DNA of 64,000 bases from assembly GCA_948144175.1 (NCBI GenBank), contig CANXME010002103.1, forward strand, positions 416,484-480,483. Direction: 5' to 3'. Source of the stretch: Closterium sp. NIES-65. Taxonomy: Eukaryota > Streptophyta > Zygnematophyceae > Desmidiales > Closteriaceae. The notes under the pieces are model-generated. The model was not told where the DNA came from. It saw only the letters and a program-made list of their open reading frames with translations, and made no database searches. Each line of letters opens with the position of its first letter. Position 1 is the stretch's first letter. This document shows positions 1 to 64,000 of the stretch, one piece after another. Position numbers and translations under genes: made by a program.

Positions 1-3000
1 GCTGGCTGCCCTCTCCATGCGGCCGGGAGACGATGTAAAGCCGGTGCTTGACAAGGTCAAGGACACCTATGTGAGGATGGCAGCGGCGGCCAGCAAGGTG
101 TCGGAGATGTAACAGTGCACCAAGATCATCTCGGTGCTCGACAATTCGTGGGACAACCTTATCCCCACCCTCAACATTCAGCAGGACAAATGGACGCCTA
201 AGTGGCTACGGCAGCAGATCCTGCAGGAGGACTTCCGCAGGCGCCACACGGGAGGTGGTGCTGCCGACAAAACTGCTAAGGGGTATGGAGCTGCAGGAGG
301 CAGCAGAGGAAGAGGGGGTGGGAGAGGCCGAGGCCGTGTGAGAGGCTTTGCCAGAGGGAGAGGCCGAGGTGACTACAACGAGGGGCATGGGAGCTTTGGA
401 GGCAGGGGGAGCATCCGAATGGAGGGTGCGTGCTAATACTGCAAGAAGGCTGGACACCCATGGTTCAAGTGTTTCAGCCGGCCTGAGGGATGGGCGCCCC
501 CAGACATGAAGCCGTCGAGTGGTGAACGTGCACGAGGTGGCGCTGTACAAGGTTCAGGTGCACAAGGTGATGGTGCACAAGGTAAAGCCGACCCTGGGAT
601 TTTCCTCATGGTTGAGGATGTGCAAGGGAGTGGGGGTGATGTGGGTTCAGTTGGGAAGGTTGTGATGCACCCCCTCACCCACAGGGTGATAGATTCAGGT
701 TGCACAAGTTACATGACCCCACGGGTAGATTTGCTTGACGAGGTAAAACCCCCAAGAAAGATCAAGTTTGTGGCTGCCGCTTCAGGTACTTTGCTTCCTG
801 TGATTGGTGTTGGGAATGCCAAGGTCATGGGAGCTAATGGGGGGCTTGTGGGACTTAGGAATGTCCTACTGGTTGAAGGTTTGTCCGCTAACCTCCTCTC
901 TGTGCACCGGCTGCAGAAAAGCAAGGCCAAAGTTACCTTCGGCCCAACCAGCTGCCGTGCAAAGCTTGGGAAGTTGCTGCTGTGGGATTTGGAGGAGAAG
1001 AGCAGCTGCATCAAGGACCTGTGGCAGCTGCCCATCATCCCTTGGAATGGGAAACCTCCAGCAACGGCAAAGGCAGCGGCAGCGGCTAAAGCAACTGCGG
1101 GAGGAGAGGAGACTGCACCAACTGCTGGGGCCCTGGATGCAGTCAAGAAGGTGCAGCAGTCACAGCAACCACATGGTGAGGTGCTTGCTGGTGTGGATGC
1201 AACCGCTGCATGGGCAAAGGCTTCATCTGGGAAAGGTGATGCCGATTGGGAGACGTGGCACGAGAGGTTGTGTCACATCAACACTCCTATGCTGCAGAAG
1301 TTAGTGAAGGATGGGAGCTTGAAGGGGTTGGAGGTGAAAGGGGCAGCAAAGGAGATTGGGAGCTGCCCTACGTGCCTTGAGACCAAGTTCACGAAGTTTC
1401 CCTTCAGCAGCAGCACAGGACGAGCGAAGGCTCCACTTGCACTTGTGCACATGGACGTGGTGGGCCCCATGAGGGCCCCTTCTCTCTCGGGCAGCCGCTA
1501 CTTCTTGACCATTGTGGACGACTACACGCGTGCGTTGTGGGTGTACCCTCTGAAGACTAAGGGGGAGGTGGCAACGGCTGCTCTCAAGGAGTGGATGCCG
1601 AGAGCTCAAAGGGAGAGCGGACACAAGGTGAAGGTGATCCGCACAGACAATGGGGGAGAGTTCATTGGTGCTGATTTTGGGGCGGTGCTGAAGAAGAAGG
1701 GGATCTAGCATCAGCTCACAGTGCCCTACAACCCTCAGCAGAACGGCGTGGCTGAGCGGTTCAAGCGGACCCTGCAGGAATGTGCTCGCACTCTTCTTGG
1801 GCGTGCAGGGCTGCCGGATCCGTTTTGGGTGACTGCACTGCGGCAGGTCGCACTTGTGAAGAACAGGGTGCTGGCGACTGTGGGGGACAAGCAGTGGGTC
1901 TCCTACACCAAGTGGTATGGAAGTGCACCAGCTGTAAACATGCTGAGAGGCTTTGGGTGCATGGTGGTGTTTCATGTGCCTAAGGAGAAGAGGGGAAAAC
2001 TGGAAGCTTCTGGGAGATAAGGTGTGTACTTGGGGCTTGCTAAGGATCACAAGGGCTGGCTTATTTGGGACTTGACCAGCTAGTAGCTGACTGTGTCAAG
2101 GGATGTGAAGTTCCTCGTGTCCTTATACTAGAAGTAGTGGAAGCAGCAGCAGCAGAAGCTTCCTAATACACCGCTGATCATTGAGGCTGATGAGGTGCAG
2201 CGGCCTTCGAGGCAAGTGCAGGTCACTGTCTCACAGGAGGAGATTTCTGGGGTGACTGAGGATGGGGGAGAACCTGAAGTGGAGGAGCAGCACCAAAAGC
2301 CGCAGCAGCAGCAACAAGGTGCTCCACAAGGTGCCGCACGTCCGGCTGACCGTCCTAGGAGGGATGTGCGCCCTCCTAACCGGCTGACCTATCCGAGCTT
2401 TGGCAAGCCAACGGTGGTAAGGGCTGGGAGTGTGGCTGAGCAGTGTGATGAGGAAGAGATAGGACACTGCTACTGGGCAACCGTCCCTCAGCCCAAGACG
2501 CTAGCTGAGGCATTGAGCGGGCCCGATGCTGAAAAGTGGAAGCAGGGTGTGAAGGAGGAGTATGTCTCTCTGCTAGAGAATGAGACTTGGGAGCTATGTG
2601 AGCTGCCTCCTGGGAAGAAGGCCATTTCTTCCAAGCTGATTTTCAGGCACAAGTACGGACCTGATGGGGCGCTGACTCGCTACAAGTCAAGGCTTGTGGC
2701 TAAAGGGTTTCAGCAGACAAAGGGGAAGGACTTTGATGAGATTTTTGCTCCTGTGGGAAAAGGCACGACACTGCGGGTGTCATTGGCAATGGCAGCAAAC
2801 CGTAGATGGCGGGTGAAGCAGATGCACATTACCATCGCCTTCCTCAATGGGATCATTCTTGAGGAGCTATACATGTTACAGCCTGAGGGATTGGATGATG
2901 GGAGCAGCAGGGTGTGCAGGCTGAAGAAGGCCATCTATTGCCTGAAGCAGGCTCCTCGCACATGGTACCACAAGCTGGAGGAGACACTGCTAGCTGGGGG

Positions 3001-4072
3001 GTTCAAGAAGAGTGAGTCCGACCACACCTTGTTCTTGCTGCAAGAGAAGGAGCAGTTCCTTATGCTCCTGGTGTATGTGGACGACATACTGCCCTTCTTC
3101 GAGTCGTCTGCGATGATTGAGCGTGTGGTGTAGATGCTAGAGATTCAGTTGAAGTGCTCGAAGATGGGAGATGTGAAGTATTACCTTGGGATGCATGTGG
3201 AGAGGGACCTTGACAAGGGAGTGCTGAGGTTGCACCAGAGAAAGTATTGTGAGGGGTTGGCTGAGAAGTATGGGCTGCAAGTTGGAGGAAAGCCAGCAAC
3301 CCCACTGCCTTCGAGGTTCACTGTGGAGCCCTATGCTGATGAGGAGGTGGTGGGTGAGAGTGACAGGAAGCTGTTTCATTCCATGGTTGGGGCACTCAAC
3401 TATGCGGCCAACCACACGCGCCCTGACATTGCCTTTGCAACATCCAGGCTTGCCAGTGTGGTTTCACGCCCCATTCATGAGCAGCTGGAAGCGACGAAGA
3501 GGTTGGTCCGCTATGTGAGTGCAACGGCATCAGTGGGTTTGGAGTATGGTGCTATGAGACAGAGGCTGCAGAGAGGTGCAGCTGATTTGAGCAAGGGGGA
3601 GATGCTCTTGACGTGCTACACCGACGCTAGCATCAAGTCGGTGAAAGCGGATGGCACCTGCATTGAAGGCTATGTGTGCCTGTTTGGAGGTGGTGCAGTG
3701 AGCTAGCACAGTAAGAAGCAGAATGAGGTGGGGCAGTTCTCATGTGAGACAGGGTACATGGCCCTACATCATGGGGCAAAGGAGGTGGTGTGGCTGAGGC
3801 GTTTGTTGGAGGAGATTGGAGTTGGTCAGAGGGAGCCGACAATCATGTTCTGTCACAATGAGTCAGCAGTGAAGCTTGCCAAGAACGCCTGCCTTCATGG
3901 GCCAACAAAGCACATCAGGCCCAAGTGGCACTGGGTGAGGAGGCTCCTGGACAAGAAGGTGCGACTGGAGATTGTGAAGACCCATCAGCAGGCGGTTGAC
4001 ATTCTCACCAAGCGTCTGGCCAAATCTGAGCATTAGAAGGGCATGAAGCTTGCTGGGATGAGTGTGCATTGA
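1..4072 (+). pseudogene. copia-1 gag-pol polyprotein, decayed
   Basis: Parts in order: the gag C-terminus with an Arg/Gly-rich stretch and a C-x2-C-x4-H-x4-C zinc knuckle (about 430-475); aspartic protease motif DSGCT (about 692); GAG-pre-integrase HH-CC finger (about 1255-1385); integrase core with the two Asp (MDVVGPM, RTDNGGEF) and the Glu after PQQNG (about 1450-1755); reverse transcriptase with an intact YVDD (about 3073-3090); RNase H with TDAS and HNESA motifs (3620-3860). The frame is interrupted by TAG at 1706, 2081, 2084, 2129, 2135, 3131, 3704 and 4034 and by TAA at 109, 434 and 2018, so it cannot make one polyprotein under the standard code. Several TAGs sit where Gln or Trp is expected. 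The last in-frame stop is TGA at about 4070. Confidence 0.82.
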
Positions 4073-4128
4073 GTGTGCATGCTTGAGCTATGGCATGTGG
4101 GATGATGGTAGGCAGCCAGAGGGGAGTT

Positions 4129-4246
4129 TGTTATGTGATGCTATCACTTGCATTCACGTCTGTCTGCCTCCCATCACATGTTCGTGTGTTGCATGCGTGG
4201 TGTGAGCGTGTGCAAGAATTTGTGTTTGATGTGGTTTGGTTTTTCT

Positions 4247-4283
<37 letters not shown>

Positions 4284-4890
4284 TTATTTGGCTTGAGCAG
4301 ATATCTGAAGTGACTCCTCTGCTCAAGAGCTTTCCGACGAACCAAGTATCGCTTCAATCGGAGCACGAACAAGAAAGTTACGAACGTTGGAAGTTCGTAT
4401 GCTTTTGATATTTGGTCGTGGTGACTATGGGAAGTTGTGGGGTTGACTCCATAAGGGGTAACGACTTTTGGGGGTCGGGAAATTCGTCAACATCACTGTA
4501 GATGCTGCCAAGTGACAAAAGTGAAAGTGGGGTTGCCTATGGAGAGGGGAATTGTGTGGCATGGGGTTTCCTTGGTTGGGAACTCTCTTGTGTAGTAATT
4601 GTGAAATTGTGAGACAATTGTGATTGAGTTAAGATTCGATGGCAGCTTATCCCCTAGTGCCCCGAAATTTCATAACTAGAGAAATACCCCACCTTATCGT
4701 ACGATTCAAATTGGGAATTGTAGCCACAGACTCGTGCTACAAAATGTCTGAGTTTGGTGAAGTTTTAACAGTGCAAGTTTTGTTGACGGCGTTTCTTGTA
4801 AACTCGACATTTCTGTCCAGAAACTAGGCCCAACGATTTTGAGATATTTCGGCTCCTAATCTTCATACACTCCGTCCTTAGTCTTTAACA
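4129..4890 (+). repeat. 3' LTR of copia-1
   Basis: It starts TGTTATG directly after the purine tract and ends AACA where satellite sequence begins. It holds a (GT)n microsatellite (about 4249-4279). Its distal half (4640-4890) is matched in reverse complement by 54329-54600, a second copy of the same LTR family. Confidence 0.7.
4249..4279. repeat. (GT)n microsatellite
   Basis: About 15 uninterrupted GT dinucleotides inside the copia-1 LTR. Confidence 0.95.
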
Positions 4891-5366
4891 ATTATGTGGT
4901 GCCAAATTGACGTCCGTTTGTTATTTTAAACAAGGTCTCTATTTATCATTTGGGCATCTACTATATTCTAAGCGCTCATTCGCCTTGTTTGGTAGGGAGA
5001 TATGATGTTGCAAACATGCGAGCAGAAAGAACTGTGCAAGGATAGGCATGTGCTATTACGTGGTGCCAAATCAACGCTCGTTTGTTATTTTACACAGGGC
5101 TTCTATTGATCATTCAAGCATCTTCTATATTCTAAGCGTGTTGGGTAGCTGTGGTGTCATTCGCCGCGTTTGGTAGGGAGATATGATATTCCAAACATGA
5201 GAGCAGGGAGAACTGTGCAAGGATAGGCCTGTGCTATTGCGTGGTGCGAAATCAACAACCGTTTGCGATTAAAAACAAGTTTTTTTTTTATCATTCAAGC
5301 ATCTACAATCTTCTAAGCAAGCTAGACAGGTTTCGTGTCATTCGCATCCTTTGGAAGGGAGATATG
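4891..5366. repeat. ~180-bp tandem satellite, block 1
   Basis: The marker GTGGTGCC recurs at about 4896, 5060 and 5241, and GGGAGATATGA recurs in each unit. Spacings of 164 (shortened first unit) and 181 bp give a monomer near 180 bp. The block is cut at 5366 by copia-2, which duplicated ATATG of the satellite (5362-5366 and 12799-12803). The same monomer resumes at 12799 and again at 21848. No coding capacity is seen. Confidence 0.85.
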
Positions 5367-5492
5367 AGTGAAAGAATGAGGAATGAATGAACTAGGAAAA
5401 AGGTGGGTACAAGTAGGAAAACCTAGAAGTGTTGTACCCCATATTGTCTACCCCACTACAACCTACACAGACTATAGCATATAAGTTTGACA
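5367..5492 (-). repeat. 3' LTR of copia-2
   Basis: 126 bp, matching 12673-12798. The purine tract TATGGGGGTG lies directly inside it (complement of about 5493-5502). Confidence 0.88.
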
Positions 5493-5691
5493 CACCCCCA
5501 TAGACAAAGCGGGGGAGAACAAGAGGTCACAAGACCAGTCAAGCAAAGCAAAGCAAGCTCAGGGTGGATCACAACGTCACCACACAATCCGAGCACAAGA
5601 GCAAGGCCAAAAGGCCAGTTCACATGCAAGATCATATATATAAAGGTAAACAGGCAAGTGCAGGTATAGAAAGATCACAGTACAAGCAAGG

Positions 5692-8600
5692 TCAAGAAGT
5701 GAGCAAGTGAGGCCAAGTAGGCACAAGACCTAGCATAGTACAGAAGCGCTGATGATCACCAGGCAGAAGTGCCTTGGTAAAGATATCAGCAGTGTTGGCC
5801 TCAGAGGCCACATAAACAAGGCGCAGCTGACCACGCTCCTGCAGCTCACGAGCAAGGAAGTAGTGAAGAGCAATGTGCTTTGTTCTGTGCTCCAGTCTGT
5901 GCTCCCGACACAAGGCCAGCATGGCCTTGTTGTCTACGTACAGAGCTGGAGGATAACGAGGCGGCTCTCCGAGGTCAGTCAGCAGGTAGGTGAGCCAGCG
6001 TAGCTCCTGTGCAGCCATCGCCCCCGCGTAGATCTCAGCCTCACAGCTGGAGCCGAGAACAGAAGAGGAGCGGGTAGACCGCCACAAAACAGAGCCGGAG
6101 CCAAGGCTGAAGGTGTAACCCTGTGACGACCGCTGCGTAGCCTGGTCGTCAGCCCAAGAAGCGTCTGCGTGACCTGTGAGGACCACTCGATGTCGCCCTC
6201 CAAGCACTAGCCCCATGCCTGACGTACTGCACAAGTAGCGCAACACCCTCTTCGCTGCAGCCATGTGCTCTGGTCGGTGTCTCCCAGGAGCAACATAGCG
6301 TGCCAAGATGCTAAGAGGGTATGCAAGGTCAGGTCGTGTGCAGGTCATCAGGTACATGAGGCAGCCAACAAGCTCTGGGTACGGGCCACTCGGCTCTACC
6401 GACTCATCCGAAGGCAGAGCTGAGAGCGAGTGGCGAGTAGACAGAGGAGTGGCCTTAGGCGAGGAGTACGTCAAGTCGAAGCGCTGAAGGACCTGCTGCA
6501 CCATGTGTGACTGAGTCAGGGTAATGGTGCGCTGTGCTCTGTCCCGGGTGATCTGCAAGCCAAGGTAGCTGCGCAGTTTACCCAGGTCTGTGCACGTGTG
6601 TCTCTTTTGCAGCTCGGACTTCACGTGGGCGAGTCCAGCAGTGTCAGCAGTAGCAAAGACCAAGTCGTCAACGTACACGAGGATGTAGAACGGCGGCAAA
6701 GAGGTGTCGGTGCGCAGAATCAGCGACGGGTCGGCAGTAGAAGGAGCAAGCCCAAGAGCCGCAACTGTAGTCCTCAGTGTGTCGTGCCACTCACGGGGCG
6801 CCTGGCGGAGACCGTAGTCTGGCCGCCGGAGGCTCCACTGGGTACCAGGAGGAAACGACCAAGTGAAGCCAGGTGGGCGGCGCAGCCAGATCTCCTCGTG
6901 CAGGCTGCCCTGCAGGAAAGCTGTGCTGAAGTCAAGAGAGTGAAGCTCCTTGTCGCGCTGAGCGGCTATGTGCAGCAGCACCCGAAGAGTGGTCATCTTC
7001 GGGGTGGGAGAGAAGGTCTGAAAGTAGTCAACTCCCTGCCGCTAACTGAAGCCTCGAGCCACGTAACGCGCCTTGAAGACAGGCGGAGAACCCGGCAGCC
7101 GCTTCACCCTGAAAATCCACATGCCACTGACGATGTTCGCCCCAGGTGGGGGAACCTCGTCGACGTAGGTGCTTGTGGACTTCCAGGAAGCCATATCTGC
7201 GTCCATGGCTGACTGCCACTAAGAGGAGTAGGGACCCTCGATCGCCACAACGTACGATCGAGGAGTCGGGATGTCTGGTGCATCCGGGTCTCCCTCAGGG
7301 GCAATCAGCGTGGACACGAGATGAGGCAAAGCAGCAGCAAAACACTGGAACTCCTCCTGCCTATCCTCAAGGACGTCCGTGCGAAGAGCACACTCACCCC
7401 CGACGGACGGAGGACAGACAGACTCAGATTTAGCAACAAGACCAGTAGCGTAGTCTAGACGACAGCGAGCAGCAAAGTCGACAAGCTCAGCCACTAAGGC
7501 AGACGCAGCAGTGGTTTCAAAGGAAGGGTCAGTGACAACAGTAGCCAGGAGACGCGTGACAGTAGGACTGGCAGCACGAAGAGAGTCAGACTCCGGTTCA
7601 GCAAGAACAGGAAGAGAGGACTCAGGAGGAGACGGCAACGGGACACGGAGAGGAGCAGTGGAAGGACGCATTGCCATCTGGTGTGTGCCTGGGACTGCAG
7701 GAGGACGCTGACGCAGAGCACGACGATTGGTGCGAGCAGCACGAACAGGCGACGCAGGACGAGACGCAGGCTCAGGATGCTCCGCAAGACCTCTAGTAGG
7801 ACCACTGTAGGGAGAAGGAGCAGGTAGTGGGGAGGCGGGCTGTAATTGTGACTATGGCTGGACAGGCTGCGGACACCCTAAGGGAGGAGCAAGACTAGTA
7901 GAAGGCGGGAGACCAAGAACCTGCTCAAGGAGCGGAACGAAGTACGGCCGCGGCCGCGCAGTGCCTCCAAAACTAGCAGGGACAGCACCAGTACCCCCAG
8001 CGGCAGCACCAGCACCAGCAGTACCTCCAGCTCCAACAGCGCCAGCTCCAGCACCCTCAGAAGCACAAGCTAGCAGAACCACCAGCGCCAACACCCCCTG
8101 CAACTCCAGCTCCAGCAAGACCGCCAGTTCCTGTACCGCCAGCGGCTCCAGCAGTACCTCCAGCAGGACTAACTCCAGCAGCCGCAGCAGCACCCCCAGA
8201 CCCAGCAGCTCTAGCACCGCTAGTATGAGTACCTCCGGGACCAGCAGCAACAGTAGTACCTCCAGCTCTAGCAGCATGGCTCCAGCGCCGGGCAAACCAC
8301 TCGCGCAGCTCCTGTGGAGAGAGTGGCTCCCGCCTCGACGAAGCACCGCGAGCGGCCACACGAGCAGACCCAGCACCCCCAGGCTCCGCACCCCCAGGCT
8401 CAGCACCCTTAGACTCAGCACCCCCAGGCTCAGCACCCCTGGACTCACCAACCCCAAGCTCCGCACTCTCAGGTCCAGCACCTCCAAACCCGGCACCCGC
8501 AGGCTCAGCATCTCTAACAGCACCAGAGTCAACAGCTACCTCGACAGGCTCGACTGCATCTACCTGGGACACACCTGACGGGGCAGGACCCTGAGGGGGG

Positions 8601-11549
8601 AGGGGGTCTATTGGGGGAGGACCTAGCGCAAGGAAGAGCAGCGGCGGGGGGAGGGGCGCAGTGCGGTAGGGGAAGAGACAGTCGGAAGGCACCGACTCGT
8701 CAAAGGTGACGTCCTGGGAGGACAAAACACAGTGCGAGGTGGGGTGGTAAAACTGCCACCCAGGCGCGTCAGGGGGGAAGCCAAGGAAGACGCAGGGAAC
8801 AGCACGGAGGGACAGCTTGTCCGCAGACAAGTCGCGAACAAATGCCCGAGATCCCCAAACCCGAAACGCAGACGCATCGCCAACCTTCCCCGTCCAGCGT
8901 AGGGTGTGGGAGGTCTTTGGCAAGGAGACCAAGGCTGGAGGTTTAGCTGATGCGCTGCGTACTGAACCGCAAACGGCCACAGAAAATGGGGGGCAGCCGC
9001 ATGGATCATGGACGTACGAGCGACGTCCATGACCATGCCAATGCGGCGCCCAGCAATCCCATTTTTCTGTGGAGAGGCCGAAAGCGTGAAGGTCTAGCGG
9101 ATGCCCTGTGCTCGACAGAAGGCTCCCAGACGGGCAGAGGAAAACTCCCCGCCTCTGTCATAGTGCAGACGCAGAACAGGAAAGTCCGAGCCGAAACTAT
9201 CTCTGAGCTGGAGACGAGCTGCTCGGATCCAGTCGATCAACACCTTAGTGACGTCGCCCTTGCTGTGCAAGGGAAAGACTGTGGTGTAACGCGAGTAGTC
9301 GTCAACCACCAACAGGAAATAATGCTCGTGTCCTTGGCCACGGACGCGGGCGGGGACCCACACGTCCATGTGAAGAGTCTGCAGCGGAGCCTCTGTCGGA
9401 AGAAACTCGAAGGAGTGAGGGGCGGTGCGCTGCCGCCCCTCGACGCAGGGGACGCAGGTAGGGGCAGGCCCCGGAGGTAGGGGAGGGAGAGACCGGGGGA
9501 GACCAGAGACAAGGACATGGGAGGCCATGCCTTGGAGACGAGGCAAGGAGGGGTGACCAAGGCGGTGGTGCCAAAGGAGAGTCTGGTGGGACAAGAGACG
9601 ACACGAGCAGGGAGCAGACTCAGGACCAGACCTGGACGCTGCAGCAAACACCTGACTCGATGCAGCTACCTGACCAGACTCAGCAGTCGGAGGAGACTCA
9701 GTAGTGTGTGTGTACAGGCTCGACCCCGGCCGACGGGTGAGCGTAGCCAAGTGTCGGCCTCTCCGAGCACACGTATAGTGGGTCACCCGCTAACTCGCAG
9801 GAGTGAACTGGTCAACCCCACTATCCTGTAGGTCAGCTCCACTCACCAAGTTCGTAGAGAATAAGGGGAGGTAGAGACCGGACAGGGTGCTAGAGGGGGC
9901 TGCCGGGCACGGTAAGACAGTGGAGAAGCTAGCAAGGACAAGACCCCCAGAGGGGTCCGCCAGGGAGACCGCAACTGGCTGACTAAGTGGCGTAAGCGTG
10001 GTGCGGTCTCGAAAGAAGGAGCGGGAAGCACCCGAGTCAAGGGTGAAGGTGTGTAAGGCCTGAGCCGACGTAGTACCTGAGAGAGCAGACTCACCAGCAC
10101 CTGGAGCAGCAGAGGCACTAGCACCTAGAGCAGCAGCCTCAATGCCCGGGTCAAGCGGAACACACAGGTAACAGTCACCCTCAACACTATCAAACATAGC
10201 ATACATGGCAGCAAGAATAGCATCATAGTCAAGATCAAAGATAGCAACTCCCGCCCTAGACAGCTCTCCCCAGCGAGGGATCTTTGAGGCCTCAGGGACT
10301 TGTGACGCCACGCGTCTGTCAGGCGGCCGAAGCAGCGCTGGGTGGAGTGCGGGCCCCCGCACTGCTCACCAGCGTGGTCGCCGGTACGGAGGACGTAGGT
10401 GCAGGGACCAGTACCCCCACCGCGCTGACGTGCAGCATACCACTCACGAAGTTGCTGAGGGGACAGGGTCTCACGACTGTGCTGCTGCTGCTGGCGCGGA
10501 CCACCACCGGAGCCACTCCTCTGCGCAAAACCGCAACCAGCTCCACCGTTGCTGCCGCCGCCTCCACCACCTCCGCCGCCTCTGCCACCTCCGCCACCTC
10601 CGCCGCCTCTGCTCCCTCCGCCACCGCCGCCGCCTCCACCGCCTCCACTGCTGCCACCGACACCTCCACCCCCGCCACCACTCCCACCACCACCCCCAAC
10701 CCCTCCACTGCCTCCACCACCACCTCCACCGCCCCCGCCAGCCCCTCCAGCGCCCTTGCCCCCCTTGCCCTTGCCGGTGCGGTGTCTCCCACTAGGGGCA
10801 GACGCAGCGCCGACCGACTCGAAACCAACGAGGTCGGCCGCAGCAGCAGAAGCAAGAGAGGGCAAGAGGGGGGAGGGGGAACACCCCTCAAAGACGGGGG
10901 TGCGAGGGTCACCATGAGAGGCTCCTACAGCAACTATGCTCTTCTCTGCTGCTAGGAGGCGCTCCTCGAGGAGGTCAACGGTGAGAGTGGTGGGGCAAAC
11001 TGAGAGGAAGTGGTCCCTGACTAAGCGAAGGGAGTCAGGGAGCCGGGTGACTATGTAGTAGAGGGTGATGTACATGGGGGGGGGGGGGATTCTTGGCACA
11101 GAACTCAGTAGGAAGCGCAGCGCGGTAGCGAGTGTCACTAGTGCGAAGGTGCGTAATGAGGTCAGCGACTGTGGGAAAGGCAGCAAGGTCAGGAAACACG
11201 TACGGCAGCATGAGGCGGCCAAGCGCAGCAGTGGCAGGGGAGGAGTAGCGTACAACTTCAGCGTCGTAAAAGGTCTTAGCACTCTTGTACTGGCTAAAGT
11301 GCGCATGCTCAGTGGTCGGTAAGTGGCGCACACAGCAAGGCGGGCAGCAGCATCGCGTGTGGCCCACTGTGAGTGAACAGTGCTGTCAGCAGTTGCAGGC
11401 GGGGCAGGAGAGACACCAAAGGTGAGATCGAACAGAGAGAGTCCGTCTGCCCTATCGCACTATAGGAACAGCTGGAGGTCATCGACCCAGACCTCAAAGT
11501 CAACAGCACGACCCTCAGCATCAAAGGTAAGGACACTGGGGGTAGCCAT
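5692..11549 (-). pseudogene. copia-2 gag-pol polyprotein with stops and frameshifts
   Basis: The ATG is at 11549; the final TGA is at 5692-5694, after the motif PHLLTS. Domains: copia gag; a very glycine-rich stretch (about 10560-10790); a Cys/His motif; protease DSGAS (about 10030); GAG-pre-integrase WHHRLGHPSLPRL (about 9560); integrase; an Ala/Gly/Glu/Pro repeat linker (about 8000-8500); RT with YVDD (about 6665); RNase H with DNKAMLAL and the KHIALHYF helix (about 5880-5930). Breaks include in-frame TAG at about 7042 (Gln in related copies), 7219 (Gln in PYSSQWQ), 7852 (Gln), 9094 (Glu) and 9790 (Gln), and frameshifts near 8940, 10340 and at a C13 run near 11075. Comparison with copia-3 and copia-4 defines the expected residues. 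Confidence 0.85.
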
Positions 11550-11599
11550 GACTGCAGTGGCCTAGTAGGGAGTGATCTCACCAGTCCGAGTAAGTAGGG

Positions 11600-12540
11600 C
11601 CGGGGCGCGCCGGTAGGAGCATTAGGGGCTCGACGGCAGGGCGGCTCGGCGGCATGGCTGCTGGGCGGCTCGGCAACTCGGCTGCTGGGCGACTCGGCGG
11701 CTCAGCTGCTGGGCGGCTCGGCGGCTCGGCTTCTGGGCGGCTCGGTTGCTCGGCGGCTCGGCTGCTCGGCGGCTCGGCTGCTGGGCGGCTCGGCTGTCGG
11801 GCGGCTCAGCTGTTGGGCGGCTTGGCGGCTTGGTGGCTTAGCTGCTCAACTGCTGGGTGGCTCAGCGGTGAAGGGACCGCTAGGGGCGGCGACGAGGCCG
11901 CATAGGTAGGGAGGCGGCGACGGGGCCGCTAGGGGCGGCGATGGGGCCGCGTAGGGGCGGCGATGGGGCCACTAGGGGCGGCGACGGGGTCGCGTAGGTA
12001 GGGAGGCGGCGACAGGGCCGCTAGGGGCGGCAACGGGGCTGCGTAGGAGCGGCGACAGGGCCGCGTAGGTAGGGAGGCGGCGACGGGGTCGCTAGGGGCG
12101 GCGACGGGGCCGCTAGAGGCGGCGACGGGGCCGCGTAGGGGCGGCGACGGGGCCGCTGGAGGCAGCGTCAGGGCCGCGTAGGGGCGGCGACGAGGCCGCG
12201 TAGGTAGGGAGGCGGCGACGGGGTCGCTAGGGGCGGCAACGGGGCCGCGTAAGGGTGGCGACGTGGCCGCTTAGGGGCGGCAACGGGGCAGCGGAGGGGG
12301 AGAGGCGGCGACGGGGCCGCTAGGGGCGGCGACGTGGCCGTTTAGGGGCGTTGACGGCGCCGCGTAGGGGGAGAGGCGGCGACGGGGCCGCTAGGGGCGG
12401 CGACAGGGCTGCTAGGGGCGGCGACGGGGCCGCGTAGGGGCGGCGACGGGGCCGCTAGGGGCGGTTACGGGGCCGCGTAGGGGCGGCGACGGGGCCGTTA
12501 GGGGTCGCGAGGGGCGGCACAGGGGGCCGTGGGAGGGGCC
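11600..12540 (-). repeat. GC-rich minisatellite leader of copia-2
   Basis: Between the 5' LTR/primer site and gag lies almost 1 kb of short tandem GC repeats: 11640-11870 built on GGCTCGGCGG, and 11880-12540 built on GGCGGCGACGGGGCCGCTAG. Equivalent arrays occupy the same position in copia-3 and copia-7, so this is part of the element rather than an unrelated insertion. Open frames here are low-complexity artefacts. Confidence 0.85.
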
Positions 12541-12672
12541 TCTAAGGGACCTAGACGGAAGTGCGGCCCACAAGGCGCGCCTCGGGCAGAAGCGACTGGC
12601 GCTCTGGGCAGAAAAAAAAATTCAGTGGTGGGCTCAAGGAAGCGTTCGCACTAGGGAACCTGCTCTATACCA

Positions 12673-12798
12673 TGTGAAAGAATGAGGAATGAATGAACTA
12701 GGAAAGAGGTGGGTACAAGTAGGAAAACCTAGAAGTGTTGTACCCCATATTGTCTACCCCACTACAGCCTACACAGTCTATAGCATATAAGTTTGGCA
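12673..12798 (-). repeat. 5' LTR of copia-2
   Basis: 126 bp, followed on the minus strand by the primer-binding site TGGTATAGAGCAGG (complement of about 12659-12672). Confidence 0.88.
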
Positions 12799-13105
12799 AT
12801 ATGATGTTAAAAATAAGCAAGTAGGATGAACTATGCAAGGATTGGCCTGCGCTATTATGTGGTGCCGAATCAACAACCGTTTGTTATTTAAAATTAGGCT
12901 TCTATTGATCATTCAAGCATCTTCTATATTCTAAGCGTGCTGGGCAGCTTTGGTGTCAATCGCCGCGTTTGGTAGGGAGATATGATATTCCAGAGATGCG
13001 AGCAGGGAGAACAGTGCAAGGATATGCCTGTGCTATTACGTGGTGCCAGTTCAACGTCCGTTTGTTATTCTAAACAATGTTCCTTTTCATCACTCGAGCA
13101 TATAT
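12799..13105. repeat. ~180-bp satellite, block 2
   Basis: Continuation of the 4891 satellite, with GTGGTGCC at about 12860 and 13040. It is bounded by the ATATG duplication of copia-2 on the left and the TATAT duplication (13101-13105) of the TRIM-like element on the right. Confidence 0.85.
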
Positions 13106-13247
13106 TGCTAGAATGATGTAATTGTCTAGCCTGCAGTGGGGTACTCTATAGCGAGTACAACCCAACTAGGGTTTCCTATATGTATCTCAACTGCTGCTAG
13201 TGCAAACCTCTCTTTCTGCTTCTAAGCTTTTCCTCGTAATTGTGACA
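13106..13247 (+). repeat. 5' LTR of the TRIM-like element
   Basis: It starts TGCTAGAATGATG and ends TTGTGACA. It matches 21706-21847 with a few differences. Confidence 0.85.
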
Positions 13248-13588
13248 TGCTATCAGAGCCTGACCTTTCTCGGCCTGTGGGCCCACCAACCTGCTTTCGC
13301 TACTACTCAATCTGTCGCATGCCCCGTGGCGTGCGACATGCAATCTGGCGCGCGCCCCGAGGCCCGCGGCCCCTTTTCTTCATGGCGCGCCGGCCCCGCT
13401 GGACCTGCGCGCCCACCGCGTCGACCCTCGCGTCGCCTCAGGGGACCCGCGCGCCACCCCCGTCGACCCTCGCGTCGCCCTCGGGGACCCGCGCGCCACC
13501 CCTGGAGCCGTACGCGACCCCCCCGCTGCCTCGTCGTGGCGCCATGGGGAGCCACGCGCGGCCCCTCGCTGCCCCGTGGTGGCGCCCT
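13248..13588 (+). other. Left internal part of the TRIM-like element
   Basis: Primer site, then GC-rich imperfect repeats (motif CGCGCGCCACCCC). The open frames here carry no recognisable domain and are compositional. The segment continues at 21014 after the copia-3 insertion. Confidence 0.7.
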
Positions 13589-13719
13589 TGAGAGAATGAG
13601 AACGAGAATGAATGAACTATGAATGAACTGAGTACAAGTACTAACCCTAATTGGGTTGTACCCCTTATGGGCTACCCCACTATGGCCTACACAATAAGCA
13701 CAAGCTGTATGTTCTGACA
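13589..13719 (-). repeat. 3' LTR of copia-3
   Basis: 131 bp, TGAGAGAATGAG to TTCTGACA. The GCCCT duplication lies immediately left. Confidence 0.92.
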
Positions 13720-13929
13720 CACCCCCATAGGCAAAGTGGGGGAGAACAAGGGGTCACAAGACCAGTCAAGCAAAGCAAAGCAAAGCAAGCTCAGGGTGGA
13801 TCACAAAGTCACCACACATTCTGAGCTCAAGTTCAAGGCCACAAGGCCAGTTCACATGCAGGAGTACATATATATAAAGGACTAGACAAGCAAGAGCAGG
13901 TGTATATATATGCAACAGTACAAGCAAGG

Positions 13930-16900
13930 TCAAGAGGTGAGCAAGTGAGGCAATACAGGCACAAGACCCAGCTCCGTGCAGAAGCGCTGATGATCACAAG
14001 GCGCAAGTGCCTTGGTGAAGACATTAGCAGTGTTGGCCTCAGAGGCCACGTACGCAAGCCGTAACTGACCACGCTGCTGCAACTCACGAGCAAGAAAGTA
14101 GCGGAGAGCAATGTGCTTCGTTCTGTGCTCCAGGCGCTGCTCCCGACACAAGGCTAGCATGGCCTTGTTGTCTACGTACAGCACCGGAGGAGAACGAGGC
14201 TGCTCTCCGAGGTTAGTCAGCAGGTAGGTAAGCCAGCGAAGCTCCTGTGCAGCCACAGCCCCGGCGTAGATCTCAGCCTCACAACTGGAGCCGAGAACAG
14301 AAGACGAGCGAGTAGCCCGCCACGAAACAGAGCCGGAACCAAGGCTGAAGGTGTAACCCTGTGACGACCGCTGCGTAGCCTGGTCGTCTGCCCAAGAAGC
14401 CTCCGCGTGCCCAGTGAGGACCACTGGACTCCGCCCTCCAAGCACTAGCCCCATGCCCGACGTACTGCACAAGTAGCGCAACACCCTCTTCGCTGCAGCC
14501 ATGTGCTTTGGTCTGTGTCTCCCAGGAGCAACATAGCGTGCAAGAATGCTAAGAGGGTATGCAAGGTCAGGTTGTGTGCAGGTCATCAGGTACATGAGGC
14601 AGCCAACAAGCTCTGGGTACGGGCCACTCGACTCTACGGACTCATCCGAAGGCAGAGCTGAGAGCGAGTGGCGAGTAGACAGAGGAGTGGACTGAGGCGA
14701 GGAGTACGTGAAGCCGAAGCGCTGAAGGACCTGCTGCACCATGTGTGACTGAGTCAGGGTAATGGTGCGGCGTGCTCTGTCCCGGGTGATCTGCAAGCCA
14801 AGGTAGTTGCGCAGTTCACCCAGGTCTGTGCATGTGTGTCTCTTCTGCAGCTCGGACTTCACGTGGGCGAGTCCAGCAGTGTCAGCTGTGGCAAAGACCA
14901 AGTCGTCGACGTACACGAGGATGTAGAACGGCGGCAGAGAGGTGTCGGTGCGTAGAAACAGCGACGGGTCAGCAGTAGAGGGAGCAAACCCAAGAGCCGC
15001 AAGTGTAGTCCTCAGTGTGTCGTGCCACTCGCGCGGTGCCTGGCGGAGACCGTAGACTGGCCGTCGGAGGCTCCACTGGGTGCCAGGAGGGAAAGTCCCA
15101 GTGAAGCCAGGTGGACGGCGCAACCAGTTCTCCTCGTGCAGGCTACCCTGCAGGAAAGCAGTGCTGAAGTCAAGGGAGTGAAGCTCGTAGTCACGCTAGG
15201 CGGCTACGTGTAGCAGCACCCGAAGAGTGGTCATCTTCGGGGTGGGAGAGAAGGTCTGAAAGTAGTCAACTCCCTGTCATTGACTGAAGCCACGAGCCAC
15301 GTACCGCGCCTTGAAGCCAGCCGGAGAGCCCGGCGGCCGCTTCACCCTGAAGATCCACATGCCACTGACGATGTTTGCCCCAGGAGGGGGATCCGCGTCA
15401 ACGTAGGTGCCTGTGGACTTCCAGGAAGCCATCTCTGCATCCATAGCTGCCTGCCACTGAGAGGAGTAGGGACCCTCTACGGCCTCCGCATAAGAGCGCG
15501 AAGTCGGGATGTCAAGTGCATCCGGGTCTCCCTCAAGGGCAATGAGCGTGGACACGAGATGAGGCAAAGCAGCAGCAAATCATTTGAACTCCTCCTGCAT
15601 GTCCTCAAGGACGTCCGTGCTAAGAGCACACTCACCCCCGACGGACGGAGGACAGACAGACTCAGACTAAGCAACAAGACTAGTAGCGTAGTCTAGACGA
15701 CAGCGAGCAGCAAAGTCAACAAGCTCAGCAACCAAAGCAAGCGCAGTAGTGGACTCAAAGGAAGGGTCAGTGTCAATAGTAGCTAGGAGACGCGTGACAG
15801 TAGGACTGGCAGCACGAAGAGAGTCAAACTCCGGGTCAGCAAGGACAGGAAGAGAGGACTCTGGAGGAGACGGCAACGAGACACGCAGAGGAGCAGTGGA
15901 AAGACGCAGTGCCATCTGGTGTGTGCCTGGGAACGCATGAGGACGCGGACGCGGAGCACGACGACTAGTGCGAGCAGCACGAACAGGCAATGCAGGACGA
16001 GACGCAGGCTCACGACGCTCAGCAAGACCTCCAGTAGGACCAGTGTAGGGAGAAGGAGCAGGCAGGGGGTAGGCGCACTGTAACTCTGACTGCGAGTGGA
16101 CAGGCTGTGGACACTCTAAGGGAGGAGCAGGACCAGTAGAAGGCGGGAGACCAAGAACCTGCTCAAGGAGCGGAACGAAGTACGGCCGCGGCTGTGCAGT
16201 GCCACCAGAACCAGCAGGGACAGCACAAGTACCCCCAGCGGCAGCAGCAGCGTGAGCAGTACCTCGAGCTCCAAAAGCGCCAACTTTAGCACCCTCAGAA
16301 GCACCAGCGCCAGCAGCACCACCAGCGCCAACACTCCCACCAACTCCAGCTCCAGCAGCTCCAGCTCCAGCAGGACCGTCAGCTCCAGTACCGCCAGTAG
16401 CTCCTGCAGTACCTCCAGCAGCACCAGCTCCAGCAGCCCCAGCAGCACCCCCAGTCCCAGCAGCTCCAGTACCGCCAATACGAGCACCTCCAGGACCAGC
16501 AGCAATAGTAGTACCTCCAGCTCCAGCAGCACGGCTCCAGCACCGGGCAAACCACTCGCGCAGCTCCTGCGGAGAGAGTAGCTCTCGCCTCGACGAAGCA
16601 CCGCCAGAGGCCACACGAGCAGACCCAGCACCCCTAGGCTCCGCACCCCTAGGCTCCGTACCCCCAGGCTCAGCACCCCCAAGCTCCGCACCCCAAGGCT
16701 CAGCACCCCCAGACTCAGCACCCCCAGGCTCAGCACCCCTAGACTCAGCACCCCCAGGCTCCGAACCCCCAGGCTCAGCACCCCTAGACCCGGCATCCGC
16801 AAGCTCAGCACCCCTAGCAGCACCAGAGTCAACAGCTACCTCAATAGGCTCGACTGCATCTACCTGGGACACACATGACGAGGCAGGACCCTGAGGGGGG

Positions 16901-19854
16901 AGGGGGTCTACCGCAGGAGGACCTGGCGCAAGGAGAGCGGCGGCGGGGGGAGGGGCGTAGTGCGGTAGGAGAAGAGACGGTAGTAAGGCACCGAGTCGTC
17001 AAAGGTGACGTCCTGGGAGGACAGAACACGGCACGAGGTGGGGTGGTAAAACTACCAACCAGGCGCGTCAGGGTGGAAGCCAAGGAAGACGCAGGGAACA
17101 GGGGGGACAGCTTGTCCGCAGACAAGTCGCGGACAAACGCCCGAGATCCCCAGACCCGAAACGCAGACGCATCGCCAACCTTCCCCGGTCCACCGCAAGG
17201 TGAGGGAGGTCTCTGGCAAAGAGACCCGGGGCTGAAGGTTGAGCTGATGCGCTGCGTACTGAACCGTAAACGGCCACAGAAAATGGGGAGCAGCCACATG
17301 GATCATGGACGTACGAGCGACGTCCATGACCATGCCAATGCGGCGCTCAGCAATCCCATTTTGCTGTGGAGAGACCGGAAGCGTGAAGGTCTCGCGGATG
17401 CCTTGTGCACGACAGAAGGCTCCCAGACGGGCAGAGGAAAACTCCCCGCCTCTGTCAGAGTGCAGACGCAGAACAGGAAAGTCCGAGCCAAAACTCTCTC
17501 TGAGCTGGAGACGAGCTGCGCTGATCTAGTCGATCAACACCTCAGTGACGTCACCCTTGCTGCGCAAGGGAAACACCGTGGTGTAACGCGAGTAGTCGTC
17601 AACCACAAACAGGAAGTAGCGCTCGTGACCCTGTCCACGGACGCGGGCCGGGCCCCACACGTCCATGTGAAGCGTCTGCAGCGGGGCCTCTGTCGGGGGA
17701 AAGTGAGAGGAGTGAGGGGCAGCTCAGAGCCGCCCCTCGACACAGGGGACACAGGAAGGACTAGGCCCCGGAGGAAGGGGAGGGAGGGACCGGGGAAGAC
17801 CAGAGACAAGGACACGGGAAGCCATGCCTCGGAGACGAGGCAGGGAGGGGTGACCAAGACGGTGGTGCCAGAGGAGAGTCTCGTGAGACAGGAGGCGACA
17901 CGAGCAGGGGGCAGACTCAGGACCAGACCTGGACGCTGCAGCAAACACCTGACCCGACGCAGCTATCTGACTAGACGCAGTGACTGGAGGAGACTCAATG
18001 GTCAAGGTGTACAGGCTCGACCCCGGCCGACGTGTAAACGTGGCCAGGTGTCGGCTTGTCCGAGCGTCCGTGCAGTGGGTCACCCGCTGACTCGCAGGAG
18101 TGAACTGGTGAACCCACGTATCCTGCAGGTCAGCACCACTCACCAAGTTAGTAGAGAATGAGGGGAGGTAAAGACTAGACAAGGTGCCAGAGGGGGCAGC
18201 CGGACACGGGAGGACGGTGGAGAAGTGAGAGAGGACAGGACCCCCAGAGGGGTCTGCCAGGGAGACTGCAACTGGCCGACCAAGCGGCGTGAGTGTGGTG
18301 CGGTCTCGAAAGAAGGAGTGAGAAGCCCCTGAGTCAAGTGTGAAGGTGAGAGAGGCCGAAGCCGACGTGGTACCTGAGAGCGCAGACTCACCAGCACCTG
18401 AGGGCGCGGACGCACTGGCACCTAGAGCAGCAGCCTCACCAGTACCTAGAGCAGGAGTACCAATGCCCGGGTAGGGCGGGAAACACCGGTAACAGTCACC
18501 CTCATCACTAATAGTCACAGCATACATGGCAGCAGGGATAGCATCAAAGTCAAGATCAAAGATAGCAACGCCTGCCCTAGACAGCTCTCCCCAGCGGGGG
18601 ATCTCACTAGCCTCCGGGAACTGCTGACGCCAAGCGTCCGTCAGGCGGCCAAAGCAGCGTTGGGTGGGGTGAGCACCCCCACACTGCTCACCCGTGCGGT
18701 CGCCGGAGCGGAGGACGTAGGTGCACGGGCCAGAACCCCCACCACGCTGACGCTGCGTGTACCACTCACGAAGCTGCTGAGGGGGGGGGATGTCCCAAGA
18801 ACGCTGCTGCTGCTGGCGCTGACCACTCCCGGAGCCGCTCCGCTGAGAAGTACCACCTCGACCAGCTCCACCTCCACCACCACCGCCGCCTCCACCTCCG
18901 CCGCCACCGCCGCCTCCGCTCCCACCGCTACCGCCACCGCCGCCTCCGCCTCCGCCGCTGCCACCGCCACCTCCACCCCCGGCACCACTCCCACCGCCAC
19001 CCCCACTCCCTCCGCCGCCTCCACCGCCACCTCCACCACCCCCGCTAGCCCCACGCGCGCCCTTGCCCCCCTTGCCCTTGCGAGAGCGGCGTCTCTCGCT
19101 AGGGGCAGACGCCGCACCGACCGACTCAAGACCAAGTAGGTCGGCTGCAGCAGCAGAGGCGACAGAGGGCAACAGGGGGGGAAGGGGAACACCCCTCCAA
19201 GATGGGGGTGCGAGGGTCACCACGAGAGGCTCCTACAGCGACTATGCTCTTCTCCGCTGCTAGGAGGGCCTTCTCTAGGAGGTCAACAGTGAGAGTGGTG
19301 GGACAAACTGAGAGAAAGTGGTCCCTGACTACGCGAAGGGAGTCAGGGAGGCGGGCGACTATGTAATAGAGAGTGATGTACATGGGGGGGGGATTCTTGG
19401 CGCAGAACTCAGCAGGCAGCGCGGCGCGGTAGCGAGTGTCACTAGTGCGGAGGTGCGTAATGAGGTCAGCAACTATGGGAAATGCAGCAAGGTCAGGGAA
19501 GAGGTACGGTAGCATGAGGCGGCTCAGTGCAGCAGTAGCAGGGGAAGAGTAGCGCGCAACTACAGCGTTGTACAAGGTCTGAGCACTCTTGTACTGACTA
19601 AAGTGCGCGCGCTCAGTGGTAGGCAGGTGGCGACGCACAGCAAGACGTGCAGCAGCATCGCGGGTGGCCCACTGAGAGCGAACAGTGGGATAAGCATCAG
19701 CAGCAAGTGCATGAGAGGCGCCAGAGGTGAGGTCAAATAGAGAAAGACCGTCCGCCCTATCGCACTGTAAGAACAGCTGCAGGTCGTCGACCCAGACCTC
19801 AAAGTTAATGGCTCGACCCTCAGCGTCAAAAGCGAGGACACTAGGGGTAGCCAT
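13930..19854 (-). pseudogene. copia-3 gag-pol polyprotein with stops and frameshifts
   Basis: The ATG is at 19854; the end is TGA at 13930. The gag keeps its N-terminal ~210 codons, including an in-frame C9 run. Then come a long Gly-rich segment (about 18860-19060), a CCHC-like motif, protease DSGAS (about 18325), GAG-pre-integrase (about 17840), integrase, an acidic/Ala-rich repeat linker (about 16230-16800), RT with YVDD (about 14910) and RNase H (about 14100-14200). Defects: a one-base gain in a C-run near 19175, TGA at 17724 (from Arg), TAG near 17534 (a Trp position), a 2-base loss near 16872, TAG at 15667, TGA at about 15579, TGA near 15286 (from Arg) and TAG near 15197 (from Gln). Confidence 0.87.
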
Positions 19855-19869
19855 GACGACGGTAGACTA

Positions 19870-20760
19870 GCAGTGCAAGCAGTAGGGGAAGGGCACGCAG
19901 TGACAGAGAGGCTGTGCTCACCGGACAGGGCTGCTCGGGCGGCTCAACTGTAGGGCGGCGCGGCGGCTTGGCGGCTCGGCTGCTCGGCGGCTCAGCGGCT
20001 CGGCTGCGGGGCGGCTCGGCTGCTGGGCGGCTCGGTGGTTCGGCGGCTGGGGGGCTCGGCTGCACGGCGGCTCGGCTGGTGGGGGGGAGGGGCGGGGCGG
20101 GCGGCTCGGCGGCAGGGCGGCTCGGCGGCAGGGCGGCTCGGCTCCTCTGGTACAGGGCGGCGCGGCCGGTGAAGTAGGGCGGCGGGGCCCTTGAAGTAGG
20201 GCAGCAGGGCCCTTGAAGTAGGGCAGCAGGGCCGCAGGTGTAGGGCGGCGGGGCCGCAGCAGACGGGCGGCGGGGCCGCAGACGTAGGGCGGCGGGGCCG
20301 CTGAAGTAGGGCGGCGGGGCCCGTTGAAGTAGGGCGGCGGGGCCGCGAAGTGGGGCGGCGGGGCCGCGAAGTGGGGCGGCGGGGCCGCAGCAGACGGGCG
20401 GCGGGGCCGTCGAAGAAGGGCGGCGGGGCCGCGAAGTGGGGCGGCGGGGCCGCAGCAGACAGGCGGCGGGGCCGCTGAAGCAGGGCGGCGGGGCCGCGAA
20501 GTGGGGCTGCGGGGCCGCGAAGAGGGGCGGCGGGGCCGCTGAACAGGGCTGCGGGGCCGCGACGTAGAGCGGCGGGGCTGCGAAGTAGGGCGGCGGGGCC
20601 GCAGGAGTAGGGCGGTGAGGCCGCAGTTAGGGCGGCGGGGTCGCGACGTAGGGCGGCGGGGCCGCGAATGCGGGTGGCGGGGCCACGCTAGTAGGTGGCG
20701 GGGCCGCACGAACGGGCGACGGGGCCGCTAAGGTAGGGAGGGCCGCTAGGGCATAGGGGC
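19870..20760 (-). repeat. GC-rich minisatellite leader of copia-3
   Basis: Tandem units built on GGCGGCGGGGCCGCGAAGTA (about 20160-20700), with a GGCTCGGCGG-type block nearer gag (19930-20150). Same position as in copia-2 and copia-7. The long antisense proline/arginine-rich frame is a by-product of the repeat. Confidence 0.85.
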
Positions 20761-20882
20761 CGCTAGGGCGGCTCGACGAGGTGAGAGCGCGACTCGGGCG
20801 GAGCGCGCTTCGGGTTGGAAAAAAAAATCGAACTTTGGTGGGCCCTAGGCACAGTTCCCACAGAGGAACCTGCTCGATACCA

Positions 20883-21013
20883 TGAGAGAATGAGAACGAG
20901 AATGAATGAACTATGAATGAACTGAGTACAAGTACTAACCCTAATTGGGTTGTACCCCTTATGGGCTACCCCACTATGGCCTACACAATAAGCACAAGCT
21001 ATATGTTCTGACA
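20883..21013 (-). repeat. 5' LTR of copia-3
   Basis: 131 bp, with GCCCT at 21014-21018 as the right copy of the target duplication. Confidence 0.92.
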
Positions 21014-21705
21014 GCCCTGGGGGCCGCGCGCCACCCCTGGAGCCGTGCGCGACCCCCCTTGCTGCCCAATGGTGGCGCCCCGGGGGCCGCGCGCTGTCCC
21101 CCTCGCCGTCCCCCGCGCTCCTGCCCCGTGCCACCCGTTTTAGGGTTTGGGGGTGGGGAGTGTGGGGGTGGCGGTTGTGGGGGTGCCGATTGTGTGCGCC
21201 GTCCCTTAGTCCTCCTCCTCCTCCGTCTCCCGCTGCTGCAGCTGCCGCTCAGGGGGGGGGTGGGTGTGTGGGAGCCGAAGGAGTGGTGCTAGGGGGGTGA
21301 CGTGGGAGTGGAGCTAGGGGTGCAGCAGGGGGTGTGTGCTAGGGGCATGGGGCAGTTGGCGGAGGTTGAGCGGAGGTCGTAGTCGTGTCGCCAGCAGCAC
21401 CAGTAGTCCGGAGGCTACAATTTCCGGTAGTCGCCAGTCGCCTGTGGGTCAGTTGCTCCAGTCAGGAGGCTACAATCTCCGCCGAGCCAGTTACTCATGT
21501 AGTCCGGGCCATTGCTTCGGTAGCCACTGAGCCAGCAGCTCCTGTGTGTCTGCAGCTTCCGCCGTCGCCTCCCATCTCCTCTCCTCTCACGGTCCCTCCT
21601 CCTCCTCACATGCCCTCTGTGACTACCTCTAGCTTTACTTGGGCTTGTGAACTATTTTATGACTGCTTGTTGTGTTGATTACACCCCACTTTGGCTATGG
21701 GGGTG
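21014..21705 (+). other. Right internal part of the TRIM-like element
   Basis: A GC-rich start and a short CCGGAGGCTACAATTTCCG-type repeat (about 21405-21500), ending in the purine tract TATGGGGGTG. No retrotransposon protein domain is recognised. Confidence 0.7.
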
Positions 21706-21847
21706 TGTCAAAATGATGTAATTGTCTAGCCTGCAGTGGGGTACTCTATAGCGAGTACAACCCAACTAGGGTCTCCTATATGTATCTCAACTGCTGCTAG
21801 TGCAAACCTCTCTTTCTTCTTCTAAACTTTTCCTCGTAATTGTGACA
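21706..21847 (+). repeat. 3' LTR of the TRIM-like element
   Basis: It starts TGTCAAAATGATG and ends TTGTGACA, followed by the TATAT duplication. Confidence 0.85.
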
Positions 21848-22420
21848 TATATTATATTTTAATCATGTTGGACATGTTTGGTGTCATTCGCAGCATCTCG
21901 TAGGGAGATATGATGTTCCAAACATGCGAGTAGGGATAACTGTGCAATGATAGGCCTCTGCTATTTTATGGTGCCAAATCAACAACCGTTTGCTATTTCA
22001 AAAAAGGTTTCTATCTACCATTCAAGCATTTACTATCTTCTAAGCATGCCAGACAGGTTTCGTGCCATTCCTCGTGTATGGTACAGAGATATGATGTTGC
22101 AAACATGCGAGCAAGGAGAACTAAGCAATGATAGGCCTCTAATATTTTATGGTTCCAAATCAACAACCGTTTGCTATTTTAATCAAGGAGTTTTTCTATC
22201 ATTCAAGCATTTACTCTCTTCTAAGGGTGCTAGACATGTTTCGTGTCATTCGCCGCGTTTGGTAGGGAGATATGATGTTCCAAACATGCGAGCAGTGATA
22301 ATTGAGGAACGATAGGCCTTTGCTATTACGTGGTGCCAAATCAACGCCCGTTTGTTGTTCTAAATCAGGTTTCTTTCTAACATTCAAGCATGTACTATAT
22401 TATAATCACAATGCGCAGAC
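21848..22420. repeat. ~180-bp satellite, block 3
   Basis: About three more units with markers near 21966, 22149 and 22326. The array fades into AT-rich sequence after about 22420. Confidence 0.82.
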
Positions 22421-22975
22421 GTATTTTTATAACAAGTTACTGTTTTTGTAGATTTTAATTCTATTAGTTAATAATTCAACACAAATGTATACATCATCCA
22501 CTCCCTAATTAGTTGTTCTTTCATGGTTATATTTTTATGTGAGAATGTGTCACCATGCTTATCAAAGATTTTATTGCAGCATTTTGTATTAGTTTACAAA
22601 CAACTTACGAAGCAAAAAAATGTAGGCCCGAAGTTGGCACCAAATCAATCATATTTTGGTCCAATTTTGAGGGCCCGAACCGCGCCCTGCTGCTCTTGCG
22701 TCAAATGTGGCTCAACAGATTGAATGTTTTCGCGGGACCACCTGAAACTCGAAATTCAAGCCAAGTCAAACGCCAGAACTTGACCAAAATCAGGCCAATT
22801 TGGGTTCGCCGAGGCACGTTCCGTTTTGCGAGTCGGTTGGATGGAGCGAAAAATTGCAAACATTGGGAAGCGACGGATTTCGCTGGAGGTTGGGCGACAA
22901 AAATTTGCAACACCCATGCAAACCCAACTTCGAAGCCCAACTTCAACTTCTTTCCCCACGATTGAAAATGGGCCT
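22421..22975. other. AT-rich then mixed sequence without a recognisable gene
   Basis: Short overlapping frames occur on both strands, but none has a recognisable domain and none is clearly favoured. Confidence 0.6.
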
Positions 22976-22979
22976 TTTT

Positions 22980-23300
22980 GGTGATGTGTCGCCCTCGTTT
23001 CCCTTCCCGTTGCCCTTGTTTCCCTTCTCGTCGCCCTCATTTCCCTACCCGTCGCACTTATTTCCCTTCCCGTCGCAGTCATTTCCCTTGCCGTCGCCCT
23101 CATTTCACTTCCCGTCGCCCTCATTTCCCTTCCCGTCGCCCTCATTTCCCTTCTCGTTGCCCTCGTTTCCCTTCTCGTCGCACTCATTTCCCTACCCGTC
23201 GCACTTATTTCCCTTCCCGTTGCCCTCATTTCCTTTCCCGTCGCCCTCATTTCCCTTCCCGTCGCCCTCATTTCCCTTCCTGTCGCCCTCATTTCCCTTA
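22980..23300. repeat. ~21-bp minisatellite
   Basis: About 15 units built on TTTCCCTTCCCGTCGCCCTCA-like sequence. It is read through by low-complexity frames on both strands, which I regard as repeat artefacts. Confidence 0.9.
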
Positions 23301-24070
23301 ACCGCCCTTCCTCTCATCCTCCCTTCATCTCATCATCCCTTCATCTCATCCTCCCTTCCTCAAATCTGCCCTTCCTCGTCCTCCCTTCCTCACATCCTCC
23401 CTTCCTCTCATCCGGCCTTCTCTCATCCTCTCGCCCTCTCATCCGCCCTTCCTCACGTCCTCCCTTCCTCTCGTCCTCCCTCCCCTTCTTCTGCCCTCCC
23501 TCTGATCCGCCCTTCCTCTCATCTGCCCATCCTCTCATCCACCCATCCTCTCATCCTCCCTTCAACTCATCCTCCCTTCCTCTTATCCGCCCTTCTTCTC
23601 ATCCTCCTTTCCTCTCATCCTACCTTCATCTCATCCTCCTTCTCTCATCCTCTCTCCCTCTCATCCTCTCTCCCTCTCATCCGCCCTTCCTCTCGTCCTC
23701 CCTTCCTCTCACCCTCCCTTCCTCTCATCCTCCCTTCCTCTTATCCGCCCTTCCTCTCATCCTCCCTTCCTCTCATCCTCCTTTCCTCTCATCCTCCCTT
23801 CCTCTCATCCGCCCTTCCTCTCATCCGCCCTTCTCTCTCATCCTCTCTCCTTCTCATCCTCTCTCCCTCTCATCCGCCCTTCCTCTTGTCCTCCCTTCCT
23901 CTCGTCCTCCCTCCCATTCTTCCGCCCTCCCCCTCATCCGCCCTTCCTCTCATCCACCCTTCCTCTCGTCCACCCTTCCTCTCATCCTCCCTCCCCCTCA
24001 TCCGCCCTTCCTCTCATCCTCACTTCATCTCATCCTCCCTTCCTCTTATCCGCCCTTCCTCTCATCCTTG
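23300..24070. repeat. CT-rich minisatellite, ~14-15-bp unit
   Basis: Dozens of variants of CCTTCCTCTCATCCTC and CCTTCCTCTCATCCGC. The Ser/Pro/Leu-rich open frame across it is low complexity. Confidence 0.9.
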
Positions 24071-24880
24071 GTTGAGTGAGGAAAAGGGCAATGGGACGGC
24101 TGATAGGGGTGATGGAAAGTATTGATAAGGGGCTGTGATTTGGAGGAAAAGTAGGGCAGGGAGAGCACGAGAAGAGCAAAGCATCAACCGAGGGACCATA
24201 TTTCACCTGTGTGGGCAGGAAGGATAGGGGTGTAGATCGTGTAATTGGTTCTTGAAATGAGATGGCTGGGGGTTGGGAAGGTAGGGGTGCTGGGAAAGAA
24301 GCGGGAAGGGTTCACATATAAAGAACCGGCGTCGGGTGCACAGGCGCTTGAGTAGCAAAAGAAGAAAGGGGTGAGTGAGCTGGCGTAGTAGGGGATGGGG
24401 GAAGTGAGGATGGGAGGGAGGGAATTGCAGAATTGATGTCATGGTACAGTGGATGGCAAGTGATGGATGTCAGATACAAAGAACCCTCACCCCACTATGA
24501 ATAATGATGTGGGATTCCCAATGTGGGAAGGCTTTGAGGAGGGGAGCCTCAGGACATTTGGGATGCGAGGCAAAAAATAGGGTGAGATAAACAGGGAGGG
24601 AGGGTGACAGTTGAGTGGGATGGAAGGGAGTGAGGGGGCAAAGATGAGTAGAGGGGGACAAGAGGAGCAGAGGAGGGAAAGAGGGGCAGACAGCAAAAGA
24701 GGCGCAAGGGGGGAAAAGTGGAGCTGGCCGGAAAAAGAGGGGCATAGGGGGAACAGAGAAGCATAGGGTTGAAAGTGGTGCAGTAAGGAAAAGGACCAGC
24801 GGAAGGGGGAAAGATGAGCAAAGGGGGACAAGGAGAACAGAGGGGGAAAGAGAGCGCACAGGTGGGAAATAGAGGGCATG
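24071..24880. other. Non-repetitive stretch without a supported gene
   Basis: Purine-rich on the plus strand. Only serine/proline/leucine-rich antisense frames are open, and none is recognisable. Confidence 0.55.
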
Positions 24881-25042
24881 AAACGAGAGGAGCACGTAGG
24901 GTGAGGAGAGAGGAGCACGCATGGTGAGGAGAGAGGAGCACGCGCGGGGAGGCAAGAGGAGCACGTAGGGTGAGGAGAGAGGAGCACGCGTGGGGAGGCG
25001 AGAGGAGCATGCAGGGTGAGGAGAGAGGAGCACGCGCGGGGA
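24880..25042. repeat. GGAGCACGCGCGGGGAGG minisatellite, left remnant
   Basis: Units of about 25 bp (GAGGAGCACGCG, GGTGAGGAGAGA). The same array continues at 39003-39720. The two parts join if 25043-39002 and one GA are removed. Confidence 0.85.
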
Positions 25043-25056
25043 CATCACAATCTTCC
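25043..25056 (+). repeat. Left terminal inverted repeat
   Basis: CATCACAATCTTCC, preceded by GA. It pairs with 38989-39002 with one mismatch. Confidence 0.65.
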
Positions 25057-25573
25057 GGTCTGGATTTCAGCTGGTTTCCAGCCAGAGTTCAAGACTCGTG
25101 GCGGAAATCAGACTGAAAACCAGGGTCGATTTCCGCCTGAACACATGGCACTAACGTGACTGGTTTTCTCGTGGATTGCAGGCCATATCATAGGATGGGT
25201 TCAGGGGTTCGGTTCAGCCTGCGCTCCAGCTGGTAACTGACCGAAATGGGTATGGTGGTAACGCCACATTCCGCGTCGGAATCGCGCCTCGGGGCCAATA
25301 AATGTAATAATATACACCATTCGTTTTTTGTATAGCAGTTTCTATTAAATCTATGCTCGATATAAATATTTGTATTGTGCTGATTTCTCAATTCGTTTTA
25401 CAATTGTTTTTTAATTGTTTTGCATATAATAATTCAGCTGTTATTACTGTTGCTGTTGCTGTTATAATTGTTCTGCCCATATAATTTTTAATATCAGAAC
25501 ACAGAAACTAGTATTGCCCATATTACTGCTTTAAGGATCGGTGCATTTATTACCATTCTTATTAACCAGAAAT
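25057..25573. other. Left subterminal region of the transposon
   Basis: It holds inverted and direct copies of a GGAAATCAG/TTCAGGCGG-like motif (about 25065-25130), then AT-rich sequence. No gene is seen. Subterminal motif clusters are typical transposase-binding regions in CACTA-like elements; a binding role here is inference. Confidence 0.5.
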
Positions 25574-28500
25574 TCAAACAGGCAATAGTGCAGGGTAATC
25601 CGACGCATCAATACGGACCCTGTTTTCGAACACCCACGCATTTGTTGTCGCATCATGCGTGACGCCCAGCACATTCACAGAGTGCTCCACCCAACGTCGA
25701 ACCCTGATGCACGTTAGCTCGAACAACCTGTGGTTTTCACGCTGGTCTGTGCCCAGCTTGCCATCCCCTGCTGCCTCCAACAGTGGGTTCTCGAGCTGAA
25801 CACAGGAACAAGGCGAAACAGCATTAACATGTTGATATTGAAACCTAACCGTTGGATATAATGAAAAAAACACTTACTGAAAACAAGGCGAAAGCCACCA
25901 TGCGTGTCTTCCACGCTGTGACATCGACGCGGCGCCTTCGAAACGCCTTGCTCATGGCGATCGCAAACAATTTCGTGGAGAATGGGCACTGCGTGATCTG
26001 GTCAACATGCCATTTCAGCCCCCACTCATCTGCCAGAGCATGTGACAGACGAGGGGACAGAGAAGGGGACAGTGCATGTGATAGAGGAGGTGAGAGCATG
26101 GGAAGGGACAGCGTAGGAGGGGAGAGCATGGGAGGAGACAGAGCAGGAGGGGAGAGCAAGGGAGGGGACAGAGTAGGAGGGGAGAGCAAGGGAAGGACAG
26201 ATCAGGAGGTAAAAGCACGGGATGGGACAGAGCAGGAGGGGAGAGCACGGGAGTGGTCAGAGCAGGAGGGGACAGAGCATGTGACAGAGGAGGGGACAGA
26301 GCATGTGACAGAGGAGGGGACAGAATGTGATAGAGGAGGGGACAGAATGCAACAGAGGAGGGGACAGAATGTGACAGAGGAGGGGACAGAGCATGTGACA
26401 GAGGAGGGGACAGAGCATGTGACAGAAGGAAGGGAGAGAGCATGTCATAGAGGAGGGGAGAGAGCATGTGACAGAGGAGGGGGGGAGAGAGCATGTAACA
26501 GAGGAGGGGGGGAGAGAGCATGTGACAGAGGAGGGGGGGAGAGAGCATGTGACAGAGGAGGGGGGGAGAGAGCATGTGACAGAGGAGGGGGGGAGAGAGC
26601 ATGTGACAGAGGAGGGGGAGAGAGAGCACGTGACAGAGGAGGGGGGGAGAGAGCATGTGACAGAGGAGGGGGGGAGAGAGCATGTGACAGAGGAGGGGGG
26701 GAGAGAGCATGTGACAGAGGAGGGGGGGAGAGAGCAAGGGTTAGGAGCTCACCAGTCATGTTGTCCCGGACCAGTTCGGCATCGTTCCGATACACCGCCG
26801 GACGATCCAACTCCGCCGGGAGGGACATCACCTTCCCCTTGTTTTTCTCCCGCCCCAATGCAGTTAGAACCAATCGACGGAGTATTTTGCCAATTGCACA
26901 CCGGGTATTGCTGCATGCTGTATAGAATGCCCCCTTTGTTGTTGGGCATTGTTGTTTCCACAGCAGTTGCAAGTGGGGCATGGTATCAGGGGACAGATAA
27001 GTAGATAACCCAGCCATCGCCTCTTCACTCGAAGGATACATCTAGATGTGAAGAGCGTCGTTCAGCCAGAAGAACTCGGTGATGACACTCCGGCACTTCA
27101 CTTGCCAGGAAAAAAATGTATGAGTAGATGGAAGGATGGGGCAACACAAAATGTACGTGGTGGAGACCACTACGGGGCATGGCATGGTGAGTGCAGAGGA
27201 GCAGCGAGACAAGGCAGGAAGGGAGAGCACTGGAGGGGACAGAGCAGGAGAGGAGCGCACAGGAAGGGACAGAGCAGGAGTGGCAAATCAACGGGGAACA
27301 GAGCTGGTGGGAAGACAGCATGAGGGAATAGAGCATGAGAGGAAAGGGCAGCAAGGTTTTATACGCACCTTCCAGTCTCCAGCATCGACGATCACCATTT
27401 CCAGAGCAATTTGTCCGGCACTCCGACTTGGAGGGCGAGGAACGCCTGTTGTTGCGTCGCTGCCCTGCGACGCAAGTCCTTAAGCAGGAACCGCGACTCC
27501 TTGAGCCCTGAGGCTCTCAAACTATTGGAGCATCTCCTTCCTAAGCGCCGCAAACTCCACTCGTCATACCCACTGCGTCTGCGCCACCCTGGTTGATACG
27601 GCAGCCAAAGCCGTGGGCCCTGGAGGCGGCGTCCTTACAGTAGTGGTACCCCTGGACCTGAAAACTCCAGTAGATGCTGCTGCTGCTCCCACCCTCCCTC
27701 CAGTCGATGCCGCTGCTCCTCCCACCCTCCCTCCAGTCGATGCCGCTGCTCCTCCCACCCTCCCTCCGGTCGATGCCGCTGCTCCTCCCACCCTCCCTCC
27801 TGTCGATGCCGCTGCTCCTCCCACCCTCCCTCCAGTCGATGCCGCTGCTTCTCCCACCCTCCCTCCAGTCGATGCCGCTGCTCCTCCCACCCTCCCTCCA
27901 GTCGATGCCGCTGCTCCTCCCACCCTCCCTCCAGTCGATGCCGCTGCTGCTCCCACCCTCTCTCCAGTCGATGCCGCTGCTCCTCCCACCCTCCCTCCAG
28001 TCGATGCCGTTGCTCCTCCCACCCTCCCTCTAGTCGATGCCGCTGCTCCTCCCACCCTCCCTCCAGTTGATGCCGCTGCAGCTCCCACCCACCCTCCAGT
28101 TGATGCCGCTGCAGCTCCCACCCTCCCTCCAGTTGATGCCGCTGCTCCTCCCACCCTCCCTCCAGTTGATGCCGCTGCTGCTCCCACCCTCCCTCCAGTT
28201 GATGCCGCTGTTGCTCCCACCCTCCATCCAGTCGATGCTGCTGCTCCTCCGACCCTCCCTCTAGTCGATGCCGCTGCTGCTCCCACCCTCCCTTCAGTCA
28301 ATGCCGCTGCTGCTCCTCCCACCCTCACCCCAGTTGATGCTGCTGCTGATCCCACCCTCCCTCCCGTTGACGCTGCTGCTGCTCCCACCCTCACCCCAGT
28401 TGATGCTGCTGCTGCTCCCACCCTCCCTCCCGTTGACGCTGCTCCTCCTACCCTTGCAACAGTCATACCCGCAAGAGCTGCTGCTGCTCCCACTTGCATC

Positions 28501-30188
28501 GCACTAGTACTTGCCCGCAGGGTGACCTGTAGCTGGGGCAGCTTCCCCCCTCCCCCCCCAAGGTTGAATCGCTCGATGGTGGTTGGCGGACCCACACCAG
28601 AATTCTTCACCGCTGATTGGTGTAGGGTGAGAGCAAGATGGGACAGGTCAGGATGGGATAGCGCATGAGGGGACAGGTCAGGACGGTTTAGGGAAGCTAG
28701 TTGGGAATATTGATGGGACAACGGGAGTATTGACAGAGACGGATGGGAAAAAGCAAGGCGGGTCAGAACGAAGGGTTACAGGGCTGGAGGGCAAAAAGTG
28801 GATGACTTACGCTTTTTGGGCTTAGGTTTTGTCTTTGTCTTCCCCTCCGTTGCTTCACCTTTACCCTTTGGAAGGGGTTTAGTGCTGGCCTTCTTACTCC
28901 TGCGCTTCGTGGGTGGCTTCGCCGCCGCCAATGCCCCTTTCACGGTCTGCCCTCCTTGTTTATCCTTTGCTTCTCCGCCACGCCCGTTACCGCACTGTTG
29001 CGTATCATCCGGTGTGGCCCCCAGAATCATAAACCGCCCTTTCTTCACCACTCGTGCAGCTTCTTCATCCTCATCCAGCGCCGACCCGCGGCTGAGTGCT
29101 TGTACGCGTGTCCACCGCCCATTAGTTCTCTCCTCTGCACTAAAATTGGAGTAATCGGACAAGTCTTCGCCCACATTGTCGCCATCTGCCTGGACCCCAT
29201 CTGCCTCCTCTCCTTCCGCCTGCTCGCCTTCCGCCTCCTCTCCAGCCCCATCTACAACCCCTACGCTTTCCCCCTCTTCGCCTTCCCCCTCTTCGCCTTC
29301 CCCCTCTTCGCCTTCCCCCTCTTCGCCTCCCCCCTCCTCGCCTTCCCCCTCCTCGCCTTCCCCCTCTTCGCCTTCCCCCTCCTTGCCTTCCCCCTCTTCG
29401 CCTTCCCCCTCCTCGCCTTCCCCCTCTTCGCCTTCCCCCTCCTCGCCTTCCCCCTCTTCGCCTTCCCCCTCCTCGCCTTCCCCCTCTTCGCCATCCCACT
29501 CCCCACCTTCCGCCCCTTCGCCTTCCGCCTCCTCGCCAACAGCTCCTACGCCTTCCGCCTCTCCGCCTTCCGCCCCTTCACCTTCCCCCTTCTCGCCTTC
29601 CCCATCCTTGCCTTCGTCCGCTTCGCCTTCGTCCGCTTTGCCTTCGTCCGCTTCGCCTTCGTCCGCTTCCCCTTGGTCCGCTTCGCCTTCGTCCGCGTCG
29701 CCTTCGTGCGCTTCCCTTTCGTCCACTTCGCCTTCGTCCGATTCGCCTTCGCCCGCTTCGTCTTCGTCCGATTCGCCTTCGTCCGCTTCGCCGTCGTCCG
29801 CTTCCCCTTCGTCCGCTTCCCCTTCGTCCACTTCCCCTTCATCCGCTTCGCCTCCGTCCGCTTCGCCTATGTCCGCTTCACCAACCACCTTCTCGCCATA
29901 CGTCTCGTCGCGATATGAACCGTCATCATTCGCCACACCAAACACCGCCTGTTCACCGTGCGCCACATTATCGACCGCATAGCCATTCGGATCGGCGGAC
30001 GTTTCCATACCGTCGTCATTCTCACCTAGAATGTCCGCGGTGAAGCCATTTGGGAGCTTGCGCCGTTCCTCGGTGGCGCATTATGCTTTCTTACCACCTC
30101 TCTTTCGACGCCCACGGCCTTTTTTTGTGTTCGCCTGCTCTCCCGCGTGCTCACCCTTATGGCCTTGGGAGATGGTTGGTTGCAACAT
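25574..30188 (-). CDS. Unrecognised multi-exon gene carried by the giant transposon
   Basis: I do not recognise the protein. Splice sites define exons 30188-30095, 30025-28811, 28612 to an unresolved end, about 27460-27369, 27041-26753, 26029-25878 and 25795-25574 (TGA). Five introns have GT-AG borders and keep frame: 69, 198, ~327, 723 and 82 nt. The N-terminal exons encode a Lys/Arg stretch, then a long acidic repeat (GEADE, GEEGE units), then a Lys-rich tail. The last three exons encode ordinary globular-looking sequence with motifs [15 protein letters not shown] and [18 protein letters not shown]. The middle (28450-27460) is a 33-bp minisatellite, and its exon structure is unresolved. The gene is transcribed away from the transposase and ends 530 bp from the left terminal repeat, which suggests an element-encoded partner protein. 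Confidence 0.5.
25796..25877 (-). other. Intron of the unrecognised gene, phase 0
   Basis: It begins GTAAGTG and ends TGTTCAG on the minus strand. Removing it joins the motifs ALFS and LENPLL in frame. Confidence 0.65.
26030..26752 (-). repeat. ~26-bp minisatellite filling an intron of the unrecognised gene
   Basis: More than 20 units of CATGTGACAGAGGAGG-like sequence with varying G-runs lie between a GTGAGCTCC donor (26752) and a CTCTGGCAG acceptor. Splicing keeps the frame (DNMT joined to DEWGLK). Long frames on both strands across it are artefacts. Confidence 0.75.
27042..27368 (-). other. Probable intron with short purine-rich repeats
   Basis: Donor GTGCGTAT at 27368 and acceptor ending CATCTAG at 27042, phase 0. 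It contains imperfect GGACAGAGCAGGAG units (27200-27300). An alternative acceptor at 27101 would extend the exon but introduces an in-frame TAG at 27042-27044. Confidence 0.5.
27665..28450. repeat. 33-bp minisatellite (11-codon unit)
   Basis: About 23 units of GATGCCGCTGCTCCTCCCAC plus CCTCCCTCCAGTC. Because 33 is divisible by three, frames stay open on both strands: [11 protein letters not shown] on plus, [11 protein letters not shown] on minus. Only the minus frame agrees with the gene's splice junction at 28612, but the block may equally be intronic. Confidence 0.88.
28613..28810 (-). other. Intron of the unrecognised gene
   Basis: Donor GTAAGTCATCC after the Lys-rich segment and acceptor CACCAATCAG. 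198 nt. Splicing preserves frame across a codon. Confidence 0.6.
29240..29880. repeat. 15-bp tandem array within the acidic-repeat exon
   Basis: Units of CTTCGCCTTCCCCCT (29270-29490) and CTTCGCCTTCGTCCG variants (29600-29860). On the minus strand they encode GEEGE and GEADE pentapeptides inside a frame that continues on both sides into non-repetitive protein. All other frames are also open by composition. Confidence 0.85.
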
Positions 30189-30250
30189 TGCTGAGATGCA
30201 AAGGGCTGTAAGTGAAGGCGTTTGTTAGTAGTCAAAGTTTTGAGCAAGTA

Positions 30251-30715
30251 CTACAAGCTCGAAACATCGCTTATAAACAGATCATGGTGCACCGCTCTTC
30301 GCACCTCGACGCTTGGTAGCCAGGTATCGGAGTAGCCGTCGAACAAGATTCGTGCGCTACGCTCGTATCGTGCCCGGCGTGACAGCATCCCCACCACCAC
30401 GGCTCGCAGATCGACGAATACGAGGGACGTGGGAGACATAAAGCCGCCACGAGAGACACGTACAGCACCGTCGGAAGGTTGAAAATCGGTGGTGAGGCAA
30501 GTTACATGCATGAGACAGAGGCGCGATAGCCATCTGCAGAAAACGAAGGCGACCAAAGAGGGTTGCACTGGACATCCTGCACTGGACGTGCGCACGGTAA
30601 GACTAAAAGAGAGAATCACCCATGCTGCATATCTGCTGGTGGGGTCCGTCATGTCGCGACTCGAGACGCTGTTCCTTTCACAAACGAGGCGGCGCTTGTG
30701 ATTGTAAGGACGCAT
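30251..30715 (-). CDS. Possible upstream exon or small gene, unrecognised
   Basis: A 154-codon frame starts ATG at 30715 and stops TAG at 30251. Its C-terminal half (motifs RGGFMSPTSLVFVDLRAVV, YSDTWLPSVEVRRAVHHDLF) has ordinary protein-like composition. Downstream sequence holds a TACTAAC branch-point-like motif and a CTTACAG acceptor before 30188, so it may be an upstream exon of the minus-strand gene. I could not find a junction that keeps frame. No known family. Confidence 0.3.
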   Translation of the reverse strand: MRPYNHKRRLVCERNSVSSRDMTDPTSRYAAWVILSFSLTVRTSSAGCPVQPSLVAFVFCRWLSRLCLMHVTCLTTDFQPSDGAVRVSRGGFMSPTSLVFVDLRAVVVGMLSRRARYERSARILFDGYSDTWLPSVEVRRAVHHDLFISDVSSL

Positions 30716-31558
30716 GTCTTATGGCAAAAATTGTCTAAGGTCGACCCTATTACCGCGTTCTACAGTGGCAAAACGTCTCTTAAATACATCTGACCGTGCA
30801 CAACCACTCTAGAAGTGCAAAATTTGGCCAAACTACGACCTCAAGGCCACTCGCCCTAAGTGCATACACATGTTCTTGTTAATGGCTCGCTTTCTGGTGA
30901 GTGTCGCTGTAAAAAAAGGAAAGGCCTCCATTGGTCCCTGAAATCTACAATGACCGGTGATGACGGTCGTAGATAGGGGGGTCGCGTTGAAGATCAGTAA
31001 CAACCCTAAATCTAGATGTACAAAATGGTAGGCTTATATAGATTACATTACAGAAGGTCTCTCTCAAAGATGCCAAACTGAAAGCCACAGATTTAGTCAA
31101 GTGTTGGAAATTGTACGTGTGTGTTTGTTTTAGGATAGTGATAGCTATACATTACATTAATACTGCTGAATCATGCACAAATATGCACATGGGATTGGTT
31201 TATGTCTCCAAACGTGCTCATATTTTGATGTCTTCTAGGGCTCATAAACACTTTGGTTGAGGTATAAATCTTCATTCAAGTGTCTCTACTATTTCCCCTA
31301 GTCCTCCTCTATTGTTTTGTAAAGAAAGGCTTATTTCCCTGAATTTTACAAGAACCGCCGTAACAAGCTATACCAACGAAGCTTCTAGCATTCAACCTCT
31401 CATACTCTGGCCATCACAGTTTGTGTCATCTCCACCTTTTGTGTTTATAATCAATGGAACGATGTGCTGCCTCTGTGACCTAGTAAGGTGCCAGGCTGTC
31501 AACATAGTTTTGGTTGTTTCACAGGCCATCATCATATATACCCATAAACAACGCAAGC
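30716..31558. other. Unique spacer without a supported gene
   Basis: Moderately AT-rich, between the divergent genes. A few short frames with no domain. It may contain promoter sequence for either gene. Confidence 0.5.
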
Positions 31559-32236
31559 GTGATTGGATGGGCCTGATCTCTTAACCAACTCACTCCCCAT
31601 ATGCAATGAGCTCCTCATACAAACCTCAGAGCGTTCAGAGAAGCGGAACACAGTGGCGTGAAGGCAAGCGTCAAGGCAAGTGTCATGGTTGAAAAAACAG
31701 CCCCATTGCACTTGATGCACCGGCTTGAGTTACAATGCTAGAGTGATTGGATGGGCCTGATATCTTAACCAACTCTCTCCCCATATGCAATGAGCTCCTC
31801 ATACCAATCTCAGAGCCGTCAGAGAAGCGGAACACAGTGGCGTGAAGGCAAGCGTCAAGGCATGTGTCATGGTTGAAAAAACAGCCCCATTGCACTTGAT
31901 GCACCGGCTTGAGTTACAATGCTAGAGTGATTGGATGGGCCTGATATCTTAACCAACTCTCTCCCCATATGCCATGAGCTCCTCACACCAATCTCAGAGC
32001 CGTCAGAGAAGCAGAACACAGTGGCGTGAAGGCAAGCGTCAAGGCATGTGTCATGGTTGAAAAAACAGCCGCATTGCACTTGATGCACCGGCTTGAGTTA
32101 CAATGCTAGAGTGATTGGATGGGCCTGATATCTTAACCAACTCTCTCCCCATATGCAGTGAGCTCCTCATACCAATCTCAGAGCTTTCAGAGAAGCGGAA
32201 CACAGTGACGTGAAGGAAAGCGTCAAGGCATGTTCA
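31559..32236. repeat. 184-bp tandem array, about 4 units
   Basis: GTGATTGGATGGGCCTGAT starts units at 31559, 31743, 31927 and 32111. The units are highly similar. It lies between the start regions of the transposase and the divergent gene. Confidence 0.93.
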
Positions 32237-32244
32237 CAAAAGCT

Positions 32245-33130
32245 GTCAGGCAGAAAAACTGAGACATGCATCAAGGCCTTCTTGAGATGGGATTGGTCTG
32301 ATACTTGGAACCTGAGACAATATGATACCTTTGAACCATCCGTACAAGTCTCAGACTAATTGGACAACCAGAGCACACTCTGTTCAAAAAACCAGTGAGC
32401 ACATGGGGTGAATTCACTCAGGCAGAAAAACTGAGACATGCATCAAGGCCTTCCTGAGCTGGGATTGGTATGATTCTTGGAGCCTGAGACAATATGATAC
32501 CTTTGAACCATCCCTACAAGTCTCAGACTGATTGGACAACCAGAGCACACTCTGTTCACAAAACCAGTGAGCACATGGGGTGAATTCACTCAGGCAGAAA
32601 AACTGAGACATGCATCAAGGCCTTCCTGAGCTGGGATTGGTATGATTCTTGGAACCTGAGACAATATGATACCTTTGAACCATCCGTACAAGTCTCAGAC
32701 TGATTGGACAACCAGAGCACACTCTGTTCACAAAACCAGTGAGCACATGGGGTGAATTCACTCATGCAGAAAAACTGAGACATGCATCAAGGCCTTCTTG
32801 AGATGGGATTGGTCTGATTCTTGGAACCTGAGACAATATGATACCTTTGATCCATCCATACAAGTCTCAGACTGATTGGACAACCAGAGCACACTCTGTT
32901 CACAAAACCAGTGAGCACATGGGGTGAATTCACTCAGGCAGAAAAACGGAGACATGCATCAAGGTCTTCCTGAGGTGGGATTGGTCTGATTTTTGGTACC
33001 TGAGACCATATTATGCCTTTGAACCATCCCTACATGTTTTAGACTGATCGGAAAACAAGAGCACACTCTGTTTCGAAAACCAGTGAGCACTACCGGTGAA
33101 TTCAGTCAAGTTATAAAAATGATACAAGCA
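32245..33130. repeat. 172-bp tandem array, about 5 units
   Basis: CAGGCAGAAAAACTGAGACA recurs with 172-bp spacing (about 32248, 32420, 32592, 32764, 32936), with a degenerate trailing unit to 33130. The sequence is unrelated to the preceding 184-bp array, apart from short shared words. Confidence 0.93.
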
Positions 33131-33579
33131 ACAAGGCATTCCTAAGCTGGGATTGGTCTGATCCCTCTTGTAGAATGGTTATCTTTTGCTTGAGCGTACA
33201 CTTCTCCAATCCATTTCGTAATAATATAGTACCCTTTCTGGTTTGGACATTTTTTTTGTGCATGATTTATACCAAGATAATGTTTAGACTAAGTTCACTG
33301 CACTACACTGTTCCTCAACCTTTCGCCTCCACCTCGACAACACTCTAGTATCAGATACGTGTCCTAGATCTCGGCATCGCGTTTGCGCTCGTTTTTCAAA
33401 ACTTTGCCAGTTCAAACTTCTGTCGCATCACCTCTGGTTTTTGTTTCACCTTTTCTACTACGTACTGATCTATCCACCACTACTGGCAACGCCTTGTACA
33501 AAGCTCCATAACTCCAGTCATATCGTCAATCCTCTCGCCTAATCTCTGACACATAGCGATTTGGTCACCACCTGTAGTC
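33131..33579 (+). promoter_or_regulatory. Upstream region of the transposase gene
   Basis: 450 bp without an open frame between the 172-bp array and the transposase ATG. It should contain the 5' untranslated region and core promoter; no specific element is claimed. Confidence 0.3.
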
Positions 33580-36500
33580 ATGACACGCCATGAGTGGATT
33601 TCGTGCCGGTTTTGCACCAACCAGTTTAAGGACGCTAAGGCTTTTGGACAGCACAAGGGGAGGTCCAGCTGTCGCTTAAAGTATGCCGCTGGAACTGCTA
33701 CAACTGAAACGGTGGCTGAGCAATATGTCTTCATGGTGGCGGATGCTCCGCCTCCGACCAACACCCATACCAAGCCACGTCTAGAGCCTAGTGACGCGGA
33801 TGAGCCAGCGACCTCGGCTATTGGATCTGACGCAAGCAGCTCTGACACCTCTGCTTGCGGGTCTAGCCCGCAACCGCTTTCATTCGAAGATCTGAATGGC
33901 GAGGACAACACTGCGACCAGCAATGCTTCAGCACCTCCGATTTCCGTTGTTGCACAGTCCCAGGCCCCATCCCCCACGGATCCTTTAGTATTGCGCTTCA
34001 TTCATCTGGTCCGCCTCGCCAATGGGAAGATGAGCATGGCGGAAGTCGATATTAATGGGATACTGCAGCTGTTGATGTATCCGGAGCTCGTGGAGCTGGT
34101 GTTGGCGAAGTTCAAAAACTGCCGGGAGCTCAAGCGCTTTGAAATCGAAGAGCTTGCTGGCCTGGGCCGTGGGTGGAGCGTGGCAACCTTCGAAGTGGAT
34201 GGCTTTGAAGAACAGATGCTATTTTTCCGAGATCCGACGCAGGTGACTTCCCCCTTACATGCCCATCTCGATGTTGCTCCGCTCCTCTGCTGTTCAGCTC
34301 CTCTACATTTCCAATCTCCTACTGTTCCAATCCTCTCCTGTTCTGCTCCTCTCTGTCAGAATATTATCTTATTGTTCTAGCCTGTAGTGGGGTGCTCTAT
34401 AGCAAGTACAACCCTTCTAGGGTTTGCTATTTGTATCCTCATTCTTGCTAGTTCAATCCTCTTTCTTTCTTCTAATTTTGACACTCTCCTGTTCCGCTCC
34501 TCTGCTGTTCCGCTCCTCTCCTGTTCCGCTCCTCTCCTGTTCCGCTCCTCTCCTGTTCCGCTCCTCTCCTGTTCCGCTCCTCTCCTGTTCCGCTCCTCTC
34601 CTGTTCCGCTCCTCTGCTGTTCCGCTCCTCTGCTGTTCCGCTCCTCCCCTGTTCCGCTCCTCTGCTCTTCCACTCCTCTACTGTTCCGCTCCTCTGCTGT
34701 TCCGCTCCTTTGCTGTTCCACTCCTCTGCTATTCGGGACCTCTGCTGCTCATCTATTCTTCCGTTCCGCCCCTATGCACCATGTAATCGCAGGCCTTGGC
34801 GGACATGTTTGGAGACCCAGCCAATGCACCCGGCTTTGTGCTGAAGCCACGCATGGACACTGACCCTGAAACCGGCCAGCGACGCTACTCCACCCCAGAG
34901 ACGGGCACATGGTGGCATAATGCCCAGGTATGCCGCATCTGCGCACCTGCAACTAACACCTCATGACTTCGTTATTCACCTGTTCTTGCCTAAGTGCCTT
35001 GTTGATTCCATGCCTGTCATATTTCCTCACTTGCAAGTCACCTCTCTGTATCTTGTCTAGTCAAACATTACCCTTGTAGCACACTGTCACCTCATACTTG
35101 CGTCACTCACATGCTCTTGATTCCATGCCTTGTGTATTCCAGCCCTATACTCCATTCTCACACACACCTCTCACCTCACAATCCTATTACTCGCCTGCTA
35201 TTGCCTAAACTCGTGTAATCTAGGCCTGTCCTTCCATCTCAACCCAACCTCATCCTTGCGTTACTCAATTGCTTTCGCCTGCTTTTTGGTTCGAGGCTGA
35301 CAATCCCCCTCTATTCGACCCTATATGCAATTGCAGGATCATGTGGGAGAAGGTGAGGTAGTTGCGGCCATTATGCTCTACAGCGACGTGACGCACCTGA
35401 GTGAAAACGGGCGCAAATTGGCTTGGCCTGTTATGATGACATTGGGGAACATCCGGCAGGGCAAGCGCTGGGCATCGTCTGGGCACTGTCTGCTCGGAAC
35501 TCTCCCTATCCCCCCCACTACCATGTCACCTGGTCAGAAAACTGCCCTTTTCCAACAAGCCGCATTGATCATGCTTGAAAAGCTCCTTGCGGGGCGAGAA
35601 AGGTGATCATTGTTTAATAATTAGTGTTACACTAAAATGTCTACCCACTGGCTCCCACTTTGCCATTCCGGCGCCCAATTATGACGTGGTAACTGAAGCG
35701 TGTCCCCCCCTTGCCATGTTTGCCATTCCTGCAAAACCCATTGCTCTTGTTTTTTTGCTATATATATATATTTCTTAACAAAGCAGATTCCCCATGTATC
35801 AGCGTGTGATTATGATGACCAAACCCCTTTCGTTCCACAACATGCATTTCCATGACAGTGGCTTCTTGCTCAAGGACCCCAATGGCGTGGAGCATGTGGT
35901 CAGACCCATGCTTTACACATGGGTCTGTGATAACCCCGAAAGTGGGAAAGTAACCTGCACCTTATCTGGTGGCACTGCTCGTCCTTGCAGTATCTGCTAT
36001 GCTGAGAAGGTAAGACACTATTCCGACCGCCTTACTTGCGCCCCCACTACCGTACTTGGCATTCTTGCGCCCCCGCTGCCATAGGATTCACCTTTGCACC
36101 CCCACAGCCATGGCGCTCTCATTTGCACCGCCACAACTATGGCTGATATCCTTGCACCCCCTTTCAGGAGCATCTTGACTGTGTCACTGCTGAGAACACG
36201 CCTAGGATAGTCGACCAACAACGCTGGATCATGGAGCATGCAGGGGACAAGTTGGGAATTGAAAAGACGGCTGCGGCCCAGTTTTCCACATTCGGCATTG
36301 AGGTATGTGCATACATGCTTAATTATATTAGCGTTCTTGAAACCATCTACCTTCTAAAATCGACTATGTTGAGCGATTTGTTTGCAGTGCGCACTCTGGC
36401 ACTGGGATGTGCCTGGCGCGCCATGGGCGAATCCGTACCAAGCGATCATGCCTGACATAATGCACCAGTCCGACCTGGGCATTCTACACCACATCGTGGC

Positions 36501-38655
36501 TGCGGTTCGTGCGTCATACGGCCGGAGCCTCGCCTTGTTCGACGCGTAAGTCCCCTTCCAAATCTGCTTCTCCTATCAGAATCCCATCCACATGACTTAT
36601 TCTGTCACTCCATTTCCCACCATGCTTTTTTCGCTCGCCCCATCCCCATCACCCCTGCTGCTTCACTCACTCCCCTGCCACATACATCCCCCATCTGCCA
36701 ATCACCCTTGCTGTTTTTCGCTCGCCCCATCCCCATCACCCCTGCTGCTTCACTCACTCCCCTGCCACATACATCCCCCATCTGCCAATCACCCTTGCTG
36801 TTTTTCGCTCGCCCCATCCCCATCACCCCTGCTGCTTCACTCACTCCCTTGCCACATCCATCCCCCATCTGCCTATCACCCTTGCTGTTTTTTTCTCGCC
36901 CCATCCCCATCACCCCTGCTGCTTCACTCACTCCCTTGCCACATCCATCCCCCATCTGCCAATCACCCTTGCTGTTTTTCGCTCGCCCCATCCCCATCAC
37001 CCCTGCTGCTTCACTCACTCCCCTGCCACATCTATCCCCCATCTGCCAATCACCCTTGCTGTTCCTTTGTCTGCCCGCCTTATCTTTCGCCCATGCACTC
37101 CCATTTTTAGGCGGCTAGCTCAAATCCACGCTGATACGAGGATGACTAACGTCCGTTTTCTGTCAGCCAACTACTTCACGTCCTCTGCCCGAATTACGGC
37201 ATACGAGCATCGTGCGGTGCGCATGGTACGTGTTTGTTTAGGCCTATGGAGCTTACGTTTTGTTGCTGATGCCTTATTGTGGACAATGCATACACAAGAT
37301 TTGCACTAACCCATACCCTCCCCAGGTGCTCCTCTTCATCGTCTCAGACACGCTGGAGGAGAAGTGCTTGAGCGCAATCCGAGCGTACCTAGATTGGTAT
37401 CTATTCTGCGCCAAGCAACCCGGCCACACGGAGAGAGATCTGTCGACTCTAGAGGGTTTGACTGATAGGTACCATTCCATTTCATGATTAACTGTTCTTT
37501 TCTGTTTATGTGCTGTAAAAACACCCGAAGGATCCTGAACCCATTACTCAAAAGTGTGATCAATAACACCTTACACCCAATGTTGCTGGTGCTTTGTAAA
37601 TGCACACCTTGCCAAGTGCTGTCTATAATTGATCCCACTCCAACAGGCTGGTCAAAGAGCTGCAGGATGCCTTTCCTGAGCAAAAATCAGAGTGGTGTTT
37701 GATCAAAACACACCTCATGACACACTACCCTGGAGCGATAAGGAGAGCAGGCCACGTGTCTGAGTACTCATCAGCGATGTTTGAACATCTTCACGGGCCG
37801 TTGGTGAAGCCAATCTATCGACGTACCAACAAACGCGGCGTCGAGGCCCAAATCATGGAACACCATGAGAAAAGGGCGGTATACCAAACTCTGGACACAC
37901 TCGAGTGCGCCCACGAGACATCAATGCTGCAAGTCCTCATTTATTGACACAACATATGCAGCACCATTCTGCAATGGTTAACACACACAATATTGGATAC
38001 ATGCAGGCAACAAACCTTGGCACACTGGTAGTTACCCAAGACGCGTACGCGGTGTTTGTCAAGCCTCCAGCTGAGCCAACCAAGATGAACGAGTTCTACA
38101 ACAAGTGGGCTGCCCAACAGCCAATCGCACATCAGTACTTCGAAACGGCGTTGGCCGAGTATGGCTTGAGCGCCGAAAAGGTCATGGTAAGCTTTTACTC
38201 GTGCAGGAATCGAATATTACTACCGTACAACAATTTCTCACACCATTCTTGTACATGTATACTTTCAGGCTCATCCAACAATGGCAATCCCGGCTGATGC
38301 AGGTACTTAGTCATCCAAAGAAGCCCATTTTGTGAGGGCTACACCGGACAGCTACAAAAGACCTTGGTTCTCTAACGTTGCAATTTCGTGCGAGGGAGGT
38401 GGCGTGGAATACGCTATGTTGATGCTCCTGTTCCATTGCAAGAGGCGCAACGTACGACACAACCTTGCATACGTCAGGTACTACATGACGTCAGGCACAG
38501 ACGCAACAACAGGGTGCGTGCGTCTGCGATGGCCCGCAGACGAGAATGCATTTCACATAATTCCAATCGCGTCTATCTTGCGCCACGTGCATGTGGTGAA
38601 GATGTATGATCCGGAAGAGCCGGATGTGTACATGATGAACAAATACATAGTGTAA
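33580..38655 (+). CDS. Plavaka-type transposase, 11 exons, one internal TAG
   Basis: Exons: 33580-34242, 34793-34927, 35337-35602, 35787-36009, 36168-36302, 36388-36545, 37111-37225, 37326-37468, 37647-37932, 38007-38186, 38269-38655. All ten introns are GT-AG and the joined frame is 897 codons including TAA. A C2HC finger (C9, C12, H25, C31) opens the protein. Plavaka-like blocks follow: DLADMFG-like/WWHNAQ (about 222-266), LYSDVTHLSENGRKLAWPV with candidate Asp283, PMLYTWVCDNPES (about 400), MPDIMHQSDLGILHHI with Asp497, EYSSAMFEHLHGP with Glu652/Glu659, and the LAYVRYY/FHIIPIASI C-terminus. It would cut and paste element DNA in the nucleus. The single defect is TAG at 38308-38310 (codon ~782) in the last exon. 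The family assignment is from recalled family motifs, not a search. Confidence 0.83.
34354..34483 (+). mobile_element. Solo LTR, TRIM/copia family
   Basis: 130 bp, TGTCAGAATATT to TTTTGACA, flanked by CTCTC (34349-34353 and 34484-34488). It is close in sequence to 42857-42985 and related to the TRIM LTRs (shared GTGGGGTGCTCTATAGC block). It was left by LTR-LTR recombination after insertion into the intron. Confidence 0.88.
34490..34745. repeat. 15-16-bp minisatellite in intron 1
   Basis: Repeats of GTTCCGCTCCTCTCCT with G/C variants. Diverged copies flank the solo LTR (34265-34350), so the LTR landed inside a pre-existing array. Confidence 0.9.
36600..37060. repeat. ~86-bp tandem repeat in a transposase intron
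   Basis: About five units with the landmark TTTTCGCTCGCCCCATCCCC, between exon 6 (ends 36545) and exon 7 (starts 37111). It has open frames on both strands but lies between good splice sites, so it is intronic. Confidence 0.88.
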
Positions 38656-38988
38656 TCTGTAGTTACAACTAATAATTGCATTCTTGGATTGTAGAAACAA
38701 ATAATATCGTCTACGTGTTGTTCCGGAAATCATCCATATTTAAATTGCCAGTACACAAAACGAGGCTTACTGCAATGTCGAATTAAAACGAACCGCTGAA
38801 TTTCCGAACCGCTATTTTGGGAAGCAATGTGCAATCGCGGGTCGGACAAACTGGAAAACAGTCTGGGAACAGGCGGGAGAATTTCGGGAGGGGCGAAATT
38901 GAGTGCCTGAAATTTCCGTTGGTGTTGCAGCTGAGTCGCGCCTGAAATTGCTGTTCGACAAATTGCTGAACCCAACCACAAAAAGGCA
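38656..38988. other. Right subterminal region of the transposon
   Basis: 3' flank of the transposase. It contains several TTTCAG/AATTCAG-like words in the reverse complement (about 38800-38960) that resemble the left subterminal region. No gene. Confidence 0.5.
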
Positions 38989-39002
38989 GGAACATTGTGA
39001 TG
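38989..39002 (-). repeat. Right terminal inverted repeat
   Basis: GGAACATTGTGATG, followed by GA. It pairs with 25043-25056. Confidence 0.65.
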
Positions 39003-39725
39003 GAGGCAAGAGGAGCCCGCAAGGTGAGGAGAGAGGAGCACGCAAGGTGAGGAGAGAGGAGCACGCGCAGGGAAGAGAGAGGAGCACGCAAGGTGAGGAG
39101 AGAGGGGCACGCGCGGGGAGGCGATAGGAGCACGCAAGGTGAGGAGAGAGGAGCACGCGCGGGGAGGCAAGAGGAGCACGGAGGGTGAGGAGAGAGGAGC
39201 ACGCGCGGGGAGGCGAGAGAAGCAAGCAAGGTGAGGAGGGAGGAGCACGGGCGGGGAGGCGATAGGAGCACGCAAGGCGTGGAGAGAGGCGCACGCGCGG
39301 CGCGGTGCGGTCACGCCGAAAGGTGAGGAGAGAGGAGCAAGCGCGGGGAGGCGAGTGGAGCACGCAAGGTGAGGCGAGAAGAGGATGCGCTGGGAGGCAA
39401 GAGCCGCGCGCGGGGGGGCGAGAGGAGCTCGCGAGGGGAGGCGAGAGGAGCACGTGCGGGGAGGCGAGAGAAGCATGCGTAGGGCGGCGAGAGGAGGACG
39501 CGCGACGAGGTGAGAGGAGGCCGCGCGGGGAGGCAAGAGATTCGCGCGCTATGAAGGCGAGAGGAGCACATGCGGGATGGTGAGAGGAGGCCGCGCGGGG
39601 AGGCAAGAAAAGCGCGCGCGCGCGGAGGCGATAGGAGCCTGCGCGGGAGGCAAGAAGAGCGCGCGCGAGGTGGCGAGAGGATACAAGTGAGTTTGCTTAC
39701 AAGAAAGGAGCACGCGCAGGGAGGA
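39003..39725. repeat. GGAGCACGCGCGGGGAGG minisatellite, right part
   Basis: About 25-bp units of GAGGAGCACGCGCGGGGAGGC-type sequence. Continuation of 24880-25042. Confidence 0.88.
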
Positions 39726-40595
39726 GAAACGTGGGCGTGTGCACGGGCTTCCCAAGTGAGAAAACGTGTCAAGATAGTGGGGAGTGGTGGAGATACGACT
39801 ACGTAGGAAGTGGGTGGTGGCGGAGTGGTTCACGAAGCGTCGCCAGGGGGCACGGCGACGTTGACGAGGAAGCGATGGGAGGGGATAGGGGTAAGGGCGA
39901 TGGGAGGGCAATGGCGACGGGGACCACGGGGGAAGCGAGGGTGACGGTGCGTGGAGGTGGAGGACGATGTGAGGGGATAGCGAGGTTCATCTTATGAAAC
40001 CGAAGGGAGTGATGTCTTGTAATATGCGCTTCTCGCCTTTCAAGCTTGGAACGAGCAATAACTACTTTTGCGTTGCAACGGGGTTGAAGGTAGGAATTTG
40101 CTATAGGCTCCAAGCTTAGGGTCTCGAGTAGTAGCCGCACAGCCTTTCCTGAATTACAATTTTCAAGCAAACTGTGCACAGGCAGTTCCCTCTTCCTTGC
40201 GCATAGGGTGGTTGGGACTCTCGCCAAGTAGATGCATACTGATATACGACGCAGTCCTTTTAGGATGCGACGCCTGTCTGGTAACCATCCTGGCTCGGGA
40301 GGTCAACTTTGGGTTCGGAAGGCAAACTGTGCTCAGTTTGCCTTTTTTAGTTTGTAATTCAGGTCTTGGGCTTCAACGGATCCGGGTTGATACCCCAATT
40401 TCTCAAAATCAGCCAGTAAGAAAAATGGGCTCCTCTCGGAACCAGCCCTTTGAAGCGTAGAAGCTGGCCAGGAGTTCGCCCGGAATGTTCACGGCATTAA
40501 GGGCAAATGCCCTTGAATCGATAACCCTGATCGAGATCATCTAGGCTGTGAGGATTCTGCTCAGAGTGGCAGTAGGCGACTTAGACCGATAATTA
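39726..40595. other. Sequence without a supported gene
   Basis: G-rich to about 39990, then balanced composition. No frame is recognisable and no repeat structure is clear. Confidence 0.5.
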
Positions 40596-41121
40596 GGGCG
40601 TGTAACCATTTTGCCACTCTTTGGCCCGGACGGTCAGAATTGTGGACCGTTCGGATAACGAAGAGTTACCTATCTCGCATTTTCTCGTTAGGGTATGCGT
40701 TTGTACCATTGCGATCGAATGGTAATGACACTTTTTTCCGACTTCAACGGCTCGAAATGTCGGAGTCGGACAGTCTGAAACACATTCGGACCGTCCGAAT
40801 TTCCTTGCACGAGTTTGGCGGGCAAAATTTAGACAAATTTCAAATTCGAGTCGCACTGTCGTATGTTCACACATCGCGCGAATGACATTACACGAAACTA
40901 ACAAAATGTGTTACTTAAGTTACGAGCGGTACAGTACTTCTCGCGATGCTACATTGCTCGCGAATTTGAAAGAGACTCGAAAAAGTGTCACTATCCACTT
41001 CGGACGGTATCAAAGTGCCAAATCGTCGATTCGGATGGTCTTAACAGTGGATTAGGACCGTCCGAATGAAAAAAAAGCGAACTGTCGGCAAAACACAAAA
41101 TGGCGAAATGGTTACACGCCC
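40596..41121. mobile_element. MITE-like element 1
   Basis: 526 bp with terminal inverted repeats GGGCGTGTAACCATTTTGCC (40596-40615) and its complement (41102-41121, 19 of 20 matching), flanked by TA on both sides. The inside is rich in GGACGGTC/GACCGTCC inverted words. No coding capacity, so it is non-autonomous; TA duplications suggest Tc1/mariner-like mobilisation, which is an inference. Confidence 0.72.
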
Positions 41122-41362
41122 TAAATGCGACAGGTTAACGCGTGTGGTAGAAAATTATAACGGGTGACTAGAATAGAAAGGAACGAGATCTCAGCTGTGC
41201 TTAGGCGTGTCTTGATTTTGATTTTTGGCGATTTTCCTGACGGTTCCTTTTTTTGGTACCGGACGGTCTGAATAGCGAGAATCAGGATGTCCAGTTTGCC
41301 ATTCGGAACTTTACCCCTGTCCAAGTGCAAGACTGTCACTTCTTTCAGTGTCTTGAATTTCC

Positions 41363-42306
41363 AGCCGAGATAACTCTATCAGCGGGAGCTAGACTACGAG
41401 CTAGGCACGGGTGTTCGTGTGATCTCTGCATTCGTTCCTTAAATGTTCTCTAGTACTTGTGCATTCACGGGGCAAAACCGCAAGAGTTTCACTAGCAAAA
41501 GTTGAGAACACGGATTCAGAATGATAGCAACAAAGTTGGCATGCAAGACTACATCAAACTAGCAAAGCTGATGGTCAACCTCCAGCGCAGCACGGTCGAC
41601 CGCGTGCCAGCACGACTTGGTCGATCGTGATCCAGCAGAGCAAAGTCGCGGCTTGCCAACGTTGCAAGTCCACGGTGTGCCAACGCTGTAGCAAGTCGGC
41701 TGCACAGCGTTGCACCTGCAGGACAACGAAGCACTTGCTTCGTAGATGCGCACAGCTGGTTGGTGCTCTACTCCTCATCACGTGCACAGCGCAGACGTCC
41801 AGGTCGATTCCACGACAGCGACTGCGCCTACCAGCCACGTCGACCTTGGGATGCCACTTCCAAGGTCGGCCTCGCACAACTACCCCGGCGACCATCGCAT
41901 ACGTTGCCCGGGTATCCCGGTAGACCGGGCAACCATGCCTGGTCAACCAACACCATTGTCACGTGCCCATCGACCACCAAGGTCGACGACCACCTCCGGT
42001 CGACCTCACCAGGTTGACCTTCACCCCTGGTCGGCCAGCTCCAAGTCGACCAGCGCAGCTGTCGGCCGACCACCCAAGTCGGCTTCTCCAGGTTGGCGTC
42101 ACCAAGTCGACGCCCTACACAGGTCGACCTCCCAGAAGTCGGCACCCTCCCAAAGTCGGCGCCCTTGTAGTGGCCCCCGTGCAGGTCGACTAACCCTATC
42201 GACCAGCTCACCCACTGCTGCAGGCCGGCTGCACTCCCCCGTACACCCGACCACGAGGTTGGCTCCGCCCAAGCGAGGACGGGGCCACACCCAACTCCCG
42301 TTGACA
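41363..42306 (-). repeat. 3' LTR of copia-5
   Basis: 944 bp, about 95% similar by eye to 47778-48734. Rich in GGTCGAC/GTCGGC words. Confidence 0.88.
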
Positions 42307-42482
42307 CTCCCCTACCGCGTTCACGCTTGGGCCCCCAGCCCACACGGCAGCACTGCTCAAAGAATAGCTCGTCGACGAGCACCCAACATACAGCACGCCG
42401 GTCACCGCACCAGCCATGCAGGAGGGCATGGCACCTACTGCTGCACCGCATCATCGCCGTTGCCCACTTCAGCCAAGCGCAC

Positions 42483-45400
42483 CTAGCCGATTGAGACGGA
42501 GCACCGGTTGAAGGCCGGATAGTGTAGCGCCTTCGTCAGGAAGTCGGCCGGCTGGTCAGCTGTCAATATGTACTTCAGCAATAACTTCCCGCGCTCCACC
42601 ATGTGCTGCAGCCAGGCCTGTTGCCGCTCCATGTGCTTGAGGTTGCCTGTCAACCCCATGCCTTCGGCGGCCGTGATGGCCGACTTGTTGTCCACCCGAA
42701 GGACGGTCGGCTTCCCGGCATCCACCTACTGGAACTCAGTGAGGAGGAAGCGAAGACGGCGTCCCTCCATGCCCGCTTCAGTGGCCGCCACGTACCCTGA
42801 CTCAGTCAACCACAGCGTCGCGCACTTGATGCGCTGGCTCGACCAGGAGACTGTGGCATCAGAATATTATCTTATGTTCTAGCCTGTAGTGGGGTGCTCT
42901 ATAGCGAGTACAACCCTTCTAGGGTTTGCTATTTGTATCCTCATTCTTGCTAGTTCAATCCTCTTTCTTTCTTCAAACTTTGTCATGTGGCCCCTCCGTA
43001 GACAAACACGTAGCCTCCCGTGCTCGTCCTGTTCTGCTTGTCACCGGCGTCGTGGGCGTCCACGTAGCCGACCAGCTCCAACAACTCTGGTCCACCGTCA
43101 AATTCCAGGGCGGTGTTGTGGGTGTTGGAGAGGTAGGTGAGGCAGCGGTCGACCTCGCGCCAGTGCTGGTCACTCCTTACCGTGAGGCCGCTCCCCAGCT
43201 TGCTGCAGGCGAAGGCGATGTCCGGCCTCGTCGTTGTCGCCGCGAACTGCACCAAGCCGGCCTTCTGCTGGTACTCCTCCTCCTGTCGCTCCTATGCCTC
43301 CTCGTTGTCGAAGGTGAGCTCGGCGTAGGCGTCGACCGAGACCGGCGTCTTCGGAGTGCGCCTGGTCTGCTCCTCGTCAATGAAGCGCCTACGCAGCTTG
43401 TTCGCGTAGCCCTGATGGTGCAGCCACAGCTTCCCCGCCGACCTGTCGCGGACGATCTCCAGCCCGAGGTACTTCTGCACCGGCGAGATCTCGCGCAACT
43501 TGAAGGCGTCCTTCAGCAGCTCCTTTAGCTCGTTCAACATCTCGGTGCTGCTACTGGCGGCGAGGAAGTCGTTGACGTAGACCAACACCAAGCAAGCCAC
43601 TTTGTTGTCGCTGACCTTGAAGTATAGAGCCTCGTTGACCTGGCTCTTCTTCCACCCAGCGTCGACCAGCGCGTCGTTGAGCGCCTGGTACCACATCAGC
43701 GGCGACTGCTTCAGCGCGTAGAGACTCTTCAGCAGCTTACACACCCGGCCGGTCCCGTCGTTGAAGTAGTCCGGTTGGTACATGTATAGCACCCGGTTGA
43801 GCTTGCTCTGCAGGAAGGCGTTCTTCATGTTGAGTTGCATCAGATTGAGGTTGAGGATGGCGACGACGCTGAGGAAGATCCTCAGCGTGACGTAGCTGCT
43901 CACCGGCGCATACGTCTAGTCGTAGTCGGCGCCATACACCTGTGTGAAGCCCTTCATGGCCAGCCTCGCCTTCTCGCGCTCGACGGTGTCGTCGATGCGG
44001 TACTTCGTTGTCACCACCCACCGGTTCTTCATGATGTTCACTCCGGGTGGGCGTTTGACCAGCTCCCACGTGCCTATGTTGATGAGGCTACGGATCTCCT
44101 CCTGCATGGCGGCCTTCATCGCCTGGCCCTTCCAGCTAGCCAACGCCTCCTTCACCGATATCGTAGAGATGTCCCAGCGGTGCTCGGGGTTAGCGTGCAA
44201 GTCGGGGTTGAGCTCCAGCAGCTCCTCATCATCCTCAGCCTTGTCGTACACCAGGTCGTCGACATCCACATTATACACCGTGGTGAAAGCAGCGGGGACG
44301 AAGAAGTCGGGCGGCCTCCGAAGTCGGCCCGTACGCTGTAGTCCGCCCTGAAATTCCACCACATCGCTGTCGGTGGACTCCTCGACATCCCCGCCATCGC
44401 AACTGTGGTCGTCGTCGCTGCCCGCAGCATCCTGCTGCACCATGGTCGGCATCTTAGCCGACTTCTCCTCTGCAGTCGGCTCCCCTACCGACTGTCTAGT
44501 CGCTGACCACTCCGTAGTTCGCATCGCTGCTGCCTGCTCCCCTGTCGGATGCTGCCCTGCTGGTGCCTTCTTCGCCGGCTTCATCCAAGTCGGCTGCACC
44601 TCCCCTGTCGGCGTCGAATTCACACCCACGTCGACTTGCTGCTCGTCACGTCGGCCACCGGCGATGCTCTCGGCGCCGAAGGCGACGTCTCACTTCTCCC
44701 CTCATAGCCGGAGGCCGACTCCGGAGTCAGCCTAAGCAGGTCGGCCACGAGGGGAGGGGCATAAGGGGTAAGGGAGGGGGAGGGAGAGGGGATATCCTCG
44801 ACGTCCTCAGCAGCAGGCTCACCGACCTCGGTGAGCAAAGAGAGCGTCGCCGTCGAGGTGTCTGTCGGCGGGGTGGTTGGCATCCGTCCTGACGCCGGCC
44901 AGTGGTCCGACTTCCACACCTCCAGCGACATGTTCTCTTATAACATCATGTTTGACGTGGTGACCACCTGGTTGTCAGCGATGTCGAGGAGCTCCCAGCC
45001 CTTGCTCTCCTCCGACACGCCGAGATGAAGGCTCCATTTGGCCTTTGGCTTCAGCTTCCGACCACTCTGCTGCTCGGAGACCAAGAACTGCACCATGCAG
45101 CCCCACACCCGTGCCAGCGACAGGTCGAGCTTCTTCCCGGTCAGCAGCTGGTACGGCGTCGTCCCCGGTGCCAACGTCAACCTCTCAAGGCAGTTGCGGA
45201 CCCAAACGGCCTGCCGTAGAGCGAGGTGCCACCAGTGGTGCTGCACGCCCATGTGCAGCACCATCGTCCGCACTGACTCCATGACCGTCCGCATCTCTCG
45301 CTCCGCCATGCCGTTCTGCTATGGGATGTACGGGCAGGTCAGGTTGTGGACGATCCCCTTGCCGTTCACGAAGTCGGTGAACTGCTTCCCGAGAAACTCC

Positions 45401-47480
45401 CCTCCCCGGTCAGAGCGCAGCATCAACACCGACTTCTTAGTCTATCGCTCAGCTACCGCTAGCCACTTCACGAACTCCTGCAGCACATCCGAATTCTTAG
45501 CGACTGGCCTCACCCACACGTAACGGGTCTTGCCCCCATAGCAGCAAGAAGTACAGGCTGCCATCCTTGGCTGCCACACGGAATGGCTTGCACAGGCCGA
45601 TGTGCACGACGGCCAGCATGTCGTCGGGCGCCCGACGCTGACTTGAGGTCCAGCCCAGTGGCAACTTCGTGCTTCGCCAAGCTCCGGATGGTGTCCATGC
45701 CGACGTGCACAAGCCTCGCATGCAGCCTGTACAACGTAGCCTTTGTCGCCGAGACTATTGCCCGCAGGGCCACCACCTCCGTGGTGGGCGACATCGACCT
45801 TGTCGAGCAGGGACGCACGTCGGTGCAGAGGACACGCCTTGTGTACGTTGCCCGACCAAGCACCTTTCCCGCTGCTGAAACGAGCTGCATCCCGTCGCCA
45901 TCCTCCTGCAGCTTCACGCCGTTCTCCGTCAGCTGGCCAGCCGAAAGCAAATTCGCGCGCATGCCCGGGACGTAGAACACATCGGGGATGAGCACCTACT
46001 TCCCGGCCTCCCCTTTCAGGGCGACAGTGCCACGGCCCTGTACGTCTTGCAGCGCCCCATTGAAGCCGCACACGTGCTTCACGTTGCCGCACGACTCCAG
46101 GTTGACGAAGACTTCCTTCGTCCCCATCAGGTGATGCGAGCAGCCGCTATCCAGCAGGACCACCGCCAGGTTCGCCTGCACAGCTGCCGCCACTGCCTGG
46201 AAGTCCTTGCCAGCTTCCGGCGCCAGCGAGATGGTCGGCTCCACCACGCCGACCAGCAAGCATGACGCCTCCTTGTCGTCTCGCCCTTTGCCGCCAGCAG
46301 AAGAGTCGGCGTCTTCGCCGAGGTCGACTTGGTTGACTGCTTCTCCTTGCGCGGCTTGTTTCCTCCTCGACAAGGACGATGACTGCTAGACCTTCTGCGG
46401 CCTCCCTTGGCGTCGTCGTCGTCAGAGTCACTACGGTTGGGGCACTCAAAGGAGAGGTGTTCGGGGTCGCTACACAGCCAGCACTCCCGATGTCGACTTC
46501 CTCCTCCTCGACCGTAGTCCTTGGCCGACTTTTGTCGACTTCCTTGGCCGGATTCCAGCCACTGCTACCACCGTTGCCAGACTGTCCGCGCTGCTCCGGT
46601 CAACCTCCTTGCTTTGCCGGGGCGACGTAGTTCACCTGCGCCACGAGCTCCTGGGACCGCTCAGCCTCTTGCATTGCCTCATCCTGCAGGATGTACGAGG
46701 TCAACGTATCCCCGTTGAGTGTCGCCCGCGTGCTCGGCGCCATCAACAGCCGCTTCAGCAGGTTGTAGCTGCTTGGGAGTCCCTGCATGACGTGGGTGAC
46801 GTACGACGCCGTCGAGTACTGCGTGCCGGCCATCCTTATGGTGGCGAGAATTGGCTGAGCTTGATTGCAGTAGCCGGTCGCCATCTCCTAGTCGCCCAGA
46901 CGCAGATGCATCAGCTGTCCCTAAAGCTGGGCGATAAACAAGTCGTCGGTGACTGGTAAGTTGACTCAATGAAGTGCCATGCTCCATGGCTGGCGTCAAG
47001 GTTCTCCATGCACGACTTCAGGGCAATTTGCACGCCCGACGAGTAGCACCGCGAGATGACCGTGAAGGTCAGCAGCTGCACGGCGCAAAACTCCGCTCGC
47101 AAGTCCGGGTAGATCTCCTTCGGCGTCGCCACGGTGCCGCGGGCGAAGCCAATCAGCCCAGCCATCTCCAACTGGGGCTCGATGGCTTTCTTCCATGCGA
47201 GTATGTCCGGACGACCAACGAGCGGCGGAGTGACCAAGATCCAGTCCGGCGTAAACTTAAAGTAGCCGTAGTTCGGTGCAATCCAGCCCGCTGTCAAGTG
47301 GGTCGCCAACATCGGCGACAATCCGCTTTGACGTCCTCCGACAGCGCCTTGCGAGAAGCCTTTAGCCGCCGACAACTGCATCCCTCGCGCCTGAACTCCG
47401 CCGACTTCATCGGCGTGAATCACCCCTCACTGCCTTGACGTGCCTCCTGCACTGCTGCCGACTAGGCGACCACCGGCGTG
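42483..47480 (-). pseudogene. copia-5 gag-pol polyprotein, decayed
   Basis: Gag begins near 47480 (motif DILAWKKAIEPQLE at about 47190). A CCHC knuckle (CWLCSDPEHLSFEC, about 46470), protease DSGCSHH (about 46150), GAG-pre-integrase, integrase (RSDRGGEF at about 45405; the Gln-Gln-Asn-Gly block at about 45320), RT (43290-43910) and RNase H (42483-43255, interrupted by a solo LTR) follow. The RT catalytic YVDD reads YVND (about 43573). Stops include TAG near 42730, 43290, 43916, 45320, 45442, 45996, 46389, 46889 and 46923, TAA at 44938 and a TGA near 47425; a frameshift lies near 46930. At 45320 the universal PQQNG motif reads P-TAG-QNG, a clear CAG-to-TAG change. Confidence 0.85.
42857..42985 (-). 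mobile_element. Solo LTR inside copia-5 RNase H
   Basis: 129 bp, nearly identical to 34354-34483, flanked by TGTGG (42852-42856 and 42986-42990). It splits the RNase H frame between the YGGAT and VSWSSQ motifs. The first two bases are CA instead of TG. Orientation is not certain for a solo LTR. Confidence 0.88.
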
Positions 47481-47777
47481 ACGCCTGCGTCGACGCCGCC
47501 CTTGGTGTTCACCGGACGAGGAGATGCTCCGTCACCCACACGGCACGGATGCTAGCCTCAACGACCGCCCAAGGCAGGTCGCCATACTCGTTTGCCTCAT
47601 GACGCCTCCTCGCGTTCTCCAGCCGTGCCTCCATGGTGTCCACCACCCCCGTGTCTACTACGTCGCTTACCATAGTGACTACCGCACAGCCGCTGGCCTA
47701 CGAACACAATAGGTAATTGACCACCACGTATACCTGACTGAAAGGTAAGTCGTGTGCCGTCCACGGTCACCGCACCA

Positions 47778-48734
47778 TGCAGAGATAACTCTATCCATGG
47801 GAGCTAGACTACGGGCCAGGCACGAGTGCTCATGTGATCTCTGCGTTCATTCCTTAGTTGTTCTCTAGTACTTGTGCATTCACGGGGCAAAACCGCAAGA
47901 GTTTCACTAGCAAAAGTTGAGAACAAGGATTCAGAATGATAGCAACAAAGTTGGCATGCAAGACTACGTCAAACTAGCAAAGCTGCTGGTCGACCTCTAG
48001 CGCAGCACGGTCAACCGTGTGCCAACACGACTTGGTCGACCGCGCTCCAGCAGAGCAAAGTTGCAGCTTGCCAACGTTGCACGTCCACGGTGTGCCAACG
48101 CCGTAGCAAGTCGGCTGCACAGCGTTGCACCCGCAGGACAACGAAGCACTTGCTTCGCAGATGCGCACAGCTGGTTGGTGCTCTACTCCTCATCACGTGC
48201 ACAGCGCAGACGTCCAGGTCGACTCCACGCCAGCGACTGCGCCCACCAGCCACGTCGACCTTGGGATGCCACTTCCGAGGTCGGCCTCGCACAACTACCC
48301 CGGCGACCATCGCATACGTCGCCCGGGTATCCCGGTAGACCGGGCAACCATGCCTGGTCAACCAACACCATTGTCACGTGCCCATCGACCACCAAGGTCG
48401 ACGACCACCTCCCCTAGACCTCACCAGGTCGACCTTCACCCGTGGTCAGCCAGCTCCAGGTCGACCAGCGCAGCTGTCGGCCGACCACCCAAGTCGGCTT
48501 CTCCAGGTTGGCGTCACCAAGTCGACGCCCTACACAGGTTGACCTCTCAAGTCGACCTCCCCAAAGCCGGCGCCCTCCCGAAGTTGGCACCCTTGCTGTG
48601 GCCCCCGTGCAGGTTGACCAACCCTGTCGACCAGCTCGCCCACTTCTGCAGGTCGGCTGCACTCCCCCGTACACCCGACCACGAGGTCGGCTCCGCCTAA
48701 GCGAGGACGGGGCCACACCCAACTCTCGTTGACA
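47778..48734 (-). repeat. 5' LTR of copia-5
   Basis: 957 bp, ending on the minus strand in TCTCTGCA followed by TGGTGCGGTGACC, a candidate primer site. Confidence 0.85.
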
Positions 48735-49066
48735 TTTCCCAAAGTACCGTAGCCTCGCTAGAGACTCTGTAGTGTCGTTACACAATTTACGAAAGCTTTT
48801 CTGCGAATTCCGTGAGCCAATCTGATTTCATATTTTCATAAAAAGTTGCGCACCAATCTCTAGTTGCGCCGTCCGTTTGGTTTCCGAAATGTCTCGGGCT
48901 CAGATTATAAACCGTTGAAATAAGTTAAAAGTGGTGCGATGGTTCGGATTGTTGGCGACGTCGCACACACTTTCACAAACTAAGTTATGAAACAATATAA
49001 CGCTGGTAACCCATTTGCTGTTCAGACCGTCCACGGTTCGAACCGTCGGGGGAAATAGACACGCCC

Positions 49067-49372
49067 TTAATTCTGGCTCATAGCGGGAGGAATGCGACAA
49101 GCTCGCGCAGGGAAACGGTGCGAGAGGAAAGTGACGGAAGTGAGGGAGAGAACGGGTGCAGTTGAGCGACAGTCAGGGAGCTTGTACCGGAGTTGAGGCA
49201 GCCTTGGTTTTGCAGTTGGCCGGGATTGGGGTCGTGTGACATAAGTGAGAGGCTGGGTTGGGGAGCATTCTGAGCACATTCCAACTTGGTCCTCCAGAAA
49301 TCGCGCAGCACCCAAGAGGAATTCGATACTTAGTCAACGAATACGCGCTGTAGTGTGCCACGCTACCAAATA
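49067..49372. other. Unassigned spacer
   Basis: About 300 bp between MITE 2 and copia-4. No domain or repeat was recognised. Confidence 0.5.
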
Positions 49373-49493
49373 TGTCAGAATAAGGAATCAAGAATGACGA
49401 GAAACACAGCACTACAGGGTTTGTATAGCAAAACCTAATTGGGTTGTACCCCATAAGGAGTGCCTCACTAAAGCCTAGAGCATAGTTCTGACA
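49373..49493 (-). repeat. 3' LTR of copia-4
   Basis: 121 bp, similar to the copia-3 LTR (shared CTAATTGGGTTGTACCCC and TTCTGACA blocks). Confidence 0.8.
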
Positions 49494-49729
49494 CACCCCC
49501 GGTAGGCAAAGTGGGGGAAAAGCAAGAGAACGAAGCATGGTCAAGCCCAGGGTGGATCACAACGTCACCATGCATTCTGAGCACAAGCAAATGGCCACAA
49601 GGCCAGTTCACATGCAGAGTTATATATATAAAGAAGAAGAAGCAGGACATTGATCACAACTTAGCAAGTGTAAGCATGCAGGTATAAGTATATATATCAC
49701 AGTACAAGCAAAATCAAGAGGTGAGCAAG

Positions 49730-50373
49730 TGAGGGCAAGTAGGCACAAGGCCTAGAACAGTACAGAACTGCTGATGATCACAAGGCTAAAGTGCCTTGGT
49801 GAAGATATCAGCAGTGTTGGCCTGAGAGGCCACATTAACAAGACGAAGTTGACCACGCTGCTGCAACTCTTAAGCAAGGAAGTAACGCAGAGCGATGTGC
49901 TTTGTTCTGTGCTCCAGTTTGTGCTCCTGACACAAGGCAATCATGACCTTGTTGTCGACGTATAGAACTAGAGGAGAGCAAGGCGTCTCTCCCAGGTCGG
50001 TCAGCAGGTAGGTGAGCTAGCATAACTCTTGTGTACCCATGGCCCCTGCGTAGATCTCAGCCTCACAACTGGAGCTGAGAACAGAAGACGAGCGGGTAGA
50101 CCGCCACAAAATAGAACCGGAGCCAAGGCTGAAGGTGTGAAGACTGCTGCAAAGCGAAGTCGTCAACCCAAGAAGCTTCTGCGTGACCAGTGGGGACAAC
50201 TGGACCCTGTCTTCCAAGCACGAGCCCCATGCTCGACGTACTGCACAAGTAGCGCATCACCCTCTTAGCGGCCTTCCAGTACTCTGGCCAGTGTCTCCCG
50301 GGCACAATGTAGCATGTTAGGATGCTAAGAGGGTAAGCAAGGTCAGGTCGAGTGCAGGTCATCAGGTACATGA
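49730..50373 (-). pseudogene. copia-4 RNase H and C-terminal RT fragment
   Basis: Motifs MYLMTCTRPDLAYPLSIL, SCEAEIYAGAM and HRTKHIAL-like are in the order seen in copia-2 and copia-3. Broken by TAA at about 49870 (an Arg in relatives) and other stops. Homology stops exactly at 50373, next to the TGTTATAG start of a foreign LTR. Confidence 0.82.
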
Positions 50374-51400
50374 TGTTATAGTCACAGTAGGCTACAATGT
50401 GCCTAAAATGAAAGATTGAGTGCACAGTCGGATTTCGGCACAGCGGCTTTAAACGTTCATAGCGTTCTAAACACAACTTTAAATTACCTGATTCTACTTG
50501 GATCTGGAGCGTCTTAACATCACCTACAATAGGCATTTTAGATCGCACGATTTTATTAAGTATTGTCAACACACCGACGGTTTGAACGAACGGCACTATG
50601 GCAGCCACTATAGTCTAGGAACACAAATTAGGAACGACTCCCAGCTCCTACAAACTAGGAATTTAGGGAGAGTTACAGGTTGGGAATGACTCCCAGCTCC
50701 TACAAACCCCAAGAGCCGAGGTACAGTGATGTGGAACAATGCCACACTGTCCCCAACCACGAAGGGTCTCGAAACTACCCTTCACTAGGGCCTACTCCAA
50801 GTGAAATGTTACACTACACAAAGTAATGTAACTATCTTCAATATCTTGAGGTGTACCCTTTTCGCGGGCTTCACGATCACTTGAATCTTGACACCAAGGC
50901 TCTGATTCTTCACCACAAACTCATCCTTGAGTTCTTGATGGGTCTGCTGCACACACCTGTGACACGCCGAACGTTCGACATAGGAGAAAATAGAAACCGC
51001 GCACGAGACACACGACAAAATAAAAACCGCGCGAGACACACAATGACCGCGTAACACGCGACTAGCGATAACTCGCTATTGAATCGACACACACACACAC
51101 TCGACATCTTAACCCATCATACAGACACTATTATAAGCATGAAATATATATATTATTTCTTGCCCTCATACCATTCCATGCACACATGCATGCATTCACA
51201 CGGACAACAAGCCGAGTGCAAACCGTAGGGTTGCACCAACAAACTCCCCCTCGGATTGTTGGCCTTAGGATATGTTGCTCTCTTGATTCAGAGCCATCCC
51301 AGCCAGCTTGCAACACTTCCAATGCTGCTGTTCCACCAGCCTCTTAGTCATCATGTCTGCCAGCTGCCCCATGGTCTTCACATAGCGCAACTCAACTTCA
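50374..51400 (-). mobile_element. Tail of a further copia element (LTR plus RNase H C-terminus)
   Basis: An 868-bp LTR (50374-51241, TGTTATAGTC to CACCAACA) is followed by a purine tract (AGGGGGAG on minus) and the C-terminus of a copia RNase H (motif VELRYVKTMGQLADMMTKRL, 51265-51400). At about 51400 it passes directly into copia-4 RT sequence in the motif GTQ. Only the 3' end of this lineage is present. Confidence 0.75.
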
Positions 51401-54328
51401 CCCTGGGTACCAAGAGGAAACGACCAAGTGAAGCCAGGTGGGCGGTGCAACCAGATCTCCTTCTGCAGACTGCCGTATAGGAAAGCAGTGCTGAAGTCAA
51501 GAGAGAGAAGCTCATAGTCACGCTGCGCGGCAACGTGCAGCAGAACCCGAATAGTGGTCATCTTCAACTCCAGCACGTGCAGCACCACCAGCAGGAACAG
51601 CTCCAGCGCCTCCAACTCCAACTCCTGCAGCACCACTAATTCCAGCACCAGCAGCACTACCAGCAGAAACACCTCTAGCGCCTCTAGCTCCAACCCCTGC
51701 AGCACCACAAGCTCTAGCACGAGAAGCACCTCCAGCAGGAACAGATCCAGCGCCTCCAACTCCAACTCTTGCAGCACCACTAGCTCCAGCACTAGCAGCA
51801 CCTCCAGCAGGAACAGCTCCAGCGCCTCCAGCTCCAACTTCTGCAGCACCACCAGCTCCAGCAGCTCCAGTACCTCCAGTAGCTCTAGCATCAGCAGGAC
51901 ATCTAGCTCCAGCAGCACGGCTCCAGAGCCGAGCAAACCACTCGCGTAGCTGCGGTGGAGAGGGTGGCTCCCGCCGAGACAAGACACCCATAGGACCTCT
52001 AGAGGACAAAGTACCTCCAGGCTCAGCATGCTCAGGCTCAGCACCCCCAGACTCCACACTCTCAGGCTCAGCACCCCTAGGCTCTGCACCCTCAGACTCA
52101 GCAACCCCAGGCGCAGCACCCCCAGGCTCCACACTCTCAAGCTCAGCACCGCCAGGCTCCGCACCCTCAGACTCAGCAACCCCAGGCTCAGCACCCCCAA
52201 GCTCCACACGCTCAGGCTCAGCACCCCCAGGCCCCGCACCCGCAACCTCAACACCCCTAGGCCCCGCACCAGCAGGCTCAGCACCCCTAGCAGTACCAGA
52301 GTCGACAGCTACCTTGACAGGCTCGACAGGGTCTAACTAGGACACACCTAAGGGGGCAGGACCCTAAGGGAAGAGGGGGTCTACCGGAGGAGGACCTGGT
52401 GCTAGGATGAGCGGCGGGGGGGAGAAAGAGGCAGTTCGGAAGGGGAAGAGACGTTAAAAGGGAACCGACTCATCAAATGTGACCTCCTGAGAGGACAGAA
52501 CACAGCGCGAGGTGGGGTGGTAAAATTGCCAACCAGGCGCGTCAGGGGGGAAGCCAAGAAAGACGCAGGGAACAACACGGGAGGACAGCTTGTTTGCGGG
52601 AGAATCACTGACAAAAGCTCGAGATCCCCAGACACGGAACACAGACGCATCGCCAACCTTCCCCGTCCACCGCAGAGCGGGTGTGGTCTCCAGAGTGGAG
52701 ACACGGGGCTGGAGGTTGAGCTGATGCCCAGCGTACTGAACCGCAAACGGCCACAGAAAATGGGGAGCAGCTGCATGGATCATGGACGTACGAGCGACGT
52801 CCATGACCATGCCAATGCGGCGCTCAGCAATCCCATTTTGCTGTGGGGAGGCCGGAAGCGTGAACGTCTGGCGGATGCCCTCCGCATGACAGAAGGCCTG
52901 CAGAAGGTCGGAGGAAAACTCTCCACCTCTGTCAGAGTGCAGACGCAGAACAGGAAGGTCCGAGCCAAAACTCTCGCTAAGCTGGCGACGGGCAGCGCGG
53001 ATCTAGTTGATCAACACCTCAGTGACCTCACCCTTGCGGCGCAAGGGGAAGACTGTGGTGTAACGCGAGTAGTCGTCAACGACCAGCAGAAAGTAACGCT
53101 CGTGACCCTGTCCACGGACGTGGGCTGGTCCCCACATGTGCATGTGGAGAGTCTGTAGGGGAGCCTCCGTCGGAGGGAACTCGGAGGAGTGAGGAGCGGC
53201 ACGCTGCCGCCCTTCGACGCAATAAACGCAGGTAGGGGCAAGCCACGGTGGGAGGGGAGGGAGAGACCGGGGGAGACCAGTGACAAGGACGCGGAAGGCC
53301 ATACCTCGGAGACGAGGCAGGGAGGGGTGACCAAGACGGTGGTGCCAAATGAGAGTCTCGTGTGACAGGAGACGACACGAGCAGGGGGCAGACTTAGGAC
53401 CAGACCTGGACGCGGCAGCAAACACCTGACCAGACGCAGCTACCTGACCAGACTCAACAACCGGAGGAGACGCAGTAGTGAGGGTGTACAGGCTCGACCT
53501 AGGCTGACGGGTGAACGTGGCCAGGTGCCGGCCCATTCGAGTACATGTAGAGTGGGTCACCCGCTGACCTCCAGGAGTGAACTGGTCAACCCACACGTCT
53601 TGGAGGTCAGCTCCACTCACCAAGTTCGTAGAGAACGAGGGAAGGTGAAGACCCGACAGTGAGCCAGACGAGACCGCCAGACACGGCAGAACCGTAGAGG
53701 AGTGCGCAAGGACCGGGCCCCTAAAGGGGTCCGCCAGGGAGACTGCAACCGACAGATTGAGCGGCGTGAGTGTGATGCAGTCGCGAAAGAAGGAGCGGGA
53801 AGCACTTGAGTCAAGCGTGGAGGTGTGCAAGGCATCACCAGACGTAGAACCAAGGAGAGCAGACTCACCAGCACGTGAAGCAGCAGACTCACCAGCACCT
53901 AGAGCAGCAGCCTCTATACCTGGGTCGGGCGGCACACACAGGTAATAGTCACCCTCAACACTAATAGTCACAGCATACATGGCAGCACGGATAGCATCGT
54001 AATCAAGATCAAAGATAGCAACATCAGACTTAAGCAGATCAGGCCATCGAGGGAGCTCAGTGGCGTCAGGAAACTGTGCGCGCCAAGCGTCAGTCAGGCG
54101 ACTGAAACAGCGCTGCGTCACGTGGGGCAGCCCGCACATCTCCCCACAATGCTCCCCGATGCGGAGAACGTAAACATAGGGACCAGCACCCTCAGACCTC
54201 CCACGCCCAGCGTACCACTCACGAAGCTGCTGGGGCGACGGGGCCTTACGGAACGCGGCTGCTGCTGTTGCTAGCTACCGCCAAAGCCTCCACGCTGTGC
54301 GGCTCCACCCCGACCAGCACCACCGTCT
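51400..54328 (-). pseudogene. copia-4 N-terminal RT, linker, integrase, protease, gag part
   Basis: RT start with STAFLYGSLQKEIW (about 51470), a long Gly/Ala and GGAEP-type repeat linker (51560-52290), integrase C-terminal part (WGSRAFVSD, about 52620), integrase core and GAG-pre-integrase (53000-53330), protease (about 53810) and the CGLPHVTQRCFSRL motif (about 54125). In-frame TAG near 53003 falls at a Trp that copia-2 retains, and copia-3 has TAG at the same position. Not functional. Confidence 0.82.
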
Positions 54329-54779
54329 TGTTATAGACTAAGGACGGAGTCTATGAAGATTAGGTGCCTAAATTTCTCAAAATCGTTGGTTTCTATTTCT
54401 GGACAGAATAGTCGCGCTCACAAGAAACGCCGTCGACAAAAAACGCACAATCAAAACTTCACCAAACTCAAATATGATGTAGCCCTAGTCCGTGGCTACA
54501 ACTTCCAAGTTGAATCGTACAAAAAGGTGAAGTATTTCTCGAGTTATCAAGTTTGGCGCACTATGGCTATCTATATTTTTCCCCAATATGGGGTACAGAC
54601 TTTCGGGGGTTGGGAAATTCGTCTTTTCTACTGTAGTTGCTGCCAAATGGTTGGGAGAAACCAAACCAGGTTGGCAAGTGTAGCCAAGTTGGGTTGAGGT
54701 GGATTGTGGAGGTTGGGATAGTGACAAAGGTCAAAGTTGGGCGATGTTATGATGATGCTATCATCTGCATTCACGAACA
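54329..54779 (-). mobile_element. LTR fragment related to the copia-1 LTR, inside copia-4 gag
   Basis: 54329-54600 is the reverse complement of the distal copia-1 LTR (about 4640-4890; shared GACGGCGTTTCTTGT and CCGTCCTTAGTCT words). It begins TGTTATAG and ends CACGAACA. The last ~35 bp instead resemble the LTR head in the opposite orientation. No target duplication is evident, and the copia-4 Gly-rich frame resumes at 54780. Confidence 0.55.
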
Positions 54780-55260
54780 CTGCCACCCCCACTGCCACTG
54801 CTGCTGCCGCCTCCACCTCCACCGCCGCCACCGACGCCCCCACTCCCACCACCACCCCCACCTCCACCCCCACCCCCTCCGCCTACTCCACCACCACCAC
54901 CGCCGCCCCCGCCGTCCCCTCCACCACCCTTGCCCCCCTTGCCCTTGCCACTGCGGCACCTCCCAGTAGGAGCAGGCGCAGCCCCGACCTCTTTGGAGCC
55001 AAAAAGGTCAACAACAGTAGTAGAAGCAATAGAGGGCAAAAAGGGAACGGGGGAACACCCCTCAAAGAAAGGGGCGCGAGGGTCACCACGAGAAGCTCCT
55101 ATAGCGACTATGCTAGTTCCAGCTGCAGTGAGGCGCTCCTCGAGCAGGTCGACGGTGAGCTTGGTGGGGCAAAGGGAGAGAAAGTGGTCCCTGACTGAGC
55201 GAAGAGAGCCAGGGAGACGGGTGACTAGGTAGAAGAGGGTGATGTACATGGGGGGGGGGG
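54780..55260 (-). pseudogene. copia-4 gag, N-terminal part missing
   Basis: Gly-rich tract (54780-54940) and the upstream gag motifs MYITLFYLVTRLPGSLR and LSLCPTKLTVDLLEERL. The frame ends at a run of 11 G (plus strand) at 55250-55260, where the copia-7 LTR is inserted; the rest of gag should lie beyond copia-7. Confidence 0.8.
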
Positions 55261-55264
55261 TCTT

Positions 55265-55390
55265 TGTCAAACTCATATGCTATAGTCTGTGTAGGCTGTA
55301 GTGGGGTAGACAATATGGGGTACAACACTTCTAGGTTTCCCTACTTGTACCCACCTGCTTGCTAGTTCATCCATTCCTCATTTCTTCACA
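55265..55390 (+). repeat. 5' LTR of copia-7
   Basis: 126 bp, TGTCAAACTCATATG to CTTCACA, the plus-strand equivalent of the copia-2 LTR. Followed directly by the primer site. Confidence 0.88.
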
Positions 55391-55479
55391 TGGTATAGAG
55401 CAGGTTCCCTAGTGGGAACTTTTCCTAGGGCCCACCACTGAACATCGATTTTTTTTTCCTGCCCTGAGAACGAGTCGCC

Positions 55480-56220
55480 CCTGACTGAGGCGCGCCCTGT
55501 GTGCCGCCCTCCCCTTAGCGACCCGTCGCGCCGCCCTTAGCGGCCCCCACCCTCTCACGGCCCCTCGCGACCCTGTCGCCGCCCCCTAGTGACTCGTCGC
55601 GCCACCTTGAGCGGCCCGTCGCGCCGCCCTCAGCGGCCCCTTGCAGCCCCACCTACGCGGCCCTGTCCCCGCCCTCTTGCGGCCCCGTCGCCGCCGTTAG
55701 CGGCCCCGCCGCCGCCCTCGCGGCCTCGCCGCCGCCCCCTACGTGGCCCCGTCGCCGCCCTCTCGCGGCCCCGTCGCCGCCGTTAGCGGCCCTGCCGCCG
55801 CCCTCGCGGCCTCGTCGCCGCCCTCTCGCGGCCGCGTTGCCGCCCTCTCGCGGCCCCAGTGCCGCCCTCTTGCGGCCTCGTCGCCGCCCTTAGCGGCCCC
55901 GTCGCCGCCCGTTGCGGCTCCGTTGCCGCCCTTAACGGCCCCGTCGCCGCCCCTTGCGGCCCTGTCGCCGCCCCCTTTCAGCCCCTCCTCGGCCCCTTCA
56001 CCATCAAGCAGCAAAACCACAGAGCCGCCGAGCAGCCGAGTCGCCAAACCGCCGAGCCGCCGAGCCGCCGAACCGCCTAGCCGCCGAGCCGCCAAGCCGC
56101 CGAGCCGCCCCTACCGAGCCGCTGCCGCCGAGCCGCTGTCAAGCCGCTACTGCCACTGCCGAGTCGCTACCACCGCGGTTTCAGCCCTGTTCCTCCCGTC
56201 GCGCCCCGGCCCTACCCACC
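55480..56220 (+). repeat. GC-rich minisatellite leader of copia-7
   Basis: GCGGCCCCGTCGCCGCCCTC-type units (55560-55980), then GAGCCGCCGA-type units (56020-56110), the same order relative to gag as in copia-2 and copia-3. Confidence 0.85.
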
Positions 56221-56259
56221 CGCACTGGTGAGAGCATTCTCTGCTAGACATCTGCTGTC

Positions 56260-56371
56260 ATGGCTACCCCCTGTGTCCTTACCTTTTATGCTGAGGGTCG
56301 TGCTCTTGACTTTGAGGTCTGGGTCCATGACCTACAGCTCTTCCTACAGTGCGATAGGGCAGACGGCCTTT
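56260..56371 (+). pseudogene. copia-7 gag, first part
   Basis: ATG at 56260 and motifs AEGRALDFEVWVHDLQLF and CDRADGL match copia-3 gag. It is broken after DGL by the gypsy insertion and continues at 63614 with SLFDITSGAS. Confidence 0.88.
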
Positions 56372-56547
56372 TGTCGTAAATCTTCCTCTGTCCACCCTCA
56401 TTCCCTTTCTCCCCTGTGTATCCTGCTGACTTCTCCTTCTCTCCTTCCTTCCCTGCCACCCGTACTGCTGATCAGGTTCATCCCTTCTTCCTCCTGGCGT
56501 ATGTAATCACTCTGTCCTGCACTCCTCCTGGTACCTCAGGCTTCCCT

Positions 56548-57130
56548 TGTAGCAAGCGTAACACTCCCCCTCAGGGGCTCTGTCAAATTGCTTACAGCTT
56601 CTCCTACTGCTAGTTCCCTTTGGATTAGGAAAACAAATTGCAGTAAATGAGAAACATACAAGCAAAAAGCAAGAAGCCCGAGTGCTACTCCTGCCTACAT
56701 CTATTCCCACCCCCTGCCTAGGTTGCTTCCTCCACAAGCAAGCTCCTGTGCACCAAGCGAGTCAGCCGGGCTGCTCGCGAGGTCTCCAAGGTGCTAGCTG
56801 TGCTCCCACTGGGCCCACTAGGCATGCACTGCCTTCCAGCCTGGTGACTTCGAATTCAATTCCCAGACTGGCATTGAATTCGCCTTCCAGCCTGGTGACT
56901 TCGAAATTGAATTCACAGGCTGGAATTGAATTCGTCTCCACCAACCTCCATGAATTCGCCTCCCACTAACCACCTCAAATTCCCCAGCTACTCAGCTCTG
57001 CAGTACAGTACAATACACTCCAAGCACACAAATGAGATTAGAGTACAAAAGCGGTAAACTATAGTACACCCTCACCTTGGCTGCTGTGATATTCACACTT
57101 AGTTGCCAGCTAAGTGTTAATAACGCGACA
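56548..57130 (-). repeat. 3' LTR of the gypsy element
   Basis: 583 bp. It contains two copies of a GCCTTCCAGCCTGGTGACTT repeat. Confidence 0.88.
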
Positions 57131-57364
57131 GCTGTCGTGAATCTTCCTCTGTCCACCCTCATTCCCTTTCTCCCCTGTGTATCCTGGTGACTTCTCCTTC
57201 TCTCCTTCCTTCCCTGCCACCCGTACTGCTGACCAGGTTCATCCCTTCTTCCTCCTGGCGTATGTAATCACTCTGTCCTGCACTCCTCCTGGTACCTCAG
57301 GCTTCCCTGCCCCCTCCCGTGTCTCAGCGCCCATCTTTGCCGCTTGAGTCACGGGACCCTCTGC

Positions 57365-60300
57365 CTAAGGCTTCCCTTGTCCCGCCCTGGCCACGTTGGT
57401 GATGTGTTCCTTGATGAGTCCCCCTCGAATATCTTCCAGCACTAACACTCCCGAGCCTCGTATCTCTTTCACCTTCCATCGCTCTGATCCCACCGCTAAG
57501 TCCAACGTGTCACGCTTAGCTTTGCGAAGGTATACCTCCTGCCCTGCCTCCACCTTATCACCCTTTCCTCCTATCCCTGATGCTTTACGCTGCTGGTATC
57601 GTCTTGCGTCACGCAGCTGCGCCACATGGAGGTTATTCAGAGCTGCCGGAGTCAGCTCCTTCAAATAATTTGCTCTCCTCTGGGCTAACTCCGCCCACAT
57701 GTTTGGCTCATCTGCCTCTATAACCGCAGAAAGCAGCTTCGGAGCATCGACCGGCAGCACAGGATCCCGCCCGAACAGTAAGTGGTATGGGGATAGGTTT
57801 CTCAGAGCCGCCTGTTTTGCGAACCTGTACCCCGCCAGCACCCACCAGAGATCTCGGTCCCAACTCCTTTTGTGGGACTCACTGTAGGCCCGTAGTCCTT
57901 TCTTCAAGGTCTGTATGAGCCTCTCGGTCAGTCCGTCTGATTGAGGATGGTACCTAGAGGTGACCCTGTGCGTGATACCCATCTCTTCCAGCAGCTCGTC
58001 GAAGCTCCCTTGAAATTCCGTCCCTTGATCAGTGAGTATCTCCCCGCATGCCCCATACCTGGTGAGCACCAGCTCCTCAAAAGCGTCAGCTATCAGTGCG
58101 CTGTTCTTGCTTGGTAACGCTCGCGCCTCCACCCATTTACTCGTGTGCTCAACCATCACCAGATTGTAGTGCTTCCCTCCTTTCGATAGTGGCAGCTCTC
58201 CTGCGAGGTCCAACGACCACGTGTAGCCCAACCCGCGAATTGGTAAAGAATGCAGCTCATCTCTCTCTTTCTCTAACCTTGCTTTATTCCTCTGACATGC
58301 CTCGCAGCTCGCCACTAATCCTGCCACATCCTTTCCCATGCTCACCCACCAGTACATGGTGCTCAGCAGCTGCCGTGTTCTGGTTATGCCGAATTGCCCC
58401 AGCTTCGCGTGGACATTCCCCATAATCTTGGCTCTCTCCTTTGGTTGTGGCACCACCTTCCACCCTTCGTTGGTTCTCAGCTGCAGCTGTTCCTGAAACC
58501 ACCTGAAATGCTGCCCTCGGGCCCTGGCTCTCTCGCTCACTCCTTCCTCTTCTAGTGGCTCCCCTTTGATCCAGCTCAAGGTCTCCTCATCCTCCCATAT
58601 ATCCCCTAACCGCTTCTTTCCTTTCTCCTGCCCCCAGGGTATCGCTGCTACTTGAGCCAGGGCTGCTAGCTGCGCTACCGGCTGCATTGGTGGCGGATTC
58701 CTTGATAACCCTTCTGCGTGCTGCAGCGTTTTCCCAGGCCGGTGTCGGATCTCAAAGTCGAATCCCAGCAGCTTAATGGCCCAACGAGCGTTTCTTCCCG
58801 TCAGCTCCTGATGAGTCATCAACCATAGCAGCGGCTGGTGATCAGTCACAAGTGTGAAGCGCCGACCCTGCAGGTACACCTTGAAGTGAGTGATCCCCCA
58901 TACAGCTGTCAGGCCCTCCCCCTCGTAAGAGCAGTAGTTAGCCTCGGATGGGCTGCAGCTGCGGCTGGCGAAGGCTACCACTCTCTCCTCTCCTTCTATC
59001 TCTTGGCAGAGCACTGCCCCCATTCCTGTGCTGCTCCAGTCGGTGTATAAGATGAAAGGGGCATCTGCCCTCGGTATCTGCAGCAGCGTTCCCGTTCGTA
59101 CTGCTTCTAACAGGTCCTGCCTTGCCGTTTCCTCCAGCTCTCCCCACTGCCAGCTCCTCCCTTCCTTCAGCAGCTGATTCAGTATGTAGGCTCGGCGGCT
59201 GAAGTTCGGTACGAACTTCCTGTAATAATTCAGGAAGCCGAGTAACGCCCGCAGCCCGGACTTATCCTTTGGTGCTGCCAGGTTCTCCAGCACCTTAACT
59301 TTTGCTTCCTGTATCGCCAGCCGGCCCCCTTTCACTTCAAAGCCCAGGTAAGCCACGGTCTGCCTTGCTATCTTGCACTTGTCTGGATGGCACGTCAGAC
59401 CCGCAAATGTTATAGCCTCTAGCGTCTGCTTCAGATCTTGCACGTGCTGCTCTTCACTGCTGCTGAAAATCAGTACATCATCTATGTAGCAGGCTGCTGC
59501 TGGAATCCCCTTCAGCACATGATCCATGGCCCGCTGGAACACTGCAGGGGCGTTGCGTATCCCGAAGGGCATCACATTGTACTCATACAGCCCATCCACC
59601 CCGTGAAACGCCGTTTTCCGTTTGTCTTCCCCCCTGATGGCTATCTGGTTGAACCCCTGGTGAAGGTCCAAGGTGGTGAAGATGATGGCACCTTCTAAGC
59701 GATCAAAGATGTCTTCTGCTGTTGGCATGGGGTACCCGTCCGGGCTGGTAATCTTGTTCAGCTCCCGAAAATCTCCACACATCCTTTTCGCTAGCACTTT
59801 ACCCGTGATATCCTTCCTGGCAGCTACCACTGTGGCTGCTGCGTAGCTTGACTCGGACGGGCGGATAATCCCTGCTGCTAGCAGCTCCTCACACTTCTCC
59901 TTGCAGATAGCCGCATCCTCTGCATTCATTCTCCTTCTTCGTTGGTAAGTGGGTATCTCTGTGGTAAGGTTTAGCTCCAGCTCTCTTCCCTTGTACCTCC
60001 CCAATTCCTGCAGGTTATAGGCGAAAGTGCTCCTGTGCTGGTGCAGCACCTCTCTGATTGCTTCTGCCGTCTGCTCCTTGATGTCAGTACCTAGCTTCCA
60101 TTCCTTACCCTGCTCAGCTTCTTTGCCCCCTGCTAGTGCCGCAACATTCTCCTTTCCTCCCGTGCCCTGCTCAACAGCTGCATACGCCGCCTGCTTCTCT
60201 CCTTGTCCTTGCCTTTTTCCGGTCTCTCCTCCTTTATCAGCTGCCCCCTTTCTCATCTCTTTGATTAACCATCTCAGCGAGTGCTGGTCTATGGCTCTTC

Positions 60301-60418
60301 CTAAAGCTGCTCTGCGCATCCCTTCCTCTACCCCTTCTGCTGCGGTTGCTCCTGGCAGGTATCCCATGGCTAACTCCCGCTCCAAAGCCGTCGGTTCCTC
60401 CCACTTCTTCTTCCGGTG
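57365..60418 (-). CDS. Gypsy pol: reverse transcriptase, RNase H, integrase
   Basis: One uninterrupted frame of about 1,006 codons from the first in-frame ATG at 60385, open from the TAG at 60419. RT palm motifs include GFNQIAIRGEDKRKTAF and YIDDVLIF (about 59475); RNase H follows (LYTDWSSTGMGAVL, about 59045). The integrase has an HHCC finger (HAKLGQ to CEACQRNK, about 58270-58410) and a D,D,E core (SLDLAGEL about 58215; DQGTEFQGSF about 58010; DGLTERL about 57930). The domain order RT-RH-IN identifies Ty3/gypsy. No chromodomain is recognised at the C-terminus. It ends at TAG 57365-57367. Intactness suggests recent activity. Confidence 0.88.
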   Translation of the reverse strand, partial: HRKKKWEEPTALERELAMGYLPGATAAEGVEEGMRRAALGRAIDQHSLRWLIKEMRKGAADKGGETGKRQGQGEKQAAYAAVEQGTGGKENVAALAGGKEAEQGKEWKLGTDIKEQTAEAIREVLHQHRSTFAYNLQELGRYKGRELELNLTTEIPTYQRRRRMNAEDAAICKEKCEELLAAGIIRPSESSYAAATVVAARKDITGKVLAKRMCGDFRELNKITSPDGYPMPTAEDIFDRLEGAIIFTTLDLHQGFNQIAIRGEDKRKTAFHGVDGLYEYNVMPFGIRNAPAVFQRAMDHVLKGIPAAACYIDDVLIFSSSEEQHVQDLKQTLEAITFAGLTCHPDKCKIARQTVAYLGFEVKGGRLAIQEAKVKVLENLAAPKDKSGLRALLGFLNYYRKFVPNFSRRAYILNQLLKEGRSWQWGELEETARQDLLEAVRTGTLLQIPRADAPFILYTDWSSTGMGAVLCQEIEGEERVVAFASRSCSPSEANYCSYEGEGLTAVWGITHFKVYLQGRRFTLVTDHQPLLWLMTHQELTGRNARWAIKLLGFDFEIRHRPGKTLQHAEGLSRNPPPMQPVAQLAALAQVAAIPWGQEKGKKRLGDIWEDEETLSWIKGEPLEEEGVSERARARGQHFRWFQEQLQLRTNEGWKVVPQPKERAKIMGNVHAKLGQFGITRTRQLLSTMYWWVSMGKDVAGLVASCEACQRNKARLEKERDELHSLPIRGLGYTWSLDLAGELPLSKGGKHYNLVMVEHTSKWVEARALPSKNSALIADAFEELVLTRYGACGEILTDQGTEFQGSFDELLEEMGITHRVTSRYHPQSDGLTERLIQTLKKGLRAYSESHKRSWDRDLWWVLAGYRFAKQAALRNLSPYHLLFGRDPVLPVDAPKLLSAVIEADEPNMWAELAQRRANYLKELTPAALNNLHVAQLRDARRYQQRKASGIGGKGDKVEAGQEVYLRKAKRDTLDLAVGSERWKVKEIRGSGVLVLEDIRGGLIKEHITNVARAGQGKP

Positions 60419-60949
60419 ATCCTACACCATCCCTGGTCCTGGTATTCCGTCCACCTCGATGAAACCTTGTGCGCTGGTGTATGCCACTAATGTAGGCCAT
60501 GCCCTGCGAGCTTCCCCCACCCGGTTGCACTGGTACTGCCGCGGATGATCTGGTTTTACCACTGGGGCCACCACCCTCCCTGGTTCTAAAATATCCTCTA
60601 CTATCCTGCTTTCGTCCCTCTCCACTCTTGCTAGTCTTGCCCTCAGTTCCCCGTCTGGTAAGACGTTTTGCCAGTACTGCCGCACCCTATGACAGCGTGC
60701 CCACAACTGTGCCCCATCACAGCTCACTCCTCTCCCCAGTTCTGCCTCCACCAGCTCCCTTACTGCCCTGACCGGCTCGCGTACGTCATTCCTCATATCC
60801 ACATGCTCCAGGATGTAAGCATATTCTCCATTCACTTCACTCGTCCACTTCATTATGGTGAGTAGCTTGGTCACCATCCCCTTGCGCTCGTCCTGTAAGC
60901 CTTTCCCCTTTCCGGCCCTAGAAGTACCCTGACACTCCCATCCCGCCAC
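60419..60949 (-). CDS. Gypsy pol, N-terminal spacer region before RT
   Basis: 175 codons in the same frame as pol, separated from it only by one TAG (60419-60421) inside the motif GPGMV-stop-DHRKKKW. It contains AWPTLVAYTSAQGFIEVDG. No known domain; in this element it lies between protease and RT. Either the TAG is a mutation of a sense codon or it is read through. Confidence 0.6.
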
Positions 60950-62487
60950 TTATCTTGAACAACTGCTCCATTCCTAGTAGGATATCATAGTCTTCTGATT
61001 CTGTCAACCCACACTGCACTCTGATAGTGGTCTCCCCCTTCTCTCCCGGCTGTAAGGTTATCTCTATCAGGTCCCGTGTGCATGGCATCCACTTGGGGGC
61101 CCCTCCTTCTGCTGTCATGATCAGTATGCCCTTGCTTACAGTCTCTAGGTTCCCTTGCGCTCGCAGTTGTGCCGTCAGCTTCTTCCCGATTAGGACGCTC
61201 TGTGCTCCTGTATCCACTACCGCGTTTTCTACCAAGATTCCTCTGACCGCCACGGCTTTCGGTTCCACCACTAAGGCTATGGGCTGACAGACTAGCCTTT
61301 CCTCAGGGTGACGCCGTGCGGTGCTGACTTTCCCTTGATTCTCCTGCCGCCTGGAAATTCTTCGCTCTTGTAATTTCTGCTCTGCTCTGCCATCTGCCCC
61401 TCCGCTGCGCAGCCCCAGGTTTCCCCTCTCCCTTGGCGGCATAGCCATGGTCCCGTATTCTGGTTCCCCTTCCTCAGAATCTTCCCCTTTGTCACCCCCC
61501 CAAGCCAGCAGAGCTTTCTCGGGGTCTTCACTGATCGCTGATTTCTCCATCTGAGCTTTCAGTTTTGCCAACTCTCGTTCTAACTGCAGCTCCCTTGCAG
61601 TTTTCCCTTTCGCCCTGTCTCCCTTGCTGTAGCATCTAGCTTCGGTATGGCCTTTCTTCCCACACCCCGTGCAGGTCGGCGCCTTGGGGCAGTCACGCCT
61701 GAAATGTCCCTTTGCTCCACAGGTGTCGCAGATTATTCCCACCGTACAATCCCTCCGAAGATGTCCTTGCTCTCCACATTTATGGCAGCCTCTCGGGTCT
61801 TCCGATGGCCTCTCTTTCCGCTCTTCCTCTCCCCTTCTTCCTTCCATAGCTGCCCAGGCCGGCCGTTTCCGCTCGTTCGGTCGGCTGGAACTCGACCCCT
61901 GCATGCCATCATAAAATCTCTTCCCTTCCTCCACTTCTTTCGCCACCTTGTAGACTTGCCGCAGCGTGGCGCGTACTCCCAGGACGTACAGCTGACTCCT
62001 CATGTCGCCTATCAGGTCCTTGTCCAGACCGTTGACAAATTTCGTCACCAAGAGGCGCTCCTCCATACACCCCATGTCCTCTGCCAGCTCCAGCAGCCTG
62101 TTGTAATAGGCTAGCAGTGACTCCGAAGTGGCACGCACGAAGTTCTGAAATTCCGCCATCCGTTCCGCCGAGTGCCCCGGGAATTGCTCCGGCAAACTCT
62201 CCAGAAATCGGTCCGTTATCATTGCTGGTGAGAAATCGTCTCTCTTGCACTGCATCAACAGCCCCTGCCTTTCCACGCGGTAGTGAGTCAGAGCCTCGCC
62301 TTTCAGAGTCCGTCCCAAACCTCTAAAGAACTCGATAGGGTCTAAGCCCTCCCTCTCCCAAAGGTAACGCAGGTCGTCTATCATCATCAAGTAGTTCTTG
62401 AGCGTGGGGCTCCTCCCTTGATGTCCCCGAGAAACGGTCCGGCACTTCAATTTTCGGTAGAGCTGCGTTCATCGTGCGGCCCGTCCC
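60916..62487 (-). CDS. Gypsy gag and protease, one frameshift near the N-terminus
   Basis: The 511-codon frame 60918-62450 holds retrotransposon gag (motif FVRATSESLLAYYNRLLELAE), three CCHC zinc knuckles (about 61660-61810) and an aspartic protease centre DTGAQSVLIG (about 61190-61225). It ends TAG at 60918. The likely start, MNAALPKIEVPDRFSGT, lies in another frame (62486-62430), one base out of register, so a 1-nt indel near 62430 separates start and body. The pol frame overlaps the gag end in yet another register, consistent with +1 frameshifting or a second indel. Confidence 0.72.
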
Positions 62488-63030
62488 CCAGCTCGTGTTC
62501 CCTCTATCCCCGCTGTCCACCGGCCGACCACCTTGCCTAGCTTCAGTAGCCTCGTATCCACCCGCCGCAAAGCTGTGGTACGCTTCTCCTCCTCTCTGAC
62601 GGTGTCTTTCTTTGTGATGTTCATCTTCCCCGCGCTGACTGTGCCGTTCTTCCCGAAACTCTTCTCTTCCTTGAGCAGGATTATCCCCTCGAGATTCACT
62701 CCTCACATGGCCGATTCCACTCCCGCCAGCGGCTGATCCACCAGTAGTGCTAGGCGGCGGCTCCCCTTGTCGGTCGCTCTCCCTCTCTCGATCTGATCCC
62801 TAACCCCCGCGCGCGTTAGCATCGCCCTCTTCAGCACGGAATCCAGGTGTCCTGATGGGTAGTCCTTGTCCCTCCATCATCCTTGCAGGGAAACGGAGTC
62901 CCGAGCGTAGCTGATGAGTGTGCAGTTCTTGATCGTGCCTACTGATTCCTCACGGCGCATCACCGTGAGGGACTCGAGGCTACTAGCTTATCTCCTGTAC
63001 TTAAGACAGTCAACAACCTTTTTGCTTGTA
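62488..63030 (-). other. Gypsy 5' leader
   Basis: Sequence between the 5' LTR and the probable gag start. A partly open frame (62706-62488) has no domain. No convincing match to a tRNA primer site is seen next to the LTR (TACAAGCAAAAAGG). Confidence 0.5.
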
Positions 63031-63613
63031 TGTAGCAAGCGTAACACTCCCCCTCAGGGGCTCCGTCAAATTGCTTATACCTTCTCCTACTGCTAGTTCC
63101 CTCTGGATTAGGAAAACAAATTGCAGTAAATGAGAAACATACAAGCAAAAAGCAAGAAGCCCGAGTGCTACTCCTGCCTACATCTATTCCCACCCCCTGC
63201 CTAGGTTGCTTCCTCCACAAGCAAGCTCCTGTGCACCAAGCGAGTCAGCCGGGCTGCTCGGGAGGTCTCCAAGGTGCTAGCTGTGTTCCCACTGGGCTCA
63301 CTAGGCATGCACTGCCTTCCAGCCTGGTGACTTCGAATTCAATTCCCAGACTGGCATTGAATTCGCCTTCCAGCCTGGTGACTTCGAAATTGAATTCACA
63401 GGCTGGAATTGAATTCGTCTCCACCAACCTCCTTGAATTCGCCTCCCACTAACCACCTCAAATTCCCCAGCTACTCAGCTTCGCAGTACATTACAATACA
63501 CTCCAAGCACACAAATGAAATTAGAGTACAAAAGCAGTAAACTATAGTACACCCTCACCTTGGCTGCTGTGATATTCACACTTAGTTGCCAGCTAAGTGT
63601 TAATAAAGCGACA
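63031..63613 (-). repeat. 5' LTR of the gypsy element
   Basis: 583 bp, same termini as the left LTR. It abuts copia-7 gag (CTCTCCCTG). Confidence 0.88.
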
Positions 63614-64000
63614 CTCTCCCTGTTTGATATCACCTCTGGTGCCTCTCCTGCCCCACCTGCTGATGCTGACATGCATGTTCGCTCATAGTGGGCCACATGC
63701 GATGCTCCTGCCCGTCTTGCTGTGCGTCGCCACTTACCAACCGCTGAGCGTGCGCACTCTAGTCAGTACAAGAGTGCTAAGACCTTGTACGACGCTGTAG
63801 TTGCACGCTACTCTTCCCCTGCCACTGCTGCTCTTAGCCGCCTCATGCTGCCGTACCTGTTTCCTGACCTCGCCGCCTTTCCCACTGTCGCTGACCTCGT
63901 TACGCACCTTCGCACTAGTGACACCCGCTACCGCGCTGGCGCTTCCTGCTGAGCTCTACGCCAAGAACCCCCCCCCCCCCCCCCCCCCCCCCCCCATGTA
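63614..64000 (+). pseudogene. copia-7 gag, continuation to the window end
   Basis: It continues copia-7 gag (SLFDITSGAS; later SQYKSAKTLYDAVVARYSS). TAG at about 63689 replaces the Gln of RSQWAT found in copia-3. A small frameshift lies near 63943. A C28 run (63969-63996) precedes ATGTA, where relatives have 9-13 C. Confidence 0.83.

Follow-up and report, generated by a model that had tools for sequence, protein, structure and literature searches.

Positions 25043–39002 of the window, the 64,000-nucleotide stretch of DNA that was analysed, are confirmed as a ~14-kb DNA transposon. We read it as a cut-and-paste Plavaka transposon encoding two proteins on opposite strands, with the partner of the transposase most likely serving as a transposition helper; we put the probability of this reading at about 0.6. 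The minus-strand partner gene is real and is part of the element. The sequence supports membership of the Plavaka group, which is CACTA-related, and both the ends and the duplication are of the PlavakaB type. The host looks like a streptophyte because it carries a plant-type rbcS gene for the Rubisco small subunit, in line with the green-lineage genome first suggested.

Ends, copies and target sites

The limits of the element and its non-coding repeats are as follows.

25041..25042, unstranded: left target-site duplication GA (2-bp duplications GC, TA and TC at other sites)
25043..39002, unstranded: whole Plavaka-type transposon (both ends shared by copies inserted elsewhere)
25043..25056, plus strand: left terminal inverted repeat CATCACAATCTTCC
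31548..33162, unstranded: 184-bp and 172-bp tandem arrays between both genes
38989..39002, minus strand: right terminal inverted repeat (inverted CATCACAATGTTCC), 13/14
39003..39004, unstranded: right target-site duplication GA

The element in the window runs from CATCACAA to TTGTGATG with GA on each flank. The terminal inverted repeats were identical at 13/14 bp, or at 16/19 over 19 bp. These results bear out the near-perfect 14-bp inverted ends and the flanking GA of the original prediction, and its view that the flanks are two halves of a single minisatellite also held; the repeat unit of this minisatellite is 23/46 bp.

The 12 further copies examined in the same genome, at 7 further sites, have these ends in common, indicating a multi-copy family. 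Among the 13 copies examined, the window included, the left end was exact in 12 and the right end in 10. Copies at other sites were alike at both ends and over most of the interior (~94–98%), and the six copies with both ends, including that of the window, ranged from 13.4 to 15.7 kb. The flanking dinucleotide (GA, GC, TA or TC) was duplicated at four of the five sites with both ends intact; three sites without both ends were left out of this count. The fifth intact site, C1244, has CC/GC and no 2-bp duplication, though GCCC occurs on both sides. The 8-bp target duplication, a KDZ/Zisupton feature, was absent at all five sites with both ends. Uninterrupted paralogous sites were found for two other insertions, one with a single GC (97% over 238 bp, no gap) and one with a single TA (79% identity, with small indels close by). 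The expected empty site was thus recovered for these insertions and not for that of the window, where no empty allele was found and the only other contig with the flank (C1883) has the same insertion.

Two further claims were not upheld. The element had been called unusually large, but among CACTA relatives such a size is unexceptional, a 20.5-kb CACTA having been reported in the available text of PMC2613891. Similar subterminal words at both ends, which would be expected with a TNPA-like partner, were borderline at best: the best 8-, 9- and 10-mer counts were reached by 10, 17 and 12 of 200 shuffles, and repeat-rich internal windows scored on average as high as the subterminal regions. We did not use them as evidence. 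As for the tandem arrays, seven of nine further copies tabulated match both, C2336 matches the first only, and C2320 has neither in the stretch compared.

Structure and state of the two genes

The transposase gene lies on the plus strand.

33580..34242, plus strand: exon 1, N-terminal Cys-Cys-His-Cys motif
34793..34927, plus strand: exon 2
35337..35602, plus strand: exon 3, first D (D283)
35787..36009, plus strand: exon 4, D403 and C422-x2-C425
36168..36302, plus strand: exon 5
36388..36545, plus strand: exon 6
37111..37225, plus strand: exon 7
37326..37468, plus strand: exon 8
37647..37932, plus strand: exon 9, H635-x3-H639 and E659
38007..38186, plus strand: exon 10
38269..38655, plus strand: exon 11, in-frame TAG at 38308–38310 in the window copy (open in C1244 and C2295)

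Its ten introns are all GT..AG and the frame is kept across the 11 exons. The translation matched the Plavaka profile PF18759 as predicted (E=9.4e-35; 120.8 bits against a cut-off of 26.3; profile positions 1–323 of 325), and no other Pfam family exceeded the cut-off in the transposase. Inspection placed C(2)C and H(3-4)H motifs between the second D and the last E, and D283, D403 and E659 are the putative catalytic residues. The relatives L061 and L062 retain D283, D403 and C(2)C in a compared stretch that ends before the H and E. The window copy contains a single in-frame TAG at codon 782; the gene is open in C1244 and C2295. The 11 exons of the predicted transposase stood, but the implied integrity of this copy did not.

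The partner gene lies on the minus strand.

28811..30188, minus strand: exon A, start codon, basic N-terminus and acidic 15-bp repeats; in-frame stop at codon 36 in the window copy
29264..29868, minus strand: 15-bp tandem repeats encoding the acidic stretch of exon A
27369..28612, minus strand: exon B, with the 33-bp repeats; window copy interrupted by three in-frame stops
27665..28454, minus strand: 33-bp tandem repeats encoding the 11-residue Ala/Gly/Ser/Thr repeat of exon B
26753..27101, minus strand: exon C, encoding conserved domain 1; window copy with a single in-frame stop and a splice acceptor lost
25878..26029, minus strand: exon D
25574..25795, minus strand: exon E, encoding conserved domain 2, with the stop codon

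The five exons have consistent phases, and the four introns are all GT..AG in the 10 other copies assembled, which agrees with the second, oppositely directed spliced gene of the prediction. Exon E of C2295 and C2400 was located with looser anchors. Among the 11 copies assembled, the partner is open in three (C1244, C2295 and C106; 1,025–1,164 codons) and broken in eight, and both genes are open in C1244 and C2295. Frameshifts in the minus-strand frame of the window were considered and rejected; the other copies reveal stops and a lost acceptor instead. Because of stops in both genes (one in the transposase and five in the partner) and one lost splice acceptor, the window copy is not autonomous, contrary to the initial description.

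The C-terminal part of the partner matched no Pfam or PDB family, and exons C and E had no significant PDB relative by sequence. The partner pieces scanned contained no recognised DNA-binding domain and no dioxygenase or other enzyme family.

Recurrence of the partner beside the transposase

Partner relatives with identity as low as ~32% repeatedly adjoin Plavaka transposases that have diverged. Among the matches listed, a listed transposase lay within 40 kb at 50 of 96 partner loci, and there were at least 137 transposase loci. The orientation at these 50 paired loci was divergent in 47, convergent in 0 and same-strand in 3, compared with a chance figure of ~1.2 that assumes uniform placement; the loci are not independent, since they include near-identical copies and duplicate contigs. 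By identity, the 47 divergent loci among the matches listed fell into bands of at least 95% (9 loci), 50–60% (4), 44–47% (1), 40–42% (4), 36–39% (11) and 35% or less (18). The other 46 of the 96 listed partner loci had no listed transposase; two were examined and both also had a divergent one, leaving 44/96 without a demonstrated whole transposase nearby. This recurrent divergent pairing agrees with the proposal that the element has its own partner gene.

Whether substitutions between copies follow a codon-position periodicity failed to tell coding and non-coding sequence apart, even within the transposase, and the three windows flagged by this test all fall in coding tandem repeats. Distant relatives were used in its place. 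Comparison of exon C with the nearest other family (55% identical) gave a dN of 0.35 with 62/78 synonymous sites changed; synonymous sites were at or near saturation, with dN of 0.33–0.35. No stretch of the viral contigs fitted six peptide patterns.

Proposed working, alternatives and known systems

The two genes would be transcribed in opposite directions from starts near the middle of the element. The transposase would recognise the CATCACAA ends, cut via a D-D-E centre and join them at a 2-bp stagger. Its partner would be a protein with a basic N-terminus, an acidic repeat and a conserved C-terminal region of ~240 residues. By analogy with TNPA, which serves TNPD in En/Spm, it may act with the transposase on element DNA or chromatin. 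That it adjoins the transposase even in widely divergent members of the group suggests that it is probably a helper on which the element depends, and its conservation in orientation at such low protein identity points to a required co-factor. The window copy would now be mobile only if other copies supplied both proteins. At even odds, we further propose a long-lived streptophyte Plavaka lineage dependent on an obligatory two-protein system, in which the partner serves as an independent equivalent of TNPA beyond CACTA proper and has a conserved C-terminal domain that falls in none of the described families.

VANC in VANDAL elements counters host silencing, and the partner might likewise belong to the element but act against silencing rather than in the transposition reaction. 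The recurrent pairing fits this equally well, and the lack of a recognised DNA-binding domain in the pieces scanned speaks for it. In addition, TET/JBP genes that fungal PlavakaB elements can carry are thought to oppose methylation silencing, according to the available text of PMC12730594. We nevertheless consider such a role unlikely, given that no dioxygenase or other enzyme family appeared in those pieces and that pairing across very diverged families would need the same silencing in all of them. Capture of a host gene that a single element then took with it as a functionless passenger, already disfavoured, is very improbable: the partner is broken in most assembled copies, but relatives of 32–60% identity adjoin diverged transposases in the same divergent arrangement, and dN is 0.33–0.35 with synonymous sites at or near saturation. 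The large, repeat-rich body with tandem arrays between the genes could suggest two elements nested by chance, or a composite with ends foreign to the genes; the ends and interior common to copies elsewhere reduce this to a nearly negligible chance. Finally, Plavaka is reported to be related to EnSpm with motifs in common (part of PMC12730594), but a canonical CACTA/EnSpm element is improbable, as the ends are CATCACAA and not CACTA, the duplication is 2-bp and not 3-bp, and Plavaka is the sole Pfam family over the cut-off.

Returning to the Plavaka assignment, PlavakaB of Agaricomycetes is described in the available text of Kojima 2025 (PMC12730594) with 5'-CATCA..TGATG-3' ends, target duplications of 2 or 3 bp, and the motifs C(2)C and H(3-4)H. 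The present family agrees in transposase, both motifs, ends (left in 12/13 copies, right in 10/13) and duplication (2 bp at 4/5 intact sites). It differs in its streptophyte-looking host, in the tandem repeats, some coding and some non-coding, that it contains, and in carrying a divergent partner without a Pfam match where some fungal elements have a TET/JBP gene. CACTA/EnSpm elements (En/Spm, Tam1, soybean Tgmt*), as far as PMC2613891 was available, are alike in two encoded proteins, large size and a related transposase. However, En/Spm obtains its two proteins through alternative splicing of a single gene, whereas here two opposite-strand genes are used, CACTA ends are absent and subterminal repeats are borderline.

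In the literature available in part, the Plavaka elements described are mostly fungal, sometimes with captured genes, and the mechanism of this transposase group is little studied; tests can draw on the copies in which both genes are open. The partner represents a new protein family for annotators of plant and algal genomes to look out for; its genes could be mistaken there for host genes. The Plavaka giant repeats of Amoebidium (up to 50 kb, with gene clusters and many tyrosine recombinases) likewise add further genes to a Plavaka transposase within one large repeat, and the available part of that account (PMC11244446) does not mention a partner like that of the window. In the green alga Auxenochlorella, the available text of PMC12633428 names EnSpm-Plavaka as a potentially active repeat family, by family name alone, which is likewise a Plavaka-type element in the green lineage.

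Ends, copies and target sites

The element carried terminal inverted repeats (CATCACAATCTTCC vs CATCACAATGTTCC, matching at 13/14 positions), with GA on either side and both flanks composed of one minisatellite with 23/46-bp units, in agreement with the original prediction. Its features in the window are as follows.

25043-39002, whole element
33580-38655, plus strand, transposase gene, eleven exons, introns all GT..AG
30188-28811, minus strand, partner gene exon A
28612-27369, minus strand, partner gene exon B
27101-26753, minus strand, partner gene exon C
26029-25878, minus strand, partner gene exon D
25795-25574, minus strand, partner gene exon E
31548-33162, two tandem arrays (184-bp unit and 172-bp unit) between the divergent genes

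The two arrays occupy much of the intergenic space, and the second is missing from the copy on contig C2336.

Copies were sought in the assembly containing the window (874 Mb, 2400 contigs) by querying it with the element's opening 1960 bp and closing 1365 bp. Stretches were taken of 10 further copies, named here by contig; those of C106 and C2400 were partial, and for C1640 and C1947 the ends alone were taken. The copies examined, window included, numbered 13 at 8 insertion sites. Because their flanks were identical, C1883, C1947, C1703, and C2295 with C1640 were assigned to shared sites (window/C1883; C2336/C1947; C2320/C1703; C2400/C2295/C1640). The predicted ends recurred when the copies were compared: the left end was exact in 12/13 (lost in C842) and the right end in 10/13 (C106 was 4 bp short; C2320 and C1703 had no right-end match). 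In 300-bp pieces, the copies were mostly 94–98% identical to the window, and C1883 98–100%; tandem repeats scored lower. The C106 ends (G000:C106:1535485-1603322) lay ~68 kb apart, so this copy was probably inflated by insertions. Related families at C2009:1647835-1648341 and C2281:764003-764124 (G000) shared the CATCACAA/TTGTGATG end, with 78–79% identity at one end.

A 2-bp target duplication (GA, GC, TA or TC) was found at four of the five sites with both ends intact, a count made without the three at which an end was missing (C106, C842 and C2320/C1703). At the fifth site, C1244, the junctions were CC and GC, and GCCC was present on either side, suggesting that the duplication is perhaps longer at some sites. 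A search for an empty site had been proposed, and uninterrupted paralogous sites were found for two insertions. For the GC site (C1819), C2388 carried a single GC, with 232/238 bases identical and no gaps; the paralogue of the TA site (C2336), 66 kb past the insertion, carried a single TA, at 79% identity with small indels nearby. At the window site, C1883 carried the same insertion. Over 1.9 kb the flanks of these two were 99.6% and 99.3% identical; they are one insertion seen twice, either on two haplotypes or through a duplication, and no empty allele is therefore at hand for this site. At locus L058 and the C1819 flanks (G000:C2388:1428553; C1819:1786866), one copy sits inside an open frame, by eye a candidate subtilisin-type protease; many stretches resembling it (71–97% DNA identity) were among the matches listed.

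As published, PlavakaB has CATCA..TGATG ends and duplications of 2–3 bp (Kojima 2025, PMC12730594), a direct match to the element described here. Another paper reports EnSpm-Plavaka from the green alga Auxenochlorella (PMC12633428).

The transposase and its partner

The Plavaka assignment was confirmed by profile: the 781 residues upstream of the window's stop matched nearly the full Pfam Plavaka profile (E=9.4e-35). By inspection, D283, D403, C422-x2-C425, H635-x3-H639 and E659 agreed with the motifs given for Plavaka in Kojima 2025 (PMC12730594), namely D-D-E, C(2)C and H(3-4)H. Two transposase relatives at ~50% identity (L061, L062) kept D283, D403, C(2)C and an N-terminal Cys-Cys-His-Cys motif. 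The gene had been called nearly intact; its eleven exons and GT..AG introns stood, but its 896 codons included a single in-frame stop at codon 782. The same exon structure was open in C1244 and C2295. In C842 there was a different stop, and two of its splice borders went unmatched; single-base deletions affected C1883 and C2336, and C106 had a deletion and an altered acceptor. C2400 had no stop in exons 1–9, the part within the stretch taken. Only the last 67 coding bases remained in C1819, and no transposase exons were found in the stretches taken of C2320 and C1703.

The second spliced gene, predicted to point the other way, was recovered as five minus-strand exons that join in phase. The window gene was broken by in-frame stops at codons 36, 809, 823, 837 and 894 and by loss of the acceptor ahead of exon C. 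Among the 11 copies assembled, the gene was open in three (C1244, 1025 codons; C2295, 1079; C106, 1164) and broken in eight (window, C1883, C1819, C2336, C842, C2320, C1703 and C2400), with large insertions within an exon in C842, C2320 and C1703 and a single stop in C2400. Both genes are therefore open in C1244 and C2295. The protein comprised a basic N-terminus, an acidic repeat, an 11-residue Ala/Gly/Ser/Thr repeat and a C-terminal region of ~240 residues; both repeats varied in length. Those pieces of it that were scanned against Pfam gave no match of note (best E 0.07), and a PDB sequence search with exons C and E gave no significant match (best E 0.03).

Linkage and selection

The genome was queried with the 240-residue partner region, matching at least 171 places, and with a transposase piece from exons 3–4, matching at least 234. 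Scoring was limited to the best 150 candidates, and loci were tabulated by judgement, one row each, giving at least 96 partner and at least 137 transposase loci among the matches listed. Among these, 50 of 96 partner loci lay within 40 kb of a transposase; 47 pairs were divergent, 3 same-strand and none convergent, compared with ~1.2 expected under uniform placement, and the window's own family contributed 9/50. Again among the matches listed, 41/83 distant partner loci (<70% identity) were near a transposase, 38 of them divergently. The divergent pairs spread over six identity bands, the lowest 35% or less; they are loci rather than independent events, the assembly having duplicate contigs and near-identical copies. 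For 46 partner loci the list held no neighbouring transposase. Four of these were same-family copies, deleted or split by inserts. Two others (C885, C2199) had short matches to the transposase at distances of 13 and 23 kb, and both unpaired loci looked at (C1155, C1872) had a divergent transposase ~8–13 kb away at 27–54% identity.

Against the nearest other family (55–60% identical), dN was 0.35 for exon C and 0.33 for exon E, with synonymous changes saturated in exon C and near saturation in exon E. Within the family, dN/dS over exons C–E was 0.33–0.84 in 31/36 pairs; three pairs gave 1.0–1.29, each involving C2336. Such within-family values would be expected if copies decay once inserted.

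TNPA, a second protein in CACTA elements, is needed alongside TNPD and recognises repeats in the subterminal regions (PMC2613891). By analogy, the partner may take TNPA's role, although the subterminal repeats that are TNPA's targets were borderline in our element. The accessible portions of three Plavaka accounts (PMC12730594, PMC12633428, PMC11244446) contain no divergent partner gene. Nor was such a gene the subject of any title or abstract listed in more general searches of the open literature, which excludes Repbase and subscription journals.

Host and surroundings

Six Rubisco small-subunit loci were found on five contigs. Alignment of the one compared, L059, gave scores of up to 178.7 bits against plant small subunits and 123.5 bits against that of Chlamydomonas (1gk8). 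The green-lineage origin proposed earlier thus held, and this comparison points to a streptophyte as the most likely host. ORFs flanking the element included Copia- and Gypsy-type retrotransposon domains.

2138-3130, 5695-7041 and 43295-43915, Copia-type reverse transcriptases (RVT_2) around the element
57368-62468, minus strand, Gypsy-type fragments carrying domains of gag, reverse transcriptase, RNase H and integrase

By eye, similar repeat-rich blocks seemed to recur at ~8–12 kb, 16–21 kb and, inverted, 52–56 kb.
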